Source: Flavobacterium psychrotolerans
Lineage (GTDB): Bacteria > Bacteroidota > Bacteroidia > Flavobacteriales > Flavobacteriaceae
Assembly: GCF_003097635.1 (NCBI RefSeq)
Contig: NZ_QCZI01000003.1
Coordinates: 1 to 64,000 of the forward strand
Direction of reading: 5' to 3'
DNA: 64,000 nucleotides
The notes beneath the pieces were generated by a model, which saw only the letters and a list, made by a program, of their open reading frames with translations, did no database searches and had not been told where the DNA came from. Numbering within the stretch: the first letter of the stretch is position 1; every line of letters starts with the position of its first letter. Made by a program: the position numbers and the translations under genes. Positions 1-64,000 of this stretch are shown here, piece after piece.

Positions 1-203
1 CTCTTTAGCTTGTTTTATAGACAAATTATTCTAGCTTTATTCAAATCTCTCGATTCTCTTACTCTCTTTTTGTTTGTTTTGTTAAAGTCGCTGCAATGCA
101 ACGTCTCTACCAAAACGGCTGTCAATTCAATATGTCTAGGAACGTGTTCTTCTTGTTTTTTTTCACCTCATTTCTCATGATAAACATGTCTCTGGAAGCG
201 GGT
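1..203 (-). ncRNA. Leader of an rRNA operon (16S gene lies off the left edge)
   Basis: No convincing protein gene is present here. Read on the minus strand, the stretch follows three tandem promoters and contains GTTCCTAGACATATTGAATT (complement of about 127-146), which resembles the boxA-like GTTCTTTGACATATTG element of Bacteroidota rRNA leaders. It then runs through purine-rich, unstructured sequence to the left edge. I infer that it is the 5' leader of an rRNA transcript with the mature 16S sequence starting just outside the window. No 16S sequence is visible, so this is not proven. Confidence 0.65.
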
Positions 204-204
204 G

Positions 205-234
205 CAAAAGTACAACTTCTTTTTAATCTCGCAA
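205..234 (-). promoter_or_regulatory. rRNA promoter, proximal copy
   Basis: On the minus strand TACTTTTG (205-212) is preceded by TTG (232-234) with a 19-base spacer, matching the Bacteroidota TTG/TAnnTTTG promoter. An A/T-rich AAACTTTTCAAAA block lies just upstream. The sequence after the -7 box, GCACCCGC, is also found after the distal copy at 465-494. Confidence 0.8.
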
Positions 235-352
235 GTGTTTTGAAAAGTTTTTTGAAAATTTATTTTCTCCATTCTTTTCATCTTAGATTCGATAATTTAT
301 CGACTCCACTCTCATGCATCATCTCTAAGAACTTGACCCCCTTACGGGTCGG

Positions 353-383
353 CAAAGATAAAACCTTTTTTCTCTTCTGGCAA
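353..383 (-). promoter_or_regulatory. rRNA promoter, middle copy
   Basis: On the minus strand TATCTTTG (353-360) follows TTG (381-383) with a 20-base spacer. It sits between the two near-identical promoters and points the same way, towards the presumed 16S gene. Confidence 0.65.
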
Positions 384-464
384 GACTTTTTTTGGAAATT
401 TTATCCCCCAAATAAACTCGCGATTTTCAATAAATAAGGTAGAACGTCTGCTTCAATGCGGGTG

Positions 465-494
465 CAAAAGTAGTTAGTATTTTCAGCTTTCCAA
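465..494 (-). promoter_or_regulatory. rRNA promoter, distal copy
   Basis: On the minus strand TACTTTTG (465-472) follows TTG (492-494) with a 19-base spacer, the same spacing as the proximal copy. The 15 bases covering the -7 box and the start region are identical to those of the proximal copy (458-472 versus 198-212). An AAACTTTCAAAAA block lies upstream. Confidence 0.8.
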
Positions 495-641
495 ATCTTT
501 TTAGCCCTTTTTTTGAAAGTTTTTTTTAAAAGGAACGTAAGCCGCTGGCGATCTGTTTTTTGCAGATACCTTAGCTTTGGGATTCCTTAAATGATAATTG
601 AAACTCTTTTATGGTTTTTATAGAAAAGTGCTTGTTTTATA

Positions 642-745
642 CGGTTGCCATAGCCCCGATTGCAGTGGAAATCCTTTCCCATCGCTTTTTAGCGTGGGGG
701 AAAGATTGTAACGAAAAGCGGGAAATAGCTCCTGATGATGAAAGC
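642..745. repeat. Dispersed foldback repeat, copy 1 of 3
   Basis: It begins TAGCCCCGAT, continues GCAGTGGAAATCC, has an internal hairpin (TTTCCC.. / ..GGGGGAAA around a GCTTTTTAGC loop) and ends with a GATTGTAACGAAAAGCGGGAA-like tail. The same head, variable inner stem and tail recur at 9002-9085 and 44532-44596. It lies at the 3' end of the permease gene, where it could also act as a terminator. Confidence 0.7.
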
Positions 746-766
746 TAAAGTGAGAATTTATAACTG

Positions 767-2002
767 TTATTCGAATTTTATGGCTTTTACCGGGGAAATT
801 TTGGTGATTATATAGGACGGGATTAATAAAACCAACAAACAAATTGCAACTGTCCCTAGGTTTAATAATAAAATATAGAACCAATTGAGATAAACTGGCG
901 CAACATTTACATAATAATTCTCCGGATTCAGTTTTATTATTCCGAAATACTGTTGAATTAATATGAGCCCTATGCCAATGAAGTTTCCCCATAGCAATCC
1001 TCGAACTATTAAGTAGGACGCATTATAGAGAAATATTTTGCGAACAGTCCAATTGTTAGCGCCTAAAGCTTTGAGAATTCCTATCATTTGGGTTCGCTCT
1101 AGGATTAATACTAACAAAGCGACTACCATATTTATAGTTGCCACAATGATCATAATTATTAATATGGTAATGATATTAAAATCGAATAGTTGTAGCCATT
1201 CAAAAATATAATAGTATTTTTCGACTATGGTTTTGGTGTCTAATGTGGAATTGGTTTGCGCATAAACTTGTTCCCCTTTCTCCTTGATGCGATTAAAATC
1301 GTCAACAAAAACCTCAAACGCCCCTACTTGATCCGGATTCCATTTGTTGATGCGCTGCACGTGGCGAATATCTCCTATTATATAGGTAGCGTCAAATTCT
1401 TGAAATCCAGAATTATAAATTCCCGTGATTTGAAAAACTCTCAGATTAGGCAACTGGTTGCTTTCCTCTTTCATGAAAAAAGTATTGAATGTATCTCCAA
1501 CCTTTAGATTCAGTCTGTCTGCAAGGAATTGAGAAATCAATACTTGAGCGTTTAAATCATGAGATACATCTGGTGTTGTTCCTGAGACAAGATATTCGCT
1601 TAAGTTATTCCATTGATAATCTTTGCCGACACCTTTGAAGATTATTCCTTCAAAAGCAGATGATGTCCTAATAATACCCGCTTTACTTGCCACGGCTTGA
1701 ATATGTTTAATTCCGTCAACAGAATTAAACTTGGGATAAAAACTTTGATTCGTAGCTATTGGGACAATGCTGACTTGTGATTGATTGTCGTCGTAATTTG
1801 AAATAATAATATGACCGTTGAAGGCCGCAACTTTTTCTCGGATTTTTTGTTGCAAACCAATACCTGTGGCCACCGAAATAATCATCATAATCATTCCGAT
1901 GGCAATTGCAGAGATTGCTATTTTTATAATAGGAGTAGAAATGCTACTTTTACGGCTTTTAGCGGTAATTAATCTTTTTGCTATAAAATATTCTAAATTC
2001 AA
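767..2002 (-). CDS. ABC transporter permease, FtsX/LolC-LolE family
   Basis: A 411-residue inner-membrane protein. One membrane segment lies near residues 22-46, followed by a large periplasmic domain of about 220 residues, then three hydrophobic segments near 275-300, 325-350 and 375-400. The stretch with ILERTQMIGILKALGA before the third segment is the typical FtsX-type permease signature, and the ending SPVKAIKFE is common in this family. LolC/E-type proteins act with a LolD-type ATPase in releasing lipoproteins for sorting to the outer membrane. No ATPase gene is adjacent, so the partner must be encoded elsewhere. MacB-like export is an alternative. Family is clear; the exact substrate is inferred. 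Confidence 0.85.
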   Translation of the reverse strand: MNLEYFIAKRLITAKSRKSSISTPIIKIAISAIAIGMIMMIISVATGIGLQQKIREKVAAFNGHIIISNYDDNQSQVSIVPIATNQSFYPKFNSVDGIKHIQAVASKAGIIRTSSAFEGIIFKGVGKDYQWNNLSEYLVSGTTPDVSHDLNAQVLISQFLADRLNLKVGDTFNTFFMKEESNQLPNLRVFQITGIYNSGFQEFDATYIIGDIRHVQRINKWNPDQVGAFEVFVDDFNRIKEKGEQVYAQTNSTLDTKTIVEKYYYIFEWLQLFDFNIITILIIMIIVATINMVVALLVLILERTQMIGILKALGANNWTVRKIFLYNASYLIVRGLLWGNFIGIGLILIQQYFGIIKLNPENYYVNVAPVYLNWFYILLLNLGTVAICLLVLLIPSYIITKISPVKAIKFE

Positions 2003-2108
2003 TGGATGCTATCTATTATGGTTTTGATTCACACGAGTCAAAAATACAGTTTTAGATAGTATTTCTAATAGATTTGGACCATTTAATTATTTAAAGTACA
2101 TCAATATC

Positions 2109-3422
2109 ATGATTTTTCATACCATTTATATCAGATTCAGAAATTTATTTAGTGGCTCGAAGTTAATTCTATTAATGGTTTTAACCCTGATAGTGGTTTC
2201 TTGTAAAACATCCAAAGCCATCAATTATTCCGCCCCAGCCGAAACAACTATTAAAAGTAGAATCAAATCGACAAAATTTTTAACGGGAGCCGATAACGTA
2301 AAAAGTTATTTTCCCCTTTTAAAAAACAAAAAAGTAGGAATTGTAACCAATCAAACAGGATTAATTTCCTATGATTCTATTTATACCGTTTTTGATACCG
2401 TTTCAGAATCTCATATCGATATTGTAAGCAAAAAAACATTGCATATCGTAGATTATATTAAGGAGAAAACCAAAATTGATCTCGTTAAAATTTATGCGCC
2501 AGAACATGGTTTTCGAGGTACTGCCGATGCTGGTGAGGTAATTGTTGATGGGAAGGACACTAAAACCGGACTACCTATCGTGTCGTTATATGGAAACAAT
2601 AAAAAACCATCTGTAGAGCAATTAACCGGAATTGATGTATTGATTTTTGATTTACAAGATGTTGGTGCCCGATTCTATACGTACATTTCCTCGCTTCACT
2701 ATATAATGGAAGCTTGTGCCGAAAACAATGTTCAACTGATTATTTTAGATCGTCCGAATCCAAATGGTGGCATTGTGGATGGTCCAATATTAGAAAAAGA
2801 ATATAGTAGTTTTGTAGGAATGCATCCTATTCCTGTTTTACACGGAATGACCATTGCCGAATATGCCATGATGATAAATGGACAGAAATGGCTTAAAGAC
2901 AGTATTCAATGCCATATAAAAATTGTTCCCTGTGAAAATTACCACCGGAGTATGCCCTACAGTTTGCCTGTAAAACCTTCACCCAATTTACCCAACGACC
3001 AAGCCATAAACTTGTATGCGAGTCTGTGCCTTTTTGAAGGAACCAATGTAAGTGTAGGGCGCGGAACGGACAAACAGTTTCAAATTTACGGCTCGCCTTA
3101 TCTTCCCAACGTTGATTTTTGTTTTATTCCCATGCCAAATATCGGTGCGAAAGAACCTCTTTATAATGGTAGAGATTGTTTTGGTGAGGATTTGTCGACA
3201 ACACCAAAAGTAACTCAATTGGAGCTGAAATGGCTTATCAAAGCCTACAACGAAACCGAAAACAAATCTAAATTCTTCAATCCCTTCTTTACTAAACTAG
3301 CAGGTACCAAAAAACTACAACAGCAAATAGAAGCTGGAATGTCAGAAGCTGAAATTAGAGCCACCTGGCAAAAAGGATTAGAAGAATTTAAAGAAATAAG
3401 AAATCAATATTTGATTTACTAA
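2109..3422 (+). CDS. DUF1343 / NamZ-like exo-beta-N-acetylmuramidase lipoprotein
   Basis: 437 residues. The N-terminus has a hydrophobic segment ending VVSCKTSK, a lipobox with Cys at about residue 32, so the protein is probably an envelope lipoprotein. Family hallmarks are VGIVTNQTG, YAPEHGFRG and DLQDVGARFYTY. NamZ-type enzymes (GH171) release terminal N-acetylmuramic acid from peptidoglycan fragments, so a role in cell-wall recycling is likely. It is transcribed convergently with the thioredoxin-like gene and the two stop codons overlap (TAA at 3420-3422, minus-strand TAG at 3421-3419). The first ATG was used; an internal ATG at residue 23 would leave a very short signal. Confidence 0.85.
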   Translation: MIFHTIYIRFRNLFSGSKLILLMVLTLIVVSCKTSKAINYSAPAETTIKSRIKSTKFLTGADNVKSYFPLLKNKKVGIVTNQTGLISYDSIYTVFDTVSESHIDIVSKKTLHIVDYIKEKTKIDLVKIYAPEHGFRGTADAGEVIVDGKDTKTGLPIVSLYGNNKKPSVEQLTGIDVLIFDLQDVGARFYTYISSLHYIMEACAENNVQLIILDRPNPNGGIVDGPILEKEYSSFVGMHPIPVLHGMTIAEYAMMINGQKWLKDSIQCHIKIVPCENYHRSMPYSLPVKPSPNLPNDQAINLYASLCLFEGTNVSVGRGTDKQFQIYGSPYLPNVDFCFIPMPNIGAKEPLYNGRDCFGEDLSTTPKVTQLELKWLIKAYNETENKSKFFNPFFTKLAGTKKLQQQIEAGMSEAEIRATWQKGLEEFKEIRNQYLIY

Positions 3423-4255
3423 TTAATTCTTTTTTCAGAAAAAATTAAATCTATTTTTTTTTCAAAATAACCAAAGTCTTCAATTTTCATTACTCTTTCT
3501 TCAATCTGTTTTAAACTACTAAGATTTAACCCTTTTGCAACAATAAGTTTCAGAAAATAATATGAGTTTAAATTATTTTCAACAATATCATTATCTTTAT
3601 AACTTGAAAGTTTATCATTTAATTTCACATAATTATAATCGTAAGCATAATTATATAAGTCTATTTTTTGTTTAATTTCAACATAATTTTCAGCTTTTTT
3701 TGATAATAATTTCTTCGATTCCGACAAATAGTCACCACCAATATTAATTATTTTACTTCTTACATCTTTATCGACAAATAAAGAATAATCTAAGTATTTT
3801 TGAAAAACTCTTAAAGCAGTATTATAATTATTGTTATTATAAAAATTTATTAAATCAACAGATAGAAATTCTATTGATAATTCGAATTTTTCTAATTCTT
3901 TTTTTAATTCTTCTGCATCATGATAGCCTGAAAAAGTATAAACAACTTTACCGTTTCCATCCATAACAAACATATTGGGAATGCTATTAATCCCGTATTT
4001 ATTTGCTAACCCCCTATTTTCATCAATATCTATTTTAACCTGAATGTAATTTTCTAAAACTAGTTTAACTTTTTTATCACTCCATGAATCATATTCCATT
4101 TTTTTACAAGGTCCGCACCAAGTAGCCCAAAAATCTACAATCATAAATTTGTTTGAAGCTAGTGAAAGTTTTTGAGCATCTTTGAAAGATGTTAACCAAG
4201 CCGCATTGGATAATTGAGAAAATAAAACAAATAAAATTATAACTGTTTTTTTCAT
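3419..4255 (-). CDS. Periplasmic thioredoxin-fold protein
   Basis: 278 residues with a cleavable signal peptide (residues 1-18, ending SNA). A thioredoxin fold follows with the redox motif WCGPC at 46-50 in FWATWCGPCKKM, and a cis-Pro motif (INSIPNMFV) further on. The C-terminal half (about 130-278) is charged, AT-rich in codons and not recognised. It resembles thioredoxin-like/DUF255 proteins that reduce disulfides in the periplasm. The partner is unknown. It is convergent with and overlaps the NamZ-like gene by three bases at the stop codons, so no terminator lies between them. Confidence 0.85.
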   Translation of the reverse strand: MKKTVIILFVLFSQLSNAAWLTSFKDAQKLSLASNKFMIVDFWATWCGPCKKMEYDSWSDKKVKLVLENYIQVKIDIDENRGLANKYGINSIPNMFVMDGNGKVVYTFSGYHDAEELKKELEKFELSIEFLSVDLINFYNNNNYNTALRVFQKYLDYSLFVDKDVRSKIINIGGDYLSESKKLLSKKAENYVEIKQKIDLYNYAYDYNYVKLNDKLSSYKDNDIVENNLNSYYFLKLIVAKGLNLSSLKQIEERVMKIEDFGYFEKKIDLIFSEKRIN

Positions 4256-4292
4256 AAAGATTAATTTACAAGTAAATGTATTAAAATTAACA

Positions 4293-4787
4293 CTACAATG
4301 GCAATCTCTTTTTCATTTCCTCCACAATATTATATGCAGCGGGACAAATAGCGACATTTTGTAATGTCAAGTTTGTAATTTGCTGAAACTTTTTTCGGTC
4401 AGTATGAGGAAATTCCCGACACGCTTTGGGACGAACATCATAAATAAAACAAGTATTATCATTATCTAGAAAAGTACAAGGGACACTTTGCAACACATAA
4501 TCTTTATCCTCATCAATTCGCAAATATTGCGCTATGAACTGTTGCGGCTTTTGTCGTAAATGTTTCGAAATTCGTTCAATATCGGCAGAAGTAAAAAGAG
4601 GCCCCGTAGTTTTACAGCAATTGGCACATGACAAACAATCGGTTTTTTTGAATTCAGCATCGTGCAAATCCTGCATCACATAATCTAAGTTTTTGGGCGG
4701 TTTGTTTTTTAGCTTATCAAAATACTTTTTGTTCTCGATATGCTTATCTTTGGCAAGTTTTACGATTTCGTTTAAAGGTGGTTTCAA
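4293..4787 (-). CDS. YkgJ-family cysteine-cluster protein
   Basis: 164 residues. It carries the conserved Cys pattern of the YkgJ/UPF0153 family: CLSCANCCK near residue 55, then CTFLDNDNTCFIYDVRPKACREFP near 105-125. These Cys residues are thought to bind zinc or an Fe-S cluster; the function is not established. A TACTTTTG -7 element on the minus strand at 4812-4819 lies about 25 bases before the start, without a clear TTG at the expected spacing. The leader contains the repeated word CAAGTTTAAAGTTTAAAGTT, a type of intergenic repeat common in this genus. Confidence 0.85.
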   Translation of the reverse strand: MKPPLNEIVKLAKDKHIENKKYFDKLKNKPPKNLDYVMQDLHDAEFKKTDCLSCANCCKTTGPLFTSADIERISKHLRQKPQQFIAQYLRIDEDKDYVLQSVPCTFLDNDNTCFIYDVRPKACREFPHTDRKKFQQITNLTLQNVAICPAAYNIVEEMKKRLPL

Positions 4788-4876
4788 GTTTAAAGTTTAA
4801 AGTTGAGCCTACAAAAGTAAACAACTTCTATATTAATAACTAAAAAACTAAAGGAACGATTGCTTCTTTACCCTCA

Positions 4877-5599
4877 ATGATTATGAAAGACCTTTTCGGA
4901 AGAGCCATACTCGATTACCAAACAAATAATTCTCCAGAAGATTTAATCACAGAAACCTCCATATCTGAAGAAGACGAAATGAGTGTTGCCTATTTATTCC
5001 GGTCTTTTGCAGAAATGCCACAACTAGAACAAAAAGCCTTGCAACTCGCCAAAGGCAAAACCCTTGATGTAGGTTGCGGAGCAGGAAGCCATAGTTTGTA
5101 TTTGCAGCAGGAATTGAATTTTGATGTGTCTGCTATAGACATTTCTGAAAATGCCATCAAAGCATGCCAACTTCGCGGGTTGAAAAAAACTAGGGTTCAA
5201 GACGTGATGACATTAGAAAATGAAACGTACGATACCATTTTGCTCATGATGAACGGTGCAGGAATGTGCGGAAAACTTAAAAATATACCGAAGTTTCTAC
5301 TAAAACTGAAATCGTTATTAAACGAAAACGGACAAATTTTACTTGACAGTTCCGATATCATTTATATGTTTGACGAAGATGAAGATGGTGGAAAATGGAT
5401 TCCTTCAGAACATGCCTATTATGGCGAAGTGATTTTTAATATTGGTTATAAAGGCCAAAAAGAAAAACCATTCGATTGGATGTATATTGATTACAACACT
5501 TTACAAAACGCAGCTTACGCAAATGGTCTGAAATGCGAATTGATTTTAGAAGGGGAACATTACGATTACTTAGCTCGGCTTTCTGTTGAACAAATATAA
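4877..5599 (+). CDS. Class I SAM-dependent methyltransferase
   Basis: 240 residues. Motif I, LDVGCGAGSHSLYL at about 63-76, binds S-adenosylmethionine; VSAIDISENAI provides the acidic residue after strand 2. The rest fits a Rossmann-fold small-molecule methyltransferase. The substrate cannot be predicted. The start could also be the second Met (4883). The next gene starts 11 bases after the stop, so the two are probably co-transcribed. Confidence 0.85.
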   Translation: MIMKDLFGRAILDYQTNNSPEDLITETSISEEDEMSVAYLFRSFAEMPQLEQKALQLAKGKTLDVGCGAGSHSLYLQQELNFDVSAIDISENAIKACQLRGLKKTRVQDVMTLENETYDTILLMMNGAGMCGKLKNIPKFLLKLKSLLNENGQILLDSSDIIYMFDEDEDGGKWIPSEHAYYGEVIFNIGYKGQKEKPFDWMYIDYNTLQNAAYANGLKCELILEGEHYDYLARLSVEQI

Positions 5600-5610
5600 A
5601 AGAACTATTA

Positions 5611-6156
5611 ATGGAAAATTTAAATCTAGAAAAATTACGTTATCCAATAGGAAAATTTATAGCTCCTAAAGACTATTCAGATGAATATCTGAATACTAAA
5701 ATAGCAGAAATAGCAGCTTTTCCAAGACAATTAAAAAATGTAGTTTCTCATTTAACAGATATACAACTTGACACTCCTTATCGCCTTAATGGCTGGACTA
5801 TTCGACAAGTAATCCATCATTGTGCTGATAGCCATATGAATTGCTTTATAAGAATAAAATGGGCTTTGACTGAAAACAATCCTATCATTAAATACTACCA
5901 TGAAGACCGCTGGGCAGAATTACATGATAATTTAACCATGCCCATTGCACCTACATTACTATTCTTAGAAGGAATTCATTACCGTTTAAGTTATTTGATG
6001 GCTAATTTATCTAAAGAAGATTTAGAAAAATCCTTTATACATCCTGAACATAATTCTGAATTTAAACTTAAAGAAATAATAGGCACATATGCTTGGCATG
6101 GAAACCACCATTTAGCACATATTACGGAATTGAAAAAAAATAAAAAATGGAAATAA
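5611..6156 (+). CDS. YfiT-type bacillithiol transferase (DinB superfamily)
   Basis: 181 residues, normal length for YfiT/BstA. The start YPIGKFIAPKDY, the WTIRQVIHHCADSHMN motif and the WHGNHHLAHI motif near the C-terminus give the three metal-ligand His positions of the DinB four-helix bundle. Family members conjugate bacillithiol to electrophiles, and Bacteroidota commonly make bacillithiol. It follows a methyltransferase by 11 bases. The physiological substrate is unknown. Confidence 0.85.
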   Translation: MENLNLEKLRYPIGKFIAPKDYSDEYLNTKIAEIAAFPRQLKNVVSHLTDIQLDTPYRLNGWTIRQVIHHCADSHMNCFIRIKWALTENNPIIKYYHEDRWAELHDNLTMPIAPTLLFLEGIHYRLSYLMANLSKEDLEKSFIHPEHNSEFKLKEIIGTYAWHGNHHLAHITELKKNKKWK

Positions 6157-6314
6157 TTTATATTTGGTATTGAATACATAACCTCCTATTTCTTAATAAC
6201 ATTTAAGATTTTTTAATACTTCATCAACAAAAAACTTGTTGGGTTTCCATTATAACGTTTCTATTCTCTAATTTACACTTCCGACAAGACCGACATAAGA
6301 CTCTCAAAAGTAAA

Positions 6315-7469
6315 TTACAACAATAAATCCGTGGTCAATTTAATCTCAATTAATGTCGAACGGAGAATGTCCAAATCTTTTTGAGAATTATAGGCGTTTA
6401 AAGAAATACGTAAAAAGATACCTTTGTCTGTTTTAAATACGGGAATTTCGATTCTGTATTTATAAAACAAAAGCTCTTTTAGTTCCGAAGGGGAATCCGT
6501 TTGAATAGGAATACTACACATTTGACCCATGAACTCAGCAGATATTGGACAAATGGGTTTTGAATTTAAAAGGTCACAAAATTTTTCGTAATTCTCCAAT
6601 ATCAATTTTCGGCATTGAGCGGATTTTTCTTTCCAATTATTATTCTCCAGAAAATCTATCACTTTTGGCGTACATAAAAAGGCGGAAATATCCCGCGTCC
6701 CCTGATATTCGTGGTAATCTAAAAATTGGCTTTCACTTGGTGTCTCACTTTCATAACCCCAACTTACAACTAAGGGATCAATATTTTTTTGGAATAACTT
6801 CTTCACATATAAAAAGGAAGAACCTTTTGGAGCTAACATCCATTTGTGTAAGGCTCCTGTGTAAAAATCGGGATTGAGTTCTTGAATGTTTAACTCGATG
6901 TGTCCGGGAACATGTGCACCGTCAATTATAGTAATTAATCCTAATTCTCGTGCCTTGTCGCAAATTTCCTTTACTGGAAAAATCAATGCCGTGGCACTAG
7001 ATATTTGACTGATGAAAATCACTTTTGTTTTTTGGGTATAACCGCTCCAAAATTCCTCTAAAATTTGTTCCTTAGAAACTATTGGGAGTGAGATGTTTTG
7101 TCGAACGCACTTGGCTCCGGATTTTTCGCAAAAAAAATTCCATGTTCTGTCCATAGCGCCATATTCATGGTTTGTGGTCAGGATTTCATCACCTTCTTTT
7201 AATTCTAAACTGCGTAAAACCGTATTGACAGCAACCGTTGGATTGGGGGTAAAGAAAAAATCATCACTAGAACAACCTATGTATTTTGCCAAAAATTCCT
7301 TAGCCTCCTTTAAATATACTGTCGATTTTTTCTGAATGAATTGAACCGGTTCATTTTCCAGTTCCAATTGAAAACGTTGGTATTCCTCAAAAATAGGTTT
7401 AGGGCAGGCACCAAAAGAGCCATGATTTAGGAACGTGATTTGAGGATTAAGAAGAAACTGCGATTTCAT
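6315..7469 (-). CDS. PLP-dependent class V aminotransferase-fold enzyme (CefD-like)
   Basis: About 384 residues from the ATG at 7469. The start FLNHGSFGACPKPIFEEY is typical of proteins annotated as isopenicillin-N epimerase-like. The PLP lysine is in GALHKWMLAPKGSSFLYV, with DGAHVPGH upstream as the cofactor-binding Asp motif. A longer frame from 7514 would overlap the upstream TonB-domain gene. I prefer 7469 because it follows that gene's stop by one base (TAATATG). The true reaction is probably cysteine desulfurase/lyase-like or epimerase-like; no beta-lactam genes are nearby. Confidence 0.85.
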   Translation of the reverse strand: MKSQFLLNPQITFLNHGSFGACPKPIFEEYQRFQLELENEPVQFIQKKSTVYLKEAKEFLAKYIGCSSDDFFFTPNPTVAVNTVLRSLELKEGDEILTTNHEYGAMDRTWNFFCEKSGAKCVRQNISLPIVSKEQILEEFWSGYTQKTKVIFISQISSATALIFPVKEICDKARELGLITIIDGAHVPGHIELNIQELNPDFYTGALHKWMLAPKGSSFLYVKKLFQKNIDPLVVSWGYESETPSESQFLDYHEYQGTRDISAFLCTPKVIDFLENNNWKEKSAQCRKLILENYEKFCDLLNSKPICPISAEFMGQMCSIPIQTDSPSELKELLFYKYRIEIPVFKTDKGIFLRISLNAYNSQKDLDILRSTLIEIKLTTDLLL

Positions 7470-7470
7470 A

Positions 7471-8274
7471 TTAATTGCTTGTTGCGTGTATGTTGATAGG
7501 CAAGCTATAGACACATCTAATTGGTATTCCGTTTTGTGTCCCTGGACTCCATTTTGGGCACTTTTTTAAAACCCGGATTGCTTCTTTTCCAGTTCCATAG
7601 CCCAAGTCTTTTACAATTACAAAATCGGTTAGACTCCCATCGATATCAACAATAAAAGAAACAATTACTTTTCCTTTTAATCCTTCAACCGAAGGTGTTC
7701 TATAATTTTCATTAATAAACTGATAGAATTTTGTTAGACCTGATGAAAATTCAGGTGGTTTTTCATTTGATACTTTCTTAATTCCAACTGCTGTAGATAC
7801 TCGAACCGAATCTGAAAATTTTTGGGAATTTGAAATGTTTTTTTCGGATAATTGAGCACTCTTACTATTTTGAGTATTTGAAACTCCTGGCTTAAACTTA
7901 AGATTAAACTCAAAAGGAATTTTCATTTCAATGCTAAAAGGCTTCCCTCCTCGTTTAGCGCATTCCCAATTGGGTGCCTTATTTAAAACTCTAATAATTT
8001 CGGTAGCCGACTCAATATCGTTAAATTCTACAACTCTTATATTTTGCAAAGCTCCTATTTTATCAATAGTGATAGATACAAGCATTTTTCCTGCTTTAGT
8101 TACTTTAGAAAAGTCAAATTCTTGATTGATGTATTCATAAAATTTGTCTAATTCCCCTCCATTAAATTTAGGATTTATTACATCCGAACCATAGACATCG
8201 TCAAATTCACCTCCTTGAGAATAACCGGAATCAGAAAATGTAAAGAGTAAAAATAGAAGTAAAAGATATTTCAT
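7471..8274 (-). CDS. Secreted protein with two TonB C-terminal-type domains
   Basis: 267 residues with a signal peptide (about 1-19, FSDSGYSQ). Two related domains follow: about 37-130, and 175-265 with EGLKGKVIVSFIVDIDG and GTGKEAIRVLKKCPKW. The second is very similar to the C-terminal domain of the TonB at 12014-12802. Unlike a true TonB it has no membrane anchor or proline-rich spanner, so it is probably a free periplasmic protein, perhaps a partner or decoy for TonB-box proteins. It is packed between queE (3-base gap) and the PLP enzyme (1-base gap), so the three genes are probably one transcript. Confidence 0.8.
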   Translation of the reverse strand: MKYLLLLFLLFTFSDSGYSQGGEFDDVYGSDVINPKFNGGELDKFYEYINQEFDFSKVTKAGKMLVSITIDKIGALQNIRVVEFNDIESATEIIRVLNKAPNWECAKRGGKPFSIEMKIPFEFNLKFKPGVSNTQNSKSAQLSEKNISNSQKFSDSVRVSTAVGIKKVSNEKPPEFSSGLTKFYQFINENYRTPSVEGLKGKVIVSFIVDIDGSLTDFVIVKDLGYGTGKEAIRVLKKCPKWSPGTQNGIPIRCVYSLPINIHATSN

Positions 8275-8277
8275 GGT

Positions 8278-8910
8278 TTATGGTATGTTCAAATACTTAT
8301 GTGTTTGCAAAGACACACGCCATTTGGGGTTTTTCATTACATAATCGACTATTAGTGGCGTCATTTCTTCTTTTTTACTCCATTCGGGCTGTAAAAATAA
8401 AATGGCATTTTTGTTTACTTTTTCGGCTTGTTCTTCGGCGAATATAAAATCGTGTTTGTTGTAAATAATGACCTTTAGCTCGTTGGCATTATCGTAAACG
8501 GTTTGTGTGGGCAATTTGTTTTTCTTAGGTGAAAGACAAATCCAATCCCAACTTCCTGTCAATGGATAGGCTCCGGAAGTTTCTATATGCACTTTCAGGT
8601 TTTTTTCTTTTAAAATTTGGGTTAGTGAGGTCATATCCCACATTAAAGGTTCTCCGCCAGTTACGACAACTGTATCGGCCTGTTCTTTAGCGTTGGCTAC
8701 AATTTGTTCAATGCGTGTTGGCGGATGCAAAGCGGCATTCCAACTTTCTTTGACATCACACCAATGACATCCTACGTCACAACCACCAATTCTGATGAAA
8801 TAGGCGGCTGTTCCTGTATGAAAACCTTCTCCTTGAATGGTGTAAAATTCTTCCATTAGCGGAAGCATGGTTCCTTTTTCGACTGCTAATTGTATTTCTT
8901 TTGCTAACAT
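8278..8910 (-). CDS. queE: 7-carboxy-7-deazaguanine synthase
   Basis: 210 residues. The radical-SAM cluster motif CDVGCHWCD (CxxxCxxC) follows FIRIGGCDVG, and YTIQGEGFHTG is the substrate-side signature of QueE. The enzyme converts 6-carboxytetrahydropterin to 7-carboxy-7-deazaguanine in queuosine synthesis; queA at 21696-22745 acts later in the same pathway. A minus-strand TATCTTTG box at 8928-8935 lies 18 bases before the ATG, without a clear TTG, so the mRNA probably has a very short leader. Confidence 0.92.
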   Translation of the reverse strand: MLAKEIQLAVEKGTMLPLMEEFYTIQGEGFHTGTAAYFIRIGGCDVGCHWCDVKESWNAALHPPTRIEQIVANAKEQADTVVVTGGEPLMWDMTSLTQILKEKNLKVHIETSGAYPLTGSWDWICLSPKKNKLPTQTVYDNANELKVIIYNKHDFIFAEEQAEKVNKNAILFLQPEWSKKEEMTPLIVDYVMKNPKWRVSLQTHKYLNIP

Positions 8911-9001
8911 TTTTTATCAATAAAGGGCAAAGATAGGGAAATGGATTTGTGATTTGCGGTTTGGGATTTAGTAAATCTAGGAATGCCCAGAAATAATCAC
9001 T

Positions 9002-9085
9002 AGCCCTGATGAAAGTGGAAATCCCAAGTGATTGTGAGGAACGAAGCAATCACTTGGATTGTAGCGAACAGCAGGAACAACCACT
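9002..9085. repeat. Dispersed foldback repeat, copy 2 of 3
   Basis: Head TAGCCCTGATGAAAGTGGAA, inner hairpin CCAAGTGATTG / CAATCACTTGG, tail GATTGTAGCGAACAGCAGGA. The head and tail match copies at 642-745 and 44532-44596 while the stem sequence differs. It lies in the 266-base gap between queE and the TPR gene. Confidence 0.8.
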
Positions 9086-9124
9086 ACTTGATATTCTCTA
9101 AATTCATGCTTCCAATAAAAACAA

Positions 9125-9158
9125 AAAACCGATAGCTTTTAATAAAACTATCGGTTTT
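9125..9158 (-). terminator. Terminator of the exbB-tonB-TPR operon
   Basis: Perfect 11-base stem AAAACCGATAG (9125-9135) / CTATCGGTTTT (9148-9158) with a 12-base loop. It lies 19 bases after the stop of the TPR gene, and its A-rich 5' arm gives a U-rich tail on the minus strand. Confidence 0.85.
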
Positions 9159-9176
9159 GAATTGAATAATGATTTG

Positions 9177-10841
9177 TTATTTAAGTGTTTTCAATGACTC
9201 TAATGCGTATTGATTTGTTGGGTCAAGTGCTAGGGTTTTATTGAAATATTCTTTTGCTTTTGCTTTATCTGAATTTGCATAATTTGCAGCAATTAAATTA
9301 TACGATTCAATGAATTTAGCTTTGTTTTTCGCAACTTCTTCTGGTCCTTTTTCTGTAACGACTCTTAAATATTCTTCATAATATTTTGTCATCATTTCGT
9401 CATTCTCTAGCAATCGGTTTGTTCTTGCTCTAAAAATGTAAGCGTCTTGAGTTGTTGGCGAAGCTTCTATTACTCTTCCAAAAGCGGCATCGGCTTTTTG
9501 AAGTGCTACTAGATCAACTTTTACGACGTCTTTTTTGGTATTGCTAAAATAAATGGAATTACCAAGATAAAAATTGTCTAATAAGAAATTTTTCGAATCT
9601 GGATTCGTAGTGGCAATTTCATAAATGGCAGCTGCTTCTTTGAATAATTTTTGTTCGTATAATTTTTTTCCAATTTCACTCAAATCATTAGTCATAGAAA
9701 TTTCCATTTCTACTGATTTTTTAATATCGGAAACACCAGCTTCAAAAGTAGCAGGATCAACAGTCTTCGTTTCTAAGTTGTTTGCTTTTTTTAATTTAAT
9801 TAAACCCAAATACATATAATCTCTGGCAATTACTTTATTTGATGGGTTAGCTATAAAATCTTGTAATGATTTTAATGCAAGTTCCGTATTTCCGTTTTCA
9901 TAGGCGGAATATCCCAAATAACGAAGAATTCTTGGATTAACGTTGTCCAATTCCTTCATTTTATTGGCCTCAACTTCCAATGATTTGTAATCTTTAGCCA
10001 ATATTAAAAAATCAGCATGACGCATACGGGATGTCAATGAATAATCCGTTAAACTCATGTATTTTTCGTAATACCCTAACGCTTTTTGAAGATATTCACT
10101 ATATTTTTTAGGCTCGTTATTTCCCCAATAATAATACGTTTCTGCTAATTCTCTATAAACCGGTCCATAATTAGGATCGGTAGCAATAACATCATCATAA
10201 GCTTTTACAGCAAGTGTATATGCTTTTGCTCCTTTTAACAAAACACCCAATTGCATTTTTGATCTAATCAAAGTATTATCCGTATTGAAAGCATTTCGAT
10301 AGGCCGCATAAGACTCATTTTGATTTTTGTCGCCATAAAACGCATCTCCAAAAGCCATTTGTAAATTGGCATCCGATGGACTGATTGCTTTTGCTTTATT
10401 TAAAGTGGCTATTGCTGATTTATAATCAGGTTTGTCCGCATTCATGTATGCCTTAGCAATATACACATACTCTTCAATGTCTTTTTTCTTGATGTCTTTA
10501 GTTGCAAGAGCAAAGTTAGCTTGAGCTGCAACTGCATTATTCGCATTTAAATCCATTTGACCTAAACCTATATAATTCAACTTTGCACCATCAGTACCAG
10601 TTAGCCCTTTTTGAAAAAATATTTTTGCAGAATCTTGAATGTCCTGTTTAAGATAAACGTTGCCTAATAGAAATGCAGCCTTTCCATTTCCTGGTTTTGC
10701 TTGAATAAGCGATTTCAACATTGATTTTGCTTTTTCATATTGTTCAGCATCTATAGCTTTTTTTGCTTGCTCTAAATCCTGAGCTTTACCTACTGTTGCT
10801 GTAGCAAGTAATATAAAACTGAAAATCTTAAATTTGTTCAT
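9177..10841 (-). CDS. TPR-repeat periplasmic protein of the ExbBD/TonB operon
   Basis: About 554 residues from the ATG at 10841; a start at 10871 would overlap the upstream gene. A signal peptide ends TVGKAQD. Tetratricopeptide-like helices repeat through the chain, for example AKPGNGKAAFLLGNVYLKQ, DPNYGPVYRELAETYYYW and DPTNQYALESLKTLK. It is the last gene of the operon, 17 bases after the PstS-like gene and directly before a terminator. TPR proteins are scaffolds, so I infer that it links the PstS-like protein or TonB machinery to another envelope component. That role is not demonstrated. Confidence 0.85.
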   Translation of the reverse strand: MNKFKIFSFILLATATVGKAQDLEQAKKAIDAEQYEKAKSMLKSLIQAKPGNGKAAFLLGNVYLKQDIQDSAKIFFQKGLTGTDGAKLNYIGLGQMDLNANNAVAAQANFALATKDIKKKDIEEYVYIAKAYMNADKPDYKSAIATLNKAKAISPSDANLQMAFGDAFYGDKNQNESYAAYRNAFNTDNTLIRSKMQLGVLLKGAKAYTLAVKAYDDVIATDPNYGPVYRELAETYYYWGNNEPKKYSEYLQKALGYYEKYMSLTDYSLTSRMRHADFLILAKDYKSLEVEANKMKELDNVNPRILRYLGYSAYENGNTELALKSLQDFIANPSNKVIARDYMYLGLIKLKKANNLETKTVDPATFEAGVSDIKKSVEMEISMTNDLSEIGKKLYEQKLFKEAAAIYEIATTNPDSKNFLLDNFYLGNSIYFSNTKKDVVKVDLVALQKADAAFGRVIEASPTTQDAYIFRARTNRLLENDEMMTKYYEEYLRVVTEKGPEEVAKNKAKFIESYNLIAANYANSDKAKAKEYFNKTLALDPTNQYALESLKTLK

Positions 10842-10857
10842 CGTTTCGTGATTAATT

Positions 10858-11781
10858 TTATTTTTTATCATTATTGATTTCTTTTCGTATAAGAATTTTT
10901 CGTGATGGAGTTCGTACAGGCACTAATCCAGACTTCAGAACAATCCTTTGTCCGATTTCTCCAGCCAGAAATGAGGCAAATCCCATACCTAACCCTGAAT
11001 AACCCTGACAATTTATAATATACAAATCGCGTGCCAAAGGATATTTCCCTTCGGCAATATTATTTTGTGTAGGCGCATAATAATTGATATCACTGTCATT
11101 CTTAACCTCTAACACATTTATTTTATTGATGTATTGTTTCATCTCCAAACTTGACTCAGATAGAAAATTCACTCCAACCACACCTATCATTCCATCATTT
11201 TTTGCTACATATTGGATAACCTCATTGTTTGTTTTAAAAGAAAAAACTCCTTTTTGAGGGAAATTTTTGATTCCAGCCAATAGGTTAATATACCTGGCCG
11301 TACTTGAATTTGGATTGTCAAAAACCAAACCTTTAATATTAGATTGGACTTTACCTTGCATAACACCAATAATATCTTTTAACGCAATTAAAGTGTCATT
11401 ATTATTTTTATTTGCAATTAAAGCTATGGCATCTTTGGCAAATGGAGTTGTTTTTGGAACTATATTTTTAGCTTCAAAAATTTTCATTTCTTCAATAGTC
11501 AATTTTCTTGGTAAGATTGCAATTCGCGAACTGTCTTTTACCAATGACTGGATTACTTCAGCTTCGGATTTTGCATCAATGCTAATTTTGGCTTTATATA
11601 AACTTTCAAAAACCTGGATTTGATCTTCAACAATTGGCTTTAAAGTCTCATCAACCAGAATTGTAGTTGATCCCTCGAGAATGGTTTCGCTCTTTGGTTT
11701 AGAATTCCCACTATTGTTACACGATAGAATTAAAAACGATAGAAAAACAAATAGTGTCACTGTGGAGGTTAACTTTTTCAT
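10858..11781 (-). CDS. PstS-like substrate-binding lipoprotein
   Basis: 307 residues. The signal FLSFLILSCNNSG is a lipobox with the acylated Cys near residue 21. EGSTTILVDETLKPIVEDQIQVFES is the first strand-helix of a type II periplasmic binding protein. GLGMGFASFLAGEIGQRIVLKSGLVPVRTP is the PstS-type C-terminus. No pstCAB transporter genes are near; the gene is in an exbB-exbD-tonB operon, so it may act in outer-membrane uptake or sensing rather than classical ABC transport. The bound ligand may be phosphate but this is unproven. Confidence 0.8.
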   Translation of the reverse strand: MKKLTSTVTLFVFLSFLILSCNNSGNSKPKSETILEGSTTILVDETLKPIVEDQIQVFESLYKAKISIDAKSEAEVIQSLVKDSSRIAILPRKLTIEEMKIFEAKNIVPKTTPFAKDAIALIANKNNNDTLIALKDIIGVMQGKVQSNIKGLVFDNPNSSTARYINLLAGIKNFPQKGVFSFKTNNEVIQYVAKNDGMIGVVGVNFLSESSLEMKQYINKINVLEVKNDSDINYYAPTQNNIAEGKYPLARDLYIINCQGYSGLGMGFASFLAGEIGQRIVLKSGLVPVRTPSRKILIRKEINNDKK

Positions 11782-11783
11782 AA

Positions 11784-12014
11784 CTAGTCGTTGTCAGAAT
11801 TAATAAAACGCATAAATCGAAAAAAAGAGTAGACAATTAAAATTATTCCAAAAGCAATTCTATAACTTGGTTGCATGACAATTGGAAATTCTTTCCAAAA
11901 AATTACAGTTAATCCTAAAACCAAATATAATAAAAAGAAAAACATTCCTATAACAAGAAGAAACCGCTCTTTTAGCGATTTCTTCTTGAAATTAATTGTC
12001 ATTTTATTCAACAT
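11784..12014 (-). CDS. Small two-helix membrane protein of the TonB operon
   Basis: 76 residues, mostly two hydrophobic segments (about 17-40 and 49-67) with a basic N-terminus. The ATG overlaps the tonB stop (TAATG), so it is translationally coupled to tonB; the next gene starts after two bases. I do not recognise a family. Its position implies an accessory membrane role with the ExbBD-TonB complex. A second ATG at 12002 is a possible alternative start. Confidence 0.7.
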   Translation of the reverse strand: MLNKMTINFKKKSLKERFLLVIGMFFFLLYLVLGLTVIFWKEFPIVMQPSYRIAFGIILIVYSFFRFMRFINSDND

Positions 12015-12802
12015 TACTCAGCAGATTGAATGTTGATAGGCAATGAGTATAACACCCTTACCTTTTTACCGTTTTGTTCTCCGGGAGTCCATTTTGGACA
12101 AGATTTTAATACACGAATAGCTTCTTTACCTGTGCCGTAACCTATATCTCTGATTACTTTTATATCAGTAAGTGAACCGTCTTTTTCAACAACAAAAGAA
12201 ACAAAAACCTTACCTTTCAATCCTTCTTCTTCTGGAGTTTGGTAATTTTTAGCGACAAATTTATAAAATTTTTCTATTCCGCCTGGAAAATCTGGTTTAA
12301 CCTCGATTCCTGCTGTGTTATAAATTGCATTGTCTTCTTCTACAACATCTTTAGGACCATTACCTACTGGTTCTACAGTTAATTCTGCATCTGGATCTCC
12401 TTTAATGGTCTCCGCACCGATTTTTTTGTCTTTTATTTCGGCTATTTTTGGCGGTTCTTCAGTAACTTCATCTGCTTTAGCTACCACAGGTTTCACAAAT
12501 TTCACCTGATCAACTTTTGGAGGCGGTGGCGGAGGTGGTGGAAGATTTTCTTTTGGCTGCTCTTTTGGCGGTAACTTCACAGTGACAATTTTCGTGTCTA
12601 AGGTTGTATCATCTGAAGCTTTTGGCAACATATTGATAAGCAAAGGAGCGGCAATGGCAAAACCAAAAAGAACAGATCCTATTATAAGCGCTTTTATGGT
12701 TGTCTTTGAACTTGATTTTCTTAATTCGTAGGCGCCATAAATTTTATTGCGTCCTTCAAATACGATTTCAATCCATTGATCTTTTAATATATCTAATTTC
12801 AT
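12014..12802 (-). CDS. tonB: Energy transducer TonB
   Basis: 262 residues. A cytoplasmic N-terminus is followed by one membrane helix (about 35-60), a proline-rich spanner with eight consecutive Pro residues near 85-97, an acidic linker and a TonB C-terminal domain (about 175-262). TonB carries proton-motive energy from ExbB-ExbD to outer-membrane receptors. The exbD gene ends 40 bases upstream. The C-terminal domain is very similar to that of the protein at 7471-8274. Confidence 0.92.
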   Translation of the reverse strand: MKLDILKDQWIEIVFEGRNKIYGAYELRKSSSKTTIKALIIGSVLFGFAIAAPLLINMLPKASDDTTLDTKIVTVKLPPKEQPKENLPPPPPPPPKVDQVKFVKPVVAKADEVTEEPPKIAEIKDKKIGAETIKGDPDAELTVEPVGNGPKDVVEEDNAIYNTAGIEVKPDFPGGIEKFYKFVAKNYQTPEEEGLKGKVFVSFVVEKDGSLTDIKVIRDIGYGTGKEAIRVLKSCPKWTPGEQNGKKVRVLYSLPINIQSAE

Positions 12803-12841
12803 TTTCTTGATTATTAGGTTATAATGTAAGTAAGAAGAATC

Positions 12842-13399
12842 TTAATTACCTTCTAACAATTTTTCTTCTTCAGGAGTAAATTCATTTACAATTGCATTCG
12901 TTTCTACCCCTACAATTGCCATTTCATCCAGTATATCAACCAAGTTTCGGTAATTTGATTTCTTACTTGGTTTAATAATCACAATAATTCCATTTTTGGG
13001 CTTACCTAAAGCTGTAGAATATTCCAAAACTGTTTTTTTTCTTTTTATCAATTCTTTACGAATCCCATCTTTACCGTAAGCAATTGCTTTAGGTCCAGCT
13101 ATTGGAGTTGCTAACAAACCCATATAGAAAGTCATTTTATTATGATCACCTAATAAAATGGTCATTGTACGGTTTTCATCAACTTTTATAGGGGCTTCCT
13201 TTTTCTTATCATCCTCTTTATCCGGCAAAGCCAAGCTCATCGATTGAGGTTTTGACAAAGTAGTGGTAAGCATAAAGAACGTGATTAATAAGAAAGCCAA
13301 ATCCACCATAGCAGTTAAATCTACTTTTGCGTTTTGTTTTTTACTTCTTACTTTACCACCTTTTCCGCCTCCACCGTCGCCAGTATTTAATTCAGCCAT
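12842..13399 (-). CDS. exbD: ExbD-family biopolymer transport protein, second copy
   Basis: 185 residues. A Gly-rich, basic N-terminus precedes one membrane helix with the conserved Asp, DLTAMVDLAFLLITFFML (about 27-45). The periplasmic domain ends in ILDEMAIVGVETNAIVNEF. ExbD pairs with ExbB to form the proton channel that drives TonB. It lies 19 bases after the first exbD copy; two non-identical exbD genes in a row is usual in Bacteroidota. Confidence 0.9.
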   Translation of the reverse strand: MAELNTGDGGGGKGGKVRSKKQNAKVDLTAMVDLAFLLITFFMLTTTLSKPQSMSLALPDKEDDKKKEAPIKVDENRTMTILLGDHNKMTFYMGLLATPIAGPKAIAYGKDGIRKELIKRKKTVLEYSTALGKPKNGIIVIIKPSKKSNYRNLVDILDEMAIVGVETNAIVNEFTPEEEKLLEGN

Positions 13400-13418
13400 T
13401 TTAGTGTATCTTTTTTAA

Positions 13419-14030
13419 TTAAAAATCTTTTCCTCTCAAACCAGTAACTAAACTAAAGCTATTGATTTTTTGGTCTTGTAAAATATCCATTACTTTTTTG
13501 ATTTCTGGATATTCTTCTTTTGCATCCCCTTTAATTGCAACTTGTAATTCTTTGTCGGCGATTTCAATATTGGCAGTTCTGGCATAGTAAATCCATTCTT
13601 TCAATTGATTATCAAGTGAATCTTTTGGAACTCCGGGTTGTCCGGCTTTGCTTCTATCAGCCGCTTTCATGTCTATAATTTGCTTTAGACTTTGTATTGG
13701 CACACCAAAACCATCCATTAGGGCAAATTTGTCTTTATCTTCATCCGAAAATTTCACACTGTATTTATCTCCCATCAACTCCAATGTTCTTTTGCGAACT
13801 TCTCGTCCTTTCAAATCAAAAAACACTTTCCCTCCACCTATAGTTATCGTAGCCAGATCACTTTCTGGCAATTTAGTTTGCACTGTCGATGCCGGCGTAT
13901 CAACTGGCAAAGCTTCAGGCACTTTGGCTGTAGCAGTCAAAATAAAGAAGGTTAGCAAAAGGAAAGCCACATCACACATTGCCGTCATATCGGTAGATGT
14001 TGACTTTTTTTTCATTTTTATTTTAGCCAT
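13419..14030 (-). CDS. exbD: ExbD-family biopolymer transport protein, first copy
   Basis: 203 residues. A basic N-terminus and one membrane helix, DMTAMCDVAFLLLTFFILTA (about 14-33), contain the channel Asp. The periplasmic part is longer than in the second copy, with an insertion around DKFALMDGFGVPIQSLKQIIDM. It starts 40 bases after exbB. It probably forms a mixed ExbD dimer with the second copy. Confidence 0.9.
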   Translation of the reverse strand: MAKIKMKKKSTSTDMTAMCDVAFLLLTFFILTATAKVPEALPVDTPASTVQTKLPESDLATITIGGGKVFFDLKGREVRKRTLELMGDKYSVKFSDEDKDKFALMDGFGVPIQSLKQIIDMKAADRSKAGQPGVPKDSLDNQLKEWIYYARTANIEIADKELQVAIKGDAKEEYPEIKKVMDILQDQKINSFSLVTGLRGKDF

Positions 14031-14070
14031 TATTTTTTATATATTATTTGATAATGTATATCAAAAATTA

Positions 14071-14889
14071 TTATTGTTTCAAGCTACCTCTAAAGTGTCT
14101 GTAGGTATTTACAATTGTCGTACCTGCCTCGTCGATAGAATACGTTAAATCATCAATTTTAGAAGTAAAAAAGTTGTAAGCAATAATTGCTAATACTGAA
14201 GTAGAAATACCTGTAGCGGTATTGATAAGTGCTTCCGAAATACCTGTTGCAAGTGCTGCTTGATCCGGAGTTCCTGCACTAGCCAAAGCACCAAACGCCT
14301 TAATCATCCCAGATACTGTTCCCAATAATCCACCAAGTGTTCCTAAAGAAACCAATGAAGAGATAATTGTCATGTTTTTTTCTAACATTGGCATTTCAAG
14401 TGAAGTAGCTTCTTCTATTTCTTTGTGAATAGTCTCTGCAGCTTCCTCGCTATTGAATCCTTCTTTTTTTACATCTTGATATTTAACTAAAGCTGATTTA
14501 ATTGAATTTGCAACAGAACCTTGTTGTTTGTCACAAGTAGCAATTGCATCCTCGATTTTTCCTTCTTTAACACTTCCTTGTACATTTTTCATGAATGTAT
14601 CTAAATTTCCTTTTCCTGCTGCTTTTGAAATAACTGCAAAACGCTCAAAAGAGAAAACAACAACCATCAACAACATCCCTAATAACACCGGTACAATAAA
14701 TCCTCCTTTATAAACCATCCCTAAAGTATTTAATGGATGCCCTTTTTCGCTATCTCCTCCTTCAAAGTTAGATGAAGCTCCCATTAATTGAGACCAAACA
14801 AGGTAACCTACAAATATACATGCTACAATAATGATTCCTGAAATCATTCCTCCTACTTTTGAACCACCTTCATTTTTAACGTTTGCCAT
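14071..14889 (-). CDS. exbB: ExbB/TolQ/MotA-family proton channel protein
   Basis: 272 residues. Hydrophobic helices lie near 12-33, 58-80, 165-195 and 210-240. The family signature SLGTLGGLLGTVSGMIKAFGAL lies in the third. It has an extra N-terminal helix compared with E. coli ExbB. It is the first gene of a seven-gene operon that ends at the terminator 9125-9158. Confidence 0.92.
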   Translation of the reverse strand: MANVKNEGGSKVGGMISGIIIVACIFVGYLVWSQLMGASSNFEGGDSEKGHPLNTLGMVYKGGFIVPVLLGMLLMVVVFSFERFAVISKAAGKGNLDTFMKNVQGSVKEGKIEDAIATCDKQQGSVANSIKSALVKYQDVKKEGFNSEEAAETIHKEIEEATSLEMPMLEKNMTIISSLVSLGTLGGLLGTVSGMIKAFGALASAGTPDQAALATGISEALINTATGISTSVLAIIAYNFFTSKIDDLTYSIDEAGTTIVNTYRHFRGSLKQ

Positions 14890-14955
14890 TTTTTTAATTT
14901 TTAATAGATTTAAATAATTTATAAATTTTTAGTTGTAAATAAACTTGTTTAGGGA

Positions 14956-14963
14956 CAAATTTA
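14956..14963 (-). promoter_or_regulatory. Probable -7 box of the exbB operon
   Basis: TAAATTTG on the minus strand matches TAnnTTTG and lies 67 bases before exbB. No TTG is present at the usual spacing, so this is only a candidate. The rest of the 447-base gap 14890-15336 is A/T-rich and shows no gene. Confidence 0.4.
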
Positions 14964-15336
14964 ATTTTTTAGTTTAAATAAAAAAACTTTTTTCGGGTTA
15001 ATTATAATTAATTTTATACCTTATATATTATTAAACCTTTGATAGAAGTCCATATTTTTTTAAAACAAATAAAACACACTCTTTCAACATCATTTAATCA
15101 ATGATTTACGATATAACGCAGTTGTTATTTCGAATATTATACAGTACTTTAAATATCTAAAAAAATCTCAAAATTTTAAAATTCAGCAACAAATTATTAA
15201 TACAAATTTAACAATTTTAATGTTGAAAAAAATTAATACCTTGCACCTGAATTTAGAAAAAACACTTCTTTAGAACACCATACTCATAGGTTAAAAAAGA
15301 CCATTTCATCCCTATGGTTAATGCTTAAAAAATTAC

Positions 15337-15705
15337 ATGAAAAGTTACATCACTATTGGCTTATTAATTCTTTCGAATCTTTTCATGACTTTAGCTTGGT
15401 ACGGACATCTCAAATTTAAAGAGCTAAAATGGTTTGAAAATGCGGGATTAATAACTGTAGTCCTAATCAGCTGGGCATTGGCTCTATTTGAATATTGTTT
15501 TCAGGTTCCAGCCAACAGAATTGGCTATGAAGGTAATGGAGGTCCTTTCACGTTAATGCAACTAAAAGTCATTCAAGAAGTAGCTACCTTAGTTGTTTTT
15601 GTTGTTTTTTCTTCCTTGTTTTTTAAAAATGAAACCTTAAAATGGAATCATGTGATTGGTTTTGTATTTTTAGTATTGTCGGTATATTTTATTTTTAAGA
15701 AATAA
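15337..15705 (+). CDS. DUF486 small DMT-type membrane protein
   Basis: 122 residues with four hydrophobic segments. The conserved core is FEYCFQVPANRIGY with GPFTLMQLKVIQE, diagnostic of DUF486. The family resembles half-size drug/metabolite transporters that act as dimers; no substrate is known. It stands alone between divergent exbB and a cupin gene. Confidence 0.85.
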   Translation: MKSYITIGLLILSNLFMTLAWYGHLKFKELKWFENAGLITVVLISWALALFEYCFQVPANRIGYEGNGGPFTLMQLKVIQEVATLVVFVVFSSLFFKNETLKWNHVIGFVFLVLSVYFIFKK

Positions 15706-15759
15706 ACCTATAAATCAAGTAATTTAAAAAAATTTGCGCACATCGAAGCAACATAAAAT

Positions 15760-16122
15760 ATGAAAAAATATTTCATCCAATACAGCCCATTCACAGTCCC
15801 AACTACAGACGGAAAACTTATTGAAGAACATCACGGCTTAGCGGCAACCAATAATCCCGAGATTTCAATTGCCCACATGATTGCGCCACCGCTTTGGAGC
15901 GAACCGTTTCAGACACCTGAATTTGAAGAATATACTTATATCATTTCTGGCAAAAAGCAATTTATTATTGATGGAGAAACCATAATTCTTACGGCTGGGC
16001 AATCGATAAAAATCGAAAAAAATACCAGAGTTCAATATTCGAATCCGTTTAATGAACCTTGCGAATATATTGCCGTTTGCAGACCGGCATTTTCTATAGA
16101 AAAAGTTAATAGAGAAAAATAG
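15760..16122 (+). CDS. Cupin-domain protein
   Basis: 120 residues forming one small beta-barrel. The motif FEEYTYIISGKKQFIIDGETIIL with LTAGQSIKIEKNT covers the two cupin motifs, although the usual HxH metal ligands of motif 1 are not present, so metal binding is doubtful. It follows the DUF486 gene by 54 bases. Function unknown. Confidence 0.75.
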   Translation: MKKYFIQYSPFTVPTTDGKLIEEHHGLAATNNPEISIAHMIAPPLWSEPFQTPEFEEYTYIISGKKQFIIDGETIILTAGQSIKIEKNTRVQYSNPFNEPCEYIAVCRPAFSIEKVNREK

Positions 16123-16214
16123 CTATTTTATAATGAGTGCTGGTTTTGTTGGATCACGTTTAATACAGGACATAGAAAATACTAATTATGAGCCCTATTG
16201 ATTGACAAAAACAA

Positions 16215-18611
16215 TTACTTTTTATGTGGTATAAAAACCAATTTTGTTGATGTTTTTATAATTTCTTCTTTATTCAATTTCATCTTTCTGAATTTCCCCG
16301 CATTATAAAGTTCAGCTTGATCATCATAATGAGAACTAAGTGGGTTTCCTGATTGTCCTGTTGGCAAAATACCCCAACTGTTTTCAACATCTGAAAAGTC
16401 TATAATTCTTCTGGTTGAAGGACCACCTTTAACAACATAATTTCCATCTTCAGTAAAATCGAAAAACAGGTTATTAATGACTTCTGATGATCCCGAAACA
16501 GCAAATGGCCCGACATTAAAATAAGGCCTCAAAGCGGCCACTTTCCCCAAAGGATGCTGATGTTCTAAGGTATGAACTTTATTCCAAGTCCAACCTGAAA
16601 CTGAATTTCCTAACTGTTTATCTAAAGCTAAAATGGATTCTTTGAAAGATTTCGACAATATCTGACTTCTAGTTTCTTTCTTTTCTTTAGTCGTTATATT
16701 ATCCCACCAAAGTGAATTTTTATTTACCATTTGTTTAGCAATTATCTGTTTCATAATATGAGTGCCTAAAAACTGCTTAAAATTAGCCGAACCCAATTCA
16801 TCTTCGAAAGTGTTTTTTAAATACAAATAAACCCATTTGTTGTAAATCGTTGGCGCAACATCTTCCAGATTATTAGAGCCTTTCCAAGCTTTCAAAATAG
16901 CAATCGCTTGCTTTTCATTCTTAGAAAGAGTGTTGTAATCCACATTCGAAATTAATTGTTGAACCACTTCTGGAGCAACTGGCGAAGTATTATCGAACAT
17001 CATTTTACTTACCGCTTCTTTATCCCAATTGGATTTTGGATCTAATAAATGCGTAATTCTTTTGGCTCTGTCTTCCGGAAGATAATATCCAGGATATAAA
17101 AATCCGGCTATTGGTTCCGGCTGATTGTTGGCCGAATACACATATTTCCAATCTGGATTTTCTGCCGAAGGATTTTTGGAGAAATCCAAATATTCCTTAA
17201 TATCATCATGTCCGCTTGCACCGTTTAAAATAAAGTTAGTGTTCACTCCTTCATTGTGTTTGTATAATTTTCCCGTTGCCCACCAAGCCACATTTCCTTT
17301 GGCATCGCCATACATTACATTCAATCCGGGCGCAGCAATGAGCGCCACTCCATTATGAAATTGCTCTTTATTTTTTGCATGTGAAAGGATATAAACAGCA
17401 TCCAAAATCTGTATGGGCTGCTGCGTATAAATCCAAGATAAAGCCACCGGTTCATTCATATTTAGGCCATCAATCAAATCGTTCATAATTGGACCATGTC
17501 GGCTCACTTTTAGATTCAAAATCACATCCGAAGTGTCTTTTACTTTTATAATTTTTTTTCTGATTTCGTAGTCTCTGAAACCCGTTGGTGTTTTGTATTT
17601 TTTTTCATTTCTAGGGTCATTTTCCTCCTGATACAAATCAATATCATCATTTTCGAACATCGTCAAACCATACGCATAATCTCTGTTATGTCCCAATAAA
17701 GGAAATGGAGTTCCCGCCAAATAACAGCCGTACAATTCAAAATCCGGTGTTACCAAATGTGCTTCGTACCAAGTTCCTGGTTGCGAAAATCCAATATGCG
17801 GATCATTGGCAAAAATCACTTTTCCGTTTTTCGTTTTTTCGGGTGCAAGTACCCAACTGTTACTTCCTATAAATGGTGGAATTGGCGATTGTTCTAAAAG
17901 TGAAGCAATGGATTTTGAGATGGCACTATATACCTGTGGTTTTTCTTTGGCATTTTTAATTCGAGTTGTATTAAAAGAACCATCAATGCCAAAATCCTTG
18001 AGATAATCCATTCCGTATTTATTTCGAATGTCTGTCAATAAAGGATCTGATTTCTGCGCCATGGCAAAACTAAAAGACATATACCCCAAAATATTATAAA
18101 CATCTTTCAATGTAAATTTTTCTTTCTTCACTCCAATTAACTGAAACTCAACGGGCGTTTTCCCCTCATCGATATATTGGTTTATTCCGTCAAGATAAGC
18201 CAAAGTCAATTGATAACTTGGATCTTTTTTATCCAAAGCTGCAATTGCTTTAACCGAGGCTTCTTCTATTCCTAATCCTGCAAAAAAAATGTCGTTTTTT
18301 AAGGCAACAGAACCAAAAACCTCTGATAATCGTCCCGGTGCTATGCGACGCATCAACTCCATTTGCCACAATCGGTCTTGCGCATGTATATAACCCAAAG
18401 TTTCCATAGCATCCTTTGAATTATCAGCATAAATGTGAGGCACACCAAACTCATCAAAATAAACTATTGTTTCCTTCTTGATATTTTTCAATTCTACTTC
18501 GCCTTCGTATTTGGGTTTTTGATAAAAACCGTAAATAATTAGACCTATAATTACAATTGCTAATAACGAGAGTAATACCAGAAAAATGTTTTTTAATTTT
18601 TTCATCATCAA
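16215..18611 (-). CDS. Penicillin acylase-family N-terminal nucleophile hydrolase
   Basis: 798 residues. An N-terminal membrane anchor or signal (about 5-30) precedes the alpha-chain region (HAQDRLWQMELMRR near 77-90). The predicted self-cleavage site and nucleophile is Ser250 in PPFIGSNSWVL, where SNxW is the usual start of the beta chain. NDPHIGFSQPGTWYEAHL follows as the oxyanion/active-site region. Members hydrolyse amides such as beta-lactam side chains or acyl-homoserine lactones. The natural substrate is unknown. A TATATTTG -7 box lies at 18625-18632 on the minus strand. Three ATG codons in a row make the exact start uncertain by up to 6 bases. Confidence 0.9.
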   Translation of the reverse strand: MMMKKLKNIFLVLLSLLAIVIIGLIIYGFYQKPKYEGEVELKNIKKETIVYFDEFGVPHIYADNSKDAMETLGYIHAQDRLWQMELMRRIAPGRLSEVFGSVALKNDIFFAGLGIEEASVKAIAALDKKDPSYQLTLAYLDGINQYIDEGKTPVEFQLIGVKKEKFTLKDVYNILGYMSFSFAMAQKSDPLLTDIRNKYGMDYLKDFGIDGSFNTTRIKNAKEKPQVYSAISKSIASLLEQSPIPPFIGSNSWVLAPEKTKNGKVIFANDPHIGFSQPGTWYEAHLVTPDFELYGCYLAGTPFPLLGHNRDYAYGLTMFENDDIDLYQEENDPRNEKKYKTPTGFRDYEIRKKIIKVKDTSDVILNLKVSRHGPIMNDLIDGLNMNEPVALSWIYTQQPIQILDAVYILSHAKNKEQFHNGVALIAAPGLNVMYGDAKGNVAWWATGKLYKHNEGVNTNFILNGASGHDDIKEYLDFSKNPSAENPDWKYVYSANNQPEPIAGFLYPGYYLPEDRAKRITHLLDPKSNWDKEAVSKMMFDNTSPVAPEVVQQLISNVDYNTLSKNEKQAIAILKAWKGSNNLEDVAPTIYNKWVYLYLKNTFEDELGSANFKQFLGTHIMKQIIAKQMVNKNSLWWDNITTKEKKETRSQILSKSFKESILALDKQLGNSVSGWTWNKVHTLEHQHPLGKVAALRPYFNVGPFAVSGSSEVINNLFFDFTEDGNYVVKGGPSTRRIIDFSDVENSWGILPTGQSGNPLSSHYDDQAELYNAGKFRKMKLNKEEIIKTSTKLVFIPHKK

Positions 18612-18739
18612 ATAAATTGTTAAACAAATATATACGATTTGGAAGTCTTTTTAAAGTATTTATTTTCAACGAATCTGAACTCAAATAGGATGTAACAAAT
18701 GTAAATTTCCCTGCTAATTAAATATTTTGTTTAACATAT

Positions 18740-18770
18740 TTGTATTTTGATTAGACAAAAAGTATTTTTG
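18740..18770 (+). promoter_or_regulatory. Promoter of the flavin reductase gene
   Basis: TTG (18740-18742), a 20-base spacer and TATTTTTG (18763-18770) match the Bacteroidota consensus. The start codon is 16 bases beyond. Confidence 0.7.
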
Positions 18771-18786
18771 TTTCAAATTAAAAAAC

Positions 18787-19422
18787 ATGAAACACATTTC
18801 AAGAGGCGCTATTTCCCAAATGGAAAAAATAGAGCAGTTAAATTTAATCAATTCTTGCACCGGATATAAATCGGCCAATTTACTTGCTACAAAATCGATA
18901 GATGATAAGTCTAATGTGGCGATTTTTAGCAGTATAACCCACTTAGGAAGCAACCCTGCATTGATTGGATTTATCATGCGACCAACAACAGTTCCCCGCG
19001 ATACCTACAAAAATATTAAAGAAACAGGCTATTTTACAGTGAATCACATTACGGCAAATATAATTGCTGATGCGCACCATACCTCAGCAAATTACGAAAT
19101 GGGTATTTCTGAGTTTGACAAAACCAATCTGGAGGAAGAATATAAAAAAGGCATCACTATTCCTTTTGTAAAAGGGAGTCCTGTTCAATTGTATTGTAAA
19201 TATGTGAATGAATATTATATCAAGGAAAATGACACGATTCATATCATTGCCTCTATTGAAGATTTATTCTTTAATGAAGATTTGCAACACAAAGACGGCT
19301 GGTTGCAAATTGATAGAGGAAATGTTGTCGCATTAAATGGACTTGACGGATATTGTTTACCCAAATTGTTAGACCGTTTTCAATATGCCAGAAAAGGGAT
19401 TCCTACAAAGTCTTTTTTCTAA
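18787..19422 (+). CDS. Flavin reductase-like FMN-binding protein
   Basis: 211 residues. The N-terminal NLINSCTGYKSANLLATKS and SSITHLGSNPALIGFIMRP match the split-barrel FMN-binding domain of flavin reductases. GYFTVNHI is the conserved strand that follows. It probably reduces or binds FMN; an oxygenase partner is not visible nearby. Monocistronic, with its own promoter just upstream. Confidence 0.85.
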   Translation: MKHISRGAISQMEKIEQLNLINSCTGYKSANLLATKSIDDKSNVAIFSSITHLGSNPALIGFIMRPTTVPRDTYKNIKETGYFTVNHITANIIADAHHTSANYEMGISEFDKTNLEEEYKKGITIPFVKGSPVQLYCKYVNEYYIKENDTIHIIASIEDLFFNEDLQHKDGWLQIDRGNVVALNGLDGYCLPKLLDRFQYARKGIPTKSFF

Positions 19423-19497
19423 AATAAAAGCAGGCAATCCATTATGCCAAATGAATACTGATTCATAGTTTAAAAAAGGAAACTGCAGCAAATAAAA

Positions 19498-19532
19498 AAA
19501 GTGTTTAAATTCCAATAGAACTTAAACACTTT
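19498..19532 (-). terminator. Terminator of the glycine-zipper gene
   Basis: Perfect 11-base stem AAAGTGTTTAA (19498-19508) / TTAAACACTTT (19522-19532), with a run of A before it that becomes the U tract on the minus strand. Confidence 0.8.
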
Positions 19533-19551
19533 AGATGTATGTGATATTAAT

Positions 19552-19971
19552 TTATTCCTTTTTACTTCCGTCAATAATTGCGCCAGTTCCGGCTCCGAGT
19601 CCAGCACCAGCCAAACCTCCAATTATTGCTCCTTCTCCCTTTTTCTTACTAATGATTGCTCCCGTTACGGCACCAACACCCGCTCCAATTACAGCCCCTT
19701 TTGCTGCTCCGCTCCAACCTTTCTTTTTTGCAGTGGTGGTAGATGTTGTTGCTGTTTGTTGATTAACGACTACGACCTTCTTTTGCGTTTCAATTTTGGC
19801 ATCTTCTACTTTAACCATTTCAATCTGCATAGAATCTATAATTCTTTGTTTATCAATTTCAACTTTCATAGAATCGATGCTCTCTTGTTTGGCATTTTGG
19901 ACATTCATTTTTCCTTGATCTCTACAAGAAACAAGAACTAAAGCCGTTGCTATAAAATATAGTATTTTCAT
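19552..19971 (-). CDS. Glycine-zipper lipoprotein
   Basis: 139 residues. The lipobox LVLVSCRD puts the acylated Cys at about residue 16. A charged helix (about 25-65) is followed by a Thr-rich linker and a glycine-zipper region (about 85-135: GAVIGAGVGAVTGAIISKKKGEGAIIGG), as in YMGG-type outer-membrane proteins. Such domains insert in membranes or oligomerise. Role unknown. It has its own terminator. Confidence 0.8.
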   Translation of the reverse strand: MKILYFIATALVLVSCRDQGKMNVQNAKQESIDSMKVEIDKQRIIDSMQIEMVKVEDAKIETQKKVVVVNQQTATTSTTTAKKKGWSGAAKGAVIGAGVGAVTGAIISKKKGEGAIIGGLAGAGLGAGTGAIIDGSKKE

Positions 19972-20657
19972 AATTTCAGATTATTAGAATTAAATTTTAA
20001 CAAAGAAACGTTTACTAAATTAAATACTACTTACATAATTAAATCTAATTGTTATATAATTTAAGGAATTCAATATCGGAATTACTAAAGATCTGACTTA
20101 ATTCTATCTTATAAAACGGAATTTACTTTTTTTTAGAATCCTTCTTTATATATTTTTATCATATATACAAAAACAGAAAAACATATCCGCTCGGCAAATT
20201 AAGGCAACAAAATTACTTTCAAAAATGACCGACAAAAACAACTTGAAAAGTTCCATTATTAAAAAAAATAATTAATAAACGTTGCAGGAATGGAATACGA
20301 TATTAGAACAATTGCAAGTAAATTTGTGATTGTTCATTTGCATTTTAGAATTGTTACTTCGCAATTATAAATAGACAAACCTTTGTTTTTTTAGATTGTT
20401 AACTCGTATTTTTTATCGTTGATAAAACGCAGATAAATATATTTTTTAAATATTTTTTACCCTTTTAACGGATTCATGAATATATTTTTACTATTTTGGT
20501 CTTTTAGTCTGAAATAATGATGTATTTTAATGTTTTATTAAATATGCTTTAAACATCCTAATTTCAAACTATTCAACAAATTTTTTGAAAGATATTTATT
20601 TTTTTAACTCTTAATATACTTAAATATTTTTTTTATAACTTTTAAATTAGAATAAAT
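19972..20657. other. Long A/T-rich intergenic region
   Basis: 686 bases without a supported gene. I see no strong hairpin, no tandem repeat and no reading frame with coding character. It must contain the divergent promoters for the genes on either side; the best candidate for the left gene is TTTCTTTG (minus strand, near 20003), one mismatch from TAnnTTTG. Confidence 0.5.
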
Positions 20658-21410
20658 ATGAAAAATCAATTCTCTTATGCTTTGCTTTTATTGCTCTTTG
20701 TTGTCAATGGGATGCAATCTCAAGGGCTTCATGAAATGATTACAATTCCAGCAGGAACTTTTCTGATGGGAGATAACAGTCCTGAAGGCGAAAAAGATGA
20801 GCAACCAATTCATATGGTGAGTTTATCCTCTTTTAGTATAGCTGACAAAGAAACTTCCGTTAAACAATGGAAATCGTTTTGTACAGAAACAAGAAAAAAA
20901 ATGCCAATGACGCCTGAATGGGGTTGGGATGACAATAATCCAATTGTTAATATCACGTGGGAAGAAGCCGTATCTTATACGGAATGGCTCAGCGATAAAA
21001 CTGGCAGAAACTTTCGTTTACCTACTGAAGCTGAATGGGAATATGCAGCAAAAGGAGGAATTCTAGCTAGAGGTTACAAATATAGCGGTGGTAAAAGCTT
21101 AGAATTAGTAGGTTGGGGAAAGGCAAACAGCGAAGGTAGAACCAATGCTGTAGGAACAAAAATGCCCAACGAAATTGGACTGTATGACATGTCTGGAAAT
21201 ACATATGAATGGTGCTTTGATTGGTATTCTGATTATTCTGATGGCAACCAAACAAACCCTGTTGTCACTGAACCGGTTGCAAAAAAATGTCACATAATAC
21301 GAGGTGGGAGTTGGAGAGATGTTGCCCAATTTAGCAGAGTGTCCAACCGTTACTTTTCTGCTGTATCAAAAGGAAATTATATTGGATTCAGAGTTGTAAG
21401 AACTGAATAG
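20658..21410 (+). CDS. Secreted SUMF1/formylglycine-generating-enzyme-fold protein
   Basis: 250 residues with a signal peptide (about 1-21). The fold hallmarks are ITIPAGTFLMGDNSPEGEKDEQP, PIVNITWEEAVSYTEWLS, FRLPTEAEWEYAAKGG, YDMSGNTYEWCFDWYSDY and RGGSWRD...GFRVVR. The active-site Cys pair of true formylglycine-generating enzymes is not present in the C-terminal RGGSWRDVAQFSRVSNRYF segment, so sulfatase activation is unlikely. A binding or structural role like that of other C-type-lectin-fold SUMF proteins is more plausible. Confidence 0.85.
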   Translation: MKNQFSYALLLLLFVVNGMQSQGLHEMITIPAGTFLMGDNSPEGEKDEQPIHMVSLSSFSIADKETSVKQWKSFCTETRKKMPMTPEWGWDDNNPIVNITWEEAVSYTEWLSDKTGRNFRLPTEAEWEYAAKGGILARGYKYSGGKSLELVGWGKANSEGRTNAVGTKMPNEIGLYDMSGNTYEWCFDWYSDYSDGNQTNPVVTEPVAKKCHIIRGGSWRDVAQFSRVSNRYFSAVSKGNYIGFRVVRTE

Positions 21411-21425
21411 TAAAACTCATTTTTT

Positions 21426-21471
21426 TTACAAACAAAACACGGATTAGAAAATTAATCCGTTTTGTTTGTAA
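21426..21471 (+). terminator. Terminator of the SUMF1-fold gene
   Basis: Long hairpin: TTACAAACAAAAC then CGGATTA pairs with TAATCCG then TTTTGTTTGTAA, one bulged A. It lies 16 bases after the stop. Confidence 0.8.
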
Positions 21472-21618
21472 AGATGACCCATCATCCTTGATTATCTATG
21501 AACAATAGTATCATTTTATGAAGTGTTCTCCTCTTGCAAATAAAAAAATTAGTGAATTTGGAAGTCAAGAACCATTTCAAAGTTATCTAAAAAACATTTC
21601 AGCAGATAATCCAAATAA

Positions 21619-21648
21619 AAAAATCTCGCTATTACTAACGAGATTTTT
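21619..21648 (-). terminator. Terminator of queA
   Basis: Perfect 10-base stem AAAAATCTCG (21619-21628) / CGAGATTTTT (21639-21648), 48 bases after the queA stop on the minus strand, followed there by a U-rich tail. Confidence 0.85.
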
Positions 21649-21695
21649 GATTGATATAAAATTTTTAAACCATCCTGATAATTTATCAGAACAGA

Positions 21696-22745
21696 TTAAA
21701 TAATTAACATTGCATCTCCATAAGAATAAAATTTATATTCTTCTTTGATTGCCTCTTCATAGGCTTTTTTCATTAAATCATGACCACAAAATGCAGAAAC
21801 CATCATCATTAATGTAGATTTTGGGGTATGAAAATTTGTAATCATACAGGTAGCGATACTAAAATCATGTGGTGGAAAGATAAATTTATTTGTCCAACCA
21901 TCAAAAGGATTTAATGTTCTGGCTGATGAAACTGAACTTTCCACGGCACGCATGGAAGTGGTTCCAACTGCGCAAATACGCTTCTTTTTTACTTTTGCAG
22001 CGTTTACAATATCGCAAGCATCTTGAGAGATTCGCAATTCTTCAGAATCCATTTTGTGTTTAGACAAATCTTCTACTTCAACTGGATTGAAAGTCCCAAG
22101 ACCTACGTGTAAGGTAACTTCAGCAAAATTCACTCCTTTAATTTCTAATCGTTTCAGTAATTGTTTGGAGAAATGCAAACCCGCAGTTGGTGCCGCAACA
22201 GCTCCTTCTTCTTTTGCATAAATGGTTTGGTATCGTTCCGCATCTTCAGGAGTTACGTCTCTGCTGATATATTTTGGGATTGGAGTTTCTCCTAGTTCTG
22301 TCAGTTTATTTCTGAATTCTTCATAAGAACCGTCGTAAAGAAAACGTAATGTTCTTCCTCGTGAGGTAGTATTATCGATTACTTCAGCCACTAGCGAATC
22401 GTCATCACCAAAATACAATTTATTGCCAATTCTGATTTTACGTGCCGGATCTACAAGTACATCCCAAAGGCGTTGTTCCGCATTCAATTCTCTCAACAAG
22501 AAAACTTCAATTCTTGCACCTGTTTTTTCTTTGTTTCCATACAAACGCGCTGGAAAAACTTTGGTATTATTTAATATTAAAACGTCGCCATCATCAAAAT
22601 AATCAATAACGTCCTTGAACGTCTTGTGCTCGATAGTTTTTTTCTCTCTATTAATAACCATTAAACGGGCTTCATCTCTGTTTTCGGCAGGATATTCCGC
22701 TAAAAGTTCTTTTGGTAAATTGAATTGAAAATGTGATAATTTCAT
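21696..22745 (-). CDS. queA: tRNA preQ1(34) S-adenosylmethionine ribosyltransferase-isomerase
   Basis: 349 residues, full length. [23 protein letters not shown] at the start, APTAGLHF in the middle and [23 protein letters not shown] further on are QueA signatures. The enzyme transfers the ribosyl part of SAM to preQ1-modified tRNA to make epoxyqueuosine. queE for the same pathway is at 8278-8910. It has its own promoter and terminator, so it is a single-gene unit. Confidence 0.93.
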
Positions 22746-22810
22746 TTTAGAATGTTATGAGTTATGAATTATAAATTAGGGGTTTTGAGTCCATAATTAA
22801 TAATCGTTTG

Positions 22811-22842
22811 CAAATATACAACTGTGAGACAGGCGTTGTCAA
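22811..22842 (-). promoter_or_regulatory. Promoter of queA
   Basis: On the minus strand TATATTTG (22811-22818) follows TTG (22840-22842) with a 21-base spacer, 66 bases before the start codon. Confidence 0.7.
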
Positions 22843-22895
22843 GTGTTTTGATGTTTATTTTACCTTTTGCCACAAAGACGCCAAGTCACGAAGTT

Positions 22896-24119
22896 TTATT
22901 TTTCAGAAATTTTGAAACCTAGACCTTTTAAATCTTCCCAAAAATCAGGATAGGATTTCGAGACAACTTCGGCATTTTCGATAATTATTGGCACTTTAAG
23001 CGCTAATGGTGCAAATGCCATTGCCATTCTGTGGTCGTTATATGTGGCAATTTTTATATTGGAATTTATTTTTGAAGACGACTCTAAAGTCAAACTATCA
23101 TTGGTAACAGAAATGGAGGCTCCCAATTTTGTCATTTCAATTCGAAGTGCTTCTAGTCTGTCTGTTTCTTTAATCTTTAGGGTATGAAGTCCTGTTAAAC
23201 AACAACCTATTCCTAGTCCAAGGCAAGTTACCACGATAGTTTGCGCAATGTCTGGAGTGTTATTAAGCTCCAAGTTTAACGTTTGAGGTATAAAATTAGG
23301 CTGTTTTATTAAAGTAATTTTATTGCCTTCAAATATTGTTTCAACCCCCATTTGTTTATAGATGGCTACCAAAGCAGAATCACCTTGTAAACTGCTTTCT
23401 TTATAACTGGTCAATGCAATTGAGGAATCCTGAGATAAAGCGACCAAACTAAAAAAGTAAGATGCCGAACTCCAATCGGATTCTACGGTCATTATTTTAG
23501 TTTCCACTTCTTGTTTTGGATATACTTTGATGCTATTCCCTTCAAAACTGGTTTGAATGTTTAAATCATTCAACAAGGCTAAGGTCATTTTAATGTAGGG
23601 AACAGATGTGATTTCCCCTTCCAACGTCAACTCCAATCCATTTTCAAGTTTGGGTGCAATCAACAATAAAGCAGAAATATATTGGCTACTTACATTGGCA
23701 GCCATAGTTACTTTTGAAGCGGTAATCTTTTGACCTTTGATTCTAATGGGTGGATAGCCCACTTCTTTTTCATACGAAATCTGTGCGCCCAACTGTTCTA
23801 GCGCTTCAACCAAAATTTTGATAGGGCGTTCCTGCATTCTGGCGGACCCTGTTAACACTACTTCACGACCTTCATTTACGGCAAAATAAGCGGTAAGAAA
23901 ACGCATAGCCGTTCCCGCATGATGAATGTCTATTACTTCTTCATTCCCTATTAATGCCTTTTGCATTACTTCTGAGTCATCCGAATTAGAGGTATTGGCT
24001 AAGGTAATATTAGGGTATAAAGCCTGCAACAGCAACAATCTGTTGGTTTCACTTTTAGATCCGGTAATACTTAATTGTGAATTGCGAATTGTGAATTGTG
24101 AATGTAAAAGTAAATCCAT
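22896..24119 (-). CDS. aroA: 3-phosphoshikimate 1-carboxyvinyltransferase (EPSP synthase)
   Basis: 407 residues. GSKSETNRLLLLQAL near the N-terminus, DIHHAGTAMRFLTAYFA, and the C-terminal ETDRLEALRIEMTKLGA and YNDHRMAMAFAPLAL are EPSP synthase motifs. It joins shikimate-3-phosphate and PEP in chorismate synthesis, feeding the aromatic operon at 30607-34648. Residues about 7-17 are encoded by a tandem 7-base repeat (24073-24100) that is typical of intergenic DNA, so the extreme N-terminus looks recruited from a repeat. No better start codon lies downstream. Confidence 0.92.
   Translation of the reverse strand: MDLLLHSQFTIRNSQLSITGSKSETNRLLLLQALYPNITLANTSNSDDSEVMQKALIGNEEVIDIHHAGTAMRFLTAYFAVNEGREVVLTGSARMQERPIKILVEALEQLGAQISYEKEVGYPPIRIKGQKITASKVTMAANVSSQYISALLLIAPKLENGLELTLEGEITSVPYIKMTLALLNDLNIQTSFEGNSIKVYPKQEVETKIMTVESDWSSASYFFSLVALSQDSSIALTSYKESSLQGDSALVAIYKQMGVETIFEGNKITLIKQPNFIPQTLNLELNNTPDIAQTIVVTCLGLGIGCCLTGLHTLKIKETDRLEALRIEMTKLGASISVTNDSLTLESSSKINSNIKIATYNDHRMAMAFAPLALKVPIIIENAEVVSKSYPDFWEDLKGLGFKISEK
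24073..24100. repeat. Heptanucleotide tandem repeat in the aroA 5' end
   Basis: Four copies of AATTGTG (one with C instead of T) followed by AATG. A change of copy number would shift the frame between the start codon and the AroA body. Confidence 0.85.
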
Positions 24120-24182
24120 TTTTAAAAACAGTATGTTATTAATGCGGGCGCAATTTACAATTTAGCATTTACAATTCATAAA

Positions 24183-24509
24183 TTATTTAAGCTTCTCGTT
24201 GTTTTTGTGGCGGTCTTTGTCGCGTATCGATTTTAGATCCATTTTCTTGTCGAAAGCGGCTTGCAAATCGATTCCGGTTTGGTTGGCCAAGCACAACACC
24301 ACAAAAACTACGTCGGCCAATTCTTCGCCAAGGTCTTTGTTTTTGTCGCTTTCTTTTTCGGATTGTTCTCCGTAACGTCGGGCAATGATTCGGGCTACTT
24401 CACCTACTTCTTCCGTAAGTTGTGCCATGTTGGTGAGTTCGTTAAAATAGCGAACACCATGTTCTTTGATCCAAGTGTCTACGTCTAGTTGGGCATTTTT
24501 TAGGTTCAT
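24183..24509 (-). CDS. MazG-like nucleotide pyrophosphohydrolase
   Basis: About 108 residues from the ATG at 24509. AQLTEEVGEVARIIARRYGEQ and EELADVVFVVLCLAN give the EExxE and ExxD motifs of all-alpha NTP pyrophosphohydrolases, which remove unwanted nucleotides. A longer frame up to 24554 would read into the palindromic repeat at 24525-24559, so the shorter start is preferred. It probably was next to dtd/rsgA before the 24.5-28.8 kb island entered. Confidence 0.88.
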   Translation of the reverse strand: MNLKNAQLDVDTWIKEHGVRYFNELTNMAQLTEEVGEVARIIARRYGEQSEKESDKNKDLGEELADVVFVVLCLANQTGIDLQAAFDKKMDLKSIRDKDRHKNNEKLK

Positions 24510-24524
24510 GGGTTTGTTTTTAAT

Positions 24525-24559
24525 AACCTTTGTCAAAGTTTTGAACTTTGACAAAGGTT
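24525..24559. repeat. REP-like palindrome, copy A
   Basis: Perfect 16-base arms AACCTTTGTCAAAGTT / AACTTTGACAAAGGTT around TTG. It lies 15 bases downstream of the transposase gene's 3' end, and is the best-preserved copy of the family. Confidence 0.9.
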
Positions 24560-24574
24560 ACAAGGTTAAGATTA

Positions 24575-25198
24575 TTAAAATTCAAAATCAAATTTTGGAG
24601 GATGACTGTGAGAATAAATAAAGTTCTCAAGATCTCCAAAGGATTTTATTACTTCTTCACGTTTTAAATTCGTTTTAGAATTTGACAAAATTGATTTATA
24701 AGAGGAAAACTTATAGGTTTCAAAATTTTGTTTTAAATCGATTGGATTTAAATGGATGTAAATAATTAAATTTCTCAAATATTCCTCTGAATCAATTCGT
24801 TTTCTTTTAAATGGTGATTCTAGTAGCGCACCGTGTCTATTAGTAAATTTGTTGTAAGCCTGACTGTAACTGCTTATAAATTTACCAATTTGTTTGCTTA
24901 CTATTGAATCAAAAGAATGTAGCCCTTTCTCTTGTTTGGCTTTGTCTCCCTTATCAAAGTTTTGAACTTTGACAAAAGTTTCAATCTCACTTTCTGATTT
25001 GACTTTTATTAAAAAATGAAAATGATTAGGCATTAAACAATAGGCAAATACATCACAAACAGGATTTATATAAGTAGCAAATTTTGACAAAAAGAACAAA
25101 TAATTTTCTTCTGAACTAAATATTTTATCACTATTTATTCCTCTGTTATAAATGTGATAATATGTATCAGGTTCTAAAATTTCATTTCTAATGTCCAT
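24575..25198 (-). CDS. REP-associated tyrosine transposase (Y1/HUH family)
   Basis: 207 residues. YYHIYNRGINSDKIF at the N-terminus, the metal-binding HUH motif in CLMPNHFHFLIKV, and the helix FISSYSQAYNKFTNRHGALLESPFKRKRI carrying the likely catalytic Tyr define a RAYT (IS200/IS605-related) enzyme. RAYTs nick single-stranded palindromic repeats. Here the gene is surrounded by palindromes of one family (24525-25344) and even carries a degenerate copy inside its frame (24951-24979), which encodes the segment around VQNFDKGD. It is intact and probably active or recently active. Confidence 0.9.
   Translation of the reverse strand: MDIRNEILEPDTYYHIYNRGINSDKIFSSEENYLFFLSKFATYINPVCDVFAYCLMPNHFHFLIKVKSESEIETFVKVQNFDKGDKAKQEKGLHSFDSIVSKQIGKFISSYSQAYNKFTNRHGALLESPFKRKRIDSEEYLRNLIIYIHLNPIDLKQNFETYKFSSYKSILSNSKTNLKREEVIKSFGDLENFIYSHSHPPKFDFEF
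24951..24979. repeat. REP-like palindrome, copy B, inside the transposase frame
   Basis: TTATCAAAGTT TTG AACTTTGACAA, a slightly decayed copy of the 24525-24559 palindrome, kept in frame. Confidence 0.8.
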
Positions 25199-25220
25199 GT
25201 CTTTGTTTTATTTTTTTAAG

Positions 25221-25344
25221 TCTTTGTCAAAGTTTTGATCTTTGATAAAGATCATTTTCTTGGCATCTTTGGACACCTTTGTCAAAGTTTTGAACTTTGA
25301 TAAAGGTTATTTTCTTGACATCTTTGGACACCTTTGACAAAGGT
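25221..25344. repeat. Three REP-like palindromes upstream of the transposase
   Basis: Copy C 25221-25251, copy D 25275-25307 (outer ACCTTTG / TAAAGGT with one mismatch), and a shortened copy E 25330-25344 (ACCTTTG-A-CAAAGGT) that has lost the inner arms. Linker sequence with CATCTTTGGACAC is repeated between D and E. Confidence 0.85.
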
Positions 25345-25358
25345 TGAAAACCAGCTAA

Positions 25359-27791
25359 CTACACCCTCAAAAACCCTAATTCATACACCATAGGTTGCAG
25401 TTTTTCGCTCAAAGTTTTATAAGCTTCTTCAAAGGGTTTGAATGAAACGGGTTGATAATCGCCACTTTCGTTTCTCTTTTTTAAAGCATTTCTAACTTGA
25501 TACCAACCTACATCAGCTCGGTTAAGTTTTAATTCCTCACGAACGGCTCTTACATCAGTGTTTGCAAAATAGGCTTGCCATAGTTTTTTGCCTTCGGCTA
25601 AAACGGCTTTGGCTTCAGGGCTTGCCCAACTTGGTTTATTACCCCTGTCAGGGTTTGAAACCCTGACAGGGGTGAGGTTTGCTAAATACCGCACCATAAA
25701 ATCACTTTCAAACCGATCATTAGCACCTACTTCTTCTTCGGTAAAGGGGATAAAATGATTGACTATACTCCATTTTTTATCATTCCATTCTAAGTCATTG
25801 GCACTGGCGGTGAGGTTACTACCGTTAAACAACATCCAGATTAAACAATCGTTTTTGAATTCCTCGGTTAAAGGCTCGGTTGGGATTAAAAACTGGTCAC
25901 GGTCATTGAGCCAAGTTTGTTTTATTAATCTTCTTACTGAATAAACAATAGCAACTTGCCAAAGATTTTCAGGTGTAATATACAAACCACCTCCATTTCC
26001 TCCAGTAAAAATTGAAGATGAGATAAGTGTTTCTTGTCCTGCATGTTGCAAGTCATTGTTACTTGCATAGAAAAACCCAACCATTCCGTCACAAGACTTT
26101 TTTAGTCTAGGATTGTTCGATATTGTTGTTGCGTTTGATAAAGGCAAAGCTAATTCATCATTCGTATTTGGTTTATCAATCCAAATATTTAGAAATATAT
26201 TATTAGGTAAATTGTAAAAAATTTTTGCGCCTATTGGTTTTGCCTTTTTATCAATTACATCAACACTAATTTCAGCAATTGATGTTTTCTTTTTTTGATT
26301 TGTTTGCCAAACTAAAAATCCAATAGGAAAATCTCCTTTTAATCCGTCAAACGCTTTGCTATGCACTACAAATCCTCCTAAGTATTTTGAATTCCATTCA
26401 ACTCTAAACTTTTCAAAATTTGGAGCGTTAACATATTTCATTTTACTAAACATTGCAATAGTTGCCGTTGGAATTTCTTTTGCAATCCTAACCAAGAACT
26501 GTACAAACAACTCTTTACTAGCATAACCCAACTCCTGGGTTTTCATTAAAGCATTTATTTTAGTTTGTTCAACTTCCTTTTTGTTTTTATCACCTTTACC
26601 AATTCCAGAACCTGTTTCGCCATAAGGCGGATTAATCAAAATCAAAATCTTTTTCCCCTCGGCTATGGCTTGGCTCAAACCTTGCGGTATTTTATTAGTT
26701 AAGGAATAATCGATGTTACCAAAATCATCAATATCATCATTCAAATAATCGTATTGAAACCTCGTAGCCGCTACACAGGTTTTAGTGGCTTTCATCACAT
26801 CTACATCGGCATCGTCTAGGGTGCTCATGTAAATGTTTCTTGGGTTGGAGTGTTTTACTTCGAGGTTGCCCACGCCGCAACACATATCCCAAACGATGTA
26901 GCTTTTTTGCCAGTTGTTGCCTAGCGTTTCGGCTAGTTTGTCATAAGCTTTGTCCACAACATTCAATGGCGTATAATAAGCTCCTTTAAAACTGCGCTCG
27001 TCTATGGGTATTAAACTGTCACGTCGTTCTAGCAAATAATTCCGATATTCCGCTTTAGGTGGTTTGTGGTATATGGCCCAAAACTGGCGGTAGCCTTCTG
27101 TATTGCCCAGTTTATATACTTTTCCGTTTAATACAAATACGGGCGCGCCGTCTTTGTGCATCAATTCGGCTGGCAAATTATCATGAGTACTAACGGTGCC
27201 ATCGTGCATAATATCGGCAAAAAACAAGAGCGCATATTCTTCGTCTTTTATGCCTTCAATTTCTTGTCCAATCATAGCCACCCATTTATCAAAAACTTGT
27301 TTCAAGTTATCGGGCGTAATGGGTGTGCGAATGATATCGCCTTTCTTGATGGCGTTTTTTACGGTATTGATAAACTCTTCTTCGTGGGTTTCTATCTTAA
27401 ACGACACAAAGTGCGTACCGATATGTGCTGATATCGCATCGAGCGCCTCTTGAGTATAACTGCTTGCCGACTTGCCCCATTTGATGGTTTTCTTTTCCAG
27501 AAAAGGAATCACATCTTCACTTTTCATAATGGCCGCTTTTTGGGTATCTATGACACATAAAAAAGGCGGTACATAATGTCCTTTATTCAAAGCATCTTGC
27601 ACATAATGCATCAATTGGGTAAACATGGCATAACTAGAGAGTTTTGCATTTTGTTTGGCCTCAAACCAAATTTCTTTGGTTTGAATATCGATAAGATTTT
27701 TTTGAACTTCTTTTAAGCCCAATGCTTTGATGTAGGCATCTTTTACGTCTTCTTCGGAGGAGGCTTTTTGTAGTTTTTGGTACAGGGACAT
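25359..27791 (-). CDS. Large DNA adenine-N6 methyltransferase, possibly type IIG-like
   Basis: 810 residues. SAM motif I is DMCCGVGN at 302-309 and the catalytic motif IV is NPPY at 387-390, so it should methylate adenine N6. YYTPLNVVDKAYDKLAE precedes motif I as in Eco57I/type I HsdM-like enzymes. The N-terminal region holds Asp35 and Glu44-x-Lys46 (IWFEAKQNAK), a pattern like the D-(E)xK of PD-(D/E)xK nucleases, which suggests a fused restriction domain. No separate restriction or specificity gene is adjacent. A perfect palindrome (25641-25673) is inserted in frame near residues 706-717. Embedded in a repeat-rich island, it is probably acquired by transfer. Confidence 0.8.
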   Translation of the reverse strand: MSLYQKLQKASSEEDVKDAYIKALGLKEVQKNLIDIQTKEIWFEAKQNAKLSSYAMFTQLMHYVQDALNKGHYVPPFLCVIDTQKAAIMKSEDVIPFLEKKTIKWGKSASSYTQEALDAISAHIGTHFVSFKIETHEEEFINTVKNAIKKGDIIRTPITPDNLKQVFDKWVAMIGQEIEGIKDEEYALLFFADIMHDGTVSTHDNLPAELMHKDGAPVFVLNGKVYKLGNTEGYRQFWAIYHKPPKAEYRNYLLERRDSLIPIDERSFKGAYYTPLNVVDKAYDKLAETLGNNWQKSYIVWDMCCGVGNLEVKHSNPRNIYMSTLDDADVDVMKATKTCVAATRFQYDYLNDDIDDFGNIDYSLTNKIPQGLSQAIAEGKKILILINPPYGETGSGIGKGDKNKKEVEQTKINALMKTQELGYASKELFVQFLVRIAKEIPTATIAMFSKMKYVNAPNFEKFRVEWNSKYLGGFVVHSKAFDGLKGDFPIGFLVWQTNQKKKTSIAEISVDVIDKKAKPIGAKIFYNLPNNIFLNIWIDKPNTNDELALPLSNATTISNNPRLKKSCDGMVGFFYASNNDLQHAGQETLISSSIFTGGNGGGLYITPENLWQVAIVYSVRRLIKQTWLNDRDQFLIPTEPLTEEFKNDCLIWMLFNGSNLTASANDLEWNDKKWSIVNHFIPFTEEEVGANDRFESDFMVRYLANLTPVRVSNPDRGNKPSWASPEAKAVLAEGKKLWQAYFANTDVRAVREELKLNRADVGWYQVRNALKKRNESGDYQPVSFKPFEEAYKTLSEKLQPMVYELGFLRV
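25641..25673. repeat. GC-rich palindrome inside the methyltransferase gene
   Basis: Perfect 16-base arms ACCCCTGTCAGGGTTT / AAACCCTGACAGGGGT around one G. The layout is like the CTTTGTCAAAG palindromes, but the sequence differs. It is translated as part of the protein (TPVRVSNPDRG). Confidence 0.9.
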
Positions 27792-27812
27792 TTAGAATGA
27801 TGAGTTTATATA

Positions 27813-27954
27813 ATCTTTGTCAAAGTTTTGAACTTTGACAAAGATGTTTAAAGATGTTAAAAAAAATAACCTTTGCCAAAGTTTTGAACTTTGGCAAAGA
27901 TGTTTAAAGATGTTAAAAAAATAACCTTTGTCAAAGTTTTGAACTTTGACAAAG
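27813..27954. repeat. Three tandem REP-like palindromes upstream of the methyltransferase
   Basis: Copies F (27813-27845), G (27871-27899) and H (27926-27954) repeat with a period of 55-56 bases, together with the linker AAAGATGTTAAAAAAA. Copy G has a paired change in both arms (GTCAAAG to GCCAAAG and CTTTGAC to CTTTGGC), which keeps the hairpin intact. Confidence 0.92.
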
Positions 27955-28042
27955 ATGTTCAAAGATGTTAAGAAAACCCAAATATAAATATAATTGTGGA
28001 ATTTAACCCTACGAAGAGTCTAGAACCCAGAAAGAATGCCAA

Positions 28043-28169
28043 AAACGTGAAACTTCACGTCATTGACGCCAAATTTTACGTTCCTGACGTAAAACTTCAC
28101 GTTGTATGATGCCAAATTTGATGTTCCTGACGTAAAGTTTCACGTTCCAGACGCCAAATTTGGCGTTTT
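28043..28169. repeat. Array of six 21-22 bp palindromic units
   Basis: Units start at 28043, 28064, 28085, 28107, 28128 and 28149; five are 21 bases and one is 22. Most begin TGACG and end ACGTTCC. Each has a 14-base dyad core, for example CGTGAAACTTCACG, CGTAAAGTTTCACG and CGCCAAATTTGGCG. Cores of the CGT-AAA and GCC-AAA types roughly alternate. It lies between the methyltransferase promoter side and the unknown gene at 28243. Confidence 0.9.
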
Positions 28170-28186
28170 TGACATAAGCACAAAAA

Positions 28187-28224
28187 AAATACCCTTTTAG
28201 AATGATACTTCTAAAAGGGTATTT
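28187..28224 (-). terminator. Terminator of the 163-residue gene
   Basis: Perfect 14-base stem AAATACCCTTTTAG / CTAAAAGGGTATTT with a 10-base loop; the preceding A run gives a U tract on the minus strand. Confidence 0.88.
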
Positions 28225-28242
28225 ACTTTTGGTTTTTGCAAC

Positions 28243-28734
28243 CTAAATTACTGGCGGCGTATCGACGGCTGGACTTGCAGTACCCGTTCTGCTAAAAAAC
28301 TGAGACAGTTCGTTTACTTTATTTTCGAAACCGGCAATTTTAGTTCCTGCTTTATATTGACTATAGCCATAATCGGTAAGTGCCGCTTGATAGTTGTCAA
28401 AATCATGTAGGATCTTGTTGTTTTCAAGACCGTCAATCATGCTTTGCAGTCTGGCAATAGTGGCTTGAATAAAATCTCTGGAGTCAAAATCGTTTTGAAA
28501 TTCAACCCAGTCCACATCGGGACTACTCAAGGTAGGCTGGTTGTTTCTAAAATCTCTGGATTTGTTCACAATCAACTTGTTTTGCTCATTGATGCTCCCG
28601 TATTTTTTGCGTTCATCGGCAGAGAGGTTTCTCAATTTTGCGGTCAAAGCCGTTTCTAGTGCGGTCAAGCTGGTTGCTACGGCTGTTTTTTCGGCCACCG
28701 TGTAATGCACGTTGTTTAAATTTTCAAATGGCAT
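28243..28734 (-). CDS. Unknown soluble helical protein
   Basis: 163 residues without signal peptide or membrane segment. Helical, Asn/Asp/Gln-rich sequence, with a short Pro/Thr-rich tail (TASPAVDTPPVI). I do not recognise a family. It has its own strong terminator and lies at the edge of the repeat-rich island, next to the 21-bp array. No catalytic motif can be seen. Confidence 0.65.
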   Translation of the reverse strand: MPFENLNNVHYTVAEKTAVATSLTALETALTAKLRNLSADERKKYGSINEQNKLIVNKSRDFRNNQPTLSSPDVDWVEFQNDFDSRDFIQATIARLQSMIDGLENNKILHDFDNYQAALTDYGYSQYKAGTKIAGFENKVNELSQFFSRTGTASPAVDTPPVI

Positions 28735-28996
28735 ACTAATTTTTTTTTAAAGATTTATAAATGATTTTCTCAAAATTAGAAAACGAAAATCATAAAAGAA
28801 ATCACTAATATTGGGGATATTTCACTTTTTTTCAAAAGAAAACAAATCATTGTAAACACGCGTGAAATAAGGGATTTTGTAGAAGTAAGAAAATCAATAT
28901 ATTCTTTTCTTAGAAATCGAAGCGTTATGGAATGTACGTTTTTAAATAAAAACAGAAATGTCTGCCCTAGGTTTTTTGGAATTCCTAAAGCGTAAA

Positions 28997-29449
28997 TTAT
29001 TCTCTGTTTTTACTGTCAATTAGTATCGTTACCGGCCCGTCATTGAGCAATGACACTTTCATATCCGCTCCAAAAATGCCAGTTTGCACTTTCTTTCCCA
29101 ATTCGATTTCCAGTTTTTTTACGAAATTTTCGTACAACGGAATGGCAATTTCTGGTTTTGATGCTTTGATGTAAGAAGGGCGATTCCCTTTTTTGGTTAG
29201 GGCATGGAGCGTAAACTGGCTTACCACAATTATATCTCCACCAACATCTTGAACAGACATATTCATCACGTCATTTTCGTCACCAAAAATGCGAAGATTT
29301 ACAACTTTGCTCGCTAACCAATCAATATCTTCTTTAGTATCGGCATCTTCAATTCCGACTAGAACTAACAGTCCTTTTTGGATTTCGGCCACGATTTTAG
29401 AATCAATTGTTACGGAAGCTTCAGAAACTCTTTGGATTACAACTTTCAT
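28997..29449 (-). CDS. dtd: D-aminoacyl-tRNA deacylase
   Basis: 150 residues, usual length. MKVVIQRVSEASV at the N-terminus, VVSQFTLHA with the catalytic Thr-containing strand, and MKVSLLNDGPVTILID at the end are DTD motifs. It hydrolyses D-aminoacyl-tRNAs and mischarged glycyl-tRNA. It starts 24 bases after rsgA and is probably co-transcribed with it. Confidence 0.94.
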   Translation of the reverse strand: MKVVIQRVSEASVTIDSKIVAEIQKGLLVLVGIEDADTKEDIDWLASKVVNLRIFGDENDVMNMSVQDVGGDIIVVSQFTLHALTKKGNRPSYIKASKPEIAIPLYENFVKKLEIELGKKVQTGIFGADMKVSLLNDGPVTILIDSKNRE

Positions 29450-29473
29450 TATTGAAATTGATTTTTGAGATTT

Positions 29474-30451
29474 TTACTCCCTCGATTTATCACTTATAAT
29501 CCTGTCCTCATTGTGAATGTCGGTGCGGTAATGCTCATCATCTCCTTCCAAAATCTTCAAATAACTTTTATAGCGAGACCAAGCGATCTCGTCTTTTTCT
29601 AATGCAGCTTTGATGGCACAATGGGGCTCGTCTTTATGCAGGCAATTATTAAACTTGCATTGGTCTTTGAGCTTAAAAAACTCCGGAAAATAACCGCTGA
29701 TTTCTGCTGGTTCCATATCAACCATGCCAAAACCTTTGATTCCGGGCGTGTCAATAATTCGGGCATCAAAAGACAAATCATACATTTCTGCAAAAGTCGT
29801 CGTGTGCTGTCCTTGCTTGCTGGCTTCGGAAATCGTTTTTGTTTTTAAATGCAAAGAAGGTTCCATGGCATTGACCAATGTTGATTTTCCCACACCAGAA
29901 TGCCCAGAAAACATACTCACTTTGCCAATCATCATTTCTTTTAATGCTTCAATCCCTTTCATTTCAGTCGAAGAAACGCGCAGGCATTTATATCCAATTT
30001 CTTGGTACACGTGTTGCATATACAATTGCTCGTTAAGGGTAGCTTCGTCAAAAGTATCTATTTTATTAAATACCAAAACAGTTTCAATTCCGTAGGCTTC
30101 GGCAGTTACCAAAAACCGATCAATAAAATTAAATGTAGTTGGTGGATTATTTATAGTAACCAGTAAGAAAACCCGATCAATATTTGAAGCAATAATGTGC
30201 ATTTGGTGCGACAAGTTGACCGATTTTCGAACGATATAATTCTTCCTGTCGTGAATTTTATGGATTGTTCCCGTTACGGTGTCCGATGTTTCTTCGAGCT
30301 CATAATCTACAATATCCCCCACAGCAATCGGATTGGTACTTTTGATGCCTTTCATGCGAAATTTCCCTTTCATACGGCATTCCATAAAATCTCCTTGTTC
30401 GGATTTCACGGTGTACCAACTTCCTGTAGATTTATAAACGGTTCCTGTCAT
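29474..30451 (-). CDS. rsgA: Ribosome small-subunit-dependent GTPase A
   Basis: 325 residues. An OB-fold N-terminus (about 1-75) is followed by a circularly permuted GTPase domain: FNKID (G4) comes before GHSGVGKSTLVN (G1) and DTPGIKGF (G3). A C-terminal zinc motif CKFNNCLHKDEPHC follows. It helps late 30S subunit maturation. A minus-strand TACCTTTG box lies at 30457-30464, only 6 bases before the ATG, so the mRNA may be nearly leaderless. Confidence 0.94.
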   Translation of the reverse strand: MTGTVYKSTGSWYTVKSEQGDFMECRMKGKFRMKGIKSTNPIAVGDIVDYELEETSDTVTGTIHKIHDRKNYIVRKSVNLSHQMHIIASNIDRVFLLVTINNPPTTFNFIDRFLVTAEAYGIETVLVFNKIDTFDEATLNEQLYMQHVYQEIGYKCLRVSSTEMKGIEALKEMMIGKVSMFSGHSGVGKSTLVNAMEPSLHLKTKTISEASKQGQHTTTFAEMYDLSFDARIIDTPGIKGFGMVDMEPAEISGYFPEFFKLKDQCKFNNCLHKDEPHCAIKAALEKDEIAWSRYKSYLKILEGDDEHYRTDIHNEDRIISDKSRE

Positions 30452-30556
30452 AACTGCAAAGGTAATTAGTTTGTTTCAGGTTTACTACGCCTGTTCCTAT
30501 TTTATGTCTGGGAAAAATTAAAAGTATGGGGTATTTCTTATTGTCAAAAAATAAAA

Positions 30557-30586
30557 AATCCCCACAATTCAAAAACTGTGGAGATT
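30557..30586 (-). terminator. Terminator of the aromatic operon
   Basis: AATCCCCACA pairs with TGTGGAGATT (one mismatch) around ATTCAAAAAC, 21 bases after the aroG/Q stop; A-rich flank gives a U tract on the minus strand. Confidence 0.7.
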
Positions 30587-30606
30587 CATTTTATGGAAAA
30601 TACTTA

Positions 30607-31689
30607 TTAAGAATTCAATATTTTTTCTTGATGTTCGATACTTTCTTGGTGAATTCCTTTGAATAATTTAACGATAAACTCTTCAGTCAATCCTTTTTTT
30701 GCGCCTTCAGCTATCATTTTTACTTGGATTTCATTCCAACGGTTATTTTGAAGAACGGCAACATTAGCATCTTTTTTCACTTGACCAATTTCGTCAGCTA
30801 CTTTCATTCGTTTTCCTAACAATTCCAATAAATTAGCATCCAAAACATCGATATTAGCTCTCAATTTTGTCATTTTATTGGCAAACTCATCGGTATCACC
30901 GCTCACTTTTCTAACTTTCAAATCCTTAAAAATTTGTTTCAAAGCGTCAGGAGTTACTTGTTGTGCAGCATCACTCCAGGCATTATCGGGATCGGTATGC
31001 GTTTCGATAATCATCCCATCATAATTCAAATCTAAAGCCTCTTGCGTTACTTCAAGAATCATATCGCGATTTCCTGTAATATGTGATGGGTCAATAATTA
31101 AAGGTAAATCAGGGAATTTATTTTGCAATTCAATAGCAATTTGCCATTCTGGAATGTTTCTATATTTTGTTTTTTCGTAAGTAGAAAAACCTCTGTGAAT
31201 AACTCCTAAATTTTTGATTCCGGCAGCATACAAACGCTCTACACCACCCAACCATAAAGCCATATCAGGATTCACCGGATTTTTAATCAATACAATTTTG
31301 TCGGTTCCTTTCAAAGTATCGGCAATCTCTTGAACTGCAAACGGATTTGCAGTTGTACGAGCGCCAACCCATAAAACGTCGATATCATTTTCTAAAGCCA
31401 ATTTACAGTGAGCCGCAGTAGCAACTTCCGTTCCCATTAGCAATCCTGTTTCCGCTTTTGCTTTTTTCAACCATTTCAATCCGATTTCACCAACACCTTC
31501 AAATCCTCCCGGACGCGTTCTTGGTTTCCAGATTCCAGCTCTAAAAACGCTTACGTCTGAATCTTTCAATTCATGTGCAATTTTCAAAACTTGTTCTTCG
31601 GTTTCAGCACTACAAGGTCCTGCTATCACAAATGGATGAGTCAAATTGAATTCGTTCAACCAATTTCTCATTTCTTTCTTATTTTCCAT
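30607..31689 (-). CDS. Bifunctional DAHP synthase / chorismate mutase
   Basis: 360 residues. Residues about 1-260 are a DAHP synthase of the KDO8P-synthase-like class (VIAGPCSAETEEQV, GIWKPRTRPGGFEGVG, IIDPSHITGNRDM). Residues about 270-360 are an AroQ-type chorismate mutase (LRANIDVLDANLLELLGKRMKVADEIGQVKK). The fusion starts the shikimate pathway and also converts chorismate to prephenate, the substrate of the two genes upstream. It is the last gene of the four-gene operon. The fused mutase usually serves as the feedback sensor for prephenate. Confidence 0.92.
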   Translation of the reverse strand: MENKKEMRNWLNEFNLTHPFVIAGPCSAETEEQVLKIAHELKDSDVSVFRAGIWKPRTRPGGFEGVGEIGLKWLKKAKAETGLLMGTEVATAAHCKLALENDIDVLWVGARTTANPFAVQEIADTLKGTDKIVLIKNPVNPDMALWLGGVERLYAAGIKNLGVIHRGFSTYEKTKYRNIPEWQIAIELQNKFPDLPLIIDPSHITGNRDMILEVTQEALDLNYDGMIIETHTDPDNAWSDAAQQVTPDALKQIFKDLKVRKVSGDTDEFANKMTKLRANIDVLDANLLELLGKRMKVADEIGQVKKDANVAVLQNNRWNEIQVKMIAEGAKKGLTEEFIVKLFKGIHQESIEHQEKILNS

Positions 31690-31756
31690 CTTTTCTAATT
31701 TTTGTTTTTTATTATTTTATTTTGTGTTGTTCGTTTTTACTGTAGACTGCAACTGA

Positions 31757-32611
31757 CTATTTTTTCATTCCGTTTAATATTTCTTTTATTTTATTCACAC
31801 TTTGCATTTCATTGTAAATTGCATCATAATCCTCATTCAGCAATAACTCTTTGAACTTTGATAAATTGGAAATATATTCCTCCAATGTTTTTACCACTTG
31901 TTTATTATTTTGTTTAAAAATGGGCGTCCACATCGCCGGGGAACTTTTCGCTAATCGAACCGTACTTTCAAATCCAGAACCCGCCATATCAAAAATATCT
32001 TGTTCGTCTTTTTCTTTATCGATCACCGTTTTGCCTAGCATAAATGCGCTAATGTGGGACAAATGCGACACATAGGCAATATGTTTGTCGTGCGATTTCG
32101 GATCCATATACCGGATTCTCATTCCCATGCTTTTAAACAGTTCTACTGCTTTTTCCTGCAATTTAAAAGTGGTCTTCTCTACCTCACAAATGATGTTTGT
32201 TTTCCCTCGAAACAAACCTTTTATTGCTGCCGAAGGTCCGGAAAATTCTGTTCCCGCAATAGGATGCGTTGCTATAAAATTTCTTCTTTTAGGATGGTGG
32301 GCAACTGCTTCGCAAACAGGCGTTTTGGTAGAACCTACTTCAAAAACGATGGTATTCTCGCCAATAGAATCCAAAACTTTAGGCAAAACTGTAAGCGCAA
32401 TATCTACAGGAACTGAAACAATTACGAAATCAGCATCGACCAAATCTTCATAGGTCGCCGTTGCATCAATAACTCCTAAAGCTATGGCTTCTTGCAAATG
32501 ACTTTCGTTACTGTCAATTCCATAAATAGTCGCTTTCGGATGTAGAGATTTGATGTCCAATACCATTGAACCACCTATTAATCCTATTCCTATTACGTAA
32601 ACATTAGTCAT
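31757..32611 (-). CDS. tyrA: Prephenate dehydrogenase
   Basis: 284 residues. NVYVIGIGLIGGSMVLDI is the NAD-binding Rossmann motif (GxGxxG), FIATHPIAGTEFSGP the prephenate-site His motif, and YVSHLSHISAFML the helical-domain motif. It makes 4-hydroxyphenylpyruvate for tyrosine. No ACT domain is present. It lies 61 bases after the aminotransferase gene, with a gap made of simple AAAGTT/AATTCGTAATTC repeats. Confidence 0.92.
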   Translation of the reverse strand: MTNVYVIGIGLIGGSMVLDIKSLHPKATIYGIDSNESHLQEAIALGVIDATATYEDLVDADFVIVSVPVDIALTVLPKVLDSIGENTIVFEVGSTKTPVCEAVAHHPKRRNFIATHPIAGTEFSGPSAAIKGLFRGKTNIICEVEKTTFKLQEKAVELFKSMGMRIRYMDPKSHDKHIAYVSHLSHISAFMLGKTVIDKEKDEQDIFDMAGSGFESTVRLAKSSPAMWTPIFKQNNKQVVKTLEEYISNLSKFKELLLNEDYDAIYNEMQSVNKIKEILNGMKK

Positions 32612-32672
32612 AAAGTCTTAAAGTTATAAAGTTGAAAGTTATAATAACCCCCAAATTCGTAATTCATAATTT

Positions 32673-33824
32673 TCAATTCGTAATTCTCAAAATTGCCTCT
32701 TGAACTTTTTCCTCTTTTACACATAATGCAAATCGGATATACCCTTCACCATTTGAACCAAAAATAGTTCCCGGCGTAATAAAAATTGATTTTTCGTATA
32801 ATATCTTATCAATAAAATCTTCTGCAGATGTGATTCCGGCTGGCAATTTGGCCCAAACAAATAATCCAACACCTTCTTTGTATACTTTACATCCTAATTT
32901 CTCAGCTAGTTGTTCGGTAAGAATTCTGCGTTTTCTATAAATCGAATTCATCGATTGAAACCAAGTCTTGTCACTTTTTAAAGCCTCGATTGCTCCTTTT
33001 TGAATCCCGAAAAACATTCCGCTGTCCATGTTGCTTTTTACTTTCAAAACCGCATCGATACAAGCTGCATTTCCTAAAACCATTCCCACTCGCCAACCTG
33101 CCATATTGAAGGTTTTGGATAGTGAATTCAGTTCCAACGCTACATCTTTTGCTCCTTCCACTTGCAACAAACTCATCGGATTGTCATTCAACACAAAACT
33201 ATACGGATTATCATTAACTAATAGGATGTCATGTTTTTTGGCGAAAGCCACTAATTTTTCAAACAATTGCAAACTTCCTCTCGCTCCTGTTGGCATGTGT
33301 GGATAACCCATCCACATGATTTTTACTTTGGACAAATCCAACTTTTCTAAAGTTTCTATATCAGGTTCCCAATTATTAACTTCATTTAAATCATAATAAA
33401 CAGGCACTGCGCCAACCAAATTCGTCACTGAAGTATAGGTTGGATATCCTGGATTTGGAATCAAAACCTGGTCACCTTCATTCAAGAAAGCCAGTGAAAT
33501 ATGCATAATCCCTTCTTTTGAACCCATTAAAGGCAAAATCTCCGTATTCGGATTTAACTCCACCATAAAGTTGTTCTGGTAAAAATTGGCCATCCCTTTT
33601 CTCAATTCCGGCAACCCCTGATAACTTTGGTATTGATGTGCGTTTTCTTCTTGCATCGCCAAAACTACTGCGTCAATAACCGCTTGTGAAGGGGATAAAT
33701 CTGGACTACCAATTCCCATATTGATAACGGGTTTCCCTTCAGAAATCAGTTGTCGCACCTCTCTCAGTTTTGAAGAAAAATAGTATTCTTCGACAACTTC
33801 TAAACGTTTCGCTGTGGTAATCAT
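32673..33824 (-). CDS. Class I/II aminotransferase, probably aromatic
   Basis: 383 residues. SLSKTFNMAGWRVGMVLGN carries the PLP lysine, NPGYPTYTSV is the substrate-loop motif, and YIRFALCVKEEKVQEAILRI is the C-terminal Arg motif. Its place between prephenate dehydratase and dehydrogenase genes suggests that it forms Phe and Tyr from the keto acids. The start codon overlaps the pheA stop (ATGA), so translation is coupled. An LL-diaminopimelate-type substrate is less likely but cannot be excluded. Confidence 0.87.
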   Translation of the reverse strand: MITTAKRLEVVEEYYFSSKLREVRQLISEGKPVINMGIGSPDLSPSQAVIDAVVLAMQEENAHQYQSYQGLPELRKGMANFYQNNFMVELNPNTEILPLMGSKEGIMHISLAFLNEGDQVLIPNPGYPTYTSVTNLVGAVPVYYDLNEVNNWEPDIETLEKLDLSKVKIMWMGYPHMPTGARGSLQLFEKLVAFAKKHDILLVNDNPYSFVLNDNPMSLLQVEGAKDVALELNSLSKTFNMAGWRVGMVLGNAACIDAVLKVKSNMDSGMFFGIQKGAIEALKSDKTWFQSMNSIYRKRRILTEQLAEKLGCKVYKEGVGLFVWAKLPAGITSAEDFIDKILYEKSIFITPGTIFGSNGEGYIRFALCVKEEKVQEAILRITN

Positions 33825-34648
33825 GGCTTTGTATTTTTATATTCGCCCAACACTTTAAAGTATTCGGCCATAATTTCTAACAGTAATTTTGCTTTGGCGT
33901 AATCCTCATATTTTTCGAATGTAACATCTACGAAAAAGGAATATTTCCAAGGCGTTTCTATTTTGGGCAAAGATTGGATTTTAGTTAAATTCAACTTGCA
34001 ATCGCTCATTACATTCAAAACTGCCGCCAAACTCCCACGTTTGTGATCCAATTCAAATTTAATGGAAGCCCGATTAATTTCATTTTCTGCAACAAATGAA
34101 TTTTCTTTTTTGATGATAACAAATCGGGTCATGTTATTATTTATGGTTTGAATTTCGGGAGCCAGAATTTCTAAATCGTACATTTCCGATGCCGTTTTAC
34201 TGGCAATTGCCGCAATACCTTTTAATTGGTTTTCATGGATTCTTCTTGCGGTTTCGGCCGTATCTTTATCTTCAACCAATTTTATATTGGGATGTTTTTT
34301 CAGAAACTCCATACATTGCAATAATGCCATCGGGTGGGAATGTACTTCTTGAATATCCTCCATTTTCTGCCCCCTTAAAGCCATTAAATTTTGATGAATA
34401 TCTAAATAATGCTCCCCTATTATGTGTAAATTATTTTTGTCAATCAAAGCATAATTTGGAATAATTGGCCCTGCAATGGAGTTTTCAATGGCCATGACCG
34501 CTTGATCTGATTTGCCTGACATCAAACTGTCAATCAACTCTTCAAACGACAGGCATTCGTCCACTTCAACATCCTTATTGTAGCATTCCTGTGCCACTTG
34601 ATGATGAAAAGAACCTTTAATACCTTGTATTGCAATTTTTGTTCTCAT
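33821..34648 (-). CDS. pheA: Prephenate dehydratase
   Basis: 275 residues. IAIQGIKGSFHHQVAQECY is the N-terminal dehydratase motif, AVMAIENSIAGPI follows, and NNMTRFVIIKKE contains the catalytic TRF motif. The C-terminal part (about 195-275, GSLAAVLNVMSDCKLNLTKIQSLP) is an ACT domain for feedback by phenylalanine. No chorismate mutase is fused here; that activity is in the last operon gene. It is the first structural gene after the attenuator at 34655-34791. Confidence 0.92.
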   Translation of the reverse strand: MRTKIAIQGIKGSFHHQVAQECYNKDVEVDECLSFEELIDSLMSGKSDQAVMAIENSIAGPIIPNYALIDKNNLHIIGEHYLDIHQNLMALRGQKMEDIQEVHSHPMALLQCMEFLKKHPNIKLVEDKDTAETARRIHENQLKGIAAIASKTASEMYDLEILAPEIQTINNNMTRFVIIKKENSFVAENEINRASIKFELDHKRGSLAAVLNVMSDCKLNLTKIQSLPKIETPWKYSFFVDVTFEKYEDYAKAKLLLEIMAEYFKVLGEYKNTKP

Positions 34649-34654
34649 ATACTC

Positions 34655-34685
34655 AAAAAAAAATCCCGATTTTCATCAGGATTGT
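34655..34685 (-). terminator. Attenuator (terminator/antiterminator) of the aromatic operon
   Basis: On the minus strand the terminator is AATCCTGAT-GAAA-ATCGGGATT followed by a run of T (34683-34655). It ends only six bases before the pheA start codon. An alternative pairing is visible: AGGATTGT just after the leader-peptide stop (34735-34728) is exactly complementary to ACAATCCT (34685-34678), which contains the 5' arm of the terminator. The two structures exclude each other, as in classical amino-acid attenuation. Confidence 0.85.
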
Positions 34686-34734
34686 ATATTAGTTTTATTT
34701 GTTTCTTGTTTCTCAAATAACCATAGCACAATCC

Positions 34735-34791
34735 TTACTTCCTAAAGAAGAAGTAATAAGTGTTGCTAAAATAAAAACGGTTATTGGACAT
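34735..34791 (-). CDS. Phe/Tyr-rich leader peptide of the aromatic operon
   Basis: An 18-codon frame, MSNNRFYFSNTYYFFFRK, in which 5 codons are Phe and 3 are Tyr. It ends in TAA at 34737-34735, directly at the antiterminator strand. The promoter is 30 bases upstream and pheA starts 86 bases after the stop. Ribosome stalling at the Tyr-Tyr-Phe-Phe-Phe run when charged tRNA is scarce would leave the antiterminator strand free and allow read-through. The peptide itself is unlikely to have a function. Confidence 0.88.
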   Translation of the reverse strand: MSNNRFYFSNTYYFFFRK

Positions 34792-34820
34792 TTTGTTTTC
34801 TTTATTTTATTAAATCTTCG

Positions 34821-34851
34821 CAAATGTATAAATAATTTTTAGCTCCCCCAA
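34821..34851 (-). promoter_or_regulatory. Promoter of the aromatic operon
   Basis: On the minus strand TACATTTG (34821-34828) follows TTG (34849-34851) with a 20-base spacer. Transcription would start near 34815, giving a leader of about 165 nucleotides. Confidence 0.82.
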
Positions 34852-35123
34852 AAAAAAGCAGCGTTTTATTGAACAAAAGGAGAATTACCAATTTAAAAGG
34901 TATTTTGATATATAATTATCAAAAAAAATCAAAAAAATTACATTTAAACAACTGTTTTAAACTTTTATAAGCCTTCTTCGTTTGTCATTTCCAATTAATT
35001 TATTAACAAAAGGGAATAACTTCAGCATCCAAGTGTAATAAAATTAATTTTTAAAGGAATAGATTGTCTCTTAAAAAACAATAATTCAATGATTTTTCTG
35101 TTTACTTTTGTTCCAAATAATAA

Positions 35124-36026
35124 ATGATGTCAATAGAAGTAAATAATATTTCGAAAAGTTACGGTACCCAAAAAGCGCTAGACAACATCTCTTTTTCAAT
35201 AAAAAAAGGAGAAATCGTGGGTTTTCTTGGCCCGAATGGTGCTGGAAAATCAACATTAATGAAAATATTGACAACCTATATTGCTGCGGATGAAGGCTCG
35301 GCGTTGGTGAACGGAAATGACGTGAATTTGCAACAAAAAGCCGTTCAAGAATCTATAGGATACTTACCGGAGCACAATCCGTTATATTTAGATTTATATG
35401 TGAGGGAATATTTGGAGTTTAATGCTGACGTGTATAAAATGCCAAAATCCAGAATCGAAGAAGTGATTCAACTCACTGGATTATCATCTGAAAGTTACAA
35501 GAAAATTGGACAATTGTCTAAAGGGTTTCGTCAGCGCGTGGGATTGGCTAGTGCACTATTACACAATCCAGATGTTTTGATTTTAGACGAACCTACGACA
35601 GGACTAGATCCAAACCAATTATTAGAAATTAGAAATGTGATTAAAAATGTTGGGAAAGACAAAACCGTTTTTCTTTCTACCCATATCATGCAGGAAGTAG
35701 AAGCCATTTGCGATCGCGTGATTATCATCAACAACGGGAAAATTGTTACGGATAAAAAACTGGATAAATTAATTTCGGCTGATAAAGAGCAAGTCATCGA
35801 AGTGGAATTTGATTACAAAATCGAGGAAGAAGCTATTGCTAAAATCCCTAATTTAAAATCCTATAAAAATACCCATGATATGATTTGGGAATTGACTTTT
35901 GTTTCCGACACCGACATGCGTCCAGCTGTTTTTGATTTTGCCCGTGACAATGGCCTAAAAACGTTACAGCTCAATCAGAAAAATAAAAATCTAGAAACGC
36001 TTTTTAGGGAGATAACTAAGAAATAA
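35124..36026 (+). CDS. gldA: Gliding-motility ABC transporter ATPase GldA
   Basis: 300 residues. Walker A GPNGAGKSTLM, signature LSKGFRQRVGLASAL, Walker B VLILDEPTTGLDP and switch His in FLSTHIMQEVE are all intact. The C-terminal 80 residues match the extension of GldA. In Flavobacterium GldA works with the GldF and GldG membrane proteins in gliding motility; those genes are not in this window. A TACTTTTG box at 35103-35110 lies just upstream without a clear TTG. Start may be at the second ATG (35127). An ordinary DrrA/NatA-type ATPase is the alternative. Confidence 0.87.
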   Translation: MMSIEVNNISKSYGTQKALDNISFSIKKGEIVGFLGPNGAGKSTLMKILTTYIAADEGSALVNGNDVNLQQKAVQESIGYLPEHNPLYLDLYVREYLEFNADVYKMPKSRIEEVIQLTGLSSESYKKIGQLSKGFRQRVGLASALLHNPDVLILDEPTTGLDPNQLLEIRNVIKNVGKDKTVFLSTHIMQEVEAICDRVIIINNGKIVTDKKLDKLISADKEQVIEVEFDYKIEEEAIAKIPNLKSYKNTHDMIWELTFVSDTDMRPAVFDFARDNGLKTLQLNQKNKNLETLFREITKK

Positions 36027-36066
36027 GAGAGATTTTTAAGTTCCTAAAATTTTCTGAACACAGACA

Positions 36067-36816
36067 TTAATCAAAAATCAATCTTCCGCGATAATGCTGA
36101 ACAACTGGAAATATTGGAGGCCTTGAATTGCAATACACATCCCCAACATTATAGATATCACCCGTAATGACATTAATGGGATGCACAAACATATCGTTTG
36201 ATCCTCTATGGTAAAGTCTAATTGTGTTAGAAAACAAATTTTCTCCATGAAATATCCCTCCGTTTTCATAGAAATTCACATTCATTTCATTGGTTTTACC
36301 GGAAATAAAATAGCGTGAAAGATTGTTGTTTTCGATGAATAAATTTTGATTGTCAATTTGGAGGATGTAATCCCCTGTTCCTATACCTTTATACCCATCC
36401 ACATTGTCCATGGAAACCAAATGCAAGTTTGGATAGGTTAAAATACCGTTAGAAGAAATATTTTTTTCGGTTTTACAATAAATATCCGTTATGTTTGGTG
36501 CCGTAACATAAATTACCGTTTCTCCATATTCGCGAACCCAATTGCAAGTTGTGTTGTCTTCTAAAGTCAATGTATTATCGAATACCTTCACTTCAATGTC
36601 ATTAATTAAATTTTCGCCGGTTCTTACCTCAACTTTATATTGGTCGCCTTGGGTTATCACCAAAGCAATTCCTTTATGAACAATTATTTTATTGAACAAG
36701 ATACCTTCATAAATTTTAGATGTCAGTTGTCCGCTCGATTTTATGCAATCACCTGTTTTTTCGCAACTTGCAAAAAATAGAACCAAACCGATTAAAGTTA
36801 AAAAAAATTTCATCAT
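36067..36816 (-). CDS. GIN-domain (DUF2807) lipoprotein
   Basis: 249 residues. Lipobox VLFFASCEK puts the acylated Cys near residue 18. The rest is a beta-rich, repeat-like fold typical of the putative auto-transporter adhesin head GIN domain (FNKIIVHKGIALVITQGDQYKVEVRTGENLINDIEVKV). Likely a surface or periplasmic protein; function unknown. It is 6 bases after the PagL-like gene, so both are probably co-transcribed. Confidence 0.82.
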   Translation of the reverse strand: MMKFFLTLIGLVLFFASCEKTGDCIKSSGQLTSKIYEGILFNKIIVHKGIALVITQGDQYKVEVRTGENLINDIEVKVFDNTLTLEDNTTCNWVREYGETVIYVTAPNITDIYCKTEKNISSNGILTYPNLHLVSMDNVDGYKGIGTGDYILQIDNQNLFIENNNLSRYFISGKTNEMNVNFYENGGIFHGENLFSNTIRLYHRGSNDMFVHPINVITGDIYNVGDVYCNSRPPIFPVVQHYRGRLIFD

Positions 36817-36822
36817 AAAAAT

Positions 36823-37917
36823 TTAGAATCGAATGCCCATTACCAATTCCATAGATTCTGCTAAAAAACCATGTGTTTTTAAAGAAAGCCCTGTGAAAAT
36901 TTGGTTTGAAATGTAATATTTCATCCCAACTCTGTCATAAATAGGAGCATCTTCTTTAAATGGCCTATACACGTAATACCCCAATTGTGCCTCTAAAGAA
37001 ATCCTATTGATGAACAATTCATGACCGATAAAAAGCCCTACTCTTTTATAATCCGTATTAATATCCACATGGTCTTCAGGGAACGAAATGGCACGAAAAC
37101 GAATGTATTCTTTAAAAGAAGTGGTTAAAAACAATTCAGTCCCTGCTTGTAAAGCGCTTTTTCTGTTTATTCTTTTGTCGGCATAGAAACTAAGATGATA
37201 AAATGGTTTTTGTCCACTTTCTATGACTGGACTTTCGTTAACACCTGTGCGAAGTACCACATTGTACCTTATGGGCTCTGTATATTTCAATCCCAAAGAA
37301 ACGGTGTCTGATTTTTTGTTTGGAACAGCATCAAAATTGTAATTGATTCCTAGGTTAAAACCATACGTATTTATTCCGCTATTTGGGGATTTTATCCTTC
37401 CGTTAGAAAAATGAGTAAATACTAGTCCGGCTTGAATACCCATTTTATCAATAATATTTTCCTTTTTATAATTTAGAACAAAATCAATATTGCCCATTAA
37501 TTTTGAACCGAATGCTTTATTCTTACTATTAGTTACTTTATGGTATGGGTTTGTGGTCATAGCAATTCCCTGCGCTATTTTTAACGACAGATTCCTATTC
37601 AAAAAATAGAAATTATAGAAAGCACCAATAGCATAGTTTTTTCCTAAAATTTCATTTTTGAAGTCCTGAAATAAGAAATAACCACCGTAATCCGGATAAT
37701 TATAAATAGATTGCCACTGTTCTTTTCCGTGCGTGTGTTTTGAAAAACTTACCAATACCCCATCAGGATGTCCGGTTACCAATTGGTACATGTCGGGCGA
37801 ATGAGCGAGCACATTCCCTTTTAAAAAACTGACATCAATAGCATTTGTATCCTCAAATTCTTGAGCAAAAATTACAGATGTTGCAAACACCAGAAATACC
37901 AAAAAAAATACTCTCAT
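36823..37917 (-). CDS. PagL-like lipid A deacylase / acyloxyacyl hydrolase
   Basis: 364 residues with a signal peptide ending VIFAQE. It is predicted as an outer-membrane beta-barrel. His169 and Ser171 in FTHFSNGRIKSPNSGIN match the catalytic His-x-Ser of PagL, which removes the 3-O acyl chain of lipid A. It is longer than enterobacterial PagL, as usual in Bacteroidota. A TATATTTG box at 37934-37941 on the minus strand lies just upstream. Confidence 0.84.
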   Translation of the reverse strand: MRVFFLVFLVFATSVIFAQEFEDTNAIDVSFLKGNVLAHSPDMYQLVTGHPDGVLVSFSKHTHGKEQWQSIYNYPDYGGYFLFQDFKNEILGKNYAIGAFYNFYFLNRNLSLKIAQGIAMTTNPYHKVTNSKNKAFGSKLMGNIDFVLNYKKENIIDKMGIQAGLVFTHFSNGRIKSPNSGINTYGFNLGINYNFDAVPNKKSDTVSLGLKYTEPIRYNVVLRTGVNESPVIESGQKPFYHLSFYADKRINRKSALQAGTELFLTTSFKEYIRFRAISFPEDHVDINTDYKRVGLFIGHELFINRISLEAQLGYYVYRPFKEDAPIYDRVGMKYYISNQIFTGLSLKTHGFLAESMELVMGIRF

Positions 37918-37948
37918 TTAAAATATCAAAAGACAAATATATTCCTTT

Positions 37949-38905
37949 TTAGAATATGGCTTTCGCTATCTGTCTAATGTTTTCGGATTTACCCATAGAG
38001 TAATAATGCAATACGGGAACACCTGCATTTTTCAACTCTAATGATTGTTGAATTGACCACTCCACACCCACTTGCCTTACATCGGCAGAAGTTTTGCATT
38101 TTTCGATAGCATTAATTAAGTCTTCAGGCAAATCGATTCGGAAAATTTGAGGCAATATTTGTAAATGTCTTTTGACTGCAATAGGTTTTATTCCTGGAAT
38201 AATAGGTACTGTGATTCCTATTTCTCTGGCTTTAGCAACAAATTCAAAGTATTTGGCATTGTCAAAAAACATTTGGGTAACGACATAATCCGCACCTGAA
38301 TCGACCTTTTCTTTCAGTCTTTTTAAATCCGATTGTAAAGAGGGTGATTCTAAATGTTTTTCTGGATAACCCGCAACTCCAATACAAAAATTGGCTTTGT
38401 TATCGATATCCATAACGTTATGTAAGTATTTCCCTTGATTCAATTGATTGATTTGATGCACTAAATCGGTCGCAAAATCATTCCCCCCTTCTTTTGGAAT
38501 AAAAGACTGTTCGTCTTTCATGGCATCACCACGCAAAGCCATCACGTTATCAATTCCCAGATAGTGACAATCTACCAATAAATACTCCGTTTCTTCTTTA
38601 GTAAAACCACCGCAAAGCACGTGAGGAACGGTATCTACATTGTATTTATGTTTTATGGACGCACAAATCCCTAAAGTTCCGGGGCGCATTCTGGTCAGTT
38701 TTTTTTCTAATAAACCATTTCCTTTATCCACATAGATGTACTCCTCGCGAGAAGTGGTCACATCAATAAATGGTGGCTTGAACTCCATCAACGGATCGAT
38801 ATTATCATACAATTCCTGAATACTTTTTCCTTTTTGTGGCGGAATAATTTCGAAGGAAAACAATGTTTTTCCCTGTGCGTTTTCTATATGTTCTGTTACT
38901 TTCAT
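37949..38905 (-). CDS. metF: Methylenetetrahydrofolate reductase
   Basis: 318 residues. LFSFEIIPPQKGKS at the N-terminus, VDTVPHVLCGGFTKEE, NVMALRGDAMKDE and DYVVTQMFFDNAKYFEF are MetF motifs. It makes 5-methyl-THF for the methionine synthase encoded upstream on the same strand. The 84-base gap to metH contains an imperfect inverted repeat (AAGTCGAAAGTCA / TGACTTTCGACTT). Confidence 0.93.
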   Translation of the reverse strand: MKVTEHIENAQGKTLFSFEIIPPQKGKSIQELYDNIDPLMEFKPPFIDVTTSREEYIYVDKGNGLLEKKLTRMRPGTLGICASIKHKYNVDTVPHVLCGGFTKEETEYLLVDCHYLGIDNVMALRGDAMKDEQSFIPKEGGNDFATDLVHQINQLNQGKYLHNVMDIDNKANFCIGVAGYPEKHLESPSLQSDLKRLKEKVDSGADYVVTQMFFDNAKYFEFVAKAREIGITVPIIPGIKPIAVKRHLQILPQIFRIDLPEDLINAIEKCKTSADVRQVGVEWSIQQSLELKNAGVPVLHYYSMGKSENIRQIAKAIF

Positions 38906-38919
38906 TGTTATGTCTTAAA

Positions 38920-38982
38920 GTTTGAAAGTCGAAAGTCAGAAAGCCAAGTCCTTTATTGACTTTATGACTTTCGACTTTATGA
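38920..38982. repeat. Inverted repeat in the metH-metF gap
   Basis: AAAGTCGAAAGTCA near 38926-38939 pairs with TGACTTTCGACTTTATGACT near 38963-38982, around an 23-base loop. Words of this AAAGTC type recur in gaps at 32612-32672. It could be a terminator-like or mRNA-stability hairpin. Confidence 0.6.
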
Positions 38983-38989
38983 CTGTTTT

Positions 38990-41671
38990 TTAATCTGCGA
39001 TATTAGGATTCAACCATTTCATGGCTACTTCGGTTGGAATACTTCTTCGTTTGGCGTAATCAATGACTTGGTCTTCTTTTATTTTTCCGAGCCCAAAATA
39101 CTTGCTTTCCGGATTTCCAAAATAATATCCCGATACCGAAGAAGCCGGCCACATCGCCATACTTTCGGTCAAAGTTACCCCAATTTCTTGTTCTACATTT
39201 AATAATTTCCAAATTGTTGGTTTTTCTAAATGGTCTGGACAAGCCGGATAACCTGGAGCTGGACGAATTCCTTTGTACGTTTCTTCGATTAGAGCTTCAG
39301 TGCTTAAAACCTCATCGGCTGCATATCCCCAAATTTTCTTCCGGATTTTTTCGTGCAAATATTCTGCAAAAGCCTCCGCAAAACGATCCGCTAATGCTTT
39401 CACCATAATCGAATTATAATCGTCTAAGTCTTTTTCGAATTCAGCAGCCCATTCATCCACGCCAAAACCGGTGGTTACACAAAATGCTCCCATATAATCT
39501 GTTTTTCCACTGTCTTTTGGCGCAATAAAATCCGCTAAAGCGATGTTTGGCGCCCCTTTTGTTTTTTGCGATTGCTGACGCAAAGTTAAGAATTTCTCCA
39601 ACACTTTTCCGCTGGCATCACGCAATTCGATATCATCATCATTGATTTGATTGGCTGGAAAAATCCCGTAAATCCCTTTAGCGGTAAGTTTTTTTTCTTT
39701 CAAAATTATTTCCAACATTTCCTGCGCATCCGCAAAAACGGAAGTCGCTTGCTCGCCCACAACTGCATCGGTCAAAATTACTGGATATTTTCCGAACAAT
39801 TCCCACGTTCTGAAAAATGGTGTCCAATCGATATACGGAACCAAAACATCCAAATCTACTTCGATAGTCTGTTCTCCAATTACATTTGGTTTTACAGGAG
39901 TAAAATTCTCCCAATCCAATTGTAATTTATTTTTTCGAGCTTGCTCAATGGTCAAGAAATTTTTATCACGGGAGCGATTCAAAAACGTTTCACGGAATGC
40001 GTCATATTCCTCGCGAATCGTACTCGCGTATAATTTTTTATCACTGTTCAACAAACTTCCCGCGACCGTAACCGCCCTCGAAGCATCATTTACATGAATC
40101 ACAGTTTCTCTATATTGAGGCGCAATTTTCACGGCAGTATGGGCACGAGAAGTCGTTGCGCCACCAATCATCACAGGGATTTTCATTCCTCTTTTATCCA
40201 GTTCCTTGGCGAGATAAACCATTTCGTCCAGTGATGGCGTAATCAATCCGCTTAGCCCTATAATATCTACGTTGTGCTCAATGGCTGCGGCAATAATTTT
40301 TTCAGGAGGCACCATTACACCCAAATCTACAATCTCATAATTATTACACGCAAGTACCACGCTTACAATATTTTTACCAATATCGTGCACATCTCCTTTT
40401 ACGGTTGCCATCAAAATTTTTCCATTCCCTTGTTTGTCTCCAGCTTGTTTACTTGCTTCGATAAACGGTAATAAATAGGCCACCGCTTTTTTCATTACAC
40501 GAGCCGATTTTACCACCTGTGGCAAAAACATTTTACCCGAACCAAATAAATCTCCAACAACGTTCATCCCTGTCATCAGGTTAATTTCGATAACTTCGAT
40601 TGGTTTTGTAGCTGCTAATCGGGCTTCTTCGACATCAATTTCTATAAAGGCATCGACTCCTTTTACAAGTGAGTGCGTAATCCGTTCTTGAACTGTTCCC
40701 GAACGCCATTCTTGTACTGCTTTTTCGTTGCTCTTTACATCGCCTTTTACATTCTCGGCAAAATCCAACAGCCTTTCGGTGGCATCATCGCGTCTATTTA
40801 GAATTACATCTTCAACATGTTCTAATAAATCTTTAGGGATTTCGTCGTAAATCGAAAGCATTTCCGGATTCACAATTCCCATCGTCATTCCGTGTTGAAT
40901 GGCGTGGTACAAGAAAACCGAGTGCATCGCTTCACGAACGGTATCATTCCCTCTAAAAGAAAACGAAACGTTACTCACCCCACCGCTTATGTGTGCGTGT
41001 GGCAAATTTTCCCGAACCCATTTTGTCCCTCTAAAGAAATCCAAAGCGTTTAGGCGGTGTTCCTCCATTCCTGTGGCAACAGGAAATATATTCAAATCAA
41101 AAATAATATCCTGTGGCGCAAAACCAACTTTGTTGACCAAAATATCATACGAACGTTGGCAAATTTCTACTCTACGTTCGTAATTATCGGCCTGACCTAC
41201 CTCATCAAAAGCCATAACAATTACAGCTGCTCCATATCGTTTGATGAGTTTGGCATATTTAATAAAGTTTTCTTCGCCTTCTTTTAATGAAATGGAATTT
41301 ACGACACTCTTTCCCTGCACCACTTTCAATCCTGCCTCAATAATATCCCATTTTGAGCTGTCAATCATGATTGGAACTCTGGAAATATCGGGTTCGGCTG
41401 CAATCAAATTCAGGAATTTTGTCATGGCATATTCACCGTCCAACATTCCTTCATCCATATTAATATCGATGATTTGTGCGCCGCCTTCTACTTGCTCTTT
41501 GGCAATGCTTAATGCTTCTTCGTATTTTTCTTCCTTGATTAATCGAAGGAATTTTCTGGAACCCGTTACATTCGTTCGTTCCCCAATGTTTACAAATACG
41601 CTGTTTGGCGTAATGATTAAGGGTTCTAATCCCGATAATACAAGGTTTCTTCTCGTTTCTTCTTGTGACAT
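38990..41671 (-). CDS. metH: Methionine synthase, folate/cobalamin/reactivation part
   Basis: 893 residues. Domains in order: pterin-binding (about 10-290, [20 protein letters not shown]), cobalamin-binding with the cap region and [25 protein letters not shown] (about 420-560, His ligand in DxHxxG), and the C-terminal SAM-binding reactivation domain ([15 protein letters not shown] near 825). It lacks the homocysteine-binding domain, which is a separate gene at 43446-44447. The two must act together to form B12-dependent methionine synthase. Confidence 0.93.
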
Positions 41672-41740
41672 TTTTGTTTTGAGTTACTAAGTCCCTAACT
41701 AGCTTAGATCCTGAATTCTATTTTTTATTCTTCAAAAGTT

Positions 41741-42565
41741 TTATTCCAAAAGTTTTTTTGCACTTATGGAACTGACTATTTTTTTACCCGTTTTTTCTTC
41801 AATTTCTTTACGGGTGTTTCCTGCAATAGTTCCACCTTGTTTCGCAATGGTTTTGTTTTGCTGGAATGTTTTCGGCTTTTTTTCTTTACTTATTTCGGTT
41901 GTCGTAGCCTCGGCTAACATATTCAAAACCAATTCTAAATTGGACATATTATCCCGAAGATTTTCTTTTTTTAAATCCTTCAAATTTTTATATTCCTTAA
42001 CTGAAAGTCCGCTCCAAGCCTTCGTTATTTCATCTGTAAGAATTGCATATTCTTGTCCTTTCTTCACTCCTCGTATTTCCCATTCGTCCGTAAGGTCTTT
42101 ACGAACTTCTATGCTTTTCAGTCGTTGGTTCACCCATTCTTTGGAGTATCCTTTTTTGAGATAGGTTTCCATCAATCGGTCAATTCCTTTTTCGGGATCG
42201 GCTATTTCGTCTAGTCTTTCGCTTCCTACTTTAGCCAACCAAAGTTTAAATGGCTCCGCATTTGGCGATGGTACTGATTGGATTAATCTAAAAAGTTGCT
42301 CGGTATCAGCGACATCGGTCAATCTCATTTTGCCGTCTTCGGCAACAAGTTTCAACCGGTTACAATTTGTAACCGTTTCATTTCCCTCTTTTAGAAGTCG
42401 GCTTTTAAGTACTTTCCAATAGTTTCTTGCTCCTTGATGGTCTATTTGATTTGACAATATAGCGATAACATCCACAATAGAAAAATACCATTGCTCCTCG
42501 TCATCATTCCATACAGAACGCACTTGCTTTTGCTCGAATAGTTTTAATGCGGATTCTTTGGTCAT
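41741..42565 (-). CDS. BRO/Bro-N-type antirepressor-like protein
   Basis: 274 residues. VRSVWNDDEEQWYFSIVDVIAIL with the following RNYWKVLKSRL and FRLIQSVPSPNAEPFKLWLAKVG match the Bro-N domain found in phage antirepressors and many stand-alone bacterial genes. The C-terminal region (about 230-274) is Lys-rich with TIAKQGGTIAGNTRKEIEEKTGKKI. It lies between the two halves of the methionine synthase operon, with a foldback repeat on its upstream side, and looks like an inserted mobile-type gene. DNA binding is expected for the family; the target is unknown. Confidence 0.82.
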   Translation of the reverse strand: MTKESALKLFEQKQVRSVWNDDEEQWYFSIVDVIAILSNQIDHQGARNYWKVLKSRLLKEGNETVTNCNRLKLVAEDGKMRLTDVADTEQLFRLIQSVPSPNAEPFKLWLAKVGSERLDEIADPEKGIDRLMETYLKKGYSKEWVNQRLKSIEVRKDLTDEWEIRGVKKGQEYAILTDEITKAWSGLSVKEYKNLKDLKKENLRDNMSNLELVLNMLAEATTTEISKEKKPKTFQQNKTIAKQGGTIAGNTRKEIEEKTGKKIVSSISAKKLLE

Positions 42566-42585
42566 CGTTGTTGCTTTATTATTTC

Positions 42586-42611
42586 AAACCGTGACAATTC
42601 TTCACGGTTTT
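42586..42611. terminator. Terminator-like hairpin beside the Bro-N gene
   Basis: AAACCGTG / CACGGTTT with a nine-base loop, followed on the plus strand by TATTTTT. It lies just upstream of the Bro-N start and may end transcription coming from either side. Confidence 0.55.
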
Positions 42612-42705
42612 ATTTTTATCAAATTTCAGTTGACTACAATTTGTAACCAACTGAATTTGTTGCCAAAATCCTCAAACAGTTTGAGCATTTTATATTTTTT
42701 TTTAC

Positions 42706-42828
42706 GCTGTGCGAAGTCTCCCGACTTCGTACCCAATCCTATATGCCATTCCAACTTTAACAATTTATTCTATGACATCTGTTTGTTACTCATTGGAATA
42801 GCTACGAAGTCGGGAGACTTCGCAGAGC
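42706..42828. repeat. Foldback element with two inverted REP-like palindromes
   Basis: The palindrome CGAAGTC-TCCC-GACTTCG (42712-42729) occurs again in reverse orientation at 42805-42822 with loop GGGA. A 22-base block is shared between the two ends as an inverted repeat, and ATTCCA / TGGAAT pairs further inside. The whole 123-base unit could fold on itself like a BIME or a MITE. Confidence 0.88.
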
Positions 42829-42890
42829 ATCCGTATTTTAAAGAACTTTCATTTTTTTTAAGAACACTTTGAAGAGCTGGGGGTACTATT

Positions 42891-43403
42891 TTATTTTGCT
42901 TCTAAAATTATCTTTATTTTAGAGACAATTCTTTCTTCAAATTGTTTTTTTAATTTTCGGTTTTCCCAAAACCAATAGTCTTCATTAATAGTTTTCCAAC
43001 CAAAACCATTCATTCCGTCTTCCCAATTTTTTAAATTCAAATTGTCATTAACCTCTACAAAAGCTAATGTTGTACCATTTTTTTTGTTAGATCTTGTCCA
43101 AGTACGTAGTACTTTATTCTCTTTTTTAAAATAGAAATATACGATGTATTTATAAGCGTCATTTCGTCCTCCTTCAATGTTAATGACGTCTTTTAAATAA
43201 GCTGGTGGTATTAAATCCGGCTGTTGCTTTTTTAACGCATTAATTGCTTTAATTACCTCTTCTTCTGATACATTTAGCTCATAAGTTTCTGCAAATGGGT
43301 CAGTACCACCATTAAAAAAAATACGTCCAAATTTATAAATTGCAAATAAGACTAAAAGAATAAGTCCTATTCGGTAAAGAGTTGAAAGTCGTTTAGTTTG
43401 CAT
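42891..43403 (-). CDS. Unknown single-pass membrane protein
   Basis: 170 residues. A basic N-terminus and one membrane helix (about 11-28) precede a soluble domain of about 130 residues with WTRSNKKNGTTLAFVEVND and a Lys/Glu-rich end. No family recognised. It lies 42 bases after the homocysteine-methyltransferase gene, and is separated from the metH C-terminal gene by the foldback element and the Bro-N gene. Confidence 0.7.
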   Translation of the reverse strand: MQTKRLSTLYRIGLILLVLFAIYKFGRIFFNGGTDPFAETYELNVSEEEVIKAINALKKQQPDLIPPAYLKDVINIEGGRNDAYKYIVYFYFKKENKVLRTWTRSNKKNGTTLAFVEVNDNLNLKNWEDGMNGFGWKTINEDYWFWENRKLKKQFEERIVSKIKIILEAK

Positions 43404-43445
43404 AATTTCATTTGTCTCAGACGCGATAAATCACGTCTCTACGTT

Positions 43446-44447
43446 TTACATCGTTGCTGTTGACACACGTGGTTTATAATCCTTTGCAATATCAGCAATC
43501 AGCTTGATATGTCCTGGGGTTGTTCCGCAACAACCGCCTATGATATTAATTAAATTATCGTCTAAATATTCTTTGATGAATGCCTGCATTTGCTCTGGTG
43601 TTTCATCGTATTCCCCAAAGGCATTTGGTAATCCTGCATTAGGATGTGCCGAAACATTGAATGAAGTATTTTGTGATAAGGTTTGTAAATAAGGCTTCAA
43701 CAAATCCGCCCCCAAAGCACAATTGAATCCTACACTCAACAACGGAATGTGCGAAACGGAAACCAAAAACGCTTCCACGGTTTGTCCCGAAAGTGTTCTT
43801 CCTGAGGCATCGGTGATCGTTCCGGAAACCATGATTGGAATATCTATTTTGCGTTCGTCTTTGACTTCTTCGATGGCAAAAAGTGCCGCCTTTGCGTTTA
43901 GCGTATCAAAGATTGTTTCTACCAAAAGCAAATCTACACCACCATCTAGCAAGGCTTCGACCTGTTGTTTGTAGGCAATGCGTAAATCATCAAAAGTTAC
44001 GGCTCTGTAACCCGGATCATTTACATCTGGCGACATACTCGCCGTACGGTTTGTTGGGCCTATTGAACCCGCAACAAAACGAGGTTTGTCTGGATTTCGT
44101 GCGGTGAATTCATCGGCTACTTCACGGGCTATTTTAGCCGATTGGTAGTTCAATTCATAAACGATATCTTCGAGATGGTAATCCGCCATTCCTATGGTGG
44201 TACCCGAGAACGTATTGGTTTCTACAATATCGGCTCCCGCTTCAAAATACAAAGCATGAACTGCTTTTATCGCTTGTGGCTGGGTTATGGACAACAAATC
44301 ATTATTCCCTTTTAAGGAATGGGGGAAATCTTTGAAACGTTCCCCCCTGAAATCTTCTTCGGAAAAATTGTAACGCTGTAACATGGTTCCCATTGCTCCG
44401 TCGAGTACGAGAATTCGGTTTTTTATGGCTTCTTGAATTTTTGACAT
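43446..44447 (-). CDS. metH: Homocysteine S-methyltransferase (MetH N-terminal part)
   Basis: 333 residues. [14 protein letters not shown] at the start, the first zinc Cys in [13 protein letters not shown] and the Cys pair in [13 protein letters not shown] give the three zinc ligands that activate homocysteine. This is the first domain of MetH as a separate gene; the partner domains are at 38990-41671. Between the halves lie two unrelated genes and a foldback repeat, about 1.8 kb in total. Confidence 0.93.
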
Positions 44448-44531
44448 ATCTTATTTTTGCCGCTAAGACGCTAAGGCGCAAAGCTTTTGTTTATTTATTT
44501 GTTTTTTCCAAAAAAACACCATTCTTGGCTC

Positions 44532-44596
44532 TTTAGCCCTGATGGGAGCGGCATCCCACGCTTTTTTGCGTGGATATAGCGGACAGCAGGAACCCA
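44532..44596. repeat. Dispersed foldback repeat, copy 3 of 3
   Basis: Head TAGCCCTGATGGGAGCGGCA, inner hairpin CCACGC-TTTTTT-GCGTGG, tail ATATAGCGGACAGCAGGAA. Same family as 642-745 and 9002-9085. Confidence 0.82.
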
Positions 44597-44663
44597 AATT
44601 GGCTGAAAATACCTGATATTTCGCTCCTTATTATTTCACTATTTTGGAACTGCAAAGTAAAGC

Positions 44664-44697
44664 AATAGCCTTACCACTTGCAAGTAGTAAGGCTATT
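44664..44697 (-). terminator. Terminator of the cys operon
   Basis: Perfect 11-base stem AATAGCCTTAC / GTAAGGCTATT around CACTTGCAAGTA, 27 bases after the stop of the flavoprotein gene that ends the operon. Confidence 0.8.
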
Positions 44698-44723
44698 TTG
44701 GTATTGATTGTAAATTAGGTATT

Positions 44724-45776
44724 TTACGTTATTGCTTTTACCACGGCTTTTGGAGCCTCTTTTCGAGTTCCGTCAAAACCGTCGATACCAGAAACTGTAG
44801 TGTATTTTAGTACATATTTTTTACCCGGATTGATGATTTGGTAGGCTGCCTGACACATTAAAGTCGCTTCATGAAATCCACAAAGAATCAATTTTAATTT
44901 TCCAGGGTAGGTATTTACGTCACCTATGGCAAAAATTCCCGGAATGTTGGTTTGATAATCCAAGGCATTGTTGACTTTTATAGCATTTTTTTCGATATCC
45001 AATCCCCAATGGGCGATAGGACCTAATTTTGGAGTCAATCCAAAAAGCGGAATGAAGTAATCTGTAGGAATTGTTCTGTGCGCACCGTCTTCTTCAATAT
45101 CAATCGATTCCAGATGTTCCGCTCCGTTTAATCCTATAACTTCAGCAGGCGTAATCATTTTTATTTTTCCGGAATTTTTCAATTCCTGTACTTTTTCTAC
45201 GGAATCCAAGGCGCCTCTAAATTCATTTCTTCTATGAATCAAAGTCACTTCTGAAGCTACATTGGAAAGGAAAATACTCCAATCTAAAGCAGAATCTCCA
45301 CCTCCTGCAATTACGACTCTTTTGTTCCTGAATTTTTCAGGGTTTTTGATGAAGTATTTTATTCCTTTATTTTCATAAAATTCGATGTCTTCAATAAGTG
45401 GTTTACGAGGTTCAAAACTTCCCAATCCACCTGCAATGGCCACAACCGAGGCATGGAATTTTGTCCCTTCGTTAGACACTACAATAAAACTCCCGTCTTC
45501 TTGTTTTTCTATGGTTTCGGCACGTTCGCCAAGGGTAAATCCAGGTTCGAATTGCTTGATTTGTTCCATTAAATTATCGACCAAATCCCCCGCCAATACT
45601 TCTGGAAATCCCGGAATATCATAGATTGGTTTTTTAGGATACAATTCGGATAGTTGTCCGCCTGCCTGTGGCAATGCGTCCAAAATATGGCATTTTAATT
45701 TTAATAATCCCGCCTCAAAAACGGCAAATAAACCAGTTGGCCCGGCTCCTATTATAAGTATGTCTGTTTTAATCAT
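44724..45776 (-). CDS. Ferredoxin/flavodoxin-NADP reductase-like flavoprotein
   Basis: 350 residues. FAD motif IIGAGPTGLFAVFEAG, QAGGQLSELYPKKPIYDIPGFP, NADP motif VVIAGGGDSALDWSIFL and C-terminal GIFAIGDVNTYPGK are as in thioredoxin-reductase-like ferredoxin-NADP reductases (YumC type). The CxxC redox pair of thioredoxin reductases is absent. As last gene of the sulfate-assimilation cluster, it probably supplies electrons via ferredoxin to the sulfite reductase encoded upstream. Direct evidence for that is lacking. Confidence 0.88.
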   Translation of the reverse strand: MIKTDILIIGAGPTGLFAVFEAGLLKLKCHILDALPQAGGQLSELYPKKPIYDIPGFPEVLAGDLVDNLMEQIKQFEPGFTLGERAETIEKQEDGSFIVVSNEGTKFHASVVAIAGGLGSFEPRKPLIEDIEFYENKGIKYFIKNPEKFRNKRVVIAGGGDSALDWSIFLSNVASEVTLIHRRNEFRGALDSVEKVQELKNSGKIKMITPAEVIGLNGAEHLESIDIEEDGAHRTIPTDYFIPLFGLTPKLGPIAHWGLDIEKNAIKVNNALDYQTNIPGIFAIGDVNTYPGKLKLILCGFHEATLMCQAAYQIINPGKKYVLKYTTVSGIDGFDGTRKEAPKAVVKAIT

Positions 45777-45846
45777 TTTTCTATTCTTTACTAAATTTAT
45801 GCTTGAAAATATTGTTGTAAATTAACGATTGCTTTTTATTACTTTA

Positions 45847-45862
45847 AATGATAATTATCATT
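45847..45862. promoter_or_regulatory. Fur-box-like palindrome
   Basis: AATGATAATTATCATT is a perfect 16-base palindrome, 71 bases before the flavoprotein start and 18 bases after the siroheme gene. It uses the GATAAT/ATTATC words of Fur boxes, but the halves touch directly instead of the usual spacing. A regulatory role is possible only. Confidence 0.4.
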
Positions 45863-45879
45863 CGTTTATTGTGGCTGAT

Positions 45880-46461
45880 CTATTCTTTATTTTTTAACGC
45901 TTCGGTGATTTCGTTCATTTTTTGGACTTTTTCCTCAAAATTCCCTTTCAGCGTTTTGCGATATTCGTTCAGGTTTTCGACCATTTTATTGATATCCTCC
46001 GGAATAACTTCTTCAAAAAACTCCCGTAATCTTTTGGCTGTCGTAGGCGATTTGCCGTTTGTTGAAATGGCTATTTTGACGTTTCCTTTGGTTACAATTC
46101 CACCCAAATAATAATCACATAAATCAGGCGTATCTGCAATGTTACAAATCAGATATCTTTTTCGGGACAAATCGAACACTCGTTTATTGACTTTCAAATC
46201 ATCTGTACACGCTATCACCATGTGGCGTTTGCGAAGCATCTTTTTCTTGAACTTTTTTTGAATCAAGGTAACGGAAGGATGTTCTTGTACCAAAGTTTCT
46301 AATTCTGGTAAAAAATTTGGCGCCACCACCTCGACATTAGCATTTGGGCTCGATTTTAATAGGAAAGATAATTTTTCCAACGCCACATTTCCTCCACCTA
46401 CAATCAACACATTCAGGTTTTGTAGTTTTAGAAAAACTGGATATAATTCGTTACGTTCCAC
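45880..46461 (-). CDS. Precorrin-2 dehydrogenase / sirohydrochlorin ferrochelatase
   Basis: 193 residues, similar to the N-terminal part of CysG or Met8p. NVLIVGGGNVALEKLSFLL is the NAD motif, ACTDDLKVNKRVF and CNIADTPDLCDYYLGGIVTKGNVKIAISTNGKSPTTAKRLREF are the characteristic middle region with the catalytic Asp. It makes siroheme for the sulfite reductase. The start is a GTG that overlaps the TAG stop of the sulfite reductase gene by one base. No uroporphyrinogen-III methyltransferase gene is in the window. Confidence 0.9.
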   Translation of the reverse strand: MERNELYPVFLKLQNLNVLIVGGGNVALEKLSFLLKSSPNANVEVVAPNFLPELETLVQEHPSVTLIQKKFKKKMLRKRHMVIACTDDLKVNKRVFDLSRKRYLICNIADTPDLCDYYLGGIVTKGNVKIAISTNGKSPTTAKRLREFFEEVIPEDINKMVENLNEYRKTLKGNFEEKVQKMNEITEALKNKE

Positions 46462-48551
46462 TATACTTTTGCTAAATCTTTTGCTCTGTATTTTTCTATA
46501 TTTTGAAAGAAGGCGATTCCTTCTTGAATATATTTTTGTGCAAACGCTTCAGAAGGTTCATTCGCTTTGATTTGATATACTAAATCTTTGAACGTTGAAT
46601 CCAACTCGATTTTATCGCTTTCGATGAAAACGGTGTCAAACAAATCGATAATTCCTGCATGGTGATTTGTTTTTTGGTTTTCAGCAAGCAATAATGCTTT
46701 AGCACCGTTTACAAATCCGGCATACGTCAAATAAATAGCATCTGACCATTTTCCTTCTTCAAAAGCTTCTTGCGCAAAAGTCAATTTATCTTTAGCCTCA
46801 AATATCAAAGTGGCCACTAAATCAATAACTACTCCTGCACATTCTCCTACTCCAACTGCTTTTACGTAGTTATCGGCATTTCCCCAATCTACAAAATCAG
46901 CTTCGGTAAGATTAGTCAAATCAGCTAATGGTTTCAAAAATTCATAGAAATATTTCTCTCCTTTGGCATCGTAATAATCCAAGAATGATTGTCCTTTTCC
47001 ATTGGCATCAAAATCATTTAAGATATAACGCAATGCATCTGGTCCTCTTCTACTTGGAATTTTGATTACTTTGTCAGAAAAACGTCCTACTCCATTTCCT
47101 AAATTTCCTCCACCTAATAATACCTGAAGTGCTGGAGCAACTAGTTTTCCTGAATTGATAGACATTCCCTGGAAACCAATTTCGGACATATTGTGTTGTC
47201 CGCAGGCATTCATACAACCGCTAATTTTTATAGCGATTTCTTGATTGTTGCTGTATTGTGGGTATTCTGTTTTTAATACTCTTTCTAATTCATCTGCAAT
47301 ACCAGTACTACTTGCGATACCTAAATTACAGGTATCCGTTCCCGGACAAGCCGTGATATCTCCGATAGTATCATATCCTAAAGCAACAAAATCTAATTTG
47401 GCTAATTCTTGGTAAAAAAACGCTAGATTTTCTTCTTTAATATTACGTAAAACGATGTTTTGTCTTAATGAAAAACGCAATTCATTAGCGCCATAATTTT
47501 TAATCAAATCGGCTAATAATTTTGCTTTGTCTGTATAAAAATCTCCTAAAAGTACTTTAATGCCAATAGCTACATATCCTGCTTGTTTTTGTGCAATCAC
47601 ATTCGATTTTTTCCAAGCTTCAAAAGCATCTACATCGTCAATTGTTACTGATGGCACAGCTAACAAAGGTTCAGCAATTGGTCCTTCAAAAGCGGTAGTA
47701 TCTATTTCGTATGTATGAAACGGCAAAGCTTTTTTCTCTTCGTCAACCAAACGCAAAAACTCGTCACGCCCTAGGTCTTTGATTAAAAACTTCATACGTG
47801 CTTTCAAACGTTTTGCTCTTTCTCCGTGACGGTCAAAAACTCTAATTATACCTTCGGCAGTTGGGATAATTTGGTTAACCGGTACAAATTCTGAAAGCAA
47901 TTCAGCGTGACTTGGTTGAGAGCCTAAACCACCAGCAAACATTATTTTGAAACCTTTTTCGCCATTTACAATTTTTGGAATAAATCCTAAATCGTGTAAA
48001 TAACTCAACGCAGTATCTTTATCAGAAGAGGAGAATGAAATTTTGAACTTACGTCCCATTTCCTGACAAATTGGGTTACGCAATAAATATTCAAATAAAC
48101 CGTGTGCATAAGGCGATACATCAAAAGGCTCATCAACATCTACACCAGCTAATTCACTTCCTGTGATATTACGCACTGTGTTTCCACAGGCTTCTCTCAA
48201 AGTGATATCATCTTTGGCCAACTCAGACCAAAGCTCAGGAGTTCTATCTAAACTCACATAGTGAATTTGAATATCCTGACGGGTAGTAATGTGTAAACGT
48301 CCCGTAGAATATTTATCAGATACTTCAGTAATTCTCTTTAATTGCTCGCTAGTCACTTTTCCGTATGGTAATTTAATACGAATCATTTGCACGCCTTCTT
48401 GACGCTGACCGTAAATACCACGTGCCAAACGAAGACTACGAAAACGCTCATCGTCAATTTGTCCACTTCGGAAAGAATGAATTTTTTTCTCTAAATCGAT
48501 AATCTCTTTTTGAACAATCGGGTCTTCTATTTCGGTTCTAAAACTTTGCAT
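46461..48551 (-). CDS. Siroheme sulfite reductase with C-terminal HEPN domain
   Basis: 696 residues. Residues about 1-550 form a ferredoxin-type sulfite/nitrite reductase; Cys402, Cys408, Cys446 and Cys450 (ACPGTDTC and ISGCMNAC) bind the 4Fe-4S/siroheme centre. The last 120 residues (EAKDKLTFAQEAFEEGKWSDAIYLTYAGF, NHHAGIIDLFD) are a HEPN-type helical domain. It reduces sulfite to sulfide. Sulfite is favoured over nitrite because the neighbours are cysN, cysD and cysH. Confidence 0.92.
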   Translation of the reverse strand: MQSFRTEIEDPIVQKEIIDLEKKIHSFRSGQIDDERFRSLRLARGIYGQRQEGVQMIRIKLPYGKVTSEQLKRITEVSDKYSTGRLHITTRQDIQIHYVSLDRTPELWSELAKDDITLREACGNTVRNITGSELAGVDVDEPFDVSPYAHGLFEYLLRNPICQEMGRKFKISFSSSDKDTALSYLHDLGFIPKIVNGEKGFKIMFAGGLGSQPSHAELLSEFVPVNQIIPTAEGIIRVFDRHGERAKRLKARMKFLIKDLGRDEFLRLVDEEKKALPFHTYEIDTTAFEGPIAEPLLAVPSVTIDDVDAFEAWKKSNVIAQKQAGYVAIGIKVLLGDFYTDKAKLLADLIKNYGANELRFSLRQNIVLRNIKEENLAFFYQELAKLDFVALGYDTIGDITACPGTDTCNLGIASSTGIADELERVLKTEYPQYSNNQEIAIKISGCMNACGQHNMSEIGFQGMSINSGKLVAPALQVLLGGGNLGNGVGRFSDKVIKIPSRRGPDALRYILNDFDANGKGQSFLDYYDAKGEKYFYEFLKPLADLTNLTEADFVDWGNADNYVKAVGVGECAGVVIDLVATLIFEAKDKLTFAQEAFEEGKWSDAIYLTYAGFVNGAKALLLAENQKTNHHAGIIDLFDTVFIESDKIELDSTFKDLVYQIKANEPSEAFAQKYIQEGIAFFQNIEKYRAKDLAKV

Positions 48552-48639
48552 CTTTTTTAGCTTTTTAGCTATTGGCTTTGGGCTTTTAGCTGTTAATCTA
48601 TATCTTTTTAACTTATTTATTTTCTAGCAAAAGCTAAAA

Positions 48640-49884
48640 TTATTTTATAAAACCAACTCCTGCTGTTGTGTTGGTTGCAGCATCTATTAAGATGAAAGCT
48701 CCGTTGGATTTATTATCCGTGTAAGCATCAAAATAAATGGCTTTGCTCAATTTAATAGTTACTTCTCCAATTTCATTTATAGCTAATTGAGTCGCTGACG
48801 TTGTTCCTGAATAATCGGTTGCGATTACGTTTTTTACACTGTCAATTTTGGCCAAAACTCTATTGGTGTTGTGCTGTACAAAATATTTTGCACCTGCCAC
48901 TAATTTTTTACTGTCCATCCAACAAACGGTTGTCGTAATGTCTTTTTCAATTTTAGGAAGCTCGCTAGATTTTACAATCATATCGCCTCTTGTCACATTA
49001 ATATCATTTTCTAATTCAATCGTGATTGAGGAACCTGCCGTAGCTTCGTCAAATTGCTTATCAAAAAAGTGAATATTAGTCACTTTCGATTCTGTCAAGG
49101 AAGGAAGTACGGTTACAGCATCTCCCACTTTGATATTGTTTCCATATAATTTTCCGGCATATCCTCTAAAATCGTGATACTCCTCGGTTTTTGGTCGGAT
49201 TACAGTTTGAACCGGGAAACGAGCTTGCCCATTATCGTAAACATCTTTTGATTCCAACCCTTCCAAATGTTGCAGGATAGTTTGCCCAGTATACCAAGGC
49301 ATTTTTCCTAATGTTTCCACCACATTATCTCCTGTTAAAGCACTCAACGGAATATAACTTACGTTTTGTTCTTTGTAGGCACTTTTTGCATTCAATGCTT
49401 GAAAATCAGCTTTGATTTTGTTGTACACTTCTTCCGAATAGTTCACTAAATCCATTTTGTTTACCGCAACAATCACATCTTTTACTCTCAATAAATTATT
49501 GATAAAAAAGTGACGGTACGTTTGCTCAATAACTCCTTTACGGGCATCAATCAAAATGATGGATACTTGTGAAGTCGAAGCTCCGGTAACCATGTTACGC
49601 GTATATTCTACGTGACCCGGAGTATCGGCAATAATGTAACTTTTCTTTGCAGTCGAAAAATAAATATGAGCCACATCAATCGTTATTCCTTGTTCTCTCT
49701 CGGCAACCAAACCATCAGTAGCCAAAGAAAAATCTAAATAATCGTATCCTTTTTGCTTGCTGCTTTTTTCTATTGCTTCTAATTTATCGGTAGTCAACGA
49801 TTGTGTATCGTACAATAATCTTCCGATTAAAGTACTTTTTCCGTCATCTACACTTCCTGCTGTCGCTATTTTTAAAACTTCCAT
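48640..49884 (-). CDS. cysN: Sulfate adenylyltransferase, GTPase subunit 1
   Basis: 414 residues. G1 GSVDDGKSTLIGRLL, effector EREQGITIDVAH, G3 DTPGHVEY and G4 NKMDL are present, followed by EF-Tu-like domains II and III. GTP hydrolysis drives formation of APS by CysD. No APS kinase domain (CysC) is fused. It is separated from cysD by a DUF2490 gene. Confidence 0.94.
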   Translation of the reverse strand: MEVLKIATAGSVDDGKSTLIGRLLYDTQSLTTDKLEAIEKSSKQKGYDYLDFSLATDGLVAEREQGITIDVAHIYFSTAKKSYIIADTPGHVEYTRNMVTGASTSQVSIILIDARKGVIEQTYRHFFINNLLRVKDVIVAVNKMDLVNYSEEVYNKIKADFQALNAKSAYKEQNVSYIPLSALTGDNVVETLGKMPWYTGQTILQHLEGLESKDVYDNGQARFPVQTVIRPKTEEYHDFRGYAGKLYGNNIKVGDAVTVLPSLTESKVTNIHFFDKQFDEATAGSSITIELENDINVTRGDMIVKSSELPKIEKDITTTVCWMDSKKLVAGAKYFVQHNTNRVLAKIDSVKNVIATDYSGTTSATQLAINEIGEVTIKLSKAIYFDAYTDNKSNGAFILIDAATNTTAGVGFIK

Positions 49885-49966
49885 TTATTTGATTGTTTGT
49901 TGTTGATTTTCAAACTCTAAAATCAACTTTATTTATTTTTATTTTCTAAAACCTAAAAATTAACTC

Positions 49967-50707
49967 CTAACTGTGTAATTTTATTTTATGATAAAAAGTT
50001 ATTCTAAATATGTCTCTATTATAATAATCTACTCCACTTACTCTTTGTTGGTAACTATTTAAGTAACCCGCCTCTATTGCGAAAATTTTATTAATACAAT
50101 ATTGCAAAGCCACATAAATTCTGTTTTGATCAAACTTGTTTTTAATTACTTCGCTTCCGGCATTAAACATTATTTCGTCTGCAAGTACTGCTTTTAGAGA
50201 TTGTTTTACATTTTTCCACAAAACATAATCTCCTTGTATCCTATAACGAAATCGCAATGCAAATGTGGTTCCGCCTTTCAGCCCCTGACTATCAAAATTT
50301 CGAAAAAATCGTTCTTCTGTTTGACATCTGTGATTCAGATTTATTTTCCCTAAACTCCGTTTCAATGTTATGTCTTGAAGCGCCCTATATTCGGGTTTAT
50401 TAAATCCTGAATCGACATCAGGATTTTGAGTTGCCACCGAAAAATAAGCAAAACCAGAACCTAACTCTACGGAATCAGTAATTTTATATTTTCCCTGAAC
50501 TCTCGCAACAAACAAATTTTGCGCAATCGGCTCTATAAAAATCCTGTTATCAAACTCCGAATGAATAGACCATTTTTTATCTAATTCTAATAGATTGTAA
50601 TATCGTGTCCAAACCAAGCTTTGATGATCTACATTCTTCTCAGCTTGAGCAAATAAAATAAAATTACTTAAAATAAGGAAAAAGAACAGCAAAATGTTTT
50701 TTATCAT
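49967..50707 (-). CDS. DUF2490 outer-membrane beta-barrel protein
   Basis: About 246 residues from the ATG at 50707; a longer frame would overlap cysD. A signal peptide ends NFILFAQAE. The rest is beta-strand-rich with alternating hydrophobic residues (LVWTRYYNLLELDKKWSIHSEFDNRIF) and ends in an aromatic/hydrophobic strand, as in DUF2490 barrels. It lies in the sulfate operon between cysD (5-base gap) and cysN, which suggests a link with sulfur uptake, such as an outer-membrane channel. This is inference only. Confidence 0.85.
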   Translation of the reverse strand: MIKNILLFFFLILSNFILFAQAEKNVDHQSLVWTRYYNLLELDKKWSIHSEFDNRIFIEPIAQNLFVARVQGKYKITDSVELGSGFAYFSVATQNPDVDSGFNKPEYRALQDITLKRSLGKINLNHRCQTEERFFRNFDSQGLKGGTTFALRFRYRIQGDYVLWKNVKQSLKAVLADEIMFNAGSEVIKNKFDQNRIYVALQYCINKIFAIEAGYLNSYQQRVSGVDYYNRDIFRITFYHKIKLHS

Positions 50708-50711
50708 TATT

Positions 50712-51611
50712 CTAAAAATACCCTTGTTGTTTTCTTTTTTCCATAGCAGCCTCAGAACGTTTGTCATCGATTCTGGCTCCCCTTTCAGAAATGGTAGAAG
50801 AACGAATTTCCCCAACTACTTCCGCAATTGTTGCCGCATACGAATCTACCGCAGCTGTACAGCTCATATCTCCAACTGTTCTAAAACGAACAATTCTTTC
50901 TTCAATTTCTTCGTCTTCTTCTTGGTAAACAAAAGGAGAATGTGACCAAATCATTCCGTCTCTTATGAATACTTTACGTTTGTGCGAAAAGTAAATGGAG
51001 GGAATTTCGATTTGCTCTTGTTCAATATAACTCCAAACATCTAATTCTGTCCAGTTCGAAATTGGAAAAACACGTACGTTTTGACCATTTTCAATTTTTC
51101 CATTCAAAAGATCAAACAACTCAGGACGTTGGTTTTTTTCATCCCATTGACCAAAATCATCACGAACAGAGAAAATACGTTCTTTTGCTCTTGCTTTTTC
51201 CTCGTCTCTGCGAGCACCCCCAATACAAGCATCAAATTTAAATTCTTCGATAGCATCCAAAAGTGTTGTTGTTTGTAAACTGTTTCTACTTGAATATTTA
51301 CCCGTTTCTTCTACTACTTTACCTTCGTCAATAGCATCTTGTACATTACGAACAATTAATTCCAATCCTAATTCAGCCACCAATCTATCTCTAAATTCAA
51401 TAGTTTCAGGAAAGTTATGTCCTGTATCTACATGCAACAATGGAAAAGGAATTTTGGCAGGGAAAAATGCTTTCTGTGCTAATCTAACCAATGTGATTGA
51501 ATCTTTACCGCCTGAAAAAAGCAAAACGGGTTTATCAAATTGAGAAATTACTTCCCTGAATATGTAAATTGCTTCGCTTTCTAAAGCATTTGTTTTTAAT
51601 ATTGTGCTCAT
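50712..51611 (-). CDS. cysD: Sulfate adenylyltransferase subunit 2
   Basis: 299 residues. PP-loop LLFSGGKDSITLVRLAQKAF, HVDTGHNFPETIEFRD, RRDEEKARAKERIFSVRD and WTELDVWSYI are CysD motifs. It joins sulfate and ATP to APS with CysN. Confidence 0.95.
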   Translation of the reverse strand: MSTILKTNALESEAIYIFREVISQFDKPVLLFSGGKDSITLVRLAQKAFFPAKIPFPLLHVDTGHNFPETIEFRDRLVAELGLELIVRNVQDAIDEGKVVEETGKYSSRNSLQTTTLLDAIEEFKFDACIGGARRDEEKARAKERIFSVRDDFGQWDEKNQRPELFDLLNGKIENGQNVRVFPISNWTELDVWSYIEQEQIEIPSIYFSHKRKVFIRDGMIWSHSPFVYQEEDEEIEERIVRFRTVGDMSCTAAVDSYAATIAEVVGEIRSSTISERGARIDDKRSEAAMEKRKQQGYF

Positions 51612-51636
51612 ATTGTTTATGTTTTCCCCTCCCCGA

Positions 51637-51654
51637 CCCTCCCCAAAGGGGAGG
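51637..51654. repeat. GC-rich palindrome CCTCCCC/GGGGAGG, copy 1
   Basis: CCCTCCCC-AAA-GGGGAGG followed by AAGACTGGACGGAG in the cysH-cysD gap. A second copy with the same layout lies at 55690-55708 beside osmC. Confidence 0.82.
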
Positions 51655-51704
51655 AAGACTGGACGGAGTTTCTTTCGTTTATTTCTATTTTTAATTCTAT
51701 TTCC

Positions 51705-52430
51705 CTACTTAGTTCCCCCTTCGGGGGCTAGGGGGCTGTGCAAACCACATTCTTTATGACTGGATTCCCAAGACCATCTTCCCGCTCTGATGTCTTCGCC
51801 TTCGGCTATAGCTCTTGTACAAGGAGCGCAACCAATGCTTACAAACCCTTTTTTGTGTAAAGCGTTTTGTGGAACATTATTATCATCAATATATTTTTGT
51901 ACTTCGGTCAAAGTCCATTTCAATAATGGATTAAATTTGATAATATTAAAATGAGCATCATATTCAAAAACAGCCAAATCATTTCTGTTTTCTGATTGTT
52001 CTGCACGTAAACCGGTAATCCAAATTTCATTTCCTTTTAATGCTTTAGTCAAAGGCGCTACTTTTCGAATAAAACAACATTCTTTTCTATTCTCAACTGA
52101 TTCGTAGAAACTGTTTGGGCCTTTTTTATTTAATAACTCTTCCACAGACCTAGCTTCCGGAAAATAGGTTTTAATGTCTATTTTATATTTTTTCAATGTC
52201 TTATGAAAAACATCATACGTTTCTTGAAATAATCTTCCAGTATCCAAAGTAAAAATGGTAATTGGCAAATCATTTTTGGCAATTAAAGCCGTAATCACCT
52301 GATCTTCCTGTCCAAAAGAAGTCGAAAAAACCACTTTATCCTTGTATTCATTAGCTAAAAAAGCCAAAGTCTCTTCAATCGAAAAGGTAGCTGTTTTTTC
52401 TAATAAAGTATTTACTATTTCTGCGCTCAT
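51705..52430 (-). CDS. cysH: Assimilatory APS/PAPS reductase, Fe-S type
   Basis: 241 residues. PP-loop-like FSTSFGQEDQVI, Cys118-Cys119 (ECCFIRK) and Cys201-x-x-Cys204 (CAPC) form the 4Fe-4S ligand set of APS-using reductases; Cys228 in KECGLH is the catalytic Cys. The Fe-S ligands and the absence of a cysC gene suggest that it reduces APS directly. The final residues after ECGLH (SPLAPEGGTK) are encoded by a CCCCCTAG/CCCCCGAAGGGGG repeat and look recruited. The start overlaps the TauE stop by one base. Confidence 0.92.
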   Translation of the reverse strand: MSAEIVNTLLEKTATFSIEETLAFLANEYKDKVVFSTSFGQEDQVITALIAKNDLPITIFTLDTGRLFQETYDVFHKTLKKYKIDIKTYFPEARSVEELLNKKGPNSFYESVENRKECCFIRKVAPLTKALKGNEIWITGLRAEQSENRNDLAVFEYDAHFNIIKFNPLLKWTLTEVQKYIDDNNVPQNALHKKGFVSIGCAPCTRAIAEGEDIRAGRWSWESSHKECGLHSPLAPEGGTK

Positions 52431-53332
52431 TATAATAATTTAGATAATGTTCTTAAACTCAAAATAATAATTAATATCCCAACTGCTATCATCATCGGTT
52501 TTCTTTTGATTTTATTGACAAAATAAGCTCCTAGTGGGGCCGCAATTACTCCTCCCAAAATCAAACCGATAATTACTTGCCAGCCATGTATTCCCCCAAA
52601 AAGCATGAATGTAATTCCACTTGCAAAAGAAACGGCAAATTCTGCGGCATTTACGGATCCAATAGTGTAACGAGGATTTCTGCCGCGTCCCAATAATGTG
52701 GATGTTACAATTGGCCCCCAACCGCCACCGCCAACAGCATCCATAAATCCACCGAATGAAGCCAAAAGATCTAATCTTTTTGTTTTCTTTTTTACGATGT
52801 TCTTCACCAATGCTTTCTTGATAATAATACAAGCCAATACCATCATGTAAACTGCTATAAAAGGCTTAATCACATCTCCATCAATCACATCCGAAAGTAA
52901 ATATGCCCCTGTAATTGAGCCCAAAACTCCTGGAATCAAAAGGTGTTTTACCAGTTTTTTATTGATATTCCCAAACCGATGATGTGAAATTGCCGATGCG
53001 CCCGTAGTAAACATTTCAGCAACATGAACCCCTGTACTACTAATAACTGGGGGCACTCCGTATGCCAATAAAAAAGAAGTCGATGTTGCACCATACCCCA
53101 TACCTAAAGTTCCATCTACCAATTGAGCAAAAATCCCAATACAGAAAAAGATTAAAAATTCCCGATTGAATCCTGAAATAAACCCAACCCAAGTAAATTC
53201 AGCATAGTGATTGTATGCTAGAATTGAGATTAGGCCAACTAACAAAACAACAGGAATTATTACCCATAAACGTTCCTTAAAAGTAACCCTCTGTTTTATT
53301 GTATCACCATTTATTACTACTTCTTTATTCAT
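52430..53332 (-). CDS. TauE/SafE-family sulfite exporter or sulfate permease
   Basis: 300 residues with about eight hydrophobic segments. FAQLVDGTLGMGYGATSTSFLLAYG and AVGGGGWGPIVTSTLLGRG are the two repeat motifs of the family. As first gene of the cys operon, it may import sulfate or export sulfite. The direction of transport cannot be told from sequence. Confidence 0.87.
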   Translation of the reverse strand: MNKEVVINGDTIKQRVTFKERLWVIIPVVLLVGLISILAYNHYAEFTWVGFISGFNREFLIFFCIGIFAQLVDGTLGMGYGATSTSFLLAYGVPPVISSTGVHVAEMFTTGASAISHHRFGNINKKLVKHLLIPGVLGSITGAYLLSDVIDGDVIKPFIAVYMMVLACIIIKKALVKNIVKKKTKRLDLLASFGGFMDAVGGGGWGPIVTSTLLGRGRNPRYTIGSVNAAEFAVSFASGITFMLFGGIHGWQVIIGLILGGVIAAPLGAYFVNKIKRKPMMIAVGILIIILSLRTLSKLL

Positions 53333-53374
53333 TTTTTCTAATGCTTTTTTTATTTGTTTTAAAATCTATTACCC

Positions 53375-53396
53375 TATCGGCATAGTGGATTAAAGT
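53375..53396. promoter_or_regulatory. Candidate operator dyad of the cys operon
   Basis: CTATTACCCTATCGGCATAG on the plus strand reads CTAT-N12-ATAG on both strands. It lies just downstream of the promoter at 53398-53426, where a repressor would block transcription. The Rrf2 regulator gene beginning at 53858 is the natural candidate. Confidence 0.45.
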
Positions 53397-53397
53397 G

Positions 53398-53426
53398 CAA
53401 AAATAATACTTTTTTATAAATTACAA
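53398..53426 (-). promoter_or_regulatory. Promoter of the cys operon
   Basis: On the minus strand TATTTTTG (53398-53405) follows TTG (53424-53426) with an 18-base spacer, about 65 bases before the TauE start. Confidence 0.72.
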
Positions 53427-53441
53427 AACTTATTTTTGAAT

Positions 53442-53858
53442 TTATTGATTAAATGAGATGTCAGCAAGGGAATTGTTTTCTAGGATCATCAAAGTGTTGT
53501 CGCGAACTTCAGTCATCAATTTATGGACTGAACAATTTACCTCATCAACACAATCCTCACATTTTTCATAAAAGTTATGACTTACGCATGGCAAAAGCGC
53601 AATGGGACCTTCCAGAATTCGGTACACATTAGCCATATTAATGTCTTTAGGGTCCTTTATCAAATAATACCCTCCCCCTTTTCCTTTTTTGGCACCCAAA
53701 AAACCCGAATGGCGCAGGAGCAACAAAATACTTTCTAAAAACTTAATCGAAATGTTTTCACTTTTTGCAATTTCAGCAATAGCAACGGGCGTTAGATCTT
53801 CTTGGCGCGCCAAAAAGGTCAGTGCTTTGATTCCGTATTTTGTTTTCTTTGAGAGCAT
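53442..53858 (-). CDS. Rrf2-family transcriptional regulator
   Basis: About 138 residues from the ATG at 53858; an in-frame extension to 53912 is not needed. The N-terminus KTKYGIKALTFLARQ and the winged helix (IAEIAKSENISIKFLESILLLLRHSGFLGAKKGKGGGYYL) match Rrf2/CymR/IscR. The effector region has four Cys (PCVSHNFYEKCEDCVDEVNC), suitable for an Fe-S cluster or thiol sensing. Lying between the met and cys operons, it probably controls sulfur assimilation. IscR and NsrR roles are alternatives. Confidence 0.88.
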   Translation of the reverse strand: MLSKKTKYGIKALTFLARQEDLTPVAIAEIAKSENISIKFLESILLLLRHSGFLGAKKGKGGGYYLIKDPKDINMANVYRILEGPIALLPCVSHNFYEKCEDCVDEVNCSVHKLMTEVRDNTLMILENNSLADISFNQ

Positions 53859-54030
53859 GACTTGATTTAATATTATATAATGACGATTAAAGTTTTTTGA
53901 TGTAAAAATCAAAACACCTTGCTTTACAACAAAAATATAGTTTTTGATTTAAAAATAACAAATGAAGATTAACGATTATTGAGGCATTTTAATTCTGCCC
54001 TCAAAAATAAATAATCTAAATCAAAAATCT

Positions 54031-55203
54031 TTAAGAAAGTGCCTGCTCCAAATCTGCAATTAAATCTTTCACGGTTTCCAAACCTACAGAAACTCGCACC
54101 AACCCTTCAGTGATTCCAACAGATAATTTTTCTTCAACAGACAATTTACTGTGTGTTGTTGATGCTGGATGCGTAACAATAGTTCTGGTATCACCAATGT
54201 TTGCCGATAGCGTACAGAGTTTTATTCTATTCAAAAATTGTCGTCCTGCTTCGATTCCGCCTTTGATTTCAAATGCAATAATGTTGCCTCCCAAAAGCAT
54301 TTGTTTTTTAGCAATTTCATACTTCGGATGCGATTTTAAAAACGGATATTTCACGCTGTTAACATTCGGATGATTTTCTAAAAATTCGGCAACTTTTAAG
54401 GCATTTTCGCAGTGTCTTTCGACACGAACGGCTAATGTTTCTAAACTTTTAGACAATACCCAAGCATTAAAAGGTGACAATGCCGGTCCTGTATTTCTGG
54501 AGAACAAGTAAATTTGACGAATCAAATCTTCGCTTCCTACGGTAACTCCGCCTAAAACTCGTCCTTGTCCGTCAATTAATTTTGTAGCAGAATGGATAAC
54601 CAAATGCGCTCCCCATTTTATAGGTTGTTGAATATATGGTGTTGCAAAACAGTTGTCGATTATTAAAATCAAATTGTGCTTTTTGGCAATAGCACCAAGC
54701 AATTCCAAATCAATCACATCAACACCAGGATTCGTTGGAGATTCCGCATAGAGAATTTTAGTATTAGGCTTGATAAAACTCTCGATGGTTTCTGGTTTAT
54801 TGATGTCAAAATACGAAGTTTCAATCTTCCATTTTGGGAAATACGTCATAAACAAGGCATGAGTCGAACCAAATACACTTCCCGCAGAAACAATATGATC
54901 CCCTGAACTCAACAAAGCAGCAAAAGTAGAATAGATTGCCGCCATTCCCGTTGCAAAAGCATAACCAGCTTCTGCTCCTTCCATTATGCAGATTTTATCA
55001 ACAAATTCTGTCGTATTAGGGTTGCTGAAACGACTGTAAATATTGCGTTCTTTTTCTTCCGTAAAAGAAGCACGCATATCTTCGGCATCTTCAAATACAA
55101 AACTGGAGGATAAATATAAAGGCACAGAATGCTCTTGATATTGCGATCTTTCTAATTGGGTGCGTATGGCTTGGGTTTCAAAACCAAATTCTTGTTCGTT
55201 CAT
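54031..55203 (-). CDS. metZ: Cys/Met-metabolism PLP enzyme, probably O-succinyl/acetylhomoserine sulfhydrylase
   Basis: 390 residues. SSFVFEDAEDMRASF, YSRFSNPNTTEF, VIHSATKLIDGQGRVLGG (PLP lysine) and HPASTTHSKLS define the trans-sulfuration family; the sequence is closest in form to MetZ. It would make homocysteine from an activated homoserine and sulfide. The MetX domain upstream and the second sulfhydrylase at 59825-61105 share the pathway, so the two may differ in substrate. Cystathionine gamma-synthase is an alternative. Confidence 0.87.
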   Translation of the reverse strand: MNEQEFGFETQAIRTQLERSQYQEHSVPLYLSSSFVFEDAEDMRASFTEEKERNIYSRFSNPNTTEFVDKICIMEGAEAGYAFATGMAAIYSTFAALLSSGDHIVSAGSVFGSTHALFMTYFPKWKIETSYFDINKPETIESFIKPNTKILYAESPTNPGVDVIDLELLGAIAKKHNLILIIDNCFATPYIQQPIKWGAHLVIHSATKLIDGQGRVLGGVTVGSEDLIRQIYLFSRNTGPALSPFNAWVLSKSLETLAVRVERHCENALKVAEFLENHPNVNSVKYPFLKSHPKYEIAKKQMLLGGNIIAFEIKGGIEAGRQFLNRIKLCTLSANIGDTRTIVTHPASTTHSKLSVEEKLSVGITEGLVRVSVGLETVKDLIADLEQALS

Positions 55204-55240
55204 TGTAATTGTTTAAAAAAATTAAAGTTGATGGAATTGA

Positions 55241-55672
55241 CTATTTACCTATTTCTTCTCCATTTAAAACCACTTTATAATGTATCGTTGCCGTTGGCTC
55301 TACTGTTTTGGCAACTGAGCAATATTTTTCAAAAGAAAGTTGGGCCGCTTTTGTGGCTTTGTCTTCTTTAATTGTACCTTCAAGGTAAAAAACCACATAA
55401 ATATCTTTGAATGGTTTTGCATCACCAACTTGCATGCGTTCGCCTTCAACATTAGCTTTGAATGAGGTAATTTCTTGACGTTGTTTTTTTAAAATTGAAA
55501 TCATGTCAATTCCGCTGCAACCTGCAACTCCCATCAATACTAATTCCATTGGGCTTGGCCCCATATCATTCCCTCCAAAATCAGGTCTAGCATCTACATT
55601 TACTATGTGTCCACGTTCGTTTTTTAATTCGAAGTGGAAGTTTTCGTTTACTCTATTTAGTGTTATTTTCAT
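55241..55672 (-). CDS. OsmC-family peroxiredoxin-like protein
   Basis: About 143 residues from the ATG at 55672; five extra residues upstream would be encoded by a GC-rich repeat. GPSPMELVLMGVAGCSGIDMISILKK holds the first redox Cys, and the second is in FEKYCSVAKTV. The family reduces organic hydroperoxides or other sulfur electrophiles. It is 37 bases before metZ, in the same direction, so it is likely a member of the methionine operon. Confidence 0.88.
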   Translation of the reverse strand: MKITLNRVNENFHFELKNERGHIVNVDARPDFGGNDMGPSPMELVLMGVAGCSGIDMISILKKQRQEITSFKANVEGERMQVGDAKPFKDIYVVFYLEGTIKEDKATKAAQLSFEKYCSVAKTVEPTATIHYKVVLNGEEIGK

Positions 55673-55689
55673 TTTATCCCCTCCCAAAC

Positions 55690-55708
55690 CCTCCCCGAAG
55701 GGGAGGGA
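55690..55708. repeat. GC-rich palindrome CCCTCCCC/GGGGAGGG, copy 2
   Basis: CCCTCCCC-GAA-GGGGAGGG followed by AAATAAGACCGGAGG, related to the copy at 51637-51654. Another GC-rich word, TCCCCCATCCGTGGCGGGG, follows at 55763-55781. Confidence 0.82.
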
Positions 55709-55790
55709 AATAAGACCGGAGGTTGTCTTTTTAAGTTAATATATTTATTTTCAACCCATTTATCCCCCATCCGTGGCGGGGTTAGGGGAT

Positions 55791-58700
55791 TTACCCTTTC
55801 TCCGACAATCTTAAAATATCTCCAAAAACGCCTCTTGCCGTAACGGCTGATCCCGCTCCTGCTCCTTGAATAACTATGGGTCTGTCTCCATAGGATTCTG
55901 TATAAATCTCAAAGAAAGAGTCCGAACCTTTTAATCCTCCCAAAGCCGTATCTTGAGGTACAGAAACCAATTTTACATCCAAAACTCCCTTTTCCCGTTG
56001 CAAATCTCCTGATAATTCTCCAATATAGCGCAAAACGTGGTTTGGTTTTTGATTTTCTTTTATGGTAGCGTATATCGAATCTAACTCGGTTAATTGGTTT
56101 AAAAATTCGATTTTATCACCTTCTCTTAAATGCTCTGGGATCAAGTTTTGGATATTAATTTCTTCGAATTCGTTTTGCAAATCCAGTTCCCTGGCTAAAA
56201 TCAATAGTTTTCTACCCACATCATTTCCACATAAATCCTCACGCGGATCGGGCTCAGTAAAACCTTTATCAATTGCTTCTTGCAATACTTCACTAAAAGG
56301 ACGGTCTTCCGCAGAAAAAATATTGAACAAATAACTTAAAGTTCCTGAAAAAACGCCTTTGATTTTAGTGATGTTTTCTCCAGAATGATGTAGTAATTTG
56401 ATGGTGTCAATAAGCGGTAATCCTGCACCAACGTTGGTTTCATACAAATAATTTTTTTGATTGTCTGTCAACACTTCCCTTAACTTTTTATAAAACGTAT
56501 AACTTAACGTGTTCGCTACTTTATTAGAAGAAATCAAGTCAAAACTATTTTCGATCAATGCAATATAATTTTCAACAAACGATGCGCTTGCTGTATTATC
56601 AATAGCAATGAGGTTTTCCAAATGATGCTCAACTGCGTAAGCAATAACATCGTCTATGGTATATAAAACGCCATTATTTACAACCTCATTTTTCCAATTT
56701 GGAGTTACACCATTTTTGTCTAACAGCACTTTTTTAGAATTGGCAATAGCAAAAATATTTAGTTTAATGTCTTTGCGTTTTTCAATATTTTCAGCCGAAG
56801 CCAATATTTGATTAATCAACGTTCCTCCAACCAAACCATGCCCAAAAATGGCAATATTTATTTTTTTGGAGACCCCAAAAATTTCACCATGAATCACATT
56901 CAACGCTTTGTGAAGTTGTGATTTGTTGACCACCAAACTCACGTTTTTACCCGTTACCGTATTATTGAATAAAATGGGCACAATTTTATTTTTTATCAAT
57001 GCCGTGTAAGGCTTATGAAAAGTACTCAAATCTTGTCCAATGATGGAAATAACGGAAACATTATCGGTCACCGATATTTTATTGACGTCTTTAGAATAAA
57101 AATCATTTTCGAATTCTTTCTCCAATTCAATCATGGCCTTCGTCGCCTTATCGGCAGCAACAACCAATCCAATTCCCCGTTCTGATGAACCTTGTGAAAT
57201 GATACTTACACTAATATCATTATCGCCCATCACTCTAAAAATTCGGGCATCAACTCCCGTTTTTCCTAACAAACCTCTACCTTCAAGATTCACTAACGCT
57301 ACATTTTCAAGAACAGAAAGGGTTTTAATTCCTTCCTTATTTGATTTTGAAGTAATTAACGTCCCTTGATTCTCATAATTAAACGTGTTTAAAATGCGTA
57401 ACGGGATGTTTTTTTCCAATAGAGGAACGATCGTTTTAGCATGAAGAATTGTTGCCCCAAAATTGGCCAATTCATTGGCTTCGTTAAATGACAAATAATC
57501 AATTTTTTTTGCATCAGGAACCAACTCCGGATTGGCAGTATAGATTCCGTCAACGTGCGTGTAATTTTGAAGCTCTTCCGCATCGATGTAATTGGCAATC
57601 AAAGAAGCAGTATAATTGCTACCGTTTCTACCTAAAGTGGTGGTTTCATTATTGTTATTGGATCCTATAAAACCGGTGATTACGTTTACACTATCGTTAT
57701 TCTTTTTAAAGTATTGAATTATATTTTTCTTTGAAACTTGTTCCAAGGGTTGTGCATCGCCAAATTTCGAATCGGTTTTTATCAATTCACGAGAATCTGC
57801 AAATTGAGCCTTTATTCCTTTTTTGTTTAAAAGGGAAGTGATTGTTTTGGCCGAAATCACCTCCCCTTGAGACAGCACTTGATCTTTTATTTTTTCGCTA
57901 TAATCGCCAATCAAACTTACACCTTCAAAAAGTTTGTCTAAAGTTGCAAATTCTTCTGACAAATCAACATCCGTAAAATCGTTTAGCTGGTAGCTTTTGA
58001 AGCTTTCCAACAGCGGCTTGTAATTTCCGTTTTTTACAGCAATTGTCAAAATATCCCCTAATTCATCTGTTGCATTTCCTCTTGCCGAAACAACTATAGC
58101 GATGTTTTCGCCTTTGCTTTTTTTATCGGTAATAATATCCAATACTTTATTTATCCCTTCTCCGTTGGCTAATGATTTCCCGCCAAATTTTAATATTTTC
58201 ATTTTATCTTTTTTATTTTTAAAAACAACATCCAGTAAATTGCTTAATTGATCGTATTCCATTAAAAATGCATCGTGACCGTGTTGCGAATCAATTTCGC
58301 TATAAAACACATTGTTTTTAAATTTTTTTATTTCTTGGTATGTTTCCCGATTTTCATTTGCTGTAAAAAACAAGTCTGAATTGATTCCAATAATATAGAT
58401 ATTAGCATCCATTTCAGAAATTATTTTTTCAAAAGAAGTTCTGTTTCTGGTAATATCGATGGTTTTCAGCAACTGATTCATCATTTTATATGCCGAAAGT
58501 TGAAAACGCTTTTGCAATTTCTCTCCGTGATGATTCAACCAACTTTCTACTTGAAATGATTCTAAAGAATCAGTTGAAGTTCGTTGAAATTTTTCTTTGA
58601 AAGATTCTGGGGTACGATAACACATCATTGCGTGAATACGAGCATCTTCAATAGGGTGTGAAGAATTATTCAGTATTTTTTCTTGCAAATAACAATTGGC

Positions 58701-59186
58701 GATCAACCAATCGGTCGATTTCCAATCAGAAGCGATGGGAATCAAATTACGAGTTAATTTGGGCTCTAGAGCTACCATTTCCCAAGCAACCCCTCCACCA
58801 ACAGAACCTCCAATAATGGCAAATAATTGTTTAATTTTAAGGTATTTAATCCCTTCAATGAAAAGTCTGGCAATGTCTCTGGTGTTAAAGTCTAAATAAT
58901 TCTCTATAATAAAATTATCGTAACCATTTCCCGGAACATTGAAAGCTAGTATTGTATAAATATTGGTATCTATTGTTTTGTTTTTACCAATTAAATCGTT
59001 CCACCAACCGTTTGTCCCAATAACTTGGGAATTTCCAGTCAGTGCGTGATTAACCAAAACAATAGGGCCGGTATTGAGGGCTGAACCAAAAACTTGGAAA
59101 CTCAAATTTAGGGTTGCGTAAAATGCACCACTTTCGGTAGTAAAATTTTGTATGGTAATAGATGTTGGTTTATTTTCCAATTTCAA
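55791..59186 (-). CDS. Trifunctional fusion: MetX-like acyltransferase, aspartokinase, homoserine dehydrogenase
   Basis: 1131 residues. Residues 1-325 are a MetX-type alpha/beta hydrolase with Ser128 (GGSVGGG), Asp271 and His304 (HGHDAFL) as the expected triad; it would acetylate homoserine. Residues 329-750 are an aspartokinase (ILKFGGKSLANG, TTLGRNGSNYTA, two ACT repeats near VALVNLEGRGLLGKTG). Residues about 770-1131 are a homoserine dehydrogenase (NIAIFGHGLVGGTLINQIL, GFTEPDPREDLCGNDVGRK). One protein therefore covers the first, third and fourth steps from aspartate to acetylhomoserine. Met329 could be an internal start. A SAM-I riboswitch lies upstream. Confidence 0.92.
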   Translation of the reverse strand: MKLENKPTSITIQNFTTESGAFYATLNLSFQVFGSALNTGPIVLVNHALTGNSQVIGTNGWWNDLIGKNKTIDTNIYTILAFNVPGNGYDNFIIENYLDFNTRDIARLFIEGIKYLKIKQLFAIIGGSVGGGVAWEMVALEPKLTRNLIPIASDWKSTDWLIANCYLQEKILNNSSHPIEDARIHAMMCYRTPESFKEKFQRTSTDSLESFQVESWLNHHGEKLQKRFQLSAYKMMNQLLKTIDITRNRTSFEKIISEMDANIYIIGINSDLFFTANENRETYQEIKKFKNNVFYSEIDSQHGHDAFLMEYDQLSNLLDVVFKNKKDKMKILKFGGKSLANGEGINKVLDIITDKKSKGENIAIVVSARGNATDELGDILTIAVKNGNYKPLLESFKSYQLNDFTDVDLSEEFATLDKLFEGVSLIGDYSEKIKDQVLSQGEVISAKTITSLLNKKGIKAQFADSRELIKTDSKFGDAQPLEQVSKKNIIQYFKKNNDSVNVITGFIGSNNNNETTTLGRNGSNYTASLIANYIDAEELQNYTHVDGIYTANPELVPDAKKIDYLSFNEANELANFGATILHAKTIVPLLEKNIPLRILNTFNYENQGTLITSKSNKEGIKTLSVLENVALVNLEGRGLLGKTGVDARIFRVMGDNDISVSIISQGSSERGIGLVVAADKATKAMIELEKEFENDFYSKDVNKISVTDNVSVISIIGQDLSTFHKPYTALIKNKIVPILFNNTVTGKNVSLVVNKSQLHKALNVIHGEIFGVSKKINIAIFGHGLVGGTLINQILASAENIEKRKDIKLNIFAIANSKKVLLDKNGVTPNWKNEVVNNGVLYTIDDVIAYAVEHHLENLIAIDNTASASFVENYIALIENSFDLISSNKVANTLSYTFYKKLREVLTDNQKNYLYETNVGAGLPLIDTIKLLHHSGENITKIKGVFSGTLSYLFNIFSAEDRPFSEVLQEAIDKGFTEPDPREDLCGNDVGRKLLILARELDLQNEFEEINIQNLIPEHLREGDKIEFLNQLTELDSIYATIKENQKPNHVLRYIGELSGDLQREKGVLDVKLVSVPQDTALGGLKGSDSFFEIYTESYGDRPIVIQGAGAGSAVTARGVFGDILRLSEKG

Positions 59187-59262
59187 ATCTTTTTTGATTT
59201 TTTGATTTGCGTCTGGAAATATTAAAAAGAAAAAGTTAGGGAAAACTAGAAGGATTCTTATG

Positions 59263-59366
59263 GTTATCTTTCCACGTTGGTCGTGGTAGAATGCAGCACC
59301 TTCTTCGATTTACCGAAGGGTTGCTAAGGCTTCATCGGGTCTAATCCCTCGTCCTTTCTTTATAAC
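59263..59366 (-). promoter_or_regulatory. SAM-I (S-box) riboswitch
   Basis: On the minus strand the S-box core CCCGATGAAGCCTTAGCAACC is followed by a CTTCGGTAAATCGAAG hairpin, then GGTGCTGCATTCTACC. The P1 helix is GTTAT (59366-59362) with ATAAC (59267-59263). The aptamer ends 77 bases before the MetX-fusion start. No clear terminator hairpin is visible between them, so control may act on translation. A TAATTTG box with a TTG (59396-59422, 17-base spacer) lies just upstream. Confidence 0.93.
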
Positions 59367-59466
59367 ATTTCAATACGTGTCTGAACTTAAAGGCACAAAT
59401 TAACTACTAATTTCTTAAACAACCAAATTTTGCATTGATTGGTTTTTGATTTTAAATCAAAATAAA

Positions 59467-59503
59467 CAACAGTTTAGAGCCGATGAACCGACTCCAACTG
59501 TTG
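59467..59503 (-). terminator. Terminator-like hairpin upstream of the S-box
   Basis: CAACAGTT / AACTGTTG with a partly paired interior (GAG..CTC), followed on the minus strand by TTTATTTTG. It would separate the riboswitch unit from genes further upstream. Confidence 0.65.
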
Positions 59504-59538
59504 CCTACTTTAATTCCAATGCGTTCACACTTACTTTT

Positions 59539-59748
59539 TTAAATGAAAAGAAATTCATTTTCTTCAGAATACATGTGAAACAACAAAGAATTTGATGCAG
59601 GATTAGGAACTGAAGGTTGATGTAAATTGATTCCAAATCTGGTATGTGTTATTTCATAGTTGTCCTGATTTGGAACATTCCCATTTGTTCTTCTATTCAA
59701 ACTTTTAAGAAACTGAATTATTTTTGATATGTATTTTAGTATTTTCAT
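59539..59748 (-). CDS. Possible small protein
   Basis: 69 residues, basic helix at the N-terminus (MKILKYISKIIQFLKSLNRR) and a polar, Asn/Pro-rich remainder. No family recognised. The terminator-like hairpin 36 bases after its stop and its position between two transcription units support a real gene, but it could be non-coding. Confidence 0.4.
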   Translation of the reverse strand: MKILKYISKIIQFLKSLNRRTNGNVPNQDNYEITHTRFGINLHQPSVPNPASNSLLFHMYSEENEFLFI

Positions 59749-59824
59749 AATGTTTTATTTTAGTTGTTCATTTTATTTTAAAACATATTGAATTCAGTTT
59801 CCCTAAGTTCAAACATGTTACTTT

Positions 59825-61105
59825 TTATACTTTTAAATTTTCGAAAACGGACTGCAAATCGGCTTTCAAATCTTCGATGTCTTCTAATCCGACTGACAGT
59901 CTGATTAAATCTTTGGTTACTCCTGTAGCGACCTGTTCCGCATCTGACAACTGCTGGTGCGTGGTACTCGCCGGATGAATAATCAATGATTTTGTATCGC
60001 CGATATTGGCTAAAAGCGAAAATAATTTCGTTTCATCAGCTACTTTTTTTGCGGCTTCAAAACCTCCTTTTAGACCGAAAGTTAGCAACCCGTTTTGTCC
60101 TTTTGGCAAATATTGCTGACCCAAATCATAATACTTACTAGACTTTAATCCGGGATAATTTACCCAAGCTACTTGATCCTGACTTTCTAACCATTGAGCC
60201 AAAGCCAATCCGTTTTCGCTATGTTTCTGGATACGAATCGGTAAGGTTTCGAGTCCCTGAATAATTTGAAAAGCATTAAACGGGCTCAAAGCCGCTCCAA
60301 AATCCCGTAAACCTTCGATACGAACTTTGGCTATAAAGGCGGCGTTTCCTAGCGCATCGTGATAAACCAATCCGTGATATGCTGCTGATGGTTCCGTAAA
60401 TTCAGGAAATCTTCCGCTACTCCAATCGAATGTTCCAGCATCAATAATGGCTCCGCCAAGTGAAGTTCCGTTTCCTGCAATGTATTTGGTCAGGGAATGA
60501 ATCACAATATTTGCTCCATGTTCAATTGGATTAAGCAAATAAGGCGACGGAACGGTATTATCAACAATAAATGGAACTTTAAATGCTTTGGCTTCCGCCG
60601 AAATGGCTTTCAAATCCAACACATCTAATTTTGGGTTTCCTAAACTTTCTATAAAAAACACTTTGGTATTTTCTTGGGCCGCTTTGGTAAAATTGGCTGC
60701 ATCCGATGGATCCACAAACGTGGTGGTAATTCCTAACCTTGGCAAAGTAACACTCAACAAATTATACGTTCCACCATACAAACTATTGGAAGCCACAATG
60801 TGATCGCCCGTCTTGAGCAACACCAACAGTGAAGTGGCGATGGCTGCAGTTCCCGAGGCTGTAACTACAGCTGCTATTCCACCTTCGAGAGCCGCCAATC
60901 GTTGTTCCAGAATATCATTTGTTGGATTATTTAATCTTGTATATATAAATCCCGCTTCGGCAAGGCCAAATAAATTAGCCGCATGATTCGAATTATTGAA
61001 CACATAAGAACTGGTTTGATAAATGGGTACTGCTCTGGTTCCCGCCGTTTTAGTAACATCATGTCCTGCGTGTAATGCGTTTGTTGCAAATTTTTGAGTG
61101 CTCAT
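59825..61105 (-). CDS. O-acetylhomoserine aminocarboxypropyltransferase (sulfhydrylase)
   Basis: 426 residues. ALHAGHDVTKTAGTRAVPIYQTSSYVF at the start, YTRLNNPTNDILEQR, VIHSLTKYIAGNGTSLGG with the PLP lysine, and HPASTTHQQLSDAEQ are typical of O-acetylhomoserine/O-acetylserine sulfhydrylases (MetY/Cys). It incorporates sulfide into O-acetylhomoserine, made by the MetX domain of the neighbouring fusion. It is expressed from its own transcript with two leader-peptide attenuators upstream. Confidence 0.92.
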   Translation of the reverse strand: MSTQKFATNALHAGHDVTKTAGTRAVPIYQTSSYVFNNSNHAANLFGLAEAGFIYTRLNNPTNDILEQRLAALEGGIAAVVTASGTAAIATSLLVLLKTGDHIVASNSLYGGTYNLLSVTLPRLGITTTFVDPSDAANFTKAAQENTKVFFIESLGNPKLDVLDLKAISAEAKAFKVPFIVDNTVPSPYLLNPIEHGANIVIHSLTKYIAGNGTSLGGAIIDAGTFDWSSGRFPEFTEPSAAYHGLVYHDALGNAAFIAKVRIEGLRDFGAALSPFNAFQIIQGLETLPIRIQKHSENGLALAQWLESQDQVAWVNYPGLKSSKYYDLGQQYLPKGQNGLLTFGLKGGFEAAKKVADETKLFSLLANIGDTKSLIIHPASTTHQQLSDAEQVATGVTKDLIRLSVGLEDIEDLKADLQSVFENLKV

Positions 61106-61213
61106 AATTTTAATTTTTAGATTTGATTTTAGATTTTAAAACTGAATTCGTTTCAGCTTCATTTTAATTTGATTTTAGATTTTGAAATATCCCGACATTC
61201 GATTTACAAAAAC

Positions 61214-61251
61214 AAAAAACCCTTTTAGAAGCGTATCCAAAAGGGTTTTTT
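61214..61251 (-). terminator. Proximal attenuator of the sulfhydrylase gene
   Basis: Terminator stem AAAAAACCCTTTT (61214-61226) / AAAAGGGTTTTTT (61239-61251) with a 12-base loop. On the minus strand TCCGAAAG just after the leader stop (61279-61272) can pair with CTTTTGGA (61243-61236), which contains part of the 5' arm, with one G-U pair; this would block the terminator. Confidence 0.82.
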
Positions 61252-61280
61252 AAGTTGTTTTATAACTTATACTTTCGGAA

Positions 61281-61370
61281 TCAACAGACACAAACGCACA
61301 TCATGGCTTTTGCACAAATCATCGATTTGACATTGCATGTGTTCATTTGTTTTTGTTTTAAGTTATTCAT
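61281..61370 (-). CDS. Cys/Met-rich leader peptide
   Basis: A 29-codon frame. Its second half contains 6 Met or Cys codons within the last 7 to 13 positions: the end reads MICAKAMMCVCVC and there is one more Cys before it. Six Cys and five Met in 29 codons is far from random. It stops two bases before the antiterminator strand. A shorter version starts at Met9 (61346). It is placed to sense charged tRNA-Cys or tRNA-Met and to control the sulfhydrylase gene. Confidence 0.82.
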   Translation of the reverse strand: MNNLKQKQMNTCNVKSMICAKAMMCVCVC

Positions 61371-61406
61371 AGTTTATATTATTTTGTAATTGATATAATT
61401 CAAAAA

Positions 61407-61435
61407 AAAAGCCTCCCGTTTTGTGGGAGGCTTTT
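61407..61435 (-). terminator. Distal attenuator/terminator between the two leader peptides
   Basis: Strong stem AAAAGCCTCCC (61407-61417) / GGGAGGCTTTT (61425-61435), loop GTTTTGT, then nine U on the minus strand. The TGTGGG word in the upstream leader frame can pair with CCCACA that covers part of the 5' arm and loop. Confidence 0.85.
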
Positions 61436-61458
61436 GCTATATCATTTTGATTTAAAAT

Positions 61459-61527
61459 TTAAGCAATAAACGACCCACAGGATTTTTCCTGCATGGCTTT
61501 AGAAATATTGCAAACATTTAATTTCAT
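61459..61527 (-). CDS. Second leader peptide (distal) with Cys codons
   Basis: A 22-codon frame beginning MKLNVCNISKAM and ending SCGSFIA, with two Cys and two Met. It lies directly before the GCCTCCC terminator. The Cys-Gly codons (TGT GGG) make the strand that competes with that terminator. It is less extreme in composition than the proximal leader and could be a conserved small peptide instead of a sensor. Confidence 0.6.
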   Translation of the reverse strand: MKLNVCNISKAMQEKSCGSFIA

Positions 61528-61684
61528 TTTTTTCTGTTTCTTGGTACAAATTTGCAAACTATTATTTAGATAACCAAATAGTTTTAAAAAAAATTAACAG
61601 CGATGTAACAGTTATCTGAAAATAAGTAATTTATTAATGCCACCACTACTTTAATTTTTAACACCAAAAAAAGTAAAGAAAAAT

Positions 61685-61713
61685 TTGCAATTCAATTTGG
61701 TTTCATACATTTG
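61685..61713 (+). promoter_or_regulatory. Promoter of metK
   Basis: TTG (61685-61687), an 18-base spacer and TACATTTG (61706-61713). Transcription would start near 61719, immediately before the riboswitch-like element. Confidence 0.78.
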
Positions 61714-61724
61714 CAAACTATTTT

Positions 61725-61773
61725 AGAGGAAAATTTGAACTGATTGCAACCTCGTTAAAAAATGCTAAAGCAG
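61725..61773 (+). promoter_or_regulatory. SAM-II-like pseudoknot riboswitch
   Basis: P1 is GAGG (61726-61729) with CCTC (61750-61753). The loop contains AATTTGAACTGATTGCAA, and the 3' tail is TTAAAAAATGCTAAAGCAG. CTG (61740-61742) pairs with CAG (61771-61773), and ATTGC (61743-61747) pairs with GC-AA in GCTAAAG, giving the H-type pseudoknot. This matches the SAM-II metX aptamer layout (ATTTAA..TATTGCA..GCTAAA). SAM-V is a related alternative. Confidence 0.75.
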
Positions 61774-61796
61774 AAAATCTCTCCTTTAGCTTTTTT
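61764..61796 (+). terminator. Terminator overlapping the riboswitch 3' strand
   Basis: GCTAAAG (61764-61770) / CTTTAGC (61784-61790) followed by six T. The 5' arm is the same bases that form the pseudoknot tail of the SAM-II-like element. metK starts 48 bases later. Confidence 0.75.
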
Positions 61797-61844
61797 CCCA
61801 AGCAATCCATCTTTTCTCGATTAATTTAAAAAAAAACAAATCTT

Positions 61845-63095
61845 ATGGCTTATTTATTTACGTCAGAATCAGTGAGTGAGGGACATCCAGACAAAATAGC
61901 TGATCAAATATCAGATGCATTAATTGATAATTTCTTGGCCTTTGACCCTGAGTCAAAAGTAGCGTGTGAAACTTTGGTTACAACGGGACAGGTGATTCTT
62001 GCTGGCGAAGTAAAATCTGAAACGTACTTGGATGTTCAGACTATTGCAAGAGATGTCATCAAAAAAATTGGTTACACTAAGAGTGAGTATATGTTTGAAG
62101 CCAATTCTTGCGGCGTTCTTTCTGCCATACACGAACAATCTCAAGACATTAACCAAGGCGTTGACAGAGCTAGTAAAGAAGAGCAAGGAGCTGGTGATCA
62201 AGGAATGATGTTTGGTTACGCAACAAATGAAACAGAAAACTTTATGCCTCTGGCTTTAGATTTGTCTCATAAATTATTGCAGGAATTAGCTGTTTTACGT
62301 CGTGAAAACAACGAAATTACCTATTTGCGTCCTGATGCAAAATCACAGGTAACTTTAGAGTATGACGATAATAACAAACCAACTCGAATTGATGCTATTG
62401 TAATTTCTACACAACATGATGATTTTGACGAAGAGCAAACGATGTTGGCAAAAATAAAAAGTGATTTGGTTGGGATTTTAATTCCAAGAATTATCAAAAG
62501 TAATCCACAATATGCTCATTTATTCAATGACAAAATCACCTACCACATTAACCCAACCGGGAAATTCGTCATCGGCGGACCACATGGTGATACTGGATTA
62601 ACAGGAAGAAAAATCATTGTTGATACTTATGGTGGAAAAGGGGCTCACGGTGGTGGTGCATTCTCTGGAAAAGACCCAAGTAAAGTAGACAGAAGTGCGG
62701 CCTATGCCACGCGCCATATCGCCAAAAACCTTGTTGCCGCCGGTGTTGCCGATGAAATTTTGGTTCAAGTTTCTTATGCTATCGGAGTTGCAAAACCAAT
62801 GGGGATTTTTATTGACACCTATGGAACTTCAAAAGTAAATTTGACCAACGGAGAAATCGCTAAGAAAGTGGAGGCTATTTTTGACATGCGCCCTTATTTT
62901 ATTGAGCAACGTTTGAAATTAAGAAATCCAATCTATAGCGAAACTGCTGCCTACGGACACATGGGGCGCAAACCCGAAACTGTTACCAAAACCTTTTATG
63001 CCCCAGGTGGAATTGAAAAAACAGTAACTGTAGAATTGTTTACTTGGGAAAAATTAGATTTCGTAGATCAGGTCAAAACGGCTTTTGGTCTATAA
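61845..63095 (+). CDS. metK: S-adenosylmethionine synthetase
   Basis: 416 residues. [21 protein letters not shown] at the N-terminus, [12 protein letters not shown] in the middle and [21 protein letters not shown]-like segment (here YATRHIAK) near 275 are MetK motifs. It makes SAM from methionine and ATP. The gene is monocistronic with its own promoter, riboswitch-like leader and terminator. Its location at the end of a methionine cluster is consistent with the pathway. Confidence 0.95.
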
Positions 63096-63133
63096 AATTC
63101 AACTTACAGATCTTGAGCATTTACAATAAATTC

Positions 63134-63169
63134 AAAGAACCATTCGTTACGGCGAATGGTTCTTTTTTT
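63134..63169 (+). terminator. Terminator of metK
   Basis: 13-base stem AAAGAACCATTCG / CGAATGGTTCTTT around TTACGG, followed by T residues, 39 bases after the metK stop. Confidence 0.9.
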
Positions 63170-63233
63170 GGATCTAGATTTCAAAGCCAAAACAAAAATC
63201 AATCTTGTTGCCTTTTATCGTAATTTAGCATGT

Positions 63234-64000
63234 ATGAAAAATCTACTCTGTTTGTTTCTTTTTTTTCAAATGGGAACCGTTTCTTGTCAGGAGAAAAAAT
63301 GGCTTGCCACAAAAATAGACACCCTCCAATTTCAAGCCGATTCTTTTATTGGCTTTGATACATTTGGCGCCTACTACTACATCAAAAATAATGTTTTGAT
63401 CAAAAAAAACAAAACTAAAACCTGGCAATACAAAAACCTTTCCTTGAATAAAATTTCGAAAGTCGATTTGCAAAACCCATTGAATCTTGTTGTATTCTAT
63501 GAAAATTTCAATACTGTAGTATTACTCGACAATCAACTTAACGAAATTCAGAAAATTAACTTTTCCGAAAATACCATTCCAATATTAGCCACGGCAACAG
63601 GATTGGCGTTTGGAAACCGACTTTGGATATACAACAGTTTAGCACAACAAATTGGACTCTATGATTATCTGAAATCAGAATTTAAAACTATAACAGTTCC
63701 TTTTATTGGAAACATAAAACCATACGATACCAATTACAATTATTTTCAATGGATAGACGAAAATCAAAATTGGTCCCGATGCAATATTTTTGGCAAAGTT
63801 ACTGTTCTCGGTAAAGTTCCCGAATTTGACCTTATCCAAGCAATTTCTGACTCAGAGATAGTTTACAAAAAAGGAGATACTTTATATTATTATACTTTGA
63901 ACGGAAATAAGACTACCATAATTCATTTTAACGAAAAAACCTTTGAAAGTTTTTATTATAAAGACCAAATTTTATCTATTTTTACATTCAAAGGAATTAC
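63234..64000 (+). CDS. Unknown exported protein, cut by the right edge
   Basis: An open frame of at least 255 codons that runs off the window. MKNLLCLFLFFQMGTVSCQEK is a signal with a lipobox-like VSCQ. The rest has repeated beta-strand-like segments (KIDTLQFQADSFIGFD, NLVVFYENFNTVVLLDNQLNEI), compatible with a beta-propeller. No family recognised. It follows metK by 138 bases and a terminator, so it is a separate transcript. Confidence 0.7.
   Translation, partial: MKNLLCLFLFFQMGTVSCQEKKWLATKIDTLQFQADSFIGFDTFGAYYYIKNNVLIKKNKTKTWQYKNLSLNKISKVDLQNPLNLVVFYENFNTVVLLDNQLNEIQKINFSENTIPILATATGLAFGNRLWIYNSLAQQIGLYDYLKSEFKTITVPFIGNIKPYDTNYNYFQWIDENQNWSRCNIFGKVTVLGKVPEFDLIQAISDSEIVYKKGDTLYYYTLNGNKTTIIHFNEKTFESFYYKDQILSIFTFKGI

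Follow-up and report, generated by a model that had tools for sequence, protein, structure and literature searches.

Ribosome-mediated attenuation of transcription is a known kind of control, with trp attenuation as its example, and Rfam holds a Trp leader for the phylum considered here. Attenuators in tandem were described for the Salmonella mgtCBR leader, which was called a singular example and in which ATP and proline are the signals (PMC3641672). As presented there, two short frames lie in one leader mRNA with an attenuator each, and the stem-loops are unlike intrinsic terminators. The same report treats the tandem riboswitches of Bacillus clausii metE, where two expected intrinsic terminators stand in series before a methionine gene; in that account the signals (SAM and B12) are bound directly by the RNA and leader peptides are not involved (PMC3641672). 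Short upstream frames that contain Cys codons were reported ahead of Cys genes in Rhodobacterales (uORFC-8-2 before cysS; PMC8632094) and among actinobacterial cys leaders (PMC1262725), all single units as described and all from other phyla, the mycobacterial ones being, in the account given, devoid of conserved terminator hairpins (PMC1262725). In F. psychrophilum 'strong clues' were put forward that operons for amino acid biosynthesis are attenuated by leader peptides, and the word methionine is absent from the main text of that report, a statement that does not extend to its Table S7 listing (PMC9723704). Among the top-ranked results of searches in the open-access literature, a coverage that leaves most subscription papers outside, Cys/Met tandem leaders were not found described for this group.

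The locus described here belongs to Flavobacterium psychrotolerans and lies on the first 64,000 nucleotides of contig NZ_QCZI01000003.1 (the window), where two leader frames and two terminators follow each other on the minus strand between metK and metY. We consider it very probable that transcription into metY is controlled by two successive ribosome-mediated attenuators, each of which reads the supply of both Cys and Met. This reading starts from what is visible in the sequence: the leaders and terminators, the alternative pairings, the way these are conserved and co-vary, and the set of genes behind them. From these we infer that a single transcript is made, that the leaders are translated, that ribosomes stall and transcription terminates, and that the output is multiplicative.

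With known attenuators the locus has in common leaders rich in codons for the pathway products (according to frame counts of distal and proximal leaders), an intrinsic terminator with a mutually exclusive antiterminator in both units, and a downstream gene that makes the sensed amino acid (metY and the other Cys/Met genes). The short leader, the regulatory codons before hairpin 1, the antiterminator 2:3 and the terminator 3:4 are shared with trp-type attenuation, from which the locus departs by its Cys and Met codons, by two units in series and by a proximal unit without region 1. At 28.1 bits the distal unit falls short of the gathering score (49) of the Rfam family Bacteroid-trp (RF01692) and does not belong to it, whereas a leader with three Trp codons before trpE of the same genome, taken as a control, is one (69.5 bits against 49). 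Like mgtCBR, the locus has two short frames, each with a predicted attenuator, in what would be one leader mRNA; unlike mgtCBR, it has intrinsic terminators in both units, which have Cys and Met codons in common and are found before several operons. The kind of control is known, while its arrangement and regulon seem new, and the interest would lie in a series of two different switch architectures that is repeated over several sulfur operons of one genus.

The metY locus and its two leader units

The controlled gene and its surroundings in the window comprise the following features.

59825..61105, minus strand: metY, O-acetylhomoserine sulfhydrylase, the controlled gene (NCBIfam TIGR01326, 629.4 bits against a cut-off of 495.1)
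at 61845, plus strand: metK, divergent from metY
61720-61778, plus strand: SAM-II riboswitch before the divergent metK (Rfam)
59261-59368, minus strand: SAM-I riboswitch before metX-thrA (Rfam)
55791..59186, minus strand: metX-thrA fusion, the next large gene, one frame of 1131 aa (NCBIfam)
54031-55203, minus strand: further homoserine-sulfhydrylase-type gene, best NCBIfam matches slightly under the cut-offs
51705-52430, minus strand: cysH
50712-51611, minus strand: cysD
48640-49884, minus strand: cysN
46461-48551, minus strand: sulfite/nitrite-reductase-like gene, below cut-off
43446-44447 and 38990-41671, minus strand: metH, split into two frames
648-729, 8998-9082 and 44531-44597, plus strand: three Flavo-1 RNAs (Rfam)

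The MetX-like part of the metX-thrA fusion scores below its NCBIfam cut-off and the aspartokinase/homoserine dehydrogenase part above. A stretch of 2.5 kb of the window holds three kinds of RNA control for Met/Cys metabolism, i.e., the attenuators, SAM-I and SAM-II. Small frames of about 50-70 codons with a C-terminal motif like SLLF-x-MY-xx-EE/ENE-x-LF were also seen, in the window (59539-59748, minus strand) and at L003 3495, L015 1720 and L062 3806; the pattern was matched in 35 of the 80 metY loci introduced below (30 upstream and 7 downstream of metY), several of the frames lie directly 3' of attenuators, and two that were checked against Pfam gave no match.

The two units, in the direction of transcription, consist of these elements.

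61547..61554, minus strand: promoter -7-like box CAAATTTG, with 5 of the 6 fixed positions of TAnnTTTG
61459..61527, minus strand: distal leader peptide MKLNVCNISKAMQEKSCGSFIA, 22 codons, ATG at 61527, stop ending at 61459
61477..61492, minus strand: distal region 1:2 hairpin GCAGG/CCTGT, competitor of the antiterminator (pairing counts, own-versus-swapped test)
61474..61479, minus strand: distal antiterminator 5' strand TGTGGG, region 2 (own-versus-swapped test, folding)
61422..61427, minus strand: distal antiterminator 3' strand CCCACA, region 3, overlapping the terminator 5' arm (folding, own-versus-swapped test)
61407..61435, minus strand: distal intrinsic terminator (3:4), 11 pairs, 6 of them G-C, with a T tract
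61281..61370, minus strand: proximal leader peptide MNNLKQKQMNTCNVKSMICAKAMMCVCVC, 29 codons, ATG at 61370 (in-frame ATG at 61346), stop ending at 61281
61272..61279, minus strand: proximal antiterminator 5' strand TCCGAAAG, region 2, immediately past the leader stop (pairing in 39 sequences)
61236..61243, minus strand: proximal antiterminator 3' strand CTTTTGGA, region 3, overlapping the terminator 5' arm and loop (pairing, folding)
61213..61252, minus strand: proximal intrinsic terminator, 17 pairs, 4 of them G-C

The initial annotation, made from the letters of the window, had reported two leaders and two terminators before the sulfhydrylase gene, and both pairs are present where it stated, on the minus strand. 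Its count of 11 Cys or Met codons among the 29 of the proximal leader has to be lowered to 10 with the start codon (5 Cys, 5 Met) and 9 without it, a richness equalled in 2 of 5000 dinucleotide shuffles. The matching proximal antiterminator that it proposed was recovered, TCCGAAAG (61279-61272) pairing with CTTTTGGA (61243-61236), in a unit that has no visible region 1. The distal leader has 3 Cys/Met codons, which 406 of 5000 shuffles equalled, so that in the window alone it is not beyond chance and becomes convincing only through its conservation in relatives. Between 60600 and 64000 there are 7 terminator-like sites against a shuffle mean of 2.6. The GCCTCCC hairpin had also been considered as the possible end of an unrelated transcript; since metK is divergent, on the plus strand, no minus-strand gene is seen upstream that the distal terminator could end, and this candidate was rejected.

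Conservation, reading frame and alternative pairings

For comparison the best 80 of 535 metY loci found were used, with up to 2 kb upstream inspected; the closest named relatives among them are a Flavobacterium MAG and F. soyangense, whose metY is 96% identical in each case. Units were counted with a covariance model of each, at no less than 48 bits for distal rows (6 weaker rows omitted) and no less than 41.5 bits for proximal rows (omitting L016 1855, which overlaps a distal match, and the window itself). Conservation in relatives, which the initial annotation had named as a check, was borne out, one or both units standing before metY in 80 of 80 loci, a match that arises by construction because both models derive from these same loci. 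Both units were found in 38, the distal only in 13, the proximal only in 29 and neither in 0, so one of the two is missing from the examined stretch in 42 of 80. Two genomes of the genus, G018 and G128, have the distal unit roughly 3 kb farther upstream, before a 948-codon TonB-receptor gene that separates it from the proximal unit.

After near-identical sequences were dropped from 49 distal and 68 proximal ones, 39 of each were left for alignment. In the 39 distal leaders all 71 of 71 gaps located 5' of region 1 are 3 nt long, and the distance from the AUG to region 1 keeps a single phase in 39/39. Cys and Met make up 143 of 397 distal codons in frame, compared with 41 and 16 in the other two frames; for the proximal leaders the figures are 364 of 1080 against 103 and 38, with an upward bias, as frames were chosen for Cys/Met. 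Relative to region 2, the stop of the proximal leader lies within -5 to +16 nt in every one of the 39 sequences.

The sigma-A consensus TAnnTTTG, from which the expected position of the box was also taken, was described for F. psychrophilum (PMC9723704). All 38 tandem sequences have a box with at most one mismatch 26-39 nt 5' of the distal AUG, a range that was set after the positions had been viewed. Its density is 0.083 before the distal AUG, 0.023 between the units and 0.006 between the proximal unit and metY, which makes a ratio of 3.6 to the inter-unit spacer and of about 14 to the spacer before metY, and exact boxes are found in 7/38, 0/38 and 1/38 sequences, respectively. In the window neither spacer contains a TAnnTTTG-like box with at most one mismatch, and its two complete units have no promoter-like box between them; a single transcript would be expected to start at about 61542.

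The terminators are nearly fully paired in the alignments (265 of 273 cells in the distal, with both-side changes at 4 of 7 pairs; 348 of 351 in the proximal). Hairpin 1:2 of the distal unit is paired in 139 of 195 cells, with both-side changes at 3 of 5 pairs. Taken together, the distal structures have 86.3% of cells paired against 76.6% in 500 shuffles, and 51 cells with both-side changes against 20.2, values reached by 0/500 in each case, and their covariation score lies above all 500; the number of pairs with both-side changes does not exceed the shuffles (attained by 136 of 500), and for further pair types the value is lower. For the proximal antiterminator, 290 of 309 cells are paired, and both the paired cells and the covariation score exceed 500 of 500 shuffles; both-side changes occur at 1 of 8 pairs, which is not above the shuffles (471 of 500 reach it). 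Sliding of the partner strand cuts proximal pairing from 94% to 24-65%.

The match between strands of the same sequence was compared with that between swapped strands by duplex energy. Own pairs are stronger in distal 2:3 (-9.67 vs -7.66 kcal/mol), distal 1:2 (-6.77 vs -4.93) and proximal 2:3 (-8.73 vs -7.64), and 0 of 5000 permutations reach the own value in any of the three, with the differences lying largely between clades and relatedness not removed. There are two sequence classes, CCTGTGGG/CCTCCCACA-like and CCGCAGAG/CCTCTGC-like, which are offset in register by two bases. In the large distal class own equals swapped for 2:3 (-10.26 and -10.21), and in the small one the values are -8.18 and -6.85; for the proximal classes they are -8.77 vs -8.04 and -8.53 vs -8.53. 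An inner distal antiterminator helix (61466-61462 with 61438-61434) is weakly supported, its own value being reached by 76 of 5000 permutations.

In folds lacking the terminator 3' arm the antiterminator forms in 39/39 distal and 39/39 proximal sequences. Occlusion by the ribosome was modelled under equilibrium folding with an assumed footprint of 15 nt up and 12 nt down of the A site. In this model the mean probability of the distal antiterminator is 0.75-0.85 with the A site at least 9 nt before region 2 and 0.20-0.34 further on, 0.31 with the ribosome at the stop codon and 0.54 without a ribosome, a state not clearly 'off'; distal Cys/Met codons occupy favourable sites, with a mean antitermination of 0.80 vs 0.51 for other codons. 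The proximal antiterminator reaches 0.91-0.98 with the codon at least 15 nt before region 2, 0.36-0.48 beyond, 0.91 without a ribosome and 0.40 at the stop, and its Cys/Met codons are not better placed than others (0.85 vs 0.83). Judged by these modelled values, the distal unit would resemble the trp attenuator with its competing hairpin 1:2, and the proximal one should terminate only after its leader is completed. For the distal unit of the window, a stall at Cys6 or Met12 gives a modelled antitermination of 0.66-0.67, the same as without a ribosome (0.66), and it is therefore predicted to be switched off mainly by the ribosome running on. The initial annotation had the distal Cys-Gly codons pairing with the terminator 5' arm. 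The pairing of TGTGGG (61479-61474) with CCCACA (61427-61422) stands; a role of these codons, which lie within the antiterminator strand, as sensors is unsupported: a modelled stall at Cys17-Gly18 leaves the antiterminator at 0.02-0.06 (0.02 for Cys17), and the codon overlapping Cys17 encodes Cys in 7 of 39 sequences.

Proposed mechanism and competing readings

Conservation, reading-frame constraint and co-varying pairing strongly support the proposal, already made in the initial annotation, that two tandem attenuators precede metY. One transcript from about 61542 would meet both of them ahead of the gene. The distal unit would act as a trp-like three-hairpin attenuator, in which a ribosome held at the Cys/Met codons 5' of region 1 masks region 1, so that 2:3 pair and read-through follows, and a ribosome reaching the end of the leader masks region 2, so that the terminator forms. 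The proximal unit would be a simpler, two-state attenuator: a ribosome held at upstream Cys/Met codons would leave region 2 free and transcription would continue, and because region 2 sits at the stop codon, a ribosome finishing the leader would mask it and transcription would end. As metY needs read-through at both, its output would be the product of two responses to the supply of Cys-tRNA and Met-tRNA, with a low leak when sulfur amino acids are plentiful and a steep rise when either is scarce.

Among the competing readings, the one that keeps some weight, although we regard it as unlikely, is that this strain has one working unit, with the other (most likely the distal) being either a degenerating copy or no more than a terminator. 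The distal leader has only 3 regulatory codons, one of them inside the masked zone, and many relatives retain one unit near metY; against this, frame, hairpins and box are intact in the window and in L001-L003. It is quite improbable that in this operon the two attenuators are specialised, one for Cys and the other for Met, with metY integrating two signals. Such a division, raised in the initial annotation, would agree with the Cys-only or Cys-heavy second leaders before cysHDN (L218 with 3 Cys and 0 Met, L228 with 5 and 2, L177 with 9 and 2) and with leaders that are almost Met-only, found ahead of metH (L221), of one metY (L278) and of a cystathionine-lyase-like gene (L220). However, in 39 of 45 two-leader stretches, as in the window, the first as well as the second leader contains Cys and Met codons, and the Cys shares of the first and second leader rise together in these stretches (Spearman 0.58); one leader per amino acid was not seen.

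A reading in which the frames code for small proteins with a function, and the hairpins simply end transcripts, is very improbable. Cys-rich peptides could bind metal, for example, but the C-terminal parts of the distal leaders vary among relatives, partly by a changed frame, while the RNA pairing is retained, neither window peptide has an NCBIfam match, and no upstream gene is seen for the hairpins to end. Direct binding of a metabolite by the leader RNA, as in a SAM riboswitch, can be set aside almost entirely as the means of control: SAM-I and SAM-II riboswitches do lie nearby, but no Rfam family reaches its gathering score in 61100-61620, and an aptamer would not be expected to conserve a reading frame.

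If the serial attenuation of metY is true, two leader-peptide attenuators with intrinsic terminators ahead of a biosynthetic operon would show how translation-sensed control can be sharpened without a protein regulator. It would also need tight coupling of transcription and translation in a phylum described as devoid of Shine-Dalgarno sequences (PMC6847099). Natural variants exist with the distal unit only, the proximal only or both, and with Met-heavy or Cys-heavy leaders, so that gate logic and codon specificity are directly testable in a genus that has genetic tools.

Sulfur operons beyond metY and spread of the units

Units, often paired, also stand before metX-thrA, hom-metH, metH, cysHDN and cysE-cysK, and the double control, as far as it can be read from these loci, extends beyond metY. 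In the roughly 2 kb examined 3' of metY, a second distal and proximal pair was found in 34 of the 80 loci and a second proximal unit in 19; at L154-L158 the second pair precedes metX-thrA, from which a small frame and a SAM-I riboswitch separate it. Across the genus the distal model has a match (E <= 1e-4) in 85 of 121 genomes, 123 matches in total.

A set of 80 stretches, 76 placed on distal-model (R1) matches and four others, was analysed for the genes behind the units. Genes were assigned by tblastn against references, of which metY, cysH, cysD, cysK, cysN, the C part of metH and nirB are at or near their NCBIfam cut-offs, and cysE, cysJ, cysI and the lyase-like one are below the best-fitting cut-off or above that of a related model only. 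The first recognised gene was metY in 36 stretches, metX in 15, a TonB receptor, hom and cysH in 7 each, cysE in 2, and metH, nirB and a cystathionine-lyase-like gene in 1 each, with none in 3. At least two leader-terminator units are present in 23/36 stretches for metY, 8/15 for metX, 5/7 for hom, 6/7 for cysH, 1/1 for metH and 2/3 of those with no recognised gene, and in 0/2 for cysE, 0/7 for the TonB receptor, 0/1 for nirB and 0/1 for the lyase-like gene. The distal unit before a TonB-dependent receptor gene was observed in part of the genus (L169 2754-5792, L170 and the TonB receptor group counted above), and the receptor may be an importer of a sulfur compound. The gene for the large subunit of nitrite reductase, nirB (NCBIfam above cut-off), follows a distal unit at L217 (233-3173).

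The ratio of Cys to Met codons appears to lean with the pathway. Only leaders with at least 3 Cys+Met codons were kept in the list, and the comparison therefore tests the Cys:Met ratio and not Cys/Met richness. The mean Cys share of Cys+Met is 0.56 before cysH/cysE (9 stretches) vs 0.41 before Met genes (58), with a one-sided Mann-Whitney p = 0.008 uncorrected for relatedness. Within single genomes the Cys-pathway leaders are the richer in Cys share in 8 of 8 that have both kinds (G179, G185, G207, G223, G234, G242, G064 and G048), the difference being only 0.44 vs 0.42 in G048, and G064 and G207 not being independent because their cysE leaders are identical. In the leaders of metH (L221) and of the lyase-like gene (L220) nearly all Cys+Met codons are Met. 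The hom group runs counter to the trend: its Cys share is 0.58, and its leaders have many codons for aromatic residues and for His. Besides Cys and Met, the hom-metH leaders L259, L260, L276, L282, L284, L285 and L213 have many codons for Trp, Tyr, His or Phe.

Leader control of cysH is a minority trait, since in a survey of cysH loci drawn regardless of leaders (loci from 30 of 42 matched genomes, 10 of the 30 in the genus) Cys/Met leaders were near cysH in 1 of 10 genus loci (L179, G048 only). None were seen near the window's own cysH, and cysH loci of other families showed only distant, chance-like frames.

It is about evenly balanced whether much of the sulfur amino acid metabolism is under serial leader-peptide control genus-wide, in which case the pair of a trp-like and a two-state unit would have been copied before metY, metX-thrA, hom-metH and metH, whereas cysHDN would have received different second units. 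Codon content would then be matched to each pathway, SAM riboswitches would have been added downstream, and the result would be multiplicative, translation-sensed control with no dedicated repressor.

Outside the genus, among nine genomes with metY homologues, no Cys/Met leader with a terminator was seen in the 1500 bases upstream. When 148 genomes of the order were drawn, both models matched 11 genus members among the matches listed (95 and 115 further, non-matching genomes stand outside the two lists). Among those listed, R1 matched outside the genus in G025 (E 2.1e-4), a member of another family of the order with a good-looking tandem of two Cys/Met leaders before cysHDN (L177), and in G046 (E 0.003), where no leader was seen at the match. 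The proximal model (R2) gave 22 matches outside the genus among those listed (E 1.9e-4 to 0.01), which we take to be mostly chance; of the three whose surroundings were inspected (G144, G031 and G025), those of G144 and G031 had no sulfur gene recognisable by eye. A class-level search yielded 5 weak matches outside the order, and of four inspected two are leader-like but not Cys/Met-rich: near 1498-1620 of L209 and L212, short frames containing Lys, Phe and His are followed by a terminator and then a gene, and these frames look like another kind of leader.
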